Assembly: GCA_903911225.1 (NCBI GenBank)
Contig: CAIWCT010000163.1
Coordinates: forward strand, 1-42,572
From: an uncultured delta proteobacterium
GTDB lineage: Bacteria > Desulfobacterota > WTBG01 > CAIYCZ01 > CAIRTM01
Length of the DNA: 42,572 nucleotides
Direction of reading: 5' to 3'
Part shown: piece by piece, positions 1 to 42,572 of the stretch
Layout: every line of letters begins with the position of its first letter
Position numbering within the stretch: position 1 is the stretch's first letter
Translations under genes and position numbers: made by a program
Notes under the pieces: generated by a model
The model's database searches: none
Seen by the model: the letters and a program-made list of their open reading frames with translations, nothing else
What the model was told of the DNA's origin: nothing

Positions 1-1136
<1,136 letters not shown>

Positions 1137-1426
1137 ATGATTTGATTAAGATTTCTTACTATAGGTCAAGGCTGTGAATGTGTCAAATAGAAGCCGTTAT
1201 GCTTGATCACACAGGGGTTAATTTGGTTTATCCGGAGCGTGATTTTTTCCCTGGCGCTCCTGTCTGCGTCTTTATCACATGAATCCCCCGATTTTTTTTA
1301 CGCCCGAACACCTGATGATATGCGTCGGCGGGCAGGGATAAGCCTGCGGTGGTGCTGCCGGAATTGTGCGTAACAGCCCTCTCGATATCGGCTGCATATT
1401 TCTTACAGACATTGCCGGAACGTCTC

Positions 1427-1648
1427 AATAAAATTAATTTTTCTGGTTATCTCCAAAGCTGAAACTGCGGGCAGAAACAGAATGCATACAGCCCACTGGA
1501 TTCCCGCCGCAGTTTATCCTCGCGAAGGCAGGGACGGGAATGACATGGTTTTTTAGTCTTTTACTTATTTAAACAGTCATCCCCGCGAAAGCGGGGATCC
1601 ATAATACAATGTTAGGTTCAGCTTTGGAGATAACCAAATTAATTTTAT
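1427..1648. repeat. MITE-like element, copy A (inverted termini)
   Basis: A 222-bp segment bounded by inverted termini: GGTTATCTCCAAAGCTGAA at 1445-1463 matches the reverse complement of 1617-1635, and an outer AATAAAATTAATTT-type stretch also pairs. The interior holds two short palindromic units, including GTCATCCCCGCGAAAGCG near 1576. The same composite recurs in the opposite orientation at 3607-3793. It has no coding capacity and lies directly upstream of the ptsI promoter. The stretch 1137-1426 before it holds nothing I can support. Confidence 0.7.
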
Positions 1649-1707
1649 CTACCGGGATGACCCGCCTTTCAAGGCGGGGAGCATTATTTACCCTTCTTAC
1701 ACTTTTC

Positions 1708-1736
1708 TTGACATCTATCTTGTGTCCGACTAATAT
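1708..1736 (+). promoter_or_regulatory. Sigma-70 promoter of ptsI
   Basis: TTGACA at 1708-1713, a 17-base spacer, and TAATAT at 1731-1736. Start of transcription is expected near 1743, leaving a leader of about 33 nt before the ptsI ATG. That leader is A/T-rich and lacks an obvious Shine-Dalgarno. Confidence 0.75.
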
Positions 1737-1775
1737 GGATTTTAACTAAAATTATTCATTTTTGGTAAAAAAATT

Positions 1776-3542
1776 ATGGAAAACGACATTCTCCTTAAAG
1801 GCACTGGTGCATCCCCCGGCATCGTCATCGGCAAGGCGCTTATCGTTGAAAACGGTAGACCCGATTTCACCCATTACCGGCTCTCAAGTGAAAAAGAAAT
1901 CCGGGAGGAAACAGCCGCCCTGCACAAGGCGATAGAAGACTCAAAAGCCCAGCTTACAAAGACGAAAAAAGAAATCAGCAAGAAAAAAATCTTTGAGGCC
2001 CAATACATTATTGACACGCATATCCTCATCCTGCAGGACAAAATTCTCTGCAACGATGTTGTCAAGCGCATACGCAGCGAAAAGGTCGATGCCGCTTGGG
2101 CGCTGAAGTCCACCATGGAGGAGCTGAAAAAAAGCGTTCTGAGTCTGAGCGATGATTACATGCGCGAGCGCGTCTCTGATCTTGACTATATCGAACGGCG
2201 CCTCCTGCAGAACCTGGCGGGCAAAAAGGTAGATGATGTGCCAAAAGTCACGGAAAAGAGCATCATTATCTCAAACGATCTGTCGCCTGCTGATACGGCC
2301 ATTTTAAATGTAGCAGAAGTGCTCGGATTCGTCATTGAATGCGGCGGAAAAACCTCGCATACGGCCATCATGGCCCGGGCGCTCAAAATACCTTCGGTTG
2401 TTGGGCTCAAGGACGTTCTGACGAAAGTCAAAAACGGCGATACGGTAATTGTCGACGGCACACATGGTGTCATCATCGTCAACCCGGACGCTGAAATGCT
2501 GCGCAAATACAACCAGAAAAAAGCCCAGCATGAGGAGTTTGAAAAGCGGCTCCTGCAGTACCGCGACCTTGCTGCAGAATCGGTGGATGGGTATAAAATC
2601 AGCCTGCTGGCAAACATAGAAATCGTTGAAGAGGTGGGGTCGGTCATTGATTACGGCGCCGATGGCATCGGCCTTTTCAGAACTGAGTTTCTCTACCTCA
2701 ACAAAAAAGAGTTGCCCAGCGAGGACGAGCTGTTTGAAATATTTAAAAAAACCGTGCAGACCGTTGCACCACGGCCGGTCACTATACGGACTCTTGACAT
2801 CGGGGGCGATAAATTTATATCCCACATTGATGTTGCAGAGGAAATGAACCCTGTAATGGGCCTGCGCGCCATACGCTTCTGCCTCAAGGAAACGGTGATT
2901 TTCAAAACGCAGCTGCGGGCCATTTTGCGGGCTAGCGCCTTCGGCAATACGAAAATCATGTTTCCTATGATTTCCTGCGTCGACGAGGTCCTGCAGATTA
3001 AAAAAATTCTGCGGGAGGTAAAAGCCCAGCTGAAAAAAGAAAAAAAACCTTTCAATGCCGACATCCCCATCGGTATCATGGTCGAGGTGCCCTCATCGGC
3101 CACCATTGCCGATCTGCTCGCAAAAGAGGTAAATTTTTTCAGCATCGGCACAAATGATCTTATTCAGTACCTGCTGGCTATCGACCGGGTTAATGAACAG
3201 GTTTCCTATCTCTATGAACCTCTCCATCCGGCGGTCCTGCGCCTGCTGCGGCGCATCATCCAGGCTGCGCACGACAACGGCATTCCGGTGGCCATGTGCG
3301 GCGAAATGGCGGGGGAATCCTCCTATATTCCGATACTTCTGGGTCTGGGCATCGACGAGCTGAGCATGAACCCCATTGCAATTCTGGAGGCCAAAAAAGT
3401 TCTTCGGTCTATGGATTACAAACAGTGCAGAGAAGTCGTCGACCAGCTGTTTGCGTTCACGACCGCAGAAGGCATAAAAAAGTTTCTTAACAGGCAGAAA
3501 AAAAATTATTTACCGAAGAATGGCCTGTCATTGAAAATATAA
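1776..3542 (+). CDS. ptsI: Phosphoenolpyruvate-protein phosphotransferase (PTS Enzyme I)
   Basis: Enzyme I takes phosphate from phosphoenolpyruvate and passes it to HPr, the first step of the sugar PTS and its regulatory branches; it is cytoplasmic. At 588 residues it is near the usual 570-590. Visible parts in order are the N-terminal swivelling domain, the phospho-histidine motif GGKTSHTAIMA with His196, the PEP-binding barrel signature DGIGLFRTEFLY near residue 300, and the C-terminal VAMCGEMAGE with the catalytic Cys near residue 508. No HPr or EII gene lies beside it, and it is transcribed alone from a near-consensus promoter to its own terminator. Without PTS permeases nearby it could serve a regulatory PTS, which this window cannot settle. 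Confidence 0.95.
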   Translation: MENDILLKGTGASPGIVIGKALIVENGRPDFTHYRLSSEKEIREETAALHKAIEDSKAQLTKTKKEISKKKIFEAQYIIDTHILILQDKILCNDVVKRIRSEKVDAAWALKSTMEELKKSVLSLSDDYMRERVSDLDYIERRLLQNLAGKKVDDVPKVTEKSIIISNDLSPADTAILNVAEVLGFVIECGGKTSHTAIMARALKIPSVVGLKDVLTKVKNGDTVIVDGTHGVIIVNPDAEMLRKYNQKKAQHEEFEKRLLQYRDLAAESVDGYKISLLANIEIVEEVGSVIDYGADGIGLFRTEFLYLNKKELPSEDELFEIFKKTVQTVAPRPVTIRTLDIGGDKFISHIDVAEEMNPVMGLRAIRFCLKETVIFKTQLRAILRASAFGNTKIMFPMISCVDEVLQIKKILREVKAQLKKEKKPFNADIPIGIMVEVPSSATIADLLAKEVNFFSIGTNDLIQYLLAIDRVNEQVSYLYEPLHPAVLRLLRRIIQAAHDNGIPVAMCGEMAGESSYIPILLGLGIDELSMNPIAILEAKKVLRSMDYKQCREVVDQLFAFTTAEGIKKFLNRQKKNYLPKNGLSLKI

Positions 3543-3565
3543 ATGCGCACCTGTAAAATTAAACG

Positions 3566-3602
3566 CCCGGCACATGAGGTTAATCTCATCGCCGGGTTTT
3601 TT
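3566..3602 (+). terminator. Rho-independent terminator of ptsI
   Basis: Stem CCCGGC at 3566-3571 pairs with GCCGGG at 3591-3596, and inner ATGAG at 3574-3578 pairs with CTCAT at 3585-3589. Six T follow (3597-3602). It lies 23 bases after the ptsI stop. Confidence 0.85.
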
Positions 3603-3606
3603 CATT

Positions 3607-3793
3607 GTTATCCACAAAGCTCCGGTACATCCCAATACTGGATCCCCGCTTGCGCGAGGATGACAGCGAGAGAGAAAATACACTGAACAAACTTGTCATT
3701 CCCGCCCCCGCCTTCGCGAGGATAAACTGCGGCGGGAATCCAGACTGCGCATGTAATTCTTTACTACAAACAACTGGAGCCTTGGAGACAACC
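3607..3793. repeat. MITE-like element, copy B (inverted relative to copy A)
   Basis: The left end GTTATCCACAAAGCT (3607-3621) and right end AGCCTTGGAGACAACC (3778-3793) are inverted relatives of each other and of the ends of copy A. The internal units are the same as in copy A but in the opposite order. It starts five bases after the ptsI terminator, so ptsI is bracketed by two inverted copies. A perfect DnaA-box word TTATCCACA (3608-3616) is part of this end and is probably incidental. Confidence 0.65.
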
Positions 3794-3943
3794 GATTTTT
3801 GTTTTTATGATGCCTGCTGATTATTGTCTTTCTATTTGACCTCTGCCGCTATACCCGACTGCCTCGAGCGGGGTGGACGGCCTTTTATTCAATCTTCAAA
3901 CAAGCACACATGCTAGCAGGGTGTTTAAAAAGTTATTAGGGGA

Positions 3944-4070
3944 AGGCTGTTCAAAAATGCTCAGATGCAAGGCGTGCGAAATCATGCAAAATGAGGCGTA
4001 CTTTTTGTACGCCGCAGTGAAGCATGATGAGCGCAACGCAGCAGATGGGCTTTTTTCGACAGCCTGCTAG
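3944..4070. repeat. 127-bp dispersed repeat, family 2, copy 1
   Basis: Begins AGGCTGTTCAAAAATG and ends with the imperfect inverse TTTTTTCGACAGCCTGCTAG. A central perfect hairpin GGCGTAC/GTACGCC sits near 3992-4010. A second full copy lies at 34816-34952 and a right-end piece at 22287-22312. Confidence 0.75.
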
Positions 4071-4249
4071 AGCATTTTTCACAACAGCATAGCCATATTC
4101 GCACAGGTGAGCTTTTGGTGAGTGCCGCCCGTGCGGTTCGAGCGATTGCCCTGCCATCATTGCCGGTTGCTCTTGCGAGAATTTAGCACGGGCAAACGAA
4201 TCAAAATCGCACCTGTGCAGACGGTTTCAACTAAAAGAAAAATGCTCTA
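4068..4249. repeat. 182-bp fully palindromic MITE-like element
   Basis: Ends TAGAGCATTTTT (4068-4079) and AAAAATGCTCTA (4238-4249) are perfect inverses. Nested inside are GCACAGGTG/CACCTGTGC (4099-4107 and 4209-4217), GCCCGTGC/GCACGGGC (about 4128-4135 and 4184-4191) and a weaker GAGC.../...GCTC pair, so the whole element can fold into one long hairpin. It abuts repeat family 2 on the left and a run of ten C (4250-4259) on the right. It has no ORF of its own. A structured RNA is the alternative reading. Confidence 0.65.
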
Positions 4250-4304
4250 CCCCCCCCCCGCAAGCTTCTGTTTTTCGCGGGCATCCGGCAGACAATTTTA
4301 CCCC

Positions 4305-4332
4305 TTGACAAAGTTGAATACTTGTATACAAT
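4305..4332 (+). promoter_or_regulatory. Promoter of the citrate synthase operon with overlapping GntR-type operator
   Basis: TTGACA at 4305-4310, a 16-base spacer, and TACAAT at 4327-4332. The perfect palindrome TTGTATACAA at 4322-4331 overlaps the -10, and a related half-site TATACAAG lies at 4341-4348, making a wider inverted repeat with CTTGTATA at 4321. Boxes of this form are typical operators of FadR/VanR-subfamily GntR repressors, and one is encoded third in this operon. Binding here would block RNA polymerase. A strong ribosome site AAAGGAGG (4355-4362) precedes the ATG at 4372. Confidence 0.7.
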
Positions 4333-4371
4333 CATACACATATACAAGAACATCAAAGGAGGCTGTCGGCC

Positions 4372-5760
4372 ATGCTTAGATTCAACAGAAAAACCAATAC
4401 GCTGATCCACACCAATTTTAAATACACCCTTCAGGATGTGCGCGACCCAAACCTGTACCGGGAGCTGTACAGCTATGACGAAATCCCAAAAATTCCGTTC
4501 AACCATATGCGGGTGCCCATGTCCTGCCCCGATGATCTCTGGATAAGCGACACCACCTTTCGCGACGGCCAGCAGGCGCGCGCGCCCTACACCGTCGAGC
4601 AGATCGTAACCCTGTACGATTTGCTGCACCGGCTTGGCGGGCCCAAGGGCATCATCCGGCAGAGCGAATTTTTCATTTACAGCGACAAGGACAAGCAGGC
4701 TGTGCGCCAGTGCCAGGAGCGTGGCTACCGGTTCCCGGAAGTCACCAGCTGGATACGGGCCACAAAAAGCGACTTCAAGCTTGTAAAGGAGCTGGGCATC
4801 AAGGAGACGGGCATACTGGTAAGCTGCTCGGACTACCATATTTTCAAAAAGCTCCAGACCAGCCGCAAGCGCGCTATGGAGCAATACCTCGACATCGTGA
4901 AGGCCGCACTGGACATCGGCGTGCGGCCCCGGTGCCATTTCGAGGACATAACCCGTGCCGATTTCTACGGTTTTGTTGTGCCCTTTGCCCTCAAGCTCCG
5001 GGATCTGATGGATGAGAGCGGCATACCCATAAAAATACGGGCCTGCGACACCATGGGCTACGGCATTTGCTACCCCGGCGCCGCCCTTCCCCGCAGCGTG
5101 CCCGGCATCATCTACGGCCTGTATTTTCACGCCGGGTTCCCCAGCGCCCTGATCGAATGGCATGGACACAATGATTTTTACAAAGCCGTTACCAATGCGG
5201 GCACGGCCTGGCTCTACGGCGCATCGGCGGTGAACTGCTCGCTGCTGGGAATCGGTGAGCGCACGGGCAACACGCCCCTTGAAGCCATGGTGATAGAGTA
5301 TGCCCAGCTGCGGGGCTCCACCGAAGAGATGGACCTGACCGCTATTACAGAAATAGCCAGCTACTATGAGCGTGAGCTTGGCTATGACATTCCGGCCATG
5401 ACGCCGTTTGTCGGCAAAAAATTCAACACCACGCAAGCCGGCATCCACGCTGATGGGCTTCTGAAGGACGAGGAGATCTACAACATCTTCAATACCGACA
5501 AGATACTCAACCGCCCTGTTGCCGTAAGCATCAACGCCCACTCAGGCGTTGCCGGCATCGCGCACTGGATCAATGACCGCTTTGCCCTCGAAGGCGCCTA
5601 CAGGGTCGACAAGAAGCACCCCTGCATCGTGGCGCTCAAGGACTGGGTCGAGCAGCAGTATGCCCAGGAGCGCGTCACGGCTCTCGGCGACGATGAGCTG
5701 GAGGAGTCGCTTAAAAACATTGATCCCGAATTCTACGAGCATCTGAAAAACTACGATTGA
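4372..5760 (+). CDS. Re-type citrate synthase (HMGL/isopropylmalate synthase-like)
   Basis: Predicted to condense oxaloacetate and acetyl-CoA to citrate with Re stereochemistry, feeding glutamate synthesis in anaerobes that lack the Si enzyme. The 462-residue protein belongs to the HMGL-like barrel superfamily: DTTFRDGQQ at residues 60-68 and HGHND near 264 are the metal/substrate motifs shared with homocitrate and isopropylmalate synthases. The N-terminus (FKYTLQDVRDPNLYRELY) and the absence of a LeuA regulatory domain fit the Re-citrate synthase group, often misannotated as HMG-CoA lyase. An isocitrate dehydrogenase gene follows 27 bases later, which supports a citrate-to-2-oxoglutarate role. 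Homocitrate synthase is the main alternative. Confidence 0.78.
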   Translation: MLRFNRKTNTLIHTNFKYTLQDVRDPNLYRELYSYDEIPKIPFNHMRVPMSCPDDLWISDTTFRDGQQARAPYTVEQIVTLYDLLHRLGGPKGIIRQSEFFIYSDKDKQAVRQCQERGYRFPEVTSWIRATKSDFKLVKELGIKETGILVSCSDYHIFKKLQTSRKRAMEQYLDIVKAALDIGVRPRCHFEDITRADFYGFVVPFALKLRDLMDESGIPIKIRACDTMGYGICYPGAALPRSVPGIIYGLYFHAGFPSALIEWHGHNDFYKAVTNAGTAWLYGASAVNCSLLGIGERTGNTPLEAMVIEYAQLRGSTEEMDLTAITEIASYYERELGYDIPAMTPFVGKKFNTTQAGIHADGLLKDEEIYNIFNTDKILNRPVAVSINAHSGVAGIAHWINDRFALEGAYRVDKKHPCIVALKDWVEQQYAQERVTALGDDELEESLKNIDPEFYEHLKNYD

Positions 5761-5787
5761 AACCTGCAAAGGAGAGGCAGATACGAT

Positions 5788-6786
5788 ATGCACATGATAA
5801 CACTGATTCCCGGCGACGGCATCGGGCCTGAAGTGACCGAAGCGACGCGCCGGGTTATTGAGGCCACGGGAGTTGCTATTGCCTGGGACGAGCTGAACGC
5901 TGGCGCGGGCGTCATACCCGAATGCGGCACGCCCCTGCCTGCCGCGGTGCTTGAATCGATCAGAAAAAACCGCGTGGCGCTCAAGGGACCCATCACCACG
6001 CCCGTGGGCACGGGCTTCAGAAGCGTCAATGTGTCGCTGCGCAAAGAGCTCGACCTTTATGCCAATGTTCGGCCCTGTAAAACCTATGCGGGCATACCAT
6101 CGCGCTATACGGATATCGACCTTGTTATCGTGCGCGAAAACACCGAAGACCTGTATGCCGGCATCGAGCACATGGTGGGAGATGATGCCGCCGAGAGCAT
6201 CAAGATAATAACGCGCAAGGGTTCGGAGCGCATTGTGCGCTATTCCTTCGAGTATGCCGTCCGGGAAAAGCGGCGCAAGGTGACGGTCGTGCACAAAGCA
6301 AATATCATGAAATGCACCGACGGACTTTTTTTAAGCGTGGCCCGCGCCGTGGCGGCAGAGTATCCCGCAATCGAGTTTGAGGACATGCTCGTGGACGCCA
6401 TGTGCATGAAGCTGGTGCAGACCCCGACGCAGTACGATGTTCTGGTTCTGCCCAATCTCTATGGTGATATAGTATCGGATCTCTGCTCAGGCCTTGTCGG
6501 CGGCCTTGGCGTGGCTCCCGGCGTCAATATCGGCAAGGGTCTGGCGCTGTTCGAGCCCGTGCACGGCAGCGCGCCTGACCTTGCGGGCAAGAACATGGCA
6601 AACCCCACAGCCATGCTGCTTTCAGCCGTGCTCATGCTGCGGCATATACATGAAAGCACGGCCGCAGACAGGCTTGAAGCCGCCATTGCCGCAGTTCTTA
6701 AAGAAGGCAAAGATGTGACCTCTGATCTCGGGGGCAGGGCTTCGACCAGCCGCTATGCCGATGCGGTTATTGCGAAGATGAAGTAA
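5788..6786 (+). CDS. Isocitrate/isopropylmalate-type dehydrogenase, likely NAD-isocitrate dehydrogenase
   Basis: Predicted to oxidise isocitrate to 2-oxoglutarate and CO2. The 332-residue length matches the short NAD-dependent isocitrate/isopropylmalate dehydrogenase class. It opens with [13 protein letters not shown], carries [18 protein letters not shown] around residues 88-105, then [16 protein letters not shown], and ends with [13 protein letters not shown] and [13 protein letters not shown], all diagnostic. [12 protein letters not shown] favours isocitrate over 3-isopropylmalate. Start ATG follows AAGGAGAGG at about 5768. Its position after the citrate synthase suggests the pair makes 2-oxoglutarate for glutamate. 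Homoisocitrate dehydrogenase would pair with homocitrate synthase and cannot be excluded. No aconitase gene is in the window. Confidence 0.85.
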
Positions 6787-6813
6787 CACTTTTGCTTGCA
6801 GGCATTATACGTT

Positions 6814-7497
6814 ATGCAGGATCCTACATTTAATAAATCATCGGACAATGACACCGCCGGGCTTCGGCGCAGGGTATTTGCCATCATTGAAGAGGCGGTA
6901 TTAAACGGCAAATATGCTCCGGGGGAAAGCCTCACCGAGTCGCGGCTTGCAGCCGAGCTTGGCGTCAGCCGCACACCCATCCGCGAGGCCCTTACCCAGC
7001 TCGAGCATGAGGGCCTGGTGCAGCTTGTTCCCAATAAGGGCGCTGTGGTCACGGGTATTTCTCAAAAAGATATTCAGGATATTTACGCCATCCGCATGAT
7101 GATCGAGGGCCTTGCAGCGCGCTGGGCAGCCCAGAACATCCAGGAGGAAGAGCTGCAGGAGCTGCAGGAGGCCATTGATTTAGAGGAGTTTTATACGTCT
7201 AAGGGGGATATCGGCAGGCTCATGAGCCTTGACTCAAACTTTCACCAGCTTCTGTATCGGGCATCAAAAAGCAGGCCCCTGCAGCACATGCTGCACACTT
7301 TCCACAACTCTATTCAACATGCCCGTAGCCAGTCCATTGCAGCGCCGGGCCGGGCACAGCAGGCGCTTAAAGAACACAAGGCCATTCTCCAGGCCATCCG
7401 GGAGCGCGATGGCGACAGGGCCGAGCGCATCACCGCCGAACATATCCGCAAGGCAAGCGTCAATCTTCTTAAAACAATGAAAGCCCGACAGGGCTGA
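6814..7497 (+). CDS. GntR-family transcriptional regulator with FCD domain
   Basis: A 227-residue DNA-binding regulator. Residues about 15-80 form the winged helix: ESRLAAELGVSRTPIREALTQLEHEGLV is the classic GntR recognition segment. The rest is the all-helical FCD ligand domain with the expected metal-ligand pattern (LDSNFHQLLY, then FHNSIQHAR, EHKAILQAI and AEHI). It is third in the citrate synthase operon, 27 bases after the dehydrogenase, so it probably controls the operon through the TTGTATACAA box in the promoter and autoregulates. The inducer may be a carboxylate, as is common for FCD proteins, but this is inference. An in-frame TTG at 6796 could extend it by six codons; ATG 6814 is preferred. 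Confidence 0.88.
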   Translation: MQDPTFNKSSDNDTAGLRRRVFAIIEEAVLNGKYAPGESLTESRLAAELGVSRTPIREALTQLEHEGLVQLVPNKGAVVTGISQKDIQDIYAIRMMIEGLAARWAAQNIQEEELQELQEAIDLEEFYTSKGDIGRLMSLDSNFHQLLYRASKSRPLQHMLHTFHNSIQHARSQSIAAPGRAQQALKEHKAILQAIRERDGDRAERITAEHIRKASVNLLKTMKARQG

Positions 7498-7512
7498 ACC
7501 TTCGGTAATAAA

Positions 7513-7538
7513 ATTGCCCGGCAGGCAGGCCGGGCAAT
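7513..7538. terminator. Bidirectional hairpin between gntR and flavodoxin genes
   Basis: Perfect 10-bp stem ATTGCCCGGC (7513-7522) and GCCGGGCAAT (7529-7538) with a 6-base loop, between convergent genes. On the minus strand it is followed by TTTTATTA, a fair T-tract for the flavodoxin gene; on the plus strand the tail is only T-rich. Confidence 0.75.
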
Positions 7539-7543
7539 GATGT

Positions 7544-8170
7544 TTATTTGGCTCCTGCCGTTTGCAGGGGCGTAGTTTTTAGAATCTCGCTTACGCGCTG
7601 CGGAAACTCTTCCTGCTTGCCGATCTGCAGAAAGAAGACGCCTTTAATATTCAAGCCCAGTCCGGCCCCGTATTCCTTGATCGCCGTAACCTTGCCTTCG
7701 GGCAGCTTGCCGCCCAGCGTCACAAACAGGTACAGGTCTTTACCTTTCAGCGCCTTCCTGTTCAGTTCCATGAATGTGCGGGCAGGGGCGCAGAGTTTCA
7801 TAAAATAGATGGGCGCGGCGATGATAACGGCATTGTAGGCGCTGAGGTCGCGTTTACACTTTTCCTGATCGTCCTCGGCGCCGAGGAACTGCTCATTCAC
7901 GATGGAAAAAAAGCTCCGGTCTTTTTTGGAGGCGATTGTATCCATATCGCAGCCAAGCTGTTTCTGAAGGGTTTCGGCCACAAGCTGCGAGTGGCCGGCC
8001 CGCGAGTACCAGACGATGAGCGGCTTTACTGCAGAAACCGCCGCGGTTGCATTATCGGGCCCGGACGCCTGCTGCTGCGCCATGGCAGCACCCGCAAGCG
8101 CCGCCGCGGCGCATAGAAAAGAAAAAAGGGCACAAACAGCGGTCAGATACGATTTTCTTTTCGTCTTCAT
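7544..8170 (-). CDS. Exported flavodoxin-family protein
   Basis: A 208-residue protein with an N-terminal signal peptide (KTKRK, hydrophobic core LTAVCALFSFLCAAAALAGA, likely cleavage after AMA near residue 31) followed by a flavodoxin fold. LIVWYSRAGHSQLVAETL at about 51-68 is the FMN phosphate loop, and AVIIAAPIYFMKLCAPARTFM the second flavin-binding segment. Cytoplasmic relatives carry electrons or reduce quinones. Here the leader implies work outside the cytoplasm, where FMN supply is unusual. The ribosome site AAAGGAG precedes the ATG by about 9 bases. Partner and substrate are unknown. Confidence 0.8.
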   Translation of the reverse strand: MKTKRKSYLTAVCALFSFLCAAAALAGAAMAQQQASGPDNATAAVSAVKPLIVWYSRAGHSQLVAETLQKQLGCDMDTIASKKDRSFFSIVNEQFLGAEDDQEKCKRDLSAYNAVIIAAPIYFMKLCAPARTFMELNRKALKGKDLYLFVTLGGKLPEGKVTAIKEYGAGLGLNIKGVFFLQIGKQEEFPQRVSEILKTTPLQTAGAK

Positions 8171-8489
8171 GCCGGAAGCTCCTTTACTGGTATGCGGTTA
8201 GGGTGTTTCTCTTTTAGATGGTTTCCTTCAGGCCGAATCGGCAGAGCAGCCCCTGCCTGTTGCAGCCCAAAAATTGCCGGCGTATATCAGAGGCTGTTGC
8301 GAGCAGATTGAATTGACAATGACGCGGGGCGATCTGTCTGCTCGTGTTTTACACAACCTTCAGAAAGCGTTCCGTTCCAGTAGGTTTCGTCCAAGATGCC
8401 GGAGGACCGGCTTTACCTGCTTCATGGGGGATATCAGTTATAAATTCTACCCTCAATTAGCGCGCAGGTCAACGTTGATGTCAATGCTG
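8171..8489. other. Gene-free stretch between flavodoxin and small secreted-peptide genes
   Basis: No ORF with coding features, strong hairpin or promoter pair that I can support. An open frame on the plus strand (8274-8516) has neither a ribosome site nor a plausible protein composition. Confidence 0.4.
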
Positions 8490-8657
8490 TTAGGGCAAAA
8501 AAGGCATCTGGTCTAATACGGCCTGCTGCGCTGTCATATCAACATTGTTCTGCGGTTCGATAGAGGCAGTGCTTCGGGACAGAAAATTCACCGCAGAGAT
8601 CTGCAGCCCGGCAGCAGCAATCAAAGCAATAATAAAAATTTTTAGTGTTTTTTTCAT
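8490..8657 (-). CDS. Small secreted or membrane peptide, 55 residues
   Basis: An unrecognised short protein. The N-terminus MKKTLKIFIIALIAAAGLQISA is a textbook signal or single-membrane segment, and the remaining 30 or so residues are polar and end MPFLP. The frame remains open upstream, but the ATG at 8657 is chosen because AAGGA lies at proper spacing and the signal peptide begins there. The gene stands alone. It could be a type I toxin-like peptide, a leader-like peptide or a small periplasmic factor; the sequence does not decide. Confidence 0.55.
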   Translation of the reverse strand: MKKTLKIFIIALIAAAGLQISAVNFLSRSTASIEPQNNVDMTAQQAVLDQMPFLP

Positions 8658-8752
8658 GTTTAATCCTTCTTGTCGTTTGTACCGTTTTGTCCCATCTTTC
8701 CCGAGCTTACACCTGTAGTATAGCCTGTTGATTCTGACAGAAAACTGACACA

Positions 8753-8774
8753 CAGATTACATTTTGGTAATCTG
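8753..8774. promoter_or_regulatory. Operator-like palindrome between divergent small genes
   Basis: CAGATTAC (8753-8760) and GTAATCTG (8767-8774) form a perfect 8-bp inverted repeat around a 6-base centre. It lies 31 bases upstream of the consensus promoter at 8805 and about 95 bases upstream of the divergent small peptide gene, a position that suits a regulator binding site. No T-tract follows, so a terminator is less likely. Confidence 0.45.
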
Positions 8775-8804
8775 TTTCAGGCAGTACAGATATGGTGTTC
8801 CGGA

Positions 8805-8833
8805 TTGACAAACACCACGTTATTTTGTATAAT
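8805..8833 (+). promoter_or_regulatory. Perfect sigma-70 consensus promoter
   Basis: TTGACA at 8805-8810, exactly 17 bases, then TATAAT at 8828-8833. Transcription should start near 8840, giving a leader of about 170 nt before the HTH gene at 9009. The leader contains a GCAGGC/GCCTGC hairpin (8914-8919 and 8931-8936). Confidence 0.8.
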
Positions 8834-9008
8834 TTTAGTATGTTTTTTTGCACAACCGGTACGGCAACAATTCTGTGCAGGAAAAAGCCAAAATAGCCTG
8901 ACACTAATAAAAGGCAGGCGGTTTCTCTTTGCCTGCACCGGTAACTCAAACAGCTGGCCAGTATCTTTCCGGAACCCGTGTTTTCTTTTTCGTTCAGCAG
9001 GAGGCTCA

Positions 9009-9218
9009 ATGCTGGAAATAATGACACCTAAAAAGGTTGCCCGCTATTTGCAGAAATCACTTCTCACCGTCTACAAATATGCCGGTGAGGGCGCTATCTG
9101 CGGTTTCAGAATTGGCAATTCATGGCGTTTTGATAAAGAACATATTGATCAGGCGCTCGTCACACCGGGCAGAGTGCTTGAAAAAAACCCGCAGCCTGCG
9201 GCAAGCCTTTTACCATAA
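9009..9218 (+). CDS. Small MerR/excisionase-type helix-turn-helix protein
   Basis: A 69-residue DNA-binding protein. The segment MTPKKVARYLQKSLLTVYKYAGEGAICGFRIGNSWRFDKEHID is the excisionase/MerR-like helix-turn-helix (HTH_17 type) with the usual RIGNSWRF wing. ATG 9009 is preferred because AGGAGG sits at 8999-9004; ATG 9021 is a possible internal start. It has its own perfect consensus promoter and an unusually long leader. Stand-alone proteins of this kind act as excisionases or small regulators, and no integrase is nearby to show which. Confidence 0.75.
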   Translation: MLEIMTPKKVARYLQKSLLTVYKYAGEGAICGFRIGNSWRFDKEHIDQALVTPGRVLEKNPQPAASLLP

Positions 9219-9232
9219 AAAATTTTATGGTA
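9211..9232. terminator. A/T-rich palindrome at the end of the HTH gene
   Basis: TACCATAAAA (9211-9220) pairs with TTTTATGGTA (9223-9232) around the stop codon. No strong T-run follows, so termination would be weak. Confidence 0.35.
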
Positions 9233-9274
9233 GCATATGTGCGAGCCCGTATAGAGTAGTATCGAGGAATTTTT

Positions 9275-9889
9275 ATGGATCTTGCCGTTATCATTTTTCT
9301 TTGCCTTTTGTTCCCCGCAGGAGCGGCTTACAGCTATATCCGGAACAAAAAACAGAAAACTGCGGGCAAAAAAGTTCTTGAGGCTGCCGTTGCGCGACAT
9401 GGCTCCCGCATTGTTGTCGACAGGTCATTTTCTTTGACAACCAATAAAAAATGGTGCCGTGTGCACACCGTTTTTAAATGGAAAGAGCCTATCGATCATT
9501 TTAACGACAAGCTGCACCGCTACAAGATCAGCATTGAAACTGACGCCGGCCAGGAGATTTACGCAGAGGAGCGCTCCATGACGGAGTTTTTCGGATTCTG
9601 CTGGTACCAGAGTTCAAAGCTCAAGCGCCACAAAGACCTGCGCTGCATCTGTGATGCCGTACTGCTGGAATTCCTGCCGCCCTGGCCCGGGCCGTACACG
9701 CTGAAGATTGATCTGCAGGCTACCGAAGGCGCATCTGAGCTTTTAAACTTCACGATCACGGTGAGCGAGGGGGTTGTGCCGCTTAAGCGCAAGCCCTACA
9801 TGCATGCCTGCGTCGATTTGCGAAAAAACGCACCCCGTAAGGAGTCTGGAAATGAAGAAGGCGATTTCCCCATCGATTCTCTCTGCTGA
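9275..9889 (+). CDS. Membrane-anchored protein of unknown function
   Basis: A 204-residue protein I do not recognise. One N-terminal hydrophobic segment (LAVIIFLCLLFPAGAAYSYI) is followed by KNKKQK-like basic residues, suggesting a membrane anchor. The remaining 170 residues look beta-rich (WCRVHTVFKWKEP, YTLKIDLQATEG, NFTITVSEGVVPL), compatible with an Ig-like extracellular or periplasmic domain. GAGGAA precedes the ATG. Its last 38 bases overlap the start of rpe, so the two are likely cotranscribed and translationally coupled. Confidence 0.65.
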   Translation: MDLAVIIFLCLLFPAGAAYSYIRNKKQKTAGKKVLEAAVARHGSRIVVDRSFSLTTNKKWCRVHTVFKWKEPIDHFNDKLHRYKISIETDAGQEIYAEERSMTEFFGFCWYQSSKLKRHKDLRCICDAVLLEFLPPWPGPYTLKIDLQATEGASELLNFTITVSEGVVPLKRKPYMHACVDLRKNAPRKESGNEEGDFPIDSLC

Positions 9890-10508
9890 TTTTTCACGGC
9901 TGGGAGACGAAATCAGGGCTGTAGCAGCGGCGGGCGCCGATTATATCCACATCGATGTGATGGACGGGCATTTCGTACCGAATATCACCATCGGGCCGCT
10001 CATTGTGGAGGCTGCCCGGCGCGCAACCGATGTGCCCCTTGACGTGCATTTGATGATAGAAAACGCCGATGCCTATATCGACGCATTTGCCCGGGCGGGA
10101 AGCACCATACTAACCGTGCATGCCGAAACAGGCTATCACCTGCAGCGCACGCTCCAGGTCATACGCGACAGGGGCATGAAGCCTGCCGTGGCGCTCAACC
10201 CGGCAACGCCTCTGAGCGTTATTGAATACGTGCTTGACGATGTGGACATGATTCTTCTCATGACCGTCAACCCGGGCTTTGGCGGCCAAAAGTTCATACC
10301 TGCCATGCTGCACAAAATCCGGCGACTGCGCGATATGCTGGACAGCCTGGACTATGACATCGCCATTGAAGTTGACGGCGGCATTGTTGTCGATAATATA
10401 AAGGAAGTGCGGGCAGCGGGGGCCGACATGTTCGTTTCCGGCTCGGGCATTTTCAAGACCCCGGATTACGGGCAAACAATTTCGCAGATGAAAAGCCTCA
10501 TCGCCTGA
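9852..10508 (+). CDS. rpe: Ribulose-phosphate 3-epimerase
   Basis: Interconverts ribulose 5-phosphate and xylulose 5-phosphate in the pentose phosphate pathway. The 218-residue TIM barrel begins KKAISPSILSADFSRLGDEI and shows the metal-site motifs YIHIDVMDGHFVPNITIGP and DVHLMIENAD, then MTVNPGFGGQKFIP and IEVDGGI. All active-site residues expected for the family (the catalytic Asp pair and the metal His) are present. The frame is open further upstream, but ATG 9852 has AAGGAG at 9839-9844 and gives the standard N-terminus. It overlaps the preceding gene by 38 bases. Confidence 0.96.
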   Translation: MKKAISPSILSADFSRLGDEIRAVAAAGADYIHIDVMDGHFVPNITIGPLIVEAARRATDVPLDVHLMIENADAYIDAFARAGSTILTVHAETGYHLQRTLQVIRDRGMKPAVALNPATPLSVIEYVLDDVDMILLMTVNPGFGGQKFIPAMLHKIRRLRDMLDSLDYDIAIEVDGGIVVDNIKEVRAAGADMFVSGSGIFKTPDYGQTISQMKSLIA

Positions 10509-10531
10509 TGCGCTGGCAGAAAAAAGAGCAT

Positions 10532-10563
10532 AAAAGCGCTCCCGTTAATGGAGCGCTTTTTTT
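10532..10563 (+). terminator. Rho-independent terminator of rpe
   Basis: AAAAGCGCTC (10532-10541) pairs with GAGCGCTTTT (10551-10560), followed by further T. A textbook intrinsic terminator 24 bases after the rpe stop. Confidence 0.9.
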
Positions 10564-10646
10564 ATGCGCATGCCGCTGCCGGCTGTTTCCCCTTGTCTTT
10601 TTTGCTGGTTTCATTAACAATGGAGCAGCTTTTTCACGGGAGGATT

Positions 10647-11765
10647 ATGCGTTTTACAGTTGAACATTTCGACGCGCGCTCGGGAGCCCGGGCAGGCATG
10701 CTGAGCCTGCCCCATGGCGATGTTCCCACGCCGGTATTCATGCCCGTGGGCACGCAGGGTACGGTCAAGGCCATGACCATGCGCGATATCGAGGACACAG
10801 ACGCTCCTATCATCCTGAACAACACCTATCATCTGTTTCTCAGGCCCGGGCTTGAGCTGCTTGAAAAAGCAGGCTGCCTGCACAGCTTTATCGGCTGGCA
10901 GCGGCCCATACTGACCGATTCCGGCGGTTTTCAGGTGTACTCGCTTGCCGATCTGCGCAAGCTCACCGATGAGGGCGTAACCTTTAAATCCCATATCGAC
11001 GGCTCGCTCTTCACCTTCACCCCCGAGAGCGTGGTGAAGCTGCAGGAGGGCTTTGGCGTCGATATCATGATGCAGCTTGACGAATGCCCGGCTGCTACCT
11101 CCGACAAGGAGCGCATCAGCCGCGCCGTGAGCCGCAGCCTGCTCTGGGCTGAGCGCTCGCGAGATGTTTGGTCATCGCCGCAGTCGTCGCTGTTTGGCAT
11201 TGTTCAGGGCGGCCTGCATGCAGACCTGCGGCTGCAAAGCGCAGAAGGGCTCATCGGGCTTGACCTGCCGGGCTATGCGCTAGGGGGGTTCTCGGTCGGC
11301 GAAAAAATGACGGATGCCTATCCGGTGATCGAGCAGACAGCCCGGGCCCTGCCGCGGGAAAAGCCCCGCTACCTCATGGGTGTGGGAACGCCGGAGGACA
11401 TTGTGCGGGCAGTGGGCTACGGTGTGGACATGTTTGACTGCGTGCTTCCCACGCGCTGCGCCCGCAACGGGCTTTGTTTCTGCTCACATGGCAAGCTGCG
11501 CATAAAAAATGCCCGCTATAAAGACGACTTCACACCGCTCGATGCAGCCTGTTCGTGCTATGCCTGCCGCACCTTCACCCGCGGCTATATCCGCCATCTC
11601 TACATGGCAAATGAAATCACAGCCCTCATCCTCATGACCATACACAATGTCACCTACTACCTTGACCTGTGCCGCCGGCTGCGCCAGGCCATACTGCAGG
11701 ATGACTACCAGCGGTTTTATGAGGATTTTTTCAGCGCCACTGCCGGGGCTGATCAAAAATCGTAA
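10647..11765 (+). CDS. tgt: tRNA-guanine(34) transglycosylase
   Basis: Exchanges guanine 34 of GUN-anticodon tRNAs for preQ1 in queuosine synthesis. The 372-residue length is standard. Motifs in order: PVFMPVGTQGTVKAM, LNNTYHLFLRPG, the substrate pocket TDSGGFQVYSL, GIVQGGLH, YALGGFSVGE, the nucleophile region MFDCVLPTRCARNG, and the C-terminal zinc site CSCYACRTFTRGYIRHLY with a later His. ATG 10647 has GGGAGG just upstream and gives the family N-terminus; an in-frame ATG at 10620 would add nine residues. No other queuosine gene is adjacent. Confidence 0.96.
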   Translation: MRFTVEHFDARSGARAGMLSLPHGDVPTPVFMPVGTQGTVKAMTMRDIEDTDAPIILNNTYHLFLRPGLELLEKAGCLHSFIGWQRPILTDSGGFQVYSLADLRKLTDEGVTFKSHIDGSLFTFTPESVVKLQEGFGVDIMMQLDECPAATSDKERISRAVSRSLLWAERSRDVWSSPQSSLFGIVQGGLHADLRLQSAEGLIGLDLPGYALGGFSVGEKMTDAYPVIEQTARALPREKPRYLMGVGTPEDIVRAVGYGVDMFDCVLPTRCARNGLCFCSHGKLRIKNARYKDDFTPLDAACSCYACRTFTRGYIRHLYMANEITALILMTIHNVTYYLDLCRRLRQAILQDDYQRFYEDFFSATAGADQKS

Positions 11766-11781
11766 CAACTTGATTTTACTG

Positions 11782-11841
11782 CAGCCTAAGATCTCTCCCT
11801 GCGGTCGAGATGACAGAATAAATAAACCGTCTATAGAAAAA
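11782..11841. repeat. Left inverted repeat of the ywbE segment
   Basis: About 60 bases that match 12236-12296 in inverse orientation with two mismatches and one indel by eye. It contains CTCTCCCTGCGGTCGAGATG, a widespread dispersed-repeat word. Together the two arms enclose ywbE in a 515-bp unit. Confidence 0.8.
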
Positions 11842-11890
11842 ATCTTTCCGGACACGCCGGTGTTTCCGGTATCAATACAGGGAGCTCATT

Positions 11891-12094
11891 ATGAACGGAA
11901 TGCATCGCGCCAACCTGAAGCCGGGTTTGCAGGTTCTCATCGTGCTGAAAAAAGATCAGCAATCCGGCGCTCTCACGGCAGGCAGAGTGAAGGATATTCT
12001 GACAAAATCCCCAACGCACCATCATGGCATCAAGGTCCGGCTGGAAACAGGTGAAGTCGGGCGGGTTAAGCAGATACTGCCGGAAAATCTTTGA
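11891..12094 (+). CDS. ywbE: YwbE-family small protein
   Basis: A 67-residue protein matching the YwbE family of about 65 residues: NLKPGLQVLIVLKKDQQSG, then GRVKDILTKSPTHHHGIKV and RLETGEVGRVKQIL. The SH3-like beta-rich fold suggests nucleic-acid or ribosome contact, but the function of the family is unknown. AGGGAG lies at good spacing before the ATG. The gene sits alone between the two arms of a 60-bp inverted repeat, so it may have arrived or moved as a unit. Confidence 0.85.
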   Translation: MNGMHRANLKPGLQVLIVLKKDQQSGALTAGRVKDILTKSPTHHHGIKVRLETGEVGRVKQILPENL

Positions 12095-12235
12095 GCATGG
12101 CTTCTTCCGCAATATTCATGATACCTCCAAAATAATGAAATCATACATGCGGTCAGCACGTGAGCTTTTGTTTTCATTTTTTTTATAAAAAAACCGCAGC
12201 TCTCCTTGAAACCACGCAATACTTGAACATTTTTC

Positions 12236-12296
12236 TTTTTACTATAGACGGTTTATCTATGCTGTCATCTCGACCGCAGGGAGAGATCTTAGGCTG
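12236..12296. repeat. Right inverted repeat of the ywbE segment
   Basis: Inverse partner of 11782-11841. The intergenic run 12095-12519 also contains a second related word ending TTTCGAAATGACA near 12332-12344 but no convincing gene. Confidence 0.8.
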
Positions 12297-12519
12297 ACGT
12301 ACGGCCAACTTGCTAAGATTTCTCACATTCGTTTCGAAATGACAACATAGCTACACCATTTAGTTAAATGCTCTGAATCCTTTCCCTGCCATTTTTAAAG
12401 CTGAACGAAACTTTTCTATATCCTGAGTGTTGTTAGTTTTAATTAACAGGGGTGGCCTGCTCTGGGACCCGTCAAGTAAACATGCAAACAAGCCGTGAAT
12501 ATCATTTGGAGTCTCAAGC

Positions 12520-13842
12520 ATGAAAAAAACAATGGTCGCTCTTGCCCTCTTCCTTGTACTGCTCACCGGCACAGCCTCTGCCGCTAATAACTATTCACCT
12601 TTTCTTTCATGGGCAGTGCAGTATGCCTCCTATAATGAATCGAAATTAAAAGACCCCTATACGGGCTGGCATGTATTATCCGATGACTATGCCCAGCCCA
12701 ATTATATCGACGGCTTTTCTCTTGAATGGGACTATTATGCATTCACCAACCTCGATGGAAAATTCACGGGCACTATCGGGATCACCATCAATGACCCCAG
12801 AGCCCATCTTGGAAACGATTCGGGCTGGGTAGTGCCCGGCGTCTTTCCGTCGCTGCAGCCCTCCGGCGGCAATGCCGCAATCATCGGCAGGTTTGCCGAC
12901 GGTACAAAAAAAGCTGAATTTTTACATTTTGGCCTTTTTAACGGCACGACAAAAACAGCCGGCAAAGACCTGCGAACATTTGACTGCACAATGGACAACG
13001 GCACCGGCTACAGCAGACAATATCCCCTGCCCGATGGCGCTGGCGGGTACGCAGGCATTAAGCTTGAAGGCGAATCACCGACCATGCAGTGGAATCTGAC
13101 GGTTACGCCCCTGTGGCCCGAGCGCATCGCCGACCGCGGCAAGACCTGGCGCATAGGCGACGATGTGGGGGTCTTGCCTGCCGAGCATTTTACGGTAAAT
13201 TCAATCTGGCTGTCGATACAGGTTAAGGGAACAATAACCCGCAAAAACCTGCATGAAACGCTTGAGATCGACGCCATCGGCTACCGCGAGGATTCTTTTG
13301 GCCGCTATGCTTTTGTAACCGGCGGATGGGATTTCACCTTCGGCCTCGACCCGGTTAACAAAACAGAATTTATGATTCAGACCTTTTATCCGTTTTCAAA
13401 AAAACTTGATTTCATGTACGTGCAATTCGAGCACGACGGGCAGGATGTTTTCCGTGAATTCAGAGCAGACAAAGGGCAGCTTGGATGGGAACACCCCGAA
13501 TGGCACTGGAATGACGCGGCAAAAATTTGCCACCCGTCAACAACAAAAATAGTTGCTGAAGACAGCGATTATATCGTTGAGATTACTGCTGATATTGAAC
13601 AGGAGTATGCTCCCATTCTGTCCGATATTACCATAATGACCAAGCTCTATGTGATTACGGAACTGATGCCGGACTTCGTCGGAACGGTTAAGGAAAAGGC
13701 CACTGGCAAAACCGTAGCAGTTTTAAACGGAACAGGCGGGGGTGAGTTCTCTACGCTCAGAAATCTCTCGGGGTTACAGCCGACGGACGGCATGTGCACG
13801 AGCACGTTTAAACCTTTTTTCCGTATGCCTTTTCCGCGATAA
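12520..13842 (+). CDS. Exported protein of unknown function, possibly CrtC/AttH lipocalin-like
   Basis: A 440-residue protein with a clear signal peptide (MKKTMVALALFLVLLTGTASA, cleavage near 21). The mature part is rich in beta strands and aromatic residues: FSLEWDYYAFTNLDGKFTG, then MQWNLTVTPLWPER, RYAFVTGGWDFTFG and EFMIQTFYP. Alternating strands with many W/Y residues recall the double lipocalin fold of the CrtC/AttH (carotenoid hydratase-like) group, but I see no diagnostic motif, so this is only a suggestion. TTGGAG precedes the ATG. It is monocistronic. Carotenoid genes are absent from the neighbourhood. Confidence 0.7.
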   Translation: MKKTMVALALFLVLLTGTASAANNYSPFLSWAVQYASYNESKLKDPYTGWHVLSDDYAQPNYIDGFSLEWDYYAFTNLDGKFTGTIGITINDPRAHLGNDSGWVVPGVFPSLQPSGGNAAIIGRFADGTKKAEFLHFGLFNGTTKTAGKDLRTFDCTMDNGTGYSRQYPLPDGAGGYAGIKLEGESPTMQWNLTVTPLWPERIADRGKTWRIGDDVGVLPAEHFTVNSIWLSIQVKGTITRKNLHETLEIDAIGYREDSFGRYAFVTGGWDFTFGLDPVNKTEFMIQTFYPFSKKLDFMYVQFEHDGQDVFREFRADKGQLGWEHPEWHWNDAAKICHPSTTKIVAEDSDYIVEITADIEQEYAPILSDITIMTKLYVITELMPDFVGTVKEKATGKTVAVLNGTGGGEFSTLRNLSGLQPTDGMCTSTFKPFFRMPFPR

Positions 13843-13900
13843 GCTCTGACAATGCAAGACGGGCGGGCTATCTCTAAAATTTCGGTATACATAAACAGGG

Positions 13901-14065
13901 AAACTTATACCCAATACATATGAATTAAGTGCAGCGTATTTCTTCCTCGCCCCCGCGAGGGGGAGAGGATTAGAGGTGAGGGGGCATTTTATATCACCAC
14001 TCAACCCGACCTTCTCCCGCAAGGGGAGAAGGAACTCTTAATTCACAGGTATTGGAGTTTATACC
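13901..14065. repeat. 165-bp repeat element with imperfect inverted ends
   Basis: The left end (13901-13929, containing CCAATACATATGAATTAAG) and right end (14037-14065, containing CTTAATTCACAGGTATTGG) are imperfect inverses. The interior holds the hairpin words CCCCCGCGAGGGGGAG and CTTCTCCCGCAAGGGGAGAA. It has no coding capacity and separates the exported protein from the topB side. Confidence 0.55.
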
Positions 14066-14071
14066 CCCCGC

Positions 14072-14197
14072 TCATTTGCCGCCCTTTTTAATCTTACGCA
14101 GCTTGGGAACGAATTTTAAAATTTCGCGCCTGTCGCGTTCGTAATCTTTATGAAGCTTTTTAACAGCAGGCAGCCCCTTGCTTTTTACCTTTACCAT
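14072..14197 (-). CDS. Possible 41-residue basic protein downstream of topB
   Basis: A short lysine/arginine-rich frame (MVKVKSKGLPAVKKLHKDY, ending LRKIKKGGK) with GAGG six bases before the ATG. The same frame is open further upstream without a start codon until it runs into topB, so it may be the tail of a decayed gene. I do not recognise it. Confidence 0.25.
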   Translation of the reverse strand: MVKVKSKGLPAVKKLHKDYERDRREILKFVPKLRKIKKGGK

Positions 14198-14282
14198 TAA
14201 GGCCTCATCTCTCTGCGTGAAACTATCAGGATAAAGATTCCCAATCCCGTTGTCCCTGATTACTACAGGGTATACTGACCCC

Positions 14283-16562
14283 TTAACTTTCCAATGGCTC
14301 CCTGGGTTTTGCCTCCTGGAACATATTGCAGCCCGTGCATCGGTAAAACCACTGCCCTCTGCGCGTTGAAGGAACAACCTGCGTGGGTTTGCCGCAGCTT
14401 GTGCAGGCGATGGGATCAGGCATGCGGGGATCTGCTTCTTTTTCCGTCTGCCATGTGTCGCACTGCGCACAGAGCTTTCCCCCGCTTTTGGTGGTTTTGA
14501 TTGGCCCCTGGCAAAATCGACACAGCTCCAGCGGTTTGCCTGTAGCGTCCGAATCAAAAGACACCCTGCAGCCTGTATTTGCCGTTGCGGCGCACTTCAC
14601 ATAGTATCTGCCTTCCCAGTCCCGAAGATGCAGGTTGGAACCACATTTCGTGCAGGTTCCCACCACGGGCCCGAAAATACGCCGGCCAGCCTGGGGGGCC
14701 TGCTGTTTGATCTGTTGCACCAGCTCCATCACGAAGCTCTGGATGCCGCGCATGAACTCGTCGCGCTGGCCCGCTCCCCGGCGAATCTGTTCCAGACGAG
14801 CTTCCCATTCGCCGGTCATCTGCGGGCTTTTCAGGGTCTCGGCCCGGATAGATTGCACCAGCTCAATCCCTTTGGCTGTGGGCTGCAGGATGTTACGCTT
14901 GCGCTCAACAAACCCGCGTTTCAGCAGGGTTTCGATGATGTTGGCCCGGGTGGCGGGTGTGCCCAGGCCGCAGTCTTTCATGGCCCCCTTCAGTTCTTCA
15001 TCATCGAGTTCCTTCCCCGCGCTCTGCATGGCGCCCAGCAAATCCCCTTCGGTCATGCGCTTGGGAGGTGAGGTCTTGCCTGCCCGGGGGCACAGATCTT
15101 TCGTCTGCACGGCTTCTTCCTTGATAACTTTCGGCAGCAGACCGGAGTCCTCATCCTCCTCCGACTCCTGCGCCTCGGGGCCATCCACCTTTATTGTGTC
15201 TTTTTTCGGACGGCTATGGGGCGGGTCTACGGCAGACCAACCCAACTCCTTCACAACCGTGCCCGTGGTCTTAAAAGTTTCCTTAACGATTTTTGTTATG
15301 ATGGTAGTCTTGCCTTCGACACGCTCGGGAAAATGCGCAGCCAAAAACCTGCGTCCGATCAGTTCATATATCTTCAGCTGATCTCCCTGAAGCTTTCTGG
15401 CCGGATTCTCCGTCGGCACCAGGGCCGAGTGGTCCTCCACCTCTTTATCGTTCACAAAACGCTTTTCGAGCTTCACTGGCCAGCGGTTGCGAAGCTCCTG
15501 CACGAAAGGCTGCACTTCAGCAAGCTGGCCCTGCGCAATGGCCTTAAGCCAGCCCACGGTCTTTTGGGCATCACTTTCAGTCAGGTATCTGGAATTCGTG
15601 CGCGGGTAGCTGATAAGCTTGGCCTCATAGAGTTCCTGCGCTACTGACAGGGTATGCTCAGCCGTAAAACCGAATCGCTTGTTTGCCTCTTTTTGAAGGT
15701 TCGTAAGGTCGTAGAGCAGCTCGGGTTTTTTCTTTTCCGTCCGGGAAGTCAGCGATGCAACCTTGCCGGGCAGTCCGGACAGCTTGTTTGCAAGTGCCTG
15801 TGCGTCCTGCTCCTGTTCAAAGCGATCCTGATCCCTGCCCTCAACTTTGCAAAACCATTTTCCCCGGTAGGTGCCGCCCTCGGCCTGGAACGTGGCCCAT
15901 AAAACCCAGAAGTCCTTCGGGATGAAGTCCGTGATTTCCCGCTCGCGATTGACAAGAAGCGCCAGCGTTGGCGTTTGAACGCGGCCGATGGAGTACACAC
16001 CTTCTGCTCCCGAGCGCTGCATAACCAGAGTTTGGGCTCGCGTACAGTTGATGCCGACCAGCCAGTCTGCCTCCTGCCGACAGCGCGCCGCATCCCGCAG
16101 GCCCTGGTACACCTCGCCCGGCTTCATCCGGGCATAGGACTCCCGAATGGCGTCATCCGTGAGACTCGAGGTCCAGAACCTCAATACCTTTTTTGTGCAT
16201 CCGGACAGGCGATAGACCAGATCAAAAATAAGCTCGCCTTCGCGGCCGGCGTCCGTCGCGTTCACGACTTCCGTCACATCGTCGCGGGTCAATAATTGCG
16301 CCACAATTTTGTATTGCTCCCGGGTGGCCTCGATGGGTGAGTACTGAAAAGGATCAGGGAAAAATGGCAGGGTCTCCATCCTCCAGGATTTAAGCCCGGG
16401 ATCATAAACTTCCGGTCCCACAGCCTGCACCAGATGCCCCACGCACCAGGTGACGATAACGTCGCCACCCTGAATAAAGCTCCGCCCCGAGCCCTGAATG
16501 CCCAAAGCCGCAGCAATGGAGCGGCCCACGCTGGGCTTTTCACTGATGATAAGACGTATCAA
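14283..16562 (-). CDS. topB: DNA topoisomerase III (type IA), plasmid/ICE TraE-like
   Basis: A 759-residue type IA topoisomerase that passes single strands through a transient tyrosine-linked nick, used to decatenate DNA. The toprim part begins IRLIISEKPSVGRSIAAALG with Glu8, and carries NATDAGREGELIFDLVYR with the Asp104 acidic cluster. The catalytic tyrosine is Tyr319 in LISYPRTNSRYLTE. The C-terminus has three zinc-ribbon units (CTKCGS...C..C, CRFCQGP...CAQC, CTSCGKP...CTGC), as in topoisomerases carried by conjugative elements. It directly precedes, in the same orientation, the broken hsdR piece and Fic region, so it may have come with mobile DNA. Confidence 0.95.
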   Translation of the reverse strand: MIRLIISEKPSVGRSIAAALGIQGSGRSFIQGGDVIVTWCVGHLVQAVGPEVYDPGLKSWRMETLPFFPDPFQYSPIEATREQYKIVAQLLTRDDVTEVVNATDAGREGELIFDLVYRLSGCTKKVLRFWTSSLTDDAIRESYARMKPGEVYQGLRDAARCRQEADWLVGINCTRAQTLVMQRSGAEGVYSIGRVQTPTLALLVNREREITDFIPKDFWVLWATFQAEGGTYRGKWFCKVEGRDQDRFEQEQDAQALANKLSGLPGKVASLTSRTEKKKPELLYDLTNLQKEANKRFGFTAEHTLSVAQELYEAKLISYPRTNSRYLTESDAQKTVGWLKAIAQGQLAEVQPFVQELRNRWPVKLEKRFVNDKEVEDHSALVPTENPARKLQGDQLKIYELIGRRFLAAHFPERVEGKTTIITKIVKETFKTTGTVVKELGWSAVDPPHSRPKKDTIKVDGPEAQESEEDEDSGLLPKVIKEEAVQTKDLCPRAGKTSPPKRMTEGDLLGAMQSAGKELDDEELKGAMKDCGLGTPATRANIIETLLKRGFVERKRNILQPTAKGIELVQSIRAETLKSPQMTGEWEARLEQIRRGAGQRDEFMRGIQSFVMELVQQIKQQAPQAGRRIFGPVVGTCTKCGSNLHLRDWEGRYYVKCAATANTGCRVSFDSDATGKPLELCRFCQGPIKTTKSGGKLCAQCDTWQTEKEADPRMPDPIACTSCGKPTQVVPSTRRGQWFYRCTGCNMFQEAKPREPLES

Positions 16563-16592
16563 AAGATATCCTTTGAACTGGAGTCAAATCTG

Positions 16593-16618
16593 CTTGTGGC
16601 TTTTATCAAGCTGTTCGC
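16593..16618. repeat. 26-bp direct repeat, left copy
   Basis: CTTGTGGCTTTTATCAAGCT plus GTTCGC; 23 of 26 positions match 17733-17758 in the same orientation. The two copies bracket the hsdR fragment and fic. Homology between the fragment and intact hsdR ends right at this copy. Confidence 0.5.
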
Positions 16619-16620
16619 CA

Positions 16621-16820
16621 CAGATGCGTCTCCCCCTTAACTTCTATCCTGTTGTTTCCGCCAGCCAGGGCTTTAACACCTCCGACAGCACAACCTGGTC
16701 AAGCCGCCCATTGCGCAGCTTTACTGCTTCTTCGCGGCTGAGATACTTCCAGCCCAGGGCATGCAGCACCTGAATTGCCGGTATCACTGAATCAAAGTCT
16801 TCAAGATAGGAAAGGCTCAT
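16621..16820 (-). pseudogene. Truncated, frameshifted 5' fragment of hsdR
   Basis: About 200 bases that match the 5' end of the intact hsdR (27422-27622) with roughly ten substitutions by eye. The translation runs MSLSYLEDFDSVIPAIQVLH through DQVVLSEVLKPWLAE, then a one-base deletion in an A-run (T-run at about 16653 on the plus strand) shifts the frame to a stop at 16644. Matching DNA continues to about 16621 and then breaks off. Only the first 60 or so of 1073 codons remain, so nuclease and motor domains are absent. It follows fic by 19 bases, which suggests a former fic-hsdR arrangement rather than a simple copy of the present abi-hsdR locus. Confidence 0.88.
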
Positions 16821-16839
16821 GGCTTTTCCACTTTTCTAA

Positions 16840-17595
16840 TTAACCCTCGTCCAGATTCTTTAATAATCTGATGTAATCTCTCTGGCTTTCGCAAACCATG
16901 CACGACAGCAGGTTGATGAAGGGTTTATTGTCGCCGGTATTGGTCGCCTTCAGCGTGTCAATATAATCGGGCCGGAGCACCGGCGGAATAATGGTGATCG
17001 GATAGCCTGCCTGCAGGAGAGCCAGATTCATTAAGAGCCGGGCTGTTCTGCCGTTACCGTCAATGAACGGATGGATGCTTACTAGCCCTATATGCAGCAG
17101 TGCGGCAAACTCTATTGGGTGTGTGCCTGCCCTCTTCGCCTCAACATCAGCGGCAAAATCCCGCATAAGCTTTTTTATTTCCTGCGGGCGGGGGAGCGCA
17201 AGCGTTGAGCCCGTTATTACAACGCCAACCTTGCGATAGTGCCCTGCTTGTTTTGCGTCTATTCTGAAATAAAAAAGTTTATGAAGATCAAGAATATGCC
17301 GCTCTGTTATTGTTTGCTGCCGGGCCAGCTTGTACAGAAGGTCGAAAGCCTCGCTGTGCCCAATCGCTTCGAAATGGTCCTTGAGGGGCTTGCCGCCGAT
17401 AGTGATGCCGTCTTCGAGCACAACCTTGGTTTCGGATTCCGTGAGGCTATTGCCTTCAAGGGCATTGCTGGAATACGTCAACCCAATGCGGTAATACTCC
17501 TTGAGCTGCTTCAGGGCATGTTTGCTCAAAGGTCGCATTGCAAGGATTTCCCGTAACATCTGATCGGCTTCTTTTATACGGTTGTCGAATTTCAT
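16840..17595 (-). CDS. Fic-family protein (AMPylase-type), class II
   Basis: A 251-residue protein that probably transfers AMP or another nucleotide moiety to a protein hydroxyl. The catalytic core HPFIDGNGRTARLL at residues 175-188 matches the HxFx(D/E)GNGRxxR motif with His175. The N-terminal segment TYSSNALEGNSLT (residues 40-52) fits the self-inhibitory (S/T)xxxE(G/N) motif of class II Fic enzymes with Glu47. The flap PLKDHFEAIGHSEAFDLL is also typical. ATG 17595 has AAAGGAG at good spacing, although the frame is open further upstream. It stands just upstream of the broken hsdR, and Fic genes are frequent in restriction loci. Confidence 0.93.
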   Translation of the reverse strand: MKFDNRIKEADQMLREILAMRPLSKHALKQLKEYYRIGLTYSSNALEGNSLTESETKVVLEDGITIGGKPLKDHFEAIGHSEAFDLLYKLARQQTITERHILDLHKLFYFRIDAKQAGHYRKVGVVITGSTLALPRPQEIKKLMRDFAADVEAKRAGTHPIEFAALLHIGLVSIHPFIDGNGRTARLLMNLALLQAGYPITIIPPVLRPDYIDTLKATNTGDNKPFINLLSCMVCESQRDYIRLLKNLDEG

Positions 17596-17667
17596 GGCGC
17601 ATACTCCTTTCGGGAATTTGTTGGGTTCGCCCTTTTGCTGGTGCTTCTTTGCAAGTATTTGTTTTGA

Positions 17668-17724
17668 GTAGGTTGAGTTGAGGCACGAAAGCCAACGGTT
17701 TATTCCGGGCTTAACCCAACCTAC
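17668..17724. repeat. REP-like palindrome upstream of fic
   Basis: GTAGGTTGAGTT (17668-17679) and AACCCAACCTAC (17713-17724) are near-perfect inverses. This is a common dispersed repeat type. The paired cores face outward, unlike an attC site. Confidence 0.6.
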
Positions 17725-17732
17725 GAAAACTA

Positions 17733-17758
17733 CTTGTGGCTTTTCTCTAGCTGTGCGC
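17733..17758. repeat. 26-bp direct repeat, right copy
   Basis: CTTGTGGCTTTTCTCTAGCT plus GTGCGC; partner of 16593-16618. No second copy of the hsdR fragment accompanies it. Confidence 0.5.
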
Positions 17759-17826
17759 GTATTTGTTTTGTTTTTTCCGGGGGTTTTGTCTGTTTTTGTT
17801 TTCCGGGCCGCCCCCATGCCTTCCTG

Positions 17827-18642
17827 CTACTTGTGCCTAGCATTATCCGGCAAACAAGTTATTGCCTTTTCTCCCGCCGTGCAATGATATGGGCGTTCCT
17901 GCATGTCGTCGTCGTTTTTGCACCACAACCCGTTTATTTTTAAGGTCAGGTCATTTCTATCCCCGTATTTTATAAATTTATCAATATACCAATCCCCGCA
18001 TATTTCCTGATCAGGAATAACACCCAATACGGGAATTCTTCCTGCCGCCTTGCCGCTTTCAAAAACAAGGGCCTGAAATTTATTGGCCTTAGCCTCATCA
18101 GAAACAAGCAAATAAATTGTTTCATTATCTCGTGTGGCATTGCCAAAATCAAAGGTCCGCGCGAAAAGGCTGCCATTATTTGCACGGCTTGCTGTGCTGT
18201 AGCCAATTATTTTACCAAGATACTCGCCTTTGTCCGTATAGAAATAAATTGTATCATGTCCGGCACAGCAGCCGTATTCAATTGTTGCCAGTATGAATGG
18301 CGCATCCCAAGTGAACTGAACCATTACAACATCTTCACCCGTGTTAAGATTAAATTTTATATTTGCAGGCTGAACATCAATAGTGTGTGTGCATGCACCA
18401 TAAACTCCCTCGGCAGGATATGGCTTTTGACAACGGCTAACCACCTTCACTCGTCTTTCTTCCGGCTTCTTCGGGGCATAAACAAGCAAATAAGCGCGCT
18501 CTGTTTTTTCAGTGCCATTATCTATGGCATACGACCATTCTGTATCAATAGTATTAGAGATATGCCCAAGAGATGAGCAGCTGCAGAAAATAATTGTGCT
18601 AAATAACCACAGTAAAAATATAGGCGCTGTTTTATTAATCAT
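17827..18642 (-). CDS. Lipoprotein of unknown function, third gene of putative cassette array
   Basis: A 271-residue protein with a lipoprotein leader (LWLFSTIIFCSCSSLG; Cys in FCSC is the likely lipidation site). The mature region is mixed alpha/beta with several cysteines (YGCCAGHDTIYFYTDKGEYLG, ICGDWYIDKF, LWCKNDDD), suggesting disulfides in the periplasm. I recognise no family. The ATG comes 11 bases after an attC-like site and has no Shine-Dalgarno, which is common for integron cassette genes. No attC-like site follows its stop, so it may be the last, broken cassette. Confidence 0.7.
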   Translation of the reverse strand: MINKTAPIFLLWLFSTIIFCSCSSLGHISNTIDTEWSYAIDNGTEKTERAYLLVYAPKKPEERRVKVVSRCQKPYPAEGVYGACTHTIDVQPANIKFNLNTGEDVVMVQFTWDAPFILATIEYGCCAGHDTIYFYTDKGEYLGKIIGYSTASRANNGSLFARTFDFGNATRDNETIYLLVSDEAKANKFQALVFESGKAAGRIPVLGVIPDQEICGDWYIDKFIKYGDRNDLTLKINGLWCKNDDDMQERPYHCTAGEKAITCLPDNARHK

Positions 18643-18653
18643 TTTTTATTTTT

Positions 18654-18716
18654 GCCTTACGACAACCTTCAGCGGCGGCGCGGTTTTGCGACGTACACTG
18701 AAAGGTTTTGTTAGAC
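18654..18716 (-). repeat. attC-like recombination site (site b)
   Basis: Read on the minus strand, immediately after the stop of the upstream gene: GTCTAAC (fits R'' RYYYAAC), a 6-base spacer, TTTCAG, a 25-base centre, CTGAAG, a 6-base spacer, and GTAAGGC (one mismatch to R' GTTRRRY). The arms AACCTTTCAG and CTGAAGGTT pair with one extra base on the R'' side, as in true attC sites. The total of 63 bases is in the normal range. Confidence 0.6.
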
Positions 18717-19271
18717 CTATCTCAAGCGTATTGTCATTGTGTTTGCCTTAATGGTTTTATGCCGATAGTTGGGAATCTTAAAGTCAGTCAAGGTCTTATC
18801 GGCGGTCTCTTTTTTGAACGCGCCGAAGTAAGGATCGAGTTGAACTTCGACATTATAAAGAACACCTTTTTCAATCCTGTATTCGGCGTCGAATGCACGG
18901 TAACGATCTGCTTTATATGAAACAGGTATCGGAATTGTTCTGGTTTGTCCTGGTGCAATAATTACAAATAAATCGGGATGGGGGCGCGTATCCATGTGAA
19001 TCATGATGCGCCCTACGGGCACCACTGGTTGTCCGTTTCTAAGAACCGCGATCTTCACTGCAAGAGGTGATTGATTCACTGAAATAATTTCGTTGGATGT
19101 GTTCTTCATATAGAGCAGCGCGCCCTCCTTGTCATTATTGATGAGGCGCACCTCCAAACCATCTTGAACCGGCACAGCGCCCCCATAACCCACAAGTTCA
19201 ATCGTTTCAGAACACCCTGAGAGAAGCAGGCAGAGCGACGCGACTGCGATCATATTGTTTGTCGGTTTCAT
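18717..19271 (-). CDS. Lipoprotein of unknown function, second gene of putative cassette array
   Basis: A 184-residue protein with a clean lipobox (MIAVASLCLLLSGCSE, Cys20). The mature domain is beta-rich (GLEVRLINNDKEGALLYMKN, VILAPGQ-like IIAPGQTRTIPIPVSYKADR, LYNVEVQLDP), resembling an Ig-like or transthyretin-like sandwich. I know no family. Start ATG 19271 follows AGAGAGGAAC. An attC-like core (GTTAGGC) ends 12 bases before the ATG, and another attC-like site begins with the first base after its stop codon, exactly the layout of an integron gene cassette. Confidence 0.7.
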   Translation of the reverse strand: MKPTNNMIAVASLCLLLSGCSETIELVGYGGAVPVQDGLEVRLINNDKEGALLYMKNTSNEIISVNQSPLAVKIAVLRNGQPVVPVGRIMIHMDTRPHPDLFVIIAPGQTRTIPIPVSYKADRYRAFDAEYRIEKGVLYNVEVQLDPYFGAFKKETADKTLTDFKIPNYRHKTIKANTMTIRLR

Positions 19272-19283
19272 TGTTCCTCTCTG

Positions 19284-19328
19284 GCCTAACGATAAAGGTC
19301 ACTGTCGTGGTGAAGCGCAAAGTCAGGC
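19284..19328 (-). repeat. attC-like recombination site (site a), short and degenerate
   Basis: On the minus strand GCCTGAC (R'' with AAC changed to GAC) and, 31 bases later, a perfect R' GTTAGGC at 19284-19290. The cores pair with one G-T wobble. Inner TTCAC and GTGAC can pair. At 45 bases it is shorter than typical attC sites, so alone it would be weak; its position between two lipoprotein genes supports it. Confidence 0.4.
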
Positions 19329-19345
19329 GATCTTTTTTTTCAAAG

Positions 19346-20152
19346 TTAAAACACGTTTACCGTGATCTCGCCGGGGCCGGTTTTCATGGTCAGGTTTCCG
19401 TCGGTTGCGCCAAGGTCGAAGGAGGCCTCGATGGAAATGAAGCCTGATTTTGTAAAATCGGTGATGCCGGTAATAGAAATATCCCCGACATCGGTTTTAA
19501 GCTGTGCGCTTGTGGAGCGGTCTTTTGAAATCTCGCAGTTGATATTGCCGACATCTGTTTTTATGGAGCCGTCAAGGGCGCCGCTGCCGCTGATATGTAT
19601 GCCGGCATTGCCCACATCGGTCCGCAGGCTGAAATTGTCACCGGTGTAATCCCCGACATGGACAGTGCCAGTAGCGGTTGCAAGCTGGATATCGCCCGTT
19701 GCGGTCTCAACCGTGATGTTGCCCACATCATTGGTTATGGTGCCGCCGTTCATGCTGGCGCATTGGATGGTGCCCACATCCAGATCGATGTCAAGGGGCA
19801 GGCCCTGAACGCCCGTAATGGTCAGATTTGCTCCGCCGTACACGGTATTCACGATGGTGTTGGGTTGGTGCACGGTGATGGTGCAGGTGTTGTTATCGAC
19901 CTCGTAGGTGACCTCGATCTGGTCAAGATACTGCTGGGCCCGGCTTTTAACGCACGCACTGGCAAACTTATCGACCGTAACTTCAACGCCGGTGCCGCCC
20001 GAGATCGTGATGTCGCCCACCTGCGAGTTGATAACAAGCCGGGTAAAAGGTTCGCTGATACTGAACTGCTGCGTATCGGTAAGTCGCTGATATTTGCAGC
20101 CAGCCAGCGCCGCAAGAAACAGAAACATGGTCACAGTTGTTCTTATTTTCAT
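19346..20152 (-). CDS. Lipoprotein with GIN/DUF4097-type repeat domain, first gene of putative cassette array
   Basis: A 268-residue protein: lipoprotein leader (MFLFLAALAGCKYQ, Cys19), then a repetitive right-handed beta-solenoid. Short repeats run through it: VGDITISGGTG, VGTIQCASMNGG, VGNITVETATG, VGNAGIHISGSG, VGNINCEISKD, VGDISITG. This is the pattern of the GIN/DUF4097 putative adhesin family found at cell surfaces. ATG 20152 is chosen over the longer open frame because AGGGAGGG precedes it and the signal peptide starts there. A bulged hairpin with an attC-like core lies upstream, interrupted by a group II intron fragment. Confidence 0.8.
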   Translation of the reverse strand: MKIRTTVTMFLFLAALAGCKYQRLTDTQQFSISEPFTRLVINSQVGDITISGGTGVEVTVDKFASACVKSRAQQYLDQIEVTYEVDNNTCTITVHQPNTIVNTVYGGANLTITGVQGLPLDIDLDVGTIQCASMNGGTITNDVGNITVETATGDIQLATATGTVHVGDYTGDNFSLRTDVGNAGIHISGSGALDGSIKTDVGNINCEISKDRSTSAQLKTDVGDISITGITDFTKSGFISIEASFDLGATDGNLTMKTGPGEITVNVF

Positions 20153-20185
20153 AGTACCCTCCCTTGTGAACCTTAAAAGTTTTGC

Positions 20186-20238
20186 AACCAACAAAAAGGT
20201 CAGCCGCCGCTGAAAGCGGACGGCTGAAGTGACTTTGT
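20186..20238 (-). repeat. attC-like bulged hairpin interrupted by intron (site o)
   Basis: Strong hairpin at 20200-20227: TCAGCCG/CGGCTGA with inner CCGCT/AGCGG, a GAA loop and one bulged A. On the minus strand an R'-like GTTGGTT (20186-20192) follows it. On its other side the plus strand reads GACTTTGT and then enters the intron, where the complement of R'' should continue. This matches insertion into the bottom strand of an attC site. Confidence 0.45.
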
Positions 20239-20420
20239 GGTACGCCCGGCACGGGCCTGAACTAATGGGGTGAAAGTCCCCTGTACGAAAATCCGGTTAA
20301 TGTTGAAACTAGCATTAGCAGAAGTACCAGCCGAAGGCAAGGGCGCAGTCGCGAGACCGGGTCTGAAGGAAGCCGGAGTGCAAAGCTGTGAGCCGACGAA
20401 CAGAAACAGCATATAAGGCT
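20239..20420 (+). mobile_element. Group II intron, 5' fragment (domain I region only)
   Basis: The sequence carries the conserved 5' part of a bacterial group II intron: GTACGCCCGGCACGGG, GGGGTGAAAGTCCCCTG (20267-20283), AACTAGCATTAGCAGAAG, CCGAAGGCAAGGG, GGTCTGAAGGAAGCCGGAG and GCCGACGAACAGAAAC. It stops near 20420. No reverse transcriptase ORF, domain V or domain VI is present here or further right, so it cannot splice. The exact 5' end is uncertain within a few bases. It lies beside a bulged hairpin, the habitat of class IIC introns, opposite in strand to the cassette genes. Confidence 0.82.
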
Positions 20421-20425
20421 TAAAC

Positions 20426-20438
20426 AATAGGTGACTGT
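20426..20438. repeat. RAYT-associated motif, left copy
   Basis: AATAGGTGACTGT, also at 22144-22156 in the same orientation. It begins just after the truncated intron, so insertion at this point may have cut the intron. Confidence 0.5.
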
Positions 20439-20479
20439 TGTTCTTGTTTTTCTGTTTATTTCCAATCGTCTGGATACCG

Positions 20480-21349
20480 CTAGTCAAGCGCCCCATGTTC
20501 TTTTGCAGTCTTGATCCAGTGTTCGGCCAGCTCGGCAGAATTTGCGCCCAGACCACGGCCAAGGTGCAGCGCCAGTCCCATCATTAATTCTGATGCTTTG
20601 CAAAAATCAGTGACATTGTCCAGTGAGCCAAATGATTCTTGAGCTTTCGATAGGAGCAGATCGTAATGCTGACGAGAAAAAGCTACAGGATCATTCAAGC
20701 TATCCATTAACTCAGGGAGCATCAGCAAGTCGATCCACTCAAAACCAAGCCGTTTCGCCAACTGTTCGGGCGCTTCTCTACCCATCTCTCGCCAGAGACG
20801 CAATGTCTGCCGGTCACCCGATTCGGCCAAACCACTTTCCAGCAGAAGGGCGAAAGCGATATCAGCTAATTTTTGCATCAGTTCAAGATACTCATCATGG
20901 GCAACTTCGAATCGTTTCGTGGCTTGTCCTTCAATGTAGGCAGCGACACTCAATTGAGGTAAATCTAAGACCTCCGGACACCCTTCCATACAGGAAAATT
21001 CACTCCCCTGGTACATGTAGTACAACTCTTCACCCTGTCTTTGGCGACCAAGAGGATATAACCGGCAGGCCAATGGGCGCCCCAAATATACGCTGCATCC
21101 AAAATCAAGTACATACTGGCTGCACCCCGGCTGCTGTTTCCAGCCAGGTGCACCATCAAAACGCAAATCGATGCCACCAAAATCGCAGTAACGATCACGA
21201 AAAGCCCTCGGGGTCAGTTCTTTTGCTTCAGCCAGACAAGCCAGTTCCCAAGGGTTCAGCCGGACCGTTTTGCCATGACAGCAGGTACCTGAACGTGAAC
21301 AGGTAAGTGGCAGATTATCTGTACAGGTGAGTTTGGTCGTGACCAGCAT
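20480..21349 (-). CDS. YkgJ-family cysteine-cluster protein
   Basis: A 289-residue protein with the YkgJ/UPF0153 metal-binding cysteine cluster: LTCSRSGTCCHG at residues 16-27, then PGCSQYVLDFGCSVYLGRPLACRLYPLG around 75-104 and SCMEGCPE. Such proteins are thought to hold Zn or an Fe-S cluster; their role is not established. The C-terminal half is helical without recognised motifs. AAGGAA precedes ATG 21349. It lies between the left RAYT-associated motif and the transposase gene, so it may be a passenger. Confidence 0.85.
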   Translation of the reverse strand: MLVTTKLTCTDNLPLTCSRSGTCCHGKTVRLNPWELACLAEAKELTPRAFRDRYCDFGGIDLRFDGAPGWKQQPGCSQYVLDFGCSVYLGRPLACRLYPLGRQRQGEELYYMYQGSEFSCMEGCPEVLDLPQLSVAAYIEGQATKRFEVAHDEYLELMQKLADIAFALLLESGLAESGDRQTLRLWREMGREAPEQLAKRLGFEWIDLLMLPELMDSLNDPVAFSRQHYDLLLSKAQESFGSLDNVTDFCKASELMMGLALHLGRGLGANSAELAEHWIKTAKEHGALD

Positions 21350-21422
21350 TTCGGGTATTCCTTTTGTATGCTATTTGTCCATATTCTTTAGTAAATAAGT
21401 CAATAGGGGCAACAGCCTCCCA

Positions 21423-22106
21423 TTAAAACGTGTCCTTCTGCTTTCTTTTTCGCGGCCTGCCAACGGGTAAAGCGCTGAGTCTGCGATCAAACCGCCGCTC
21501 CAGTTTTTTTATAAATCGATCAGAGCCGTATGGCCTGCCGGTCATAGTATGCCTGCGCAGTGTTTCTGCATCTTCCTCTCCTGGCCCCCTCAATACCTGC
21601 TTCCACCCCCAACTTTCGACAAGCTTATGCCAGGTTTGCATGTCAAGCAGGTCATCACGCGCTTTGCCTTCAATATGCGCCTTGGCGCTCGACCACAGGT
21701 ACTGCTCCGGCTGCTTGACCGTTCCAATACGAACAGGATTGCGTTCAATATATCGCATGGCGCTTACCAGGTGCATCGCTTCGAGAATAACGGAGTAAAA
21801 CCGGTTTTGCCAGAGATGGCCGCTGCGTTTGTACTTTTTGTTGAAGTACTGTGTGTATCTGTAATGCGCCTGGCCAATGGCCTTGGCAAGCAGCGCCCCC
21901 TCCTGCGGCATTACTACAAGATGCACGTGATTTGTCATCAGACAATATCCCAAAATCCTGACTTTGTATTTTTCAGTAAGTGATTTGAGAAATACGAGAT
22001 AGGAAGACCTGTCCTCATCATCAAAAAAAATATCCTGACGATTATTGCCCCGCTGCGTTATATGGCAGGGGTAGTTATCTGCGATGATTCTGGCTAGTCG
22101 TGGCAT
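21423..22106 (-). CDS. REP-associated tyrosine transposase (RAYT, Y1/HUH family)
   Basis: A 227-residue single-strand transposase related to IS200/IS605 TnpA. MPRLARIIADNYPCHITQRGNNRQ is the canonical N-terminus, YCLMTNHVHLVVMP carries the HUH metal motif (HVH), and YRYTQYFNKKYKRSGHLWQNRFYS contains the tyrosine region. The C-terminus is extended and basic (RRFDRRLSALPVGRPRKRKQ). RAYTs process palindromic REP-type sequences in trans, and this window is full of such palindromes. A hairpin AATAGGTGACTGTCCCTATT lies 38 bases upstream of the start. Confidence 0.93.
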   Translation of the reverse strand: MPRLARIIADNYPCHITQRGNNRQDIFFDDEDRSSYLVFLKSLTEKYKVRILGYCLMTNHVHLVVMPQEGALLAKAIGQAHYRYTQYFNKKYKRSGHLWQNRFYSVILEAMHLVSAMRYIERNPVRIGTVKQPEQYLWSSAKAHIEGKARDDLLDMQTWHKLVESWGWKQVLRGPGEEDAETLRRHTMTGRPYGSDRFIKKLERRFDRRLSALPVGRPRKRKQKDTF

Positions 22107-22143
22107 GCTTTTCTTCTATCATAACCGCCCTGGGAATGCAAAT

Positions 22144-22163
22144 AATAGGTGACTGTCCCTATT
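22144..22163. repeat. RAYT-associated hairpin, right copy
   Basis: AATAGGTGACTGTCCCTATT folds with a 6-bp stem (AATAGG/CCTATT). The first 13 bases repeat at 20426-20438. Confidence 0.6.
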
Positions 22164-22286
22164 TTCCAAGCTTCAACGGAGAGACTCTTGAAAAAGGCGT
22201 GCACCGGGTTTTTATTAACGCTTGTGAAAGAACCCTCATCTGGGCGAGATACTCCTTGACGCATCAGCAGCACCCTGCCGGCAACG

Positions 22287-22312
22287 GCAGGGCGTTTTTC
22301 AACAGCCTGCTA
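22287..22312. repeat. Family 2 dispersed repeat, right end only
   Basis: GGGCGTTTTTCAACAGCCTG and CTA match the right end of 34816-34952. A separate CCCTGCCG/CGGCAGGG hairpin precedes it near 22273. The final CTA is the stop codon, read on the minus strand, of the neighbouring lipoprotein gene. Confidence 0.65.
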
Positions 22313-23275
22313 GGGCACGGCCACCATTGTTGTGCCGGCCACATTCAAGGGCAGATTAAACTCTATTTCCTCAAGGCCGATAGTGGCTGTGGCCGTAAAA
22401 GTGCCGATCACCTCATAGTTGACTGAAACATTCTGCCCGCTCTTTCCGATAAACAGTGTGGCAACACTTGCTGGCATGGTAAAGGGCATTGCCGCAAGTA
22501 TTTCAGTGTCAGATGGATTGCCGGCGTCATTATCAAAGGGCCCGAGTGTCAATTCCGGCTCTGCAGCATCATCTCCATAGGTCTCGGATTGTACAGCCGC
22601 TATGCCGTTTACTTTAACCAGATACTCCACTTCTGATATGGTTGCGCCATAGACCGACAAATTTGTTACGGTAATGTCTGCCGTCATATCAACGGACACG
22701 GGAAGGGGCAGCGGCAAGCCGCTGAAGTTTATGTGCTTGACCGCATAATTGTTCACCGCCACGAGGGGCTGCTGAAAAAAGCTCTCATAACCAATCTCAA
22801 CAAGGGCTTCTCCTGCTACCGAAAAAGGCAGGGTTATAGTTCCGACCAGGGCGTTTTCGATGACAAACTCCCCGGTTACCTCATAGGCAAGCGTCTGGCC
22901 CTGCTCAAGCTTTTTGAGAAGCTTGACCGCTCCCGCAGTCTTAATTGTCAGGGGAAAAGTCTGTGTAACATTGTCCATTCCGCCAATCTCAATATTTTCT
23001 TCATACTGCATCTGCTCAGAGGTGATATTGTCATCCGTGAAGCGCACCGTATAGGTTATCTTCTTAACCGTTGCCGCCTTCCTGTCCTGATTGATCACCT
23101 TGGCCGTAACCTGCAGCTTCGTGAGCTCCGCCGGCAGCTCAAGCAGCTCGGCGCTTATTATCCTGAGCTTTGGCTGCTTAAAGAATTTATCTCTGCTGCA
23201 GCCGAAAAAAATGCTCATGCACAAAACAGCCAGCATAAAAAAAATAAAGCCATTGCCTAAGGTTCTGTTTTTCAT
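22310..23275 (-). CDS. Lipoprotein with two LEA14/WHy-like domains
   Basis: A 321-residue protein. The leader FIFFMLAVLCMSIFFGCSRD has a lipobox with Cys near residue 26. Two similar beta-rich units follow: the first around LRIISAELLELPAELTKLQVTAKVINQDRKAATV..., the second around LPLPVSVDMTADITVTNLSVYGATISEVEYLVKVNG. Each has the LEA14/WHy pattern of a conserved N-x-N core with strands ending in PF(S/T). WHy domains occur in stress and envelope proteins. ATG 23275 is chosen for its GGAG; ATG 23287 lacks one. The stop codon TAG belongs to the end of a dispersed repeat, so the original C-terminus may have been altered. Confidence 0.72.
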   Translation of the reverse strand: MKNRTLGNGFIFFMLAVLCMSIFFGCSRDKFFKQPKLRIISAELLELPAELTKLQVTAKVINQDRKAATVKKITYTVRFTDDNITSEQMQYEENIEIGGMDNVTQTFPLTIKTAGAVKLLKKLEQGQTLAYEVTGEFVIENALVGTITLPFSVAGEALVEIGYESFFQQPLVAVNNYAVKHINFSGLPLPLPVSVDMTADITVTNLSVYGATISEVEYLVKVNGIAAVQSETYGDDAAEPELTLGPFDNDAGNPSDTEILAAMPFTMPASVATLFIGKSGQNVSVNYEVIGTFTATATIGLEEIEFNLPLNVAGTTMVAVP

Positions 23276-23687
23276 GCTTTTCTCCATAATAATAAAATAA
23301 GGTCCATTGGCCAGGCAAAGCGCAGAGTGAGGAAAGGGGCTTTGTTGATAGGAGTCGACGTGCTTAAAAATCAATTCCCCGTTTCCAGCTCCCCCTTATT
23401 TTTTCTTTTGCCGTGCAACGGATTTTGGTTTCTGCCGAGACTTCAGCCTCAAACATTTATTGCAAGTTTAAATAAATTTGTCACGCAGTTTGTTGTTTGG
23501 TAGAATTTTTATTGATAAAAGTTCTGTACGGGCTCTATAGCGCTTGATGGCCGGGGTCTCGGTGCGCACTCTATCTTAATGAGGCACAGTTGTACTAGCT
23601 CACTAATTCGGTAACTCTTGGGCTTTTGAAATCAGTTATTGATTTATTCATGGACGTCCCCTAGTTTCACCCGTAGTTGTTCTTAAT
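23276..23687. other. Gene-free boundary of the defence island
   Basis: About 410 bases with no supported ORF. Near 23650 it contains CATGGACGTCCCCTAG, a repeat-like word, and elsewhere A/T-rich sequence. I see no direct repeat or tRNA that would mark an attachment site. Confidence 0.4.
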
Positions 23688-24401
23688 CTACTCTGCGTAC
23701 AAGTTCAGTTTTCCTCTACGCTCCTCAAAATCCGGCATCACATTTTGCATAAGTTTCCAAAATTTCGGACTGTGATGTTTCACCTTAAAATGGCATAGCT
23801 CATGTTGAATCACATAGTCTATGCATTCTTTCGGAACTTTGATAAGTTCCAGATTCAGAGTAATGCGGCCCGCAAGTGAAAAACTACCCCAACGGCTTAC
23901 CATTTGTTTAATTTGAAGAGTGGGCAGAGGTATTGCTTCGCGTGATGTTTTTTGATGGCAAACTAACAACCGCTCCTGAAAGATTTCTTTCGCATGGGCT
24001 CGATACCAGCCATCCAGAAGAATTTTTGCCCGTTCCGAGGTCGACTTTTTTTTTGTTGTTACCCACAAATAACCTCTCAGGCATTTTACTGAATCGGTGT
24101 CGCCCTGTTGAACTTTGAGTCGGTATTGACGCCCCAGATAGCGATGTGTTTCTCCGCTTATGTACCGTCGCTGAGGCTGTTTTGGTAAATACTGCTCAAA
24201 ATCACGCCACGCCCTGCTGATCCACCCCCCCCGCCGTCTCACAAAGCTTTGTATGTCTTTAGCGTTATAGCCTAAAGGAGCTTTGACTGTTACAGACAAA
24301 TCAGGGTGAACGCTTAAAGCAAAAGTCTTACGCTGAGAAAAACCGTACTTATAAGGAATATCAAGTGTTCCCCACTTAATGCTGTCTAACTGTAGTTCCA
24401 T
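23688..24401 (-). CDS. YgjP/SprT-like zinc metalloprotease (DUF45)
   Basis: A 237-residue putative zinc peptidase of the YgjP/DUF45 family that often accompanies type I restriction genes. The zinc motif is YVIQHELCHFKVKHHSPKFW, with H200-E-x-x-H204 and a downstream His. QMVSRWGSFSLAGRITLNLELIKVP before it is also diagnostic. Its ATG overlaps the hsdR stop as TAATG, so it is translationally coupled; an upstream in-frame start would give 12 extra residues but lies inside hsdR. A run of eight G (24225-24232, codons 57-59) could slip and frameshift it. Target proteins are unknown. Confidence 0.88.
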   Translation of the reverse strand: MELQLDSIKWGTLDIPYKYGFSQRKTFALSVHPDLSVTVKAPLGYNAKDIQSFVRRRGGWISRAWRDFEQYLPKQPQRRYISGETHRYLGRQYRLKVQQGDTDSVKCLRGYLWVTTKKKSTSERAKILLDGWYRAHAKEIFQERLLVCHQKTSREAIPLPTLQIKQMVSRWGSFSLAGRITLNLELIKVPKECIDYVIQHELCHFKVKHHSPKFWKLMQNVMPDFEERRGKLNLYAE

Positions 24402-27400
24402 TATTTGCCCGATAGTTTTTTGGCTATGGAGAGACATTTCTCAATGATGGAATCCATATCAGCTGTCGAAAAACTAATGCCGTATTTGCCGCGCGCCTCA
24501 AGCAAGTAATCATCTATGGCATTCTGCATTTCTTTCTGCACATCATCCATGGTAGCCCAATCCCTGCGCTTGAGTTTGCCGATAATCTCTTCAATAGCAA
24601 TAGCAATTTCCGCCGCATTTTGCTTGTGCTGGCCCGATTTAACCGTATAGCTTGCCAGAGTCTCGCCTACTACTCCATAATATGCCGGTGCCTCCCGGTA
24701 GTAGGTAAGCTGTTTGGGTAACTCAGTTTCATGACCCTGCCGTACGGTTGTCATGAACTCAGTCACCTGCCGGAGATAGTCTGCATCCGTAATCCGTTTT
24801 TCACGATAATCATCAATTGCCTTTTGGACTAAATCGGCAAATTTTTTGTAAAAAACCGGGTCTTCATCAATTTTTTCATGAACTGTTTTTATCAGACGGC
24901 TTGCGATAGTGTCGGCTTTAGCCGCAGGGCCGATACGTTTTTCAACTTCTTTATCAAATGCCTCAACATCAAATATGTTTACCTGTTCGGTCACGACCTC
25001 AATTTCTGGCGCTTGAATGTGACTGTCCATCACCTTTAAAATCTGTTTTTCATACTGGCTGTAATCAATTGCTTCGGAGTATCGCTGCTGGACCGACATT
25101 CGCAAACTCCAAAACCGTTTCAGGTCATCTTTATAGGTTTTTATCAGATCAGCGGGCGTTTCATCGTAAAAGTGCTCTGTTGCTAAAGCCACCGATAGAG
25201 TTTTTTGGTAAGCCGTCAACGCTTCATAGAATGTTTCCCGTTTGTCTTCCGGTGCTAGGTGCTGTTCCATGGCCTCATTATCATGTTTATTGCCCACTTC
25301 TTTAAATGCAGCCCAAAGGTCAGAATGTTTCTGAGGCAGTGTGCGCACTTCGGCGTGTGTATCCGTCACAGCGCCCGACAGATCAACATCATCGGTGTCA
25401 AAACCACCCAGAGCATCATAGGTGTTCATGGCCTCGTTTAAATTACCCAGAATACCCCGGTAGTCAATGATGTAGCCGAAATCTTTTCCGGGATAAATAC
25501 GATTTACCCGTGCAATGGCCTGCAGAATACTGTGCTCTTGAAGTTGTTTATCAATGTAGAGAACGGTATTGCGCGGCTCATCAAAACCCGTCAGCAGCTT
25601 ATCGATAACGATCAGAATCTCGACACCGTCTTCCCGTCCGAAGGAACTTATCAGTTCCTTGTTATATCGCTCTTCCGAACCGAAACGTTTCAGCATCTCG
25701 GCCCAGAAAAGATGCACGTCGGGAGTATCTTCCTCTTCCGTCGATTCCTGGCCGCTGCGCGTGTCAGGCTGCGACATAATGACTTCACTGTCAATCATGC
25801 CGTACTCTTTAAAAAACTTACGGTAGAGAATTGCACTCGGCCGAGAGTCGGCAGCCAGTTGAGCCTTAAACCCGGTTCCTTGAAAATTGTCTCTGTAATG
25901 AGTGCTTATATCGTAAGCAATAAGCCGCAGTCTTTGCTCAGCTTTAGGAACAGCCTCTTTTACGATGATTTTTCTTTTCAAGTCGGCTTTTTGGGCTTCA
26001 CTAAGTTTGGCCGTTATTCGCTCAAACCAGAGATCCATAGCCTTATGGTTTTGTTCCAGAAGGGCCATTCTGCCTTCATAGAGAAGTGGCGCTACAGCCT
26101 CGTCTTCAACGGCCTGCCGCATTGTGTAAGAATGGATGAACCCGCCGAATTTACGAGCCGTACTTTTTTCATTCTTCAACAGGGGTGTGCCCGTAAATCC
26201 AAGATAGCAGGCATTGGTGAAGACCCGCCTCATTTGGGCAGCCGTTGCGCCATAGTTGGTGCGGTGGCTTTCATCAACCAGAACGAATATATTGGGGCTG
26301 TCGTTTTTAATGCCGTATTTAGCTGTAACGGTAGTGAACTTGTTAATAATGGCTGTGATGACACTGGCTTTTCCTTCGGTAATCAACCGCACAAGATGCT
26401 CGCCCGTATTGGCTTTCTCAGCCGCTTTACCGCAAGCGGAAAAAGTTCGCCAGATTTGATCGTCAAGATCAACGCGGTCGGTAACAATAATTATGCGCGG
26501 GTTGGTGATGGCCGGATGCAGCGCCAGAGCCTTGGCAAGCATAACCATAGTCAGTGATTTGCCGCTGCCCGTAGTGTGCCAGATAACGCCGCCCCGCCGC
26601 TGCCCTTCGTGCAGGGGCACTACACGCTCTACCGTCCGCTTGACGGAAAAATACTGCTGGTACCGGGCAATCTTGCGCACTCCGGCATCAAACACAATAT
26701 ATCCATAGGCCAGTTCCAGCAACCGGTCCGGTCTTAACAACGCCCAAAGCGTATGATCCTGAGTAGTGGGCAGCCGGTCACCGCTTGCCCATAATTTATT
26801 AAAATATTGACGCGCCTCACGGTACGCTTCAGCATCTTTTTCTTCCAAAGGAGCAAAAAGTTTTGCCTCCACATCGGCAGGCAAACGCTGGTTGGCTGTG
26901 GCGTGTATGGCCTGGTCAAAACCTCCTTCTTCTTTCCACACACTCCAATACTTGCGCGGTGTTCCGACTGTGCCGTAGCGTGTTTCATTTACACTAGAAC
27001 CGAAAAGCAGTTGTGCAAACTGAAAAAGATGCGGAATATAATCATCTTTCTGGTTGCGAATCATTTGCTCGATGGCAACTTCAATCTGTTTCTGCCCGGC
27101 CTGATGATCTTTATCGCGGCGTTTGCATTCAATAACCACAAAGGGAATTCCATTTACAAACAGCACAAGATCGGGCCTGGCTGTCTCATGCGAGCGGCTC
27201 CGTTCAACGGCGAATTCGCTGGTCACATGATAAATATTTTTGTTCGGTTCTTGCCAGTTTATGTAGCGTAGCGAACGTCCTTTGCGATCTCCTCCGATTG
27301 TTTGATCAAGGCTTGTTCCCAGGGTCAGAAGATGATAGGTTTTTTCATTTGTCCGCACTAGGCCGTCATACGGTTCATCGGTCAACCGCCGTACGGCCTC

Positions 27401-27622
27401 GCCAATGTTTGCTTCACTGAATAAATGTGTCTCACCCTTAACTTCTATCCTGTTGTTTTCCGCCAGCCATGGCTTTAACACTTCCGGCAACACAACCTGG
27501 TCAAGCCGCCCATTGCGCAGCTTAACCGCTTCTTCCCGGCTGAGATACTTCCAGCCCAGCGCATGCAGAACCTGAATTGCCGGTATCACTGAATCAAAGT
27601 CTTCAAGATAGGAAAGGTTCAT
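24401..27622 (-). CDS. hsdR: Type I restriction enzyme, R (motor/nuclease) subunit
   Basis: A 1073-residue subunit that translocates DNA with ATP and cuts it at a distance when bound to the M2S methylase core. The nuclease is PD-(D/E)xK: ARPDLVLFVNGIPFVVIECKRR with Asp151, Glu165 and Lys167. Helicase motifs follow: Walker A TTGSGKS at 350-356, VDESHR at 449-454, LGFTGTPLL, and the C-terminal motor signatures KLLTGFDEP and QAIARVNR. The helical C-terminus ends IEKCLSIAKKLSGK. Its ATG overlaps the Abi_2 stop by four bases (ATGA), and its stop overlaps the protease start. A diverged 5' fragment lies at 16621-16820. All key residues appear intact. Confidence 0.96.
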   Translation of the reverse strand: MNLSYLEDFDSVIPAIQVLHALGWKYLSREEAVKLRNGRLDQVVLPEVLKPWLAENNRIEVKGETHLFSEANIGEAVRRLTDEPYDGLVRTNEKTYHLLTLGTSLDQTIGGDRKGRSLRYINWQEPNKNIYHVTSEFAVERSRSHETARPDLVLFVNGIPFVVIECKRRDKDHQAGQKQIEVAIEQMIRNQKDDYIPHLFQFAQLLFGSSVNETRYGTVGTPRKYWSVWKEEGGFDQAIHATANQRLPADVEAKLFAPLEEKDAEAYREARQYFNKLWASGDRLPTTQDHTLWALLRPDRLLELAYGYIVFDAGVRKIARYQQYFSVKRTVERVVPLHEGQRRGGVIWHTTGSGKSLTMVMLAKALALHPAITNPRIIIVTDRVDLDDQIWRTFSACGKAAEKANTGEHLVRLITEGKASVITAIINKFTTVTAKYGIKNDSPNIFVLVDESHRTNYGATAAQMRRVFTNACYLGFTGTPLLKNEKSTARKFGGFIHSYTMRQAVEDEAVAPLLYEGRMALLEQNHKAMDLWFERITAKLSEAQKADLKRKIIVKEAVPKAEQRLRLIAYDISTHYRDNFQGTGFKAQLAADSRPSAILYRKFFKEYGMIDSEVIMSQPDTRSGQESTEEEDTPDVHLFWAEMLKRFGSEERYNKELISSFGREDGVEILIVIDKLLTGFDEPRNTVLYIDKQLQEHSILQAIARVNRIYPGKDFGYIIDYRGILGNLNEAMNTYDALGGFDTDDVDLSGAVTDTHAEVRTLPQKHSDLWAAFKEVGNKHDNEAMEQHLAPEDKRETFYEALTAYQKTLSVALATEHFYDETPADLIKTYKDDLKRFWSLRMSVQQRYSEAIDYSQYEKQILKVMDSHIQAPEIEVVTEQVNIFDVEAFDKEVEKRIGPAAKADTIASRLIKTVHEKIDEDPVFYKKFADLVQKAIDDYREKRITDADYLRQVTEFMTTVRQGHETELPKQLTYYREAPAYYGVVGETLASYTVKSGQHKQNAAEIAIAIEEIIGKLKRRDWATMDDVQKEMQNAIDDYLLEARGKYGISFSTADMDSIIEKCLSIAKKLSGK

Positions 27623-28530
27623 AGTCGTCCTTCCGGCGTGCTAAGCCACCGCCGATGCGTTTGCCAGCCATCGGGCAACCCCATGACAGTTTTCAAATTG
27701 TCAGTGCATGCGATTGGCTCAATAAGGCGTGTAACCTCGCCCTGCCATCCCTGCCCCAGACACTGGCCATCCATCAAATGACGAAGCATAATCAACACAG
27801 TAAAAAGACGCTTCTGGTTTGGTATTTCATTCGGCGGCCATCCGTGTTTTGCCAGGGGCATTAGCGGTGCTATGGCAAATTCGCGATTCCAGAGACGCGA
27901 ATGATGAGCGCAGACATTACGAATAAAACTCAGGCTCCGGAGCCACGATCTCAGCACAAAATGCGGAAGAGCATGTCGCGCACTTACGCGTTGCTGATCT
28001 TTATCTTCCATACCTTCATATAGCCGTGAAAGAGAACCGAACGACATCACCTCTGATGCCATCCAGATGGGGAGGCGGGGAAATCCGTCATACTTATTGT
28101 GAAAATGTTGAATGAAGGTCTCATGGCTTTTTTCTATCTCACCGGTCAATTTTTCGAGCCACTGCGCATGATTGAACCTGTGTCGAAAGTTCCCCGCATC
28201 CTGATACCCGAAAGCCCCATATGCATGGGCAAGGGTATATGTGACAGCGGTCCTTATAGCCACCTCCACCCGCTCCAGTGCATCCATTACGAGCAGCCGC
28301 AGCTGACGGTCAAACTCGTAGAGGTTTATGATAGTATCCCATGTTGTGCCTTCATTAAATTGATCAAGGCTGTTCTTGAATGGCAGGCAATAGGCGCTAA
28401 AACGGTAATAGCTTATTCGGGAAAGGATCGTTTCGGCGGTGGCACGGTCTGCTATGATAAGACCGCGGCTGATGAGCAGATCGAGCTGCTGAGGGTACGT
28501 AAGAGCGGGTTTTGTATAGGGGATGGTCAT
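27619..28530 (-). CDS. Abi_2 family (AbiD/AbiF-like) abortive-infection protein
   Basis: A 303-residue all-helical protein of the Abi_2 group. It begins YTKPALTYPQQLDLLISRGL, has SRISYYRFSAYCLPF and LYEFDRQLRLLVMDALERVEVAIRTA, and carries the HEPN nuclease-type motif RNVCAH (Arg204 to His209) in SFIRNVCAHHSRLWNRE. HEPN proteins usually cut RNA; AbiF relatives have been described as toxins held by an RNA antitoxin and as likely relatives of Cas13. ATG 28530 is preferred to an in-frame TTG at 28539. It overlaps hsdR by four bases and the 52-codon ORF upstream by four bases. Confidence 0.88.
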   Translation of the reverse strand: MTIPYTKPALTYPQQLDLLISRGLIIADRATAETILSRISYYRFSAYCLPFKNSLDQFNEGTTWDTIINLYEFDRQLRLLVMDALERVEVAIRTAVTYTLAHAYGAFGYQDAGNFRHRFNHAQWLEKLTGEIEKSHETFIQHFHNKYDGFPRLPIWMASEVMSFGSLSRLYEGMEDKDQQRVSARHALPHFVLRSWLRSLSFIRNVCAHHSRLWNREFAIAPLMPLAKHGWPPNEIPNQKRLFTVLIMLRHLMDGQCLGQGWQGEVTRLIEPIACTDNLKTVMGLPDGWQTHRRWLSTPEGRL

Positions 28531-28685
28531 GATAGCCAACCCCCGCGGGAAACAAAAATAAAAAACCTGCCATTGGTACGCGTCATCTCCTCATAAAGAG
28601 GGGCGAGAGGCGTGGCAGGTGTGTTACCTTCTATATAGCACTGGTTATTCTCAGAAGCAAAACTTTTTTTCATTTTTTTACTCAT
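28527..28685 (-). CDS. Candidate 52-residue ORF overlapping both neighbours
   Basis: MSKKMKKSFASENNQCYIEG...PLAPLYEEMTRTNGRFFIF...WLS. Its ATG overlaps the stop of the HEPN gene (ATGAGTAA) and its TGA overlaps the ATG of the Abi_2 gene (ATGA), a layout typical of translational coupling. No Shine-Dalgarno is visible. The second half coincides with a terminator-like hairpin, so it may be a leader peptide whose translation decides whether transcription continues. It could equally be a chance frame over a structured RNA. I know no homologue. Confidence 0.45.
   Translation of the reverse strand: MSKKMKKSFASENNQCYIEGNTPATPLAPLYEEMTRTNGRFFIFVSRGGWLS
28550..28620 (-). terminator. Terminator-like hairpin upstream of abi_2-hsdR
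   Basis: On the minus strand ACCTGCCA (28620-28613) pairs with TGGCAGGT (28572-28565), enclosing a 40-base loop that holds a smaller CCTC/GAGG hairpin. A T-rich tail (TTTTTTATTTTTG) follows. It lies between the HEPN gene and the Abi_2 start, inside the 52-codon ORF, and could act as an attenuator or be the 3' end of a structured RNA. Confidence 0.6.
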
Positions 28686-29736
28686 GTGTGGTTTGATTGC
28701 AAAACATCCGGGAATGCAGGCCTGATAATGCCTCAATAGATAATTTTATGGCTTCTTCTATTTCTTCTTTTGTAATTCTTACTTCCCGACCTTCTCGTTC
28801 AGCCTCAATGGCGCTGGCCAAATATTTTTTATCCATTACACCGAGATTGTGGGTTATTGGGTGCCGTTTATCAAAAGTGGAAGCCAGAAATTCAATTTTA
28901 TCTTCTAAAAAACCCTCAAACAGTTCGGCCTGCGTTCGGTTTTTTATAATAGCCATACTTCTTTTTGGGCTTTGGAAGCCGTTTCTTATTCGTGCGCTAA
29001 AAAGTTTTTGAATATTTTCCTCCGTTTCACCGGATTCTTTCAGATAGCGGGTCAGCATGGCCTTTAATACGGCCTCAAAAATAGAAACCGTATCCTCCAG
29101 ACAATTTTCCAAATCACGAGCTGCGATGCGTGGCCCAAGGTCATTGCGCCTTCTATCAATGTCGGCAAGCATAACCCGGATGACTTCATATTCGGCTTTC
29201 ACATGTTCCATGAAAATATCTTCGCCGCAATCAGAGCACCACACCGCCAAGCCAAAAACCGCATGGTCAAGCCCACATCGAGGGCAAACTACTGTCCGCA
29301 AGACCTCTTCCTCAAAAGGTACATGCACATGCCTTGGCTGGCCCTCTTTATAGCTCATCTCCACGGAAAGAAAACTGCCACCAATTTTTTTCTTACCTGT
29401 ACTGCCAAACCCCAGCGAATCTTTGAATATTTTGCCTATGGCTATTCCCGCCTCCCTGGCCAAAATTTTCTTGGCATAGTTTAGCTGTTCTTCGCTGGTG
29501 AAATCACTGGGCTCTGCTTCGAATCGGCAGTAGGGGCAGTATGCAAAAGTTTGCCCTTCTGTAATACCAGTACCATTTTTCACTTTAAAATAGCCGGGGG
29601 CACATTCATCTTGCGGGCATTCCCTGCCAGTGCGGCCATGCTCATCTGGGGGAATGCGGACTTCCATTGAATATGAGCTTTGGCCTGTCTTTCGAATATT
29701 ATATGGGCCACCTTCTTGAAATAAATCTCGTGTCAT
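28678..29736 (-). CDS. Zinc-ribbon protein with C-terminal HEPN-like domain
   Basis: A 352-residue protein of unknown role in the restriction operon. The N-terminal half has cysteine pairs Cys40/Cys45 and Cys67/Cys70, and a second set CPRCG (151-154) with CSDCG (167-170), likely zinc ribbons. The C-terminal half is helical and contains FDKRHPITHNLGVMDKKYL, whose Arg291-His296 spacing and context match HEPN domains of the RiboL-PSP/MAE_28990 type. I infer an RNA-acting effector or sensor. It starts 14 bases after hsdS and ends overlapping the 52-codon ORF. Confidence 0.7.
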   Translation of the reverse strand: MTRDLFQEGGPYNIRKTGQSSYSMEVRIPPDEHGRTGRECPQDECAPGYFKVKNGTGITEGQTFAYCPYCRFEAEPSDFTSEEQLNYAKKILAREAGIAIGKIFKDSLGFGSTGKKKIGGSFLSVEMSYKEGQPRHVHVPFEEEVLRTVVCPRCGLDHAVFGLAVWCSDCGEDIFMEHVKAEYEVIRVMLADIDRRRNDLGPRIAARDLENCLEDTVSIFEAVLKAMLTRYLKESGETEENIQKLFSARIRNGFQSPKRSMAIIKNRTQAELFEGFLEDKIEFLASTFDKRHPITHNLGVMDKKYLASAIEAEREGREVRITKEEIEEAIKLSIEALSGLHSRMFCNQTTHE

Positions 29737-29750
29737 GATTACCCCCTCAT

Positions 29751-30971
29751 CTATATTTTCACCCGTAGCTTCCCGGTAAGTAGCTGCTGCATCAGACCTT
29801 TCTTCTGATCCCTAAGGGCATCAAGCTGAGCATGAAGAAGATTGAGTTCGCGCTCGGCAACATCTATTACACCTGCGATCTTACGTTGCTCCTCTATTGG
29901 CGGGCACGGAACCCTGAGTGAAAAAAAATCATGGACTGTGACGTTTAGCAAACCGTGTGCTCTTGCTCCTACCTGTACTATCATTCTGAGCTGACTATTG
30001 AGGACGCCTCCTTCAAAAAGATGCTTGTAGTAGTCTGAGAAAACGTCACCAGAAGCAGGTTTGAAGCAGATGTACAAAGTTGAGAGCACGCCATCATCAT
30101 ATTCATCCAGTCGTTTGATTGCACCGTATGGATAACCATTCATTGAACTTCTATTATAGGCAAACTCACCACGCCGCAGTGAAAAATAGTTTTCCAGGGC
30201 ATCCCCCGCAACGGAACGATTAAAGTAGTCTGTTTGATCAACTAAGCCGTGCTCTCCAGATGCAGTTAGAACTCTTGTTGCTCCAATAGTGTTTTTTCGA
30301 CGAACTGGCTCAAATAATTCTTTTATGTTAACTTCCCGCCATCGTTTGCCGAATCCTTGCAGTCGTCTCTTGCCAGACAAAAGCTGCTGCATGAGCCATG
30401 TCCGGCGTTCCTGCTTGGCTGTTATTCTTTGTTCGGTAAGGTCAATAGCCCGGTCCCATTTTGAAAGTATTGCTGCAATTCTTTCTTGTTCTAACAATGA
30501 AGGAATATCTATAAAAATTTCACAAATCCTTGTTGGCGATGTATGTCTGACTTTAGTGCCTGATGCGGTTTCGGAAATCGGCTTTCTTAAAAGCGGGGAG
30601 TTGAAAAGATGAAAAAGAAATTCGCTATAAATTGTCTGAGGGTCTGCAATTATTACTAGGCCTAATCGTTGATTGTGCAAATACTTGCCACTTCTAGGAA
30701 TAATGATAGCACTTCCTAAAAGTCCAGGGGCTTGCTCTGTCATTACAATAAGCAGGCTCCCGTGGCTTAATAAATATTCTTGAGGAAAAGGCCCTGTGTA
30801 GTATTTTTTTTGATCACAAATATCTCTAAATCCACCGGATTCGTAAAAATTTCCAGGGGTCAACAATACATAATTCCCATGATTGCTAAAAAATTCACTT
30901 TTGAAAGCAAAGCCATGCTTTATGGAAATTAATTCTTCAAGCTTTTTAGTTTGCCATTTTTTATCGATCAT
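29751..30971 (-). CDS. hsdS: Type I restriction enzyme, S (specificity) subunit, two TRDs
   Basis: A 406-residue specificity subunit. The first target-recognition domain starts WQTKKLEELISIKHGFAF and ends in IPSLLEQERIAAILSKWDRAIDLTEQ, a conserved helical spacer. The second starts RWREVNIKELFEPVRRKN and ends VPCPPIEEQRKIAGVIDVAERELNLL with its own spacer QLLTGKLR. This is the standard two-TRD layout recognising a bipartite site. It lies 75 bases after hsdM. The Shine-Dalgarno is weak. A separate half-S gene sits before hsdM, so two S products compete for one M. Confidence 0.95.
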   Translation of the reverse strand: MIDKKWQTKKLEELISIKHGFAFKSEFFSNHGNYVLLTPGNFYESGGFRDICDQKKYYTGPFPQEYLLSHGSLLIVMTEQAPGLLGSAIIIPRSGKYLHNQRLGLVIIADPQTIYSEFLFHLFNSPLLRKPISETASGTKVRHTSPTRICEIFIDIPSLLEQERIAAILSKWDRAIDLTEQRITAKQERRTWLMQQLLSGKRRLQGFGKRWREVNIKELFEPVRRKNTIGATRVLTASGEHGLVDQTDYFNRSVAGDALENYFSLRRGEFAYNRSSMNGYPYGAIKRLDEYDDGVLSTLYICFKPASGDVFSDYYKHLFEGGVLNSQLRMIVQVGARAHGLLNVTVHDFFSLRVPCPPIEEQRKIAGVIDVAERELNLLHAQLDALRDQKKGLMQQLLTGKLRVKI

Positions 30972-31046
30972 GTTTCCACTTTTTTAAAATTGAAGCTATT
31001 TTATTGGTCTTCATCGATGTAAAGGAATCCTCTCGATTAACGGTCA

Positions 31047-32564
31047 CTATAATCCCAGATCTTTTAGGCAACTTGCCATCTGCTTACGCACGGCGACAAG
31101 CTCCTTTTCTATGCCAGTTATTTTTTCCTGAACGGTTGTAATGTCTATCTCCTGTTCCTCCTCAAACGTATCCACATAGCGGGGAATATTGAGGTTGTAG
31201 TCGTTCTCGCGGATTTCATCGCGTGTGGCAAGATAGGCATATTTGTCAATGGTCTTTCGAGCACAATAGGTGTCGACTATTTTGGCCACTTCCACATCTT
31301 CGCGGAGTTTATTCTGATTTTTGCTGCTCTCAAATTCACGGCTTGCATCGATAAATAGTACATCAGTGCGGTTGCCACGGTCGCGGCGGAAGACGAGAAT
31401 GGCTGCCGGGATGCCGGTGCCGAAAAAGAGATTAGGCGGCAGGCCGATAACAGCATCAAGCAGGTTTTCTTCAATGAAGGCCTTGCGAATAGCCCCTTCT
31501 GAACCGCCACGAAAAAGAACACCATGCGGAACAACAACGCCAACCCGGCCGGTGTTCTGTGTCGTGGTTTCGACCATGTGGCTGATGAAGGCATAATCGC
31601 CTTTGCTTTTGGGCGGAACTCCCCGGTGCCAACGGTTGAAACGTTTCATCTCTTCATCTGCTTTATCAGCGCCCCACTTGTCCAGCGAGAACGGCGGATT
31701 AGCCACCACCACTTCAAAGCGCATGAGCTTATCTTTCTCAAGCAACTTGGGCTCAAGAAGCGTATCGCCACATTCTATGCGCGGGCTGTTTGCATTGTGC
31801 AAAAACATGTTCATCATGCACAATGCCCAAGTGCTGCTGATTGCTTCCTGCCCAAACAGTGCGCAATCATCGCTGACATAGGTTGTTTTTACATAGTTTG
31901 CACATTTTAAAAGCAAAGAACCCGAGCCTGGTGCTGGGTCGCAAACACGCTCGCCGGGTTTTGGGTCGAGCAGTTGCGCAAGCAGTATTGAAACTTCCGG
32001 CGGCGTGTAAAATTCACCCGCTTTTTTCCCTGCATCTGCGGCAAAGCGACCGATGAGATATTCATAGGCGCTGCCGATAATGTCAAGATTGCCGATACGG
32101 CTGGGCCGGAGATTCAGGCGTGGGTTGCCGAAGTCTTCCAGCATGTGTTTTAGTATACGGTTTCTTTGACGCGCGTTGCCAAGGCGGGATTCTGAGTTGA
32201 AGTCGATATTACGAAAAACATTGATGAGTTTGGCCTTATTGGCCATTTCGATCTTTTCAAGAGCAATATTAATAAGCTCGCCCACATTCGGCGCTTCGCG
32301 GTTATCGTAGAGAAAATAGAAAGACGCCTCTTCCGGCAGCACAAAGCGCTCCCGCTCCATCCGGCGGCGTATGGTTTCTTCATCTTTACCGAATTTTTTT
32401 TTGTACTCATCGTAGTGATCCTGCCATACGTCCGAGATGTATTTCACGAACAGCATCGTCAGGATGTAATCCTTGTATTCCGTGGCATCGATAGTGCCCC
32501 GAAAACTATCGCAGGCCCTCCAAAGCATATCGTTGATTTCTTGCTGAGTGATTTGTGTCGCCAT
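31047..32564 (-). CDS. hsdM: Type I restriction enzyme, M (adenine methyltransferase) subunit
   Basis: A 505-residue N6-adenine methyltransferase. The N-terminal HsdM domain (TQQEINDMLWRACDSFRGTID) is followed by the SAM loop DPAPGSGSLLL at about 209-219 and the catalytic NPPF near 289 in VVANPPFSLDKWG. It methylates host sites and forms the core to which HsdR binds. Start ATG 32564 follows CAGGAG and lies seven bases after the half-HsdS stop, so the two are cotranscribed. Confidence 0.96.
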   Translation of the reverse strand: MATQITQQEINDMLWRACDSFRGTIDATEYKDYILTMLFVKYISDVWQDHYDEYKKKFGKDEETIRRRMERERFVLPEEASFYFLYDNREAPNVGELINIALEKIEMANKAKLINVFRNIDFNSESRLGNARQRNRILKHMLEDFGNPRLNLRPSRIGNLDIIGSAYEYLIGRFAADAGKKAGEFYTPPEVSILLAQLLDPKPGERVCDPAPGSGSLLLKCANYVKTTYVSDDCALFGQEAISSTWALCMMNMFLHNANSPRIECGDTLLEPKLLEKDKLMRFEVVVANPPFSLDKWGADKADEEMKRFNRWHRGVPPKSKGDYAFISHMVETTTQNTGRVGVVVPHGVLFRGGSEGAIRKAFIEENLLDAVIGLPPNLFFGTGIPAAILVFRRDRGNRTDVLFIDASREFESSKNQNKLREDVEVAKIVDTYCARKTIDKYAYLATRDEIRENDYNLNIPRYVDTFEEEQEIDITTVQEKITGIEKELVAVRKQMASCLKDLGL

Positions 32565-32571
32565 AATTTAG

Positions 32572-33177
32572 TTACTCCTGTTTGCCATGAATCCGGTTAG
32601 TAAGAAGTTGCCTGCCTGTTATGGCGTGCAGTCGTTCCGTTTCCTCGACTAGCTGCTTTAATAAAAATTTTTCTTTTGTCTGAAGCTCGGCAAGGGTCGC
32701 AATGCGCTGCTGCGCCGCAAGCGGCGGCAGCGGGATTATGATTTCTCCAAATTCCTTGCGGGGAATCATGGGCGTACCTGCGCCCATGCGCATTTCGCCC
32801 AGTTTTGCTTTTACTGGTTCCTGATTAAGACACCAGGCGAGATACCCCGGCACAACGCCGGATTTTGGTTTCAGTATAAAAAAGGTTAAGGGTGCTATGG
32901 CCGGCTGCGGAACCGACTCAATGAGCACGGCATAGTTGTTTGCGCCACGGGACATGAAAAGGGTATCGCCGGGCTCAACAAGATATTTTTCATGGAAACG
33001 GGGGGGGGCTATAAGCATTATATGCTCTTGCTTATACTGGTATGTCTCCCCGCGTGTTAGATGCTGTGCAGTTATTACTTGAACAGATCCTTTAGGGTCA
33101 TGGTTAAGTGCAGTTTTAGCGGAATAGCCGGGCAGCACCGTGGCGCAGTCTTTAATGCAAACGTTTTTTGTGCTCAT
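32572..33177 (-). CDS. Half-size type I specificity subunit (single TRD) with C9 tract
   Basis: A 201-residue protein with one target-recognition domain: YSAKTALNHDPKGSVQVITAQHL, YLVEPGDTLFMSRG, and RMGAGTPMIPRKEFGEIIIPLPPLAAQQRIATLAELQ, the usual TRD ending and helical spacer. A normal HsdS is about twice as long; half subunits can dimerise to read palindromic bipartite sites. Codons 57-60 (Ala-Pro-Pro-Arg) are encoded by a run of nine C on this strand (plus-strand G 33000-33008). Gain or loss of one base would truncate the protein soon after residue 60. The present state is in frame. Confidence 0.9.
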   Translation of the reverse strand: MSTKNVCIKDCATVLPGYSAKTALNHDPKGSVQVITAQHLTRGETYQYKQEHIMLIAPPRFHEKYLVEPGDTLFMSRGANNYAVLIESVPQPAIAPLTFFILKPKSGVVPGYLAWCLNQEPVKAKLGEMRMGAGTPMIPRKEFGEIIIPLPPLAAQQRIATLAELQTKEKFLLKQLVEETERLHAITGRQLLTNRIHGKQE

Positions 33178-33197
33178 AGCGCTGCCCGGCTCCTTTC

Positions 33198-33521
33198 CTA
33201 CTGATCGTTACAACTAGTTTTGTAGTTCCGAATCAGGTCCGTCTCAATGTTGAGCCGTCTTTGTTCGGATTCTTCCAATCTGATAGCGATATGCGTTTTA
33301 CCGTTTCTATTGAAACAGTCCGCCTTGTGGTGATTGTCGAAACGTTCTGACAGATCACCCGTCTGGCCAATATATAACAAATCATAATCGGCCAATAGCT
33401 TCTTTTTGAGCACAAGATATACACCGCCAAGCGGCTTGAACGATGTTCCCCAAGGATAAACCTCAAATTCATACTGCGTTCCTGATGCTCCTGTAACTGT
33501 TACTTTGCCTTCTGCTGCCAT
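33198..33521 (-). CDS. GIY-YIG nuclease-like small protein
   Basis: A 107-residue protein with a GIY-YIG type core: GGVYLVLKKKL, then YDLLYIGQTGDLSERFDNHHK. The first GIY is read GVY and the second YIG is intact; the Arg of ERF matches the catalytic position, and the later Glu in LNIETDLIRNY fits the metal ligand. Family members nick or cut DNA, and some act in mobile elements or defence. It has a good AAGGAG and is first in the restriction operon, 20 bases before the half-HsdS gene. Confidence 0.8.
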   Translation of the reverse strand: MAAEGKVTVTGASGTQYEFEVYPWGTSFKPLGGVYLVLKKKLLADYDLLYIGQTGDLSERFDNHHKADCFNRNGKTHIAIRLEESEQRRLNIETDLIRNYKTSCNDQ

Positions 33522-33554
33522 TTCTACTCCTTTTTGAGTGGTGTTTTGGCAGGC

Positions 33555-33583
33555 TTGACTTGAACAGGCGGCCAGAGTATACT
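33555..33583 (+). promoter_or_regulatory. Near-consensus promoter divergent from the restriction operon
   Basis: TTGACT at 33555-33560, 17 bases, then TATACT at 33578-33583. No plus-strand gene follows; a terminator follows instead at 33648. The reverse complement of the -10 region also reads TATACT but has no matching -35, so the operon promoter is less certain. Confidence 0.6.
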
Positions 33584-33589
33584 TTTTTT

Positions 33590-33673
33590 GTGCGAAGCGA
33601 CTTTAGCCACCAGACAGGTTTTGCCTGCCGGTTAAGGTTGCCGAGTTAGCCCGTGTTAGCGCACGGGCTTTTT
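33590..33673 (+). ncRNA. Predicted small RNA of about 85 nt
   Basis: Lies between the promoter at 33555-33583 and an intrinsic terminator at 33648-33673 (AGCCCGTG, loop TTAGCG, CACGGGCT, then T5). An upstream stem can form from CAGG/CCTG near 33615-33627. No ORF with a start codon of useful length is present. It is transcribed away from the restriction operon. Its role is unknown: regulation of the operon or an RNA partner of a HEPN protein are possible. Confidence 0.5.
33648..33673 (+). terminator. Intrinsic terminator of the predicted small RNA
   Basis: A perfect 8-bp stem AGCCCGTG/CACGGGCT with a 6-base loop, followed by T-rich sequence on the plus strand only. There is no plus-strand protein gene upstream for it to serve. 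Confidence 0.75.
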
Positions 33674-33679
33674 ATCGGC

Positions 33680-34163
33680 ACCGTTTCTATATGAAAGGAG
33701 TATAGGCTTTCTTTTTTAAGTTGTCAATAAAAAATTTTAGAGTTTGTTGAATCATTCGATTTTGTTAGTTCGTATAATTTGCTTCTTTATCAATGTATTT
33801 AAGGGATATCGGTGCTCATTAAATGTTTAACTGTTTGATTTAACTACTGATTATTTTTTTTGATTTGCTAAAAATAATAAATAAACCATTCGGCCTGCTT
33901 TGGTCGAATAAAGCATGCTATGCAGGGGGTTTAAGCGGGGGGGGGGCGGAAAAAACTGTTTGATCAAAGGCCGGCATCACTCATAATGCGTCCACATGCG
34001 GATTATCTTCACGGCCTTTTCTTCTTTTGAATTCGCCGCCGTAAAGGCATTTGTCTTAAGCCTTCAATCGATTGCAGAAGATTGTCGGGCACGTTTCACT
34101 TTGCCCGACCTACAGGCTGATTCCCGCTAATACCCGAAGGTCCGTTGGCTCGTCGTGCGGCTT
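33680..34163. other. Intergenic region with G10 tract and repeat
   Basis: About 480 A/T-rich bases without a supported gene. It contains ten G at 33937-33946 and, at 34087-34119, a palindromic repeat (GGGCACGTTTCACTTTGCCC core) that recurs at 34756-34788. Confidence 0.55.
34087..34119. repeat. 33-bp palindromic repeat, copy 1
   Basis: Differs from 34756-34788 at one position, in the same orientation. GTCGGGCA/TGCCCGAC can form a hairpin. The two copies bracket the GreA/GreB-like gene. Confidence 0.75.
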
Positions 34164-34646
34164 CTACCACACCTCTATAATCTCTAACTCCCGCTCGGTC
34201 TTGCCGGTGCGCAGCTGCACCAGGTCGCCGACGCATTTTCCAATCAGTGCTTGCCCCAAAGGCGCGGCGGGCGTAATAACAATTATTTCCGCTCCCTCAT
34301 GCACAACCTTCAGACCGCCTGCTTCCGGGCCCACAAAAACCCTCATGGCCGGGGCATCTTCTGCCGCAAGCAGCACGAGCGCAGACAGGCATATACCGCT
34401 GTCTTCGCCGAGTTTTTTCAGGGCGAGATTTTTATAGGATTCCAGGGCGAATTGTATCTCCCTGGCGCGGTTAGCCTGACCCTGGGCAATATAGGATGCT
34501 TCCAAAGAGAGCGTGTCATATTCACTTTCAGCTCTGGTTTCTTCATGAACGGATGCGGCATGGGCCGCTCTGGCAGCCTGCAGCAATATCGTAAGGTCTT
34601 CGGTCAGTTTCTTTATAATGAGTTGCCGTATTTTTTCTTTGTCCAT
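34164..34646 (-). CDS. GreA/GreB-family transcript cleavage factor-like protein
   Basis: A 160-residue protein. The N-terminal 80 residues form a long helical hairpin (coiled coil) like the one GreA inserts into the RNA polymerase channel. The C-terminal domain has VFVGPEAGGLKVVHEGAEIIVITPAAPLGQALIGKCVGDLVQL, where PAAPLGQALIGKCVGD matches the family core. At the tip of the coiled coil the expected acidic pair could be supplied by HEETRAESEYDTL, which is also the usual Gre signature area. It diverges from housekeeping GreA and may be a paralogue. No Shine-Dalgarno is evident. Confidence 0.8.
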   Translation of the reverse strand: MDKEKIRQLIIKKLTEDLTILLQAARAAHAASVHEETRAESEYDTLSLEASYIAQGQANRAREIQFALESYKNLALKKLGEDSGICLSALVLLAAEDAPAMRVFVGPEAGGLKVVHEGAEIIVITPAAPLGQALIGKCVGDLVQLRTGKTERELEIIEVW

Positions 34647-34690
34647 GGAAAATGTGCTTTCGTCTTAAAATGTAAAACTTTTTGAATTTC

Positions 34691-34722
34691 AAAAACAAAA
34701 GGAATCCGTTGTGGCGGATTCC
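34691..34722 (-). terminator. Intrinsic terminator downstream of lepA
   Basis: On the minus strand GGAATCCG (34722-34715) pairs with CGGATTCC (34708-34701) and is followed by TTTTGTTTTT. It lies about 230 bases after the lepA stop, beyond a dispersed repeat. Confidence 0.75.
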
Positions 34723-34755
34723 CTGAATTTATTTGATTGCATCATATGGTTTGTT

Positions 34756-34788
34756 GGGCACGTTTCACTTTGCCCGACCTACATGCTG
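34756..34788. repeat. 33-bp palindromic repeat, copy 2
   Basis: Direct partner of 34087-34119 with one mismatch, on the other side of the GreA/GreB-like gene. Confidence 0.75.
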
Positions 34789-34815
34789 CTCAAACAGCTC
34801 AAAATATACCTGCAC

Positions 34816-34952
34816 AGGCTGTTCAAAAATGCTCAGATGCAAGGCGCGCGATAGCCTGCGAAATGAGGCGTACTTGTCGTACGCCGCAGTGAAGCATGAT
34901 GAGCGCAATCCCGCTCCAGCGGGACAGATGGGCGTTTTTCAACAGCCGGCTA
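34816..34952. repeat. Family 2 dispersed repeat, copy 2
   Basis: AGGCTGTTCAAAAATG at the left, the central GGCGTAC/GTACGCC hairpin, and GCGTTTTTCAACAGCCGGCT at the right. A CCCGCT/AGCGGG insert distinguishes it from copy 1. The final CTA is the lepA stop codon in reverse. Confidence 0.8.
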
Positions 34953-36746
34953 ATCCTCAACGCTCTTTAACACCGAGACAAACGCCTTCTGCGGAATTTC
35001 CACATTGCCGACCATCTTCATGCGCTTTTTACCTTCCTTCTGTTTTTCAAGAAGCTTGCGCTTACGGCTTATGTCGCCGCCATAGCATTTGGCGGTCACG
35101 TCTTTGCGGTAGGGGTTGATGGTGGAGCGGGCTATGATGGTGCCGCCGATGGCGCCCTGGATGATGATCTTAAACATCTGGCGCGGGATTTCTTTTTCCA
35201 GCCGCTCGCAGATCTGCAAACCCCTGGCCCGTGCATTTTCCTTGTGCACGATAATGGAGAGGGCGTCAACGGGCTCGTGGTTCACCAGTATTTCCACCTT
35301 CACCAGTTCGCTTTCGCGGTGGCCGATAAAATCATAGTCAAAAGAGCCATAGCCCTGCGTTACGCTTTTGAGGCGGTCGTAGAAATCGTAAACAATCTCG
35401 GCAAGGGGCATTTCAAAATTGATTTCGATGCGGCCTGTCGAGGGATAGTGAAATTTCGAGTTGAGGCCCCGGCGATCCATGCACAGCTTCATCACCACGC
35501 CCATGTACCGCTCGGGAATGATAATGGAAATTTTCACATACGGTTCTTCGGCAATGTCGATTGTCGTTGGGTCGGGGTAATACTGCGGGTTATCGACAAT
35601 AATGTTCTGGCCGTTTTTAAGGGTAAACTTGTATTGCACGCTCGGGGCGGTCATAATGATCGACTGGTTGAACTCGCGCTCAAGGCGCTCCTGCACGATC
35701 TCAAGATGCAGCAGGCCCAGAAAGCCGCAGCGGAATCCCATACCCAAAGCGGCCGATGAGTCCTTCTCATATTCCAGGGCCGCATCATTTAGCTTGTATT
35801 TTTCAAGCGCTTCCACGAGCGATGGGTAGTCATCTGATGATATGGGATAGACCGATGAAAACACCATGGACTTTGGCTCGACAAAACCATGCACTGCGGT
35901 GGCAGCCGGATTGGCATCATTGGTTATCGTATCGCCCACGCGCGTGTCGCTCACGGTCTTGATGCCCGCGATGATATAGCCCACCTCGCCGGCTGACAGC
36001 TGCTTGTGCTTTTCAAGCTTCAGGCGAAATACCCCCACGTCCTCGACTTTATACGTGGCGCCGTTTGACATGAAGCGAATGATGTCGCCTGCTTTTATCG
36101 TACCTTCAAAAATGCGGCAGCTAATAACCGTGCCGCGAAAAGGATCATAGTTGGCGTCAAAGATAAGCGCCTGCAGGGGCGCGGCCGGATCGCCCGTGGG
36201 CGGCGGAATGCGCTCGACTATGGCCTCGAATATCTCATCGATGCCGATGCCTGCTTTGGCCGAACACTTAAGCGCTGCCTCGGCATCAAGCCCAAGCTCG
36301 TCCATAATCTCTTCTTTCACACGCTCTACGTCGGCTGCGGGCAAATCGATTTTATTGATGACCGGGATTATTTCAAGATTATGCTCCATGGCGGCATAAA
36401 GATTGGCCAGGGTCTGGGCCTCCACGCCCTGCGCGGCATCCACAAGCAGCAGCACGCCTTCGCATGATGCCAGGGCACGGGACACCTCATAGGAAAAGTC
36501 AACATGGCCCGGCGTATCGATAAGGTTCAGATGATATTCTTTGCCGTCTTTTGCCGTATAGTTGAGGGCGCAGTTCTGGCTTTTGATGGTGATGCCGCGC
36601 TCGCGCTCGATGTCCATATTGTCAAGGATCTGATCGCGGAACTGCCGGTCATTGGAGAGCCCGGCATGCTGTATAAGCCGGTCGGCAAGGGTAGATTTGC
36701 CATGGTCGATATGGGCGATAATGCTGAAATTGCGAATCTGTTGCAT
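34950..36746 (-). CDS. lepA: Elongation factor 4 (LepA GTPase)
   Basis: A 598-residue ribosome-binding GTPase, the standard length. G motifs: AHIDHGKST at residues 11-19 (G1), DTPGHVDFSYEVSRA (G3), NKIDLPAA (G4). The LepA-specific C-terminal domain is complete, with RKDVTAKCYGGDISRKRKLLEKQKEGKKRM near the end. LepA back-translocates or remodels stalled ribosomes. It ends VLKSVED, and its TAG stop is formed by the edge of a dispersed repeat. No strong Shine-Dalgarno precedes ATG 36746. Confidence 0.97.
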   Translation of the reverse strand: MQQIRNFSIIAHIDHGKSTLADRLIQHAGLSNDRQFRDQILDNMDIERERGITIKSQNCALNYTAKDGKEYHLNLIDTPGHVDFSYEVSRALASCEGVLLLVDAAQGVEAQTLANLYAAMEHNLEIIPVINKIDLPAADVERVKEEIMDELGLDAEAALKCSAKAGIGIDEIFEAIVERIPPPTGDPAAPLQALIFDANYDPFRGTVISCRIFEGTIKAGDIIRFMSNGATYKVEDVGVFRLKLEKHKQLSAGEVGYIIAGIKTVSDTRVGDTITNDANPAATAVHGFVEPKSMVFSSVYPISSDDYPSLVEALEKYKLNDAALEYEKDSSAALGMGFRCGFLGLLHLEIVQERLEREFNQSIIMTAPSVQYKFTLKNGQNIIVDNPQYYPDPTTIDIAEEPYVKISIIIPERYMGVVMKLCMDRRGLNSKFHYPSTGRIEINFEMPLAEIVYDFYDRLKSVTQGYGSFDYDFIGHRESELVKVEILVNHEPVDALSIIVHKENARARGLQICERLEKEIPRQMFKIIIQGAIGGTIIARSTINPYRKDVTAKCYGGDISRKRKLLEKQKEGKKRMKMVGNVEIPQKAFVSVLKSVED

Positions 36747-36796
36747 ACAGTGCGTTCTATCAGTCTATAATAAGCTTTTGCCGGTTATCCGGCTTT

Positions 36797-36830
36797 AAAA
36801 AAGTAGAGACAATTCAAAAATTGTCTCTAC
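36797..36830 (-). terminator. Intrinsic terminator of the TIGR04073-like gene
   Basis: A perfect 12-bp stem GTAGAGACAATT (36803-36814) and AATTGTCTCTAC (36819-36830), followed on the minus strand by TTTTTT (36802-36797). Confidence 0.85.
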
Positions 36831-36870
36831 AAAAATGGCTTCTGTCTGCTGTACCCCTGAACCCGCGATA

Positions 36871-37365
36871 CTACTTCTGGCCCTTCTTGGCGGCTTGCGG
36901 GTTGTTATCAAGCAGCAGGGGGCTGTTATCCAGTGCCTTCGGCGAGAAAGAAAGATATTCAGGAGTAATGAGCGCTCTATCGCACAGGGGCGTCCAGAGC
37001 GTAAACAGGTCGACAAGACCGGCATACAGGCGCCAGGGGAAATAGACCAGTGCGCCCATGGGTATGCCTTCTATCAGGCCGCCGGTAACGGCAAAAGGAT
37101 TATCGTTTTTGTCCTCCTGGTATGTGGCGCGAATATACATCTGCGCCGGCAGCTCAAGAGGAGAAAAGAAGATGTTTGACATGCTTCTGCCGAAACGCTC
37201 CGAGATACGCATCTTCCGGGGCACCGGCTGCGCCGCAGGAGTCGACAGAGTTATATTATCCAGCAGCGTTTCATTGTCAAACAGGGGCTTTTCTTCAAGG
37301 GCACAACACTGTGTGGCTAACCCGAGAACACCGATAATGGCGGCAATAATAGCTAAATTTTTCAT
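36871..37365 (-). CDS. Exported TIGR04073-like (exosortase system-associated) protein
   Basis: A 164-residue protein with a signal peptide (MKNLAIIAAIIGVLGLATQCCA). The core SERFGRSMSNIFFSPLELPAQMY, then DNPFAVTGGLIEGIPMGAL and RLYAGLVDLFTLWTPL matches the TIGR04073 pattern of a (K/R)xGRGxxN...ELP segment followed by a glycine-rich hydrophobic segment. The family occurs in genomes with exosortase systems; its function is unknown. GGAG precedes the ATG. It follows gyrB by 37 bases and has its own terminator, so it may be cotranscribed with gyrB. Confidence 0.8.
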   Translation of the reverse strand: MKNLAIIAAIIGVLGLATQCCALEEKPLFDNETLLDNITLSTPAAQPVPRKMRISERFGRSMSNIFFSPLELPAQMYIRATYQEDKNDNPFAVTGGLIEGIPMGALVYFPWRLYAGLVDLFTLWTPLCDRALITPEYLSFSPKALDNSPLLLDNNPQAAKKGQK

Positions 37366-37402
37366 TTCATCTCCAAAGCATATAATTTATATATAAATAT
37401 AA

Positions 37403-39838
<2,436 letters not shown>

Positions 39839-40705
39839 CTAACCTCTTAACATATCAAAAATTCGTTCAAACTCTTCTTGAGAGCAATAATCAATGACTA
39901 TCTTGCCCTTCTCGCCACTGCTTTTAATATGAATCCTCGTGCCCAGCTTTTTTTGAAGCTGGCTTGCCAGATACTCATGCTGAGCATCTGTTGCTTTATC
40001 GAGCCGCTTTATGGTCTTTTTTCCGTCTGCAGCATCTTTCAGCTTTTTTACCAGCGCTTCAGTCTGCCGGACGGAAAGGCTTTTTTGTATAACCGATTTA
40101 TGCACCGCCTCCTGCGCGGCCACGGTTTCAAGCCCCAGATAGGCGCGTGCATGCCCCATATCAATGGAGCCAGCCATAAGATCGGCCTTTATAGTATTTG
40201 AAAGCTTCAAAAGCCTGAGCGCATTGGTTATGGCGCTGCGGCTTTTGCCGACCTTTTCAGACAGAACCTCCTGGGTATAGCCATAACTGCCGATGAGGCT
40301 GTGATAGGCCTCGGCCTCTTCAATAACGTTCAGATCTTCGCGCTGCAGGTTTTCAATAAGCGCGATTTCCCGCACATCCTGCTCATTGACATCCTTGACA
40401 ATAACCGGCACGGTCTGCAGCCCCGCCTTGAGAGCAGCCCGCAAACGGCGCTCTCCGGCTATGAGCTGATAGCCGGCGCCATCTTTCTTGACCAGCAGCG
40501 GCTGCAGCACGCCTTTTGACTTTATAGAGGCCGCAAGCTCAGCTATGGCCTTTTCGGCAAATATTTTGCGGGGCTGAAAGGGATTCACCCGAATATGATC
40601 TATGCTTGCCTGCTGAACCCCTGTGGGCGCCGGGGAAAGTATTGCCTCTCCTTCCGGAATAAGCGCCCCGATGCCCCGGCCAAGTCCTTTTAATTTCGAT
40701 GACAT
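39839..40705 (-). CDS. parB: Chromosome partitioning protein ParB (CTPase, parS-binding)
   Basis: A 288-residue ParB/Spo0J. The N-terminus KLKGLGRGIGALIPEGE is the ParA-contact segment. The CTP-binding box is YQLIAGERRLRAALKAGL, followed by ALIENLQREDLNVIEEAEAYHSLI. The helix-turn-helix TQEVLSEKVGKSRSAITNALRLLKL binds parS, and a C-terminal dimer domain ends EEFERIFDMLRG. It should load at the parS at 41889-41904 and spread. It lies 166 bases after parA and directly before gyrB. Confidence 0.97.
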   Translation of the reverse strand: MSSKLKGLGRGIGALIPEGEAILSPAPTGVQQASIDHIRVNPFQPRKIFAEKAIAELAASIKSKGVLQPLLVKKDGAGYQLIAGERRLRAALKAGLQTVPVIVKDVNEQDVREIALIENLQREDLNVIEEAEAYHSLIGSYGYTQEVLSEKVGKSRSAITNALRLLKLSNTIKADLMAGSIDMGHARAYLGLETVAAQEAVHKSVIQKSLSVRQTEALVKKLKDAADGKKTIKRLDKATDAQHEYLASQLQKKLGTRIHIKSSGEKGKIVIDYCSQEEFERIFDMLRG

Positions 40706-40871
40706 ACAATTCCCCGTTTAGTTGTAATCCAGCCGAATTTGTCTCGGCTACAGGCACATATTTACTATATGTACAAATCTGCGTAGAAGAAGCAATCGCC
40801 GCAGTCCGCCGTGGCAAAGCTTTCCTGCTGCAGCCTAAACCCCTATAGCCTATCAGCCTGAGCTGGTACGC

Positions 40872-41687
40872 TTAGTTCTGCTCTATCGCAGCAACCGCAC
40901 CAGTTTCAGCAACCGCCATGCCGGAGCGTTCAAGAACCTGCCGGGCCAGATCAAGATAACACTGAGTAGCCACCGACTGTTTATCATAAAAATAAATGGG
41001 CTTGCCATGACTGGGACATTCAGCAAGCCGCACCGTGCGCGGCACCACTACTTTAAAGACCTTGGTTGAAAAATGCTTCATAATATCTTCCGCCACCTCG
41101 CGTGACAGATTGTTGCGCTTATCATACATGGTCAGCAATATCCCTTCAAGAGCAAGCTCGGGATTAAGGCTGGCCTTGACACGCTTGATGGTATTCAAAA
41201 GCTGGCTCAGACCCTCAAGGGCGTAGTATTCGCACTGCAGCGGTATGAGCACGGAATCTGAGGCAACGAGCGAATTGATTGTCAGCAGCCCCAGCGACGG
41301 CGGGCAATCTATAATGATGAAGTCAAAATCGCCCCTCACCTGATCCAGACATTTTCGGAGCCTGAATTCACGCTCGGGCATAGACACAAGCTCAATTTCC
41401 GCGCCCGTGAGATCAATGTTTGAACAGGCTAAAAAAAGATTCGCTATGGGTGTTTTCTGAACCACCGAGCCCATGGGCTTACCTTCCACAAGAGCATCAT
41501 AGATCGTCGGATGGTCTTCCGCGCCCTGGCCATGGCCAAGGCCGCTGCCGGCATTGCCCTGCGGATCAATATCAACAATAAGCGTTTTTTTACCGCACAG
41601 GGCAAGCGAGGTGCTGAGATTAATGACGGTTGTGGTTTTGCCCACCCCGCCCTTCTGATTTGCAACGCAGATTGTTTTTGCCGCCAT
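40872..41687 (-). CDS. parA: Chromosome partitioning ATPase ParA (Soj)
   Basis: A 271-residue Walker-type ATPase that drives ParB-parS complexes along the nucleoid. The deviant Walker A is NQKGGVGKTTT, with the signature lysine, followed by IVDIDPQGNAGSGLG; Walker B is DFDFIIIDCPPSLGLLT. The DNA-binding C-terminal half has LLTMYDKRNNLSREV and VVPRTVRLAECPSHGKPI. ATG 41687 is preferred to an in-frame TTG two codons upstream. The parS site lies 200 bases upstream. Confidence 0.96.
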   Translation of the reverse strand: MAAKTICVANQKGGVGKTTTVINLSTSLALCGKKTLIVDIDPQGNAGSGLGHGQGAEDHPTIYDALVEGKPMGSVVQKTPIANLFLACSNIDLTGAEIELVSMPEREFRLRKCLDQVRGDFDFIIIDCPPSLGLLTINSLVASDSVLIPLQCEYYALEGLSQLLNTIKRVKASLNPELALEGILLTMYDKRNNLSREVAEDIMKHFSTKVFKVVVPRTVRLAECPSHGKPIYFYDKQSVATQCYLDLARQVLERSGMAVAETGAVAAIEQN

Positions 41688-41888
41688 GCGCAATCGCTAT
41701 CTTATAAGTATATATATATTAAATCGGGAGACGGTCGGGACTATATAAAAAGCCCGGTTGCATTCCGAGAACCTGCAATCGCACGGCTTCATTCAGCACA
41801 AAAAACCCCCAGCAAAATGGATTCTCAATATGTAACATAAAAAATCATTTTTAAGAAGAAAAACTTGCTGTTAGGAGCGCTGCCTGCA

Positions 41889-41904
41889 TGTTTCACGTGA
41901 AACA
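41889..41904. promoter_or_regulatory. parS centromere site
   Basis: TGTTTCACGTGAAACA, a perfect 16-bp palindrome identical to the bacterial parS consensus. It covers the last codons and stop of rsmG (Cys-Phe-Thr-stop) and 12 bases beyond the coordinate start of the parA side. It is the only full parS in the window. Confidence 0.95.
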
Positions 41905-42540
41905 TTTTTGCATAATGATGAGCGACCGCAGCCCTTTATGCAAAGGAAGCTCATAGGAATGAATTGCCGTGCAGGCAAGCCCACGGGCGGCCATCTCATG
42001 GGCGGCAGCATGCTCCTTTGCATCGCTTCCTTTCATGGCAAGCAGCGATCCGCCTGATTTTATACATGGCTCGGCCAGACGGCAGAACATGCCCAGCTCT
42101 GAGAAGGCACGGCTCACTGCATAATCAAAGGCTGCATGCCGGTCAAAGTCTTCAATGCGCCCATTGTACACCTCGATGCCCTCAAGATTTAACAGCCGTA
42201 TAATCTGCCTGAGAAAGTTAGCCTTTTTGCGAACTACCTCCACCAGCACCACAGACAGCTCAGGGTTCATAATTTTGAGCGGTATGCCGGGAAAGCCGGC
42301 CCCTGTGCCGATATCAATAAGCGCGCCGGCCAGGGGCACATATTTTAATAGCAGCATGGAATCAAGAAAATGTTTTATGGCGGCATCTGCAGGTTCCGTA
42401 ATAGTCGTCAGGCTTATTTTAGCATTCCACTCAAGCAACTCCTTATAGTAGAGCTCAAACTGACGAACAGCAGCCTCGGGCAGCAAAAAGCCAACTTCCT
42501 GTGAGCTTTTTAAAAGTATTTCTTTAAATCCAGCCTTCAT
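41893..42540 (-). CDS. rsmG: 16S rRNA (guanine(527)-N7)-methyltransferase
   Basis: A 215-residue SAM-dependent methyltransferase (GidB) that modifies G527 of 16S rRNA. The SAM loop is LIDIGTGAGFPGIPLKIMNP, preceded by TTITEPADAAIKHFLDSM and followed by LVEVVRKKANFLRQI, all family signatures. It heads the rsmG-parA-parB-gyrB series. Its 3' end is constrained by parS: the final codons TGT TTC ACG TGA are part of the palindrome. The gene upstream (mnmG would be usual) is outside the window. Confidence 0.96.
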   Translation of the reverse strand: MKAGFKEILLKSSQEVGFLLPEAAVRQFELYYKELLEWNAKISLTTITEPADAAIKHFLDSMLLLKYVPLAGALIDIGTGAGFPGIPLKIMNPELSVVLVEVVRKKANFLRQIIRLLNLEGIEVYNGRIEDFDRHAAFDYAVSRAFSELGMFCRLAEPCIKSGGSLLAMKGSDAKEHAAAHEMAARGLACTAIHSYELPLHKGLRSLIIMQKCFT

Positions 42541-42572
42541 CCAAGCGTCTTAAAATAAAATTGTTATATAAA

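Follow-up and report, generated by a model that had tools for sequence, protein, structure and literature searches.

Three consecutive minus-strand genes on a contig from an uncultured delta proteobacterium are separated by attC-like sites, and a hairpin upstream of the first gene runs into part of a group II intron on the opposite strand. Does this arrangement represent what is left of an integron cassette array, and what is the intron doing there? Clusters in which two or more attC sites line up with short genes while no integrase is nearby are known as CALINs and are thought to be degraded integrons (PMC9024848). The window analyzed here is the whole stretch of 42,572 nucleotides, contig C163 of an assembly of 4.86 Mb in 455 contigs that is 85.5% complete. 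The relatives of its GyrB were found in metagenome-assembled genomes of Deltaproteobacteria / Thermodesulfobacteriota, the closest with 89% identity. We consider the stretch, with a probability of about 0.9, to be a remnant integron cassette cluster without an integrase, that is, a degraded CALIN, carrying a fragment of a group IIC-attC intron. The following features were identified in the window:

14283-16562: topoisomerase gene, flanking the cassette stretch on the same side as the Fic gene
16840-17595: Fic gene, between the topoisomerase gene and the cassette stretch
17827-18642, minus strand: 271-aa ORF, the final gene of the cluster in the direction of transcription, atypical lipobox FCSC
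18654-18716, minus strand: attC site b of the 184-aa gene, with R'' GTCTAAC and R' GTAAGGC (one base of the boxes deviates from consensus)
18717-19271, minus strand: 184-aa lipoprotein gene, lipobox LLSGC, no known family
19284-19328, minus strand: attC site a, belonging to the 268-aa gene, R'' GCCTGAC and R' GTTAGGC, shortened hairpin tip
19346-20152, minus strand: 268-aa lipoprotein gene, lipobox LAGC, DUF4097 toastrack domain (Pfam PF13349/PF17115)
20186-20238, minus strand: attC site c, with R' GTTGGTT intact and R'' interrupted by the intron after its last two bases
20239 to about 20419, plus strand: 5' fragment of a group IIC-attC intron (Rfam RF02001, group-II-D1D4-3), opposite to the cassettes
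20480-21349, minus strand: 289-aa ORF with a CxxCxxCC motif (YkgJ-like, Pfam PF03692)
21423-22106: REP-type transposase gene (tyrosine transposase), on the other flank of the cassette stretch
24401-27622: HsdR gene
29751-30971: HsdS gene
31047-32564: HsdM gene

Together with a gene for a YgjP-like peptidase, the type I restriction-modification genes occupy positions 23688-32564 of the window and adjoin the cassette cluster.

The attC sites were assessed with three covariance models. Model R1 was built from 11 and model R2 from 35 attC sites, none of them from the source genome; the training sites were taken from cassettes on class 1 integron plasmids and from the neighborhood of IntI genes in relatives. 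For model R3, the attC sites of contigs C9, C37 and C439 of the source genome were added. All E-values for attC derive from a shortened calibration. Scans with hand-made attC patterns were noisy at low thresholds and were dropped for the covariance models, and a MAFFT alignment of the sites, which had uneven arms, was dropped for an ungapped seed.

Model R1 gave site a as its best match in the window (15.4 bits, E 0.069), with site b in third place. When both strands of the 42.6 kb were searched with model R2, site b ranked first (18.0 bits, E 0.027) and site a second (13.2 bits, E 0.38), and the next-best match had an E-value of 2.6. Only three matches with E-values below 5 were obtained in the window with model R3, namely site b (22.0 bits, E 0.0047), site a (17.3 bits, E 0.055) and site c (12.6 bits, E 0.64, spanning 20186-20242), all on the minus strand and in successive spacers. 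Model R3 includes near relatives of sites a and c, and its matches are therefore supporting rather than independent evidence. The covariance models found matches at all three places where attC-like sites had been proposed.

The anatomy of the sites agreed with these matches. Site b was confirmed as the earlier note had described it: its first base directly follows the stop codon that closes the 184-aa ORF, and 11 bases lie between its end and the next ATG. The L arm pairs as CTT-[T]-CAGTG / CGCTG-AAG, with a single additional base on the R'' side, and the spacers measure 5 and 6 nt. The whole site, including both spacers and the unpaired base, was aligned to model R2 over its full length. The perfect R' box GTTAGGC of site a was likewise found at 19284-19328; one box base is off consensus in the site as a whole, and the site was aligned to model R2 with a shortened L arm. 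In a test against the box consensus RYYYAAC / GTTRRRY, sites a and b passed with one deviation each; site c retains R' only. Sites a and b lie in adjacent spacers of about 74 bp on the strand of the genes, with 568 bp between these two full sites; site c is a third, cut one. A CALIN is defined by at least two neighboring attC sites, which the stretch has.

The sites are nevertheless decayed and not canonical. Model R2 was able to find reference attC sites outside its training set, such as that of IMP-1 at 29.2 bits. Reference attC sites scored from 22.9 to 72.7 bits and sites a and b only from 13 to 22 bits, and the latter are therefore regarded as degraded. In a genome-wide scan both would be near threshold, site b having an E-value of 3.0 with model R2 over the whole genome.

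Related attC sites, which the earlier note had expected elsewhere in the genome, were present on several other contigs. On C37, the model placed attC sites between short genes at 7557-7614, 5354-5425 and 8061-8129 (coordinates of locus L011), with 35.6, 32.1 and 14.8 bits, respectively. Contig C9 carried one attC site (39.8 bits) and C439 carried two (24.7 and 22.9 bits). Site c was 97% identical over 38 nt to the intact C37 site at 7557-7614, which has both R boxes, and site a shared 94% identity over 33 nt with the site on C439 at 7280-7349, the tip being shortened in site a. Repeats of the form GTAGGGTGGGTG...CCCACC were seen within the tips of attC-like sites at L011 6309-6484 and at L139 1623-1907, the latter locus being in the sister genome described below; these repeats and the REP-type tyrosine transposase gene of the window are noted here side by side.

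The intron fragment was recognized by the Rfam model group-II-D1D4-3 from position 20345, with 50.3 bits in the whole window and 54.7 bits in 20150-20470 alone. The hairpin that precedes it ends in CTTTGT at 20238, with TTGT at 20235-20238, and in a DNA search of other genomes the alignments of related introns reaching their 5' end started at 20239-20241. The attC-like hairpin thus does run straight into the 5' part of a group II intron on the opposite strand, as had been proposed. IIC-attC introns target TTGT/T in R'' of the attC bottom strand and are inserted opposite to cassette transcription (PMC7923331); the window junction matches this target and this orientation at the left junction, the only one retained. 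The C37 site provides the empty target: its sequence is GAAGTGGTTTTGT/TAGCC, compared with GAAGTGACTTTGT/GGTACGCC in the window, and the intron starts where C37 reads TTTGT/T.

At the other end, the intron relatives align no further than 20419-20422 and the 289-aa ORF terminates at 20480; the true end of the intron lies between 20419 and 20480. No maturase was left in the fragment, and the 3' part and the right junction are lost. At 20420-20425 the window reads TTAAAC, which might represent the TTRRRY half that R'' lacks; the intron relatives also stop aligning at TTAAAC, and we estimate that a random hexamer fits TTRRRY once in 256. An outward promoter, as is reported for the intron S.ma.I2, was not seen in the fragment by a consensus scan.

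The assignment to class IIC-attC, which the earlier note had based on the known behavior of such introns, was supported by the relatives. The fragment was 73% identical to an intron that carries ltrA and sits in the aadA2 attC of class 1 integrons from Klebsiella. The reverse transcriptase of that annotated intron was closest to GsI-IIC RT (409 bits), followed by LtrA (136 bits) and 6me0 (105 bits), which we take to be of class IIA and class IIB, respectively. An R'-like YYAACR motif was present 35-125 nt upstream in 8 of the 19 starts of relatives, that of the window included, compared with 13% at random positions; several intron relatives had no such motif upstream. Two further observations concern group II introns outside the window. 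The source genome contains a second fragment, at L014 3767-3955 (contig C40), which matched RF02001 at 40 bits and, over 60 nt, shared 77% identity with the fragment in the window. Contig C1 of genome G081 carries two related group II introns near each other (L075 5068-5703 and 6307-7105), each about 0.6-0.8 kb long and with one domain V match; a motif scan found no reverse transcriptase frame.

As to the genes, a standard lipobox was found in two of the three proposed lipoproteins (LLSGC and LAGC), while the 271-aa protein has only the atypical FCSC. The 268-aa gene corresponds to a 282-aa ORF whose likelier start is the ATG at 20152. No relatives of the 271-aa gene were found in 98 related genomes, no attC site was detected behind it by the attC models in the window, and the 184-aa gene had no relatives across three sequence collections. 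Because two of the three genes have no recognized family, the proposed designation as surface proteins fits only loosely. Lipobox motifs (LSGC and VPGC) were also seen by eye, as an observation without statistics, in cassette-linked genes on C9 and C37. Site c would belong to an upstream gene, possibly the 289-aa ORF, which may be a former cassette gene preceding it; this ORF was not found in eight genomes of the same genus or family.

No integron integrase was detected in the window or in the 85.5%-complete assembly, where the integrase model gave only sub-threshold tyrosine recombinases. The earlier note had seen none in the window, and this statement now extends to all 455 contigs; with no intI found, the locus is not a complete integron. 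The two best matches were rejected as IntI, their gene context identifying them as XerD (C309) and as XerC beside hslU (C5); two weaker matches were located on C179 and C248. Full IntI genes were present in the same-family genomes G004, G005 and G008, and none was found in G001, the one same-genus genome compared (76% complete). The absence thus holds for the assembly, whereas for the species it is unproven. Genome G004, which has at least 19 attC matches on many contigs in addition to its IntI gene, would suit studies of this lineage's active system better.

Two other explanations bear on these results. The three sites could be chance hairpins or terminators, the intron having simply inserted into a terminator, which is also the habit of other group IIC introns; terminator stem-loops are indeed also targeted by such introns (PMC7923331), and the low scores of sites a and b and the lack of an obvious attC box before some intron relatives would agree with this. 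However, of all model matches in the 42.6 kb, the two best lie on the expected strand in neighboring spacers, and the close identity of site c to a 35.6-bit C37 attC with both R boxes (97%) and of site a to a C439 attC (94%) also speaks against chance. We regard this explanation as scarcely credible and already largely refuted, and the findings that the earlier note had named as speaking against its own reading (no attC-model match, no related sites in the genome, intron relatives outside class IIC) did not appear. The integron could instead still be working, with its integrase encoded in the missing part of the assembly and the cassettes on C163, C37, C9 and C439 movable in trans, so that the array would be scattered rather than dead. 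The incompleteness and fragmentation of the genome, the full IntI genes of G004, G005 and G008 and the good scores of the C9 and C37 sites leave room for this, but no IntI was found here or in the same-genus G001, itself 76% complete, it is the sites in the window that have decayed, and the intron interrupts site c. A working integron therefore seems unlikely, if less so than chance hairpins.

For the remnant cluster that we favor, the following course is proposed. An integron integrase, now absent from the assembly, would have inserted the cassettes serially through folded attC bottom strands, as we infer from the attC anatomy and from the IntI genes of related genera. A group IIC-attC intron then entered the bottom strand of site c at TTGT/T in R'', opposite to the cassettes, as its junction and the empty C37 site show, and it probably arrived by retrohoming. 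The intron has lost its 3' part and maturase, the attC boxes have decayed (GTAAGGC in b, the shortened tip in a and the broken R'' in c), and the genes may now be effectively fixed in the chromosome.

The sister genome G001 offers a comparison for both the position and the contents of the cluster. Its topoisomerase gene, 85% identical at the nucleotide level to that of the window, is also neighbored by attC sites (L139 1576-3152 on G001:C207, compared with 14283-20238 in the window). Beside it are a weak attC site of the site c kind (10.6 bits) with a GTAGGGTGGGTG repeat in its tip, a gene pair that looks like a putative RelE/Phd toxin-antitoxin, a clear attC site (33.2 bits) and another gene. 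As attC sites with other contents lie by the same topoisomerase gene, the position of the cluster appears to be common to the genus, whereas the contents differ.

A copy of the 268-aa gene was found in G001 at another location, with 89% nucleotide identity over window positions 19346-20185 and 82% amino acid identity. The homology stops precisely at the stop codon on one side and, on the other, one base short of R' of site c. The attC model detected no attC site near the G001 copy, which is followed by two 9-bp terminator-like hairpins. The 268-aa gene might accordingly be no old cassette but a chromosomal gene newly made into one in this lineage, perhaps with the aid of the intron; Leon and Roy, as cited in PMC7923331, proposed that IIC-attC introns help to make cassettes. 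The missing attC, the terminator-like hairpins and the sharp ends of the homology would suit such a birth. The reverse fits equally well, the G001 copy having left an array and lost its attC, and the region around the G001 copy likewise has no match to the source genome. Since the intron lies at the attC upstream of the 268-aa gene, not at the gene's own attC, intron-aided cassette making is to be taken here as no more than a possibility. The two genomes fit either cassette birth or cassette loss and do not tell them apart, and we give little credence to a newly made cassette. That the gene pair records a recent birth (or loss) and could serve as a test of intron-assisted cassette formation in nature is a similarly long shot.

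The remnant cassette cluster is of a known kind, as CALINs, IIC-attC introns and truncated introns in arrays have all been described (PMC9024848, PMC7923331). It contributes a cassette cluster that is marked by an intron and lacks an integrase, from an uncultured lineage of deltaproteobacteria, attC sites by the same topoisomerase gene with differing content in two species, and, in the 268-aa gene with and without cassette boundaries, a concrete case for how gene cassettes arise. Like other CALINs, it has attC sites in line, short genes and no integrase nearby, but its sites are more decayed than reference attC sites and only two of them have both R boxes. The IIC-attC intron in the aadA2 cassette of Klebsiella pneumoniae (NZ_CP024839.1) resembles the window intron in sequence (73% identity over the retained fragment), in its left junction CTTTGT/ and in its orientation to the cassettes, whereas it is full length, encodes a maturase and resides in a resistance integron, the window intron being a 5' fragment. 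UHB.F1, a truncated IIC-attC intron lying opposite to the cassettes in an array from a soda-lake metagenome (PMC7923331), is similar in being truncated, in lying within an array and in its orientation; compared by its description, UHB.F1 is truncated at the 5' end and keeps part of its protein, whereas the window intron keeps its 5' end and has lost the protein.
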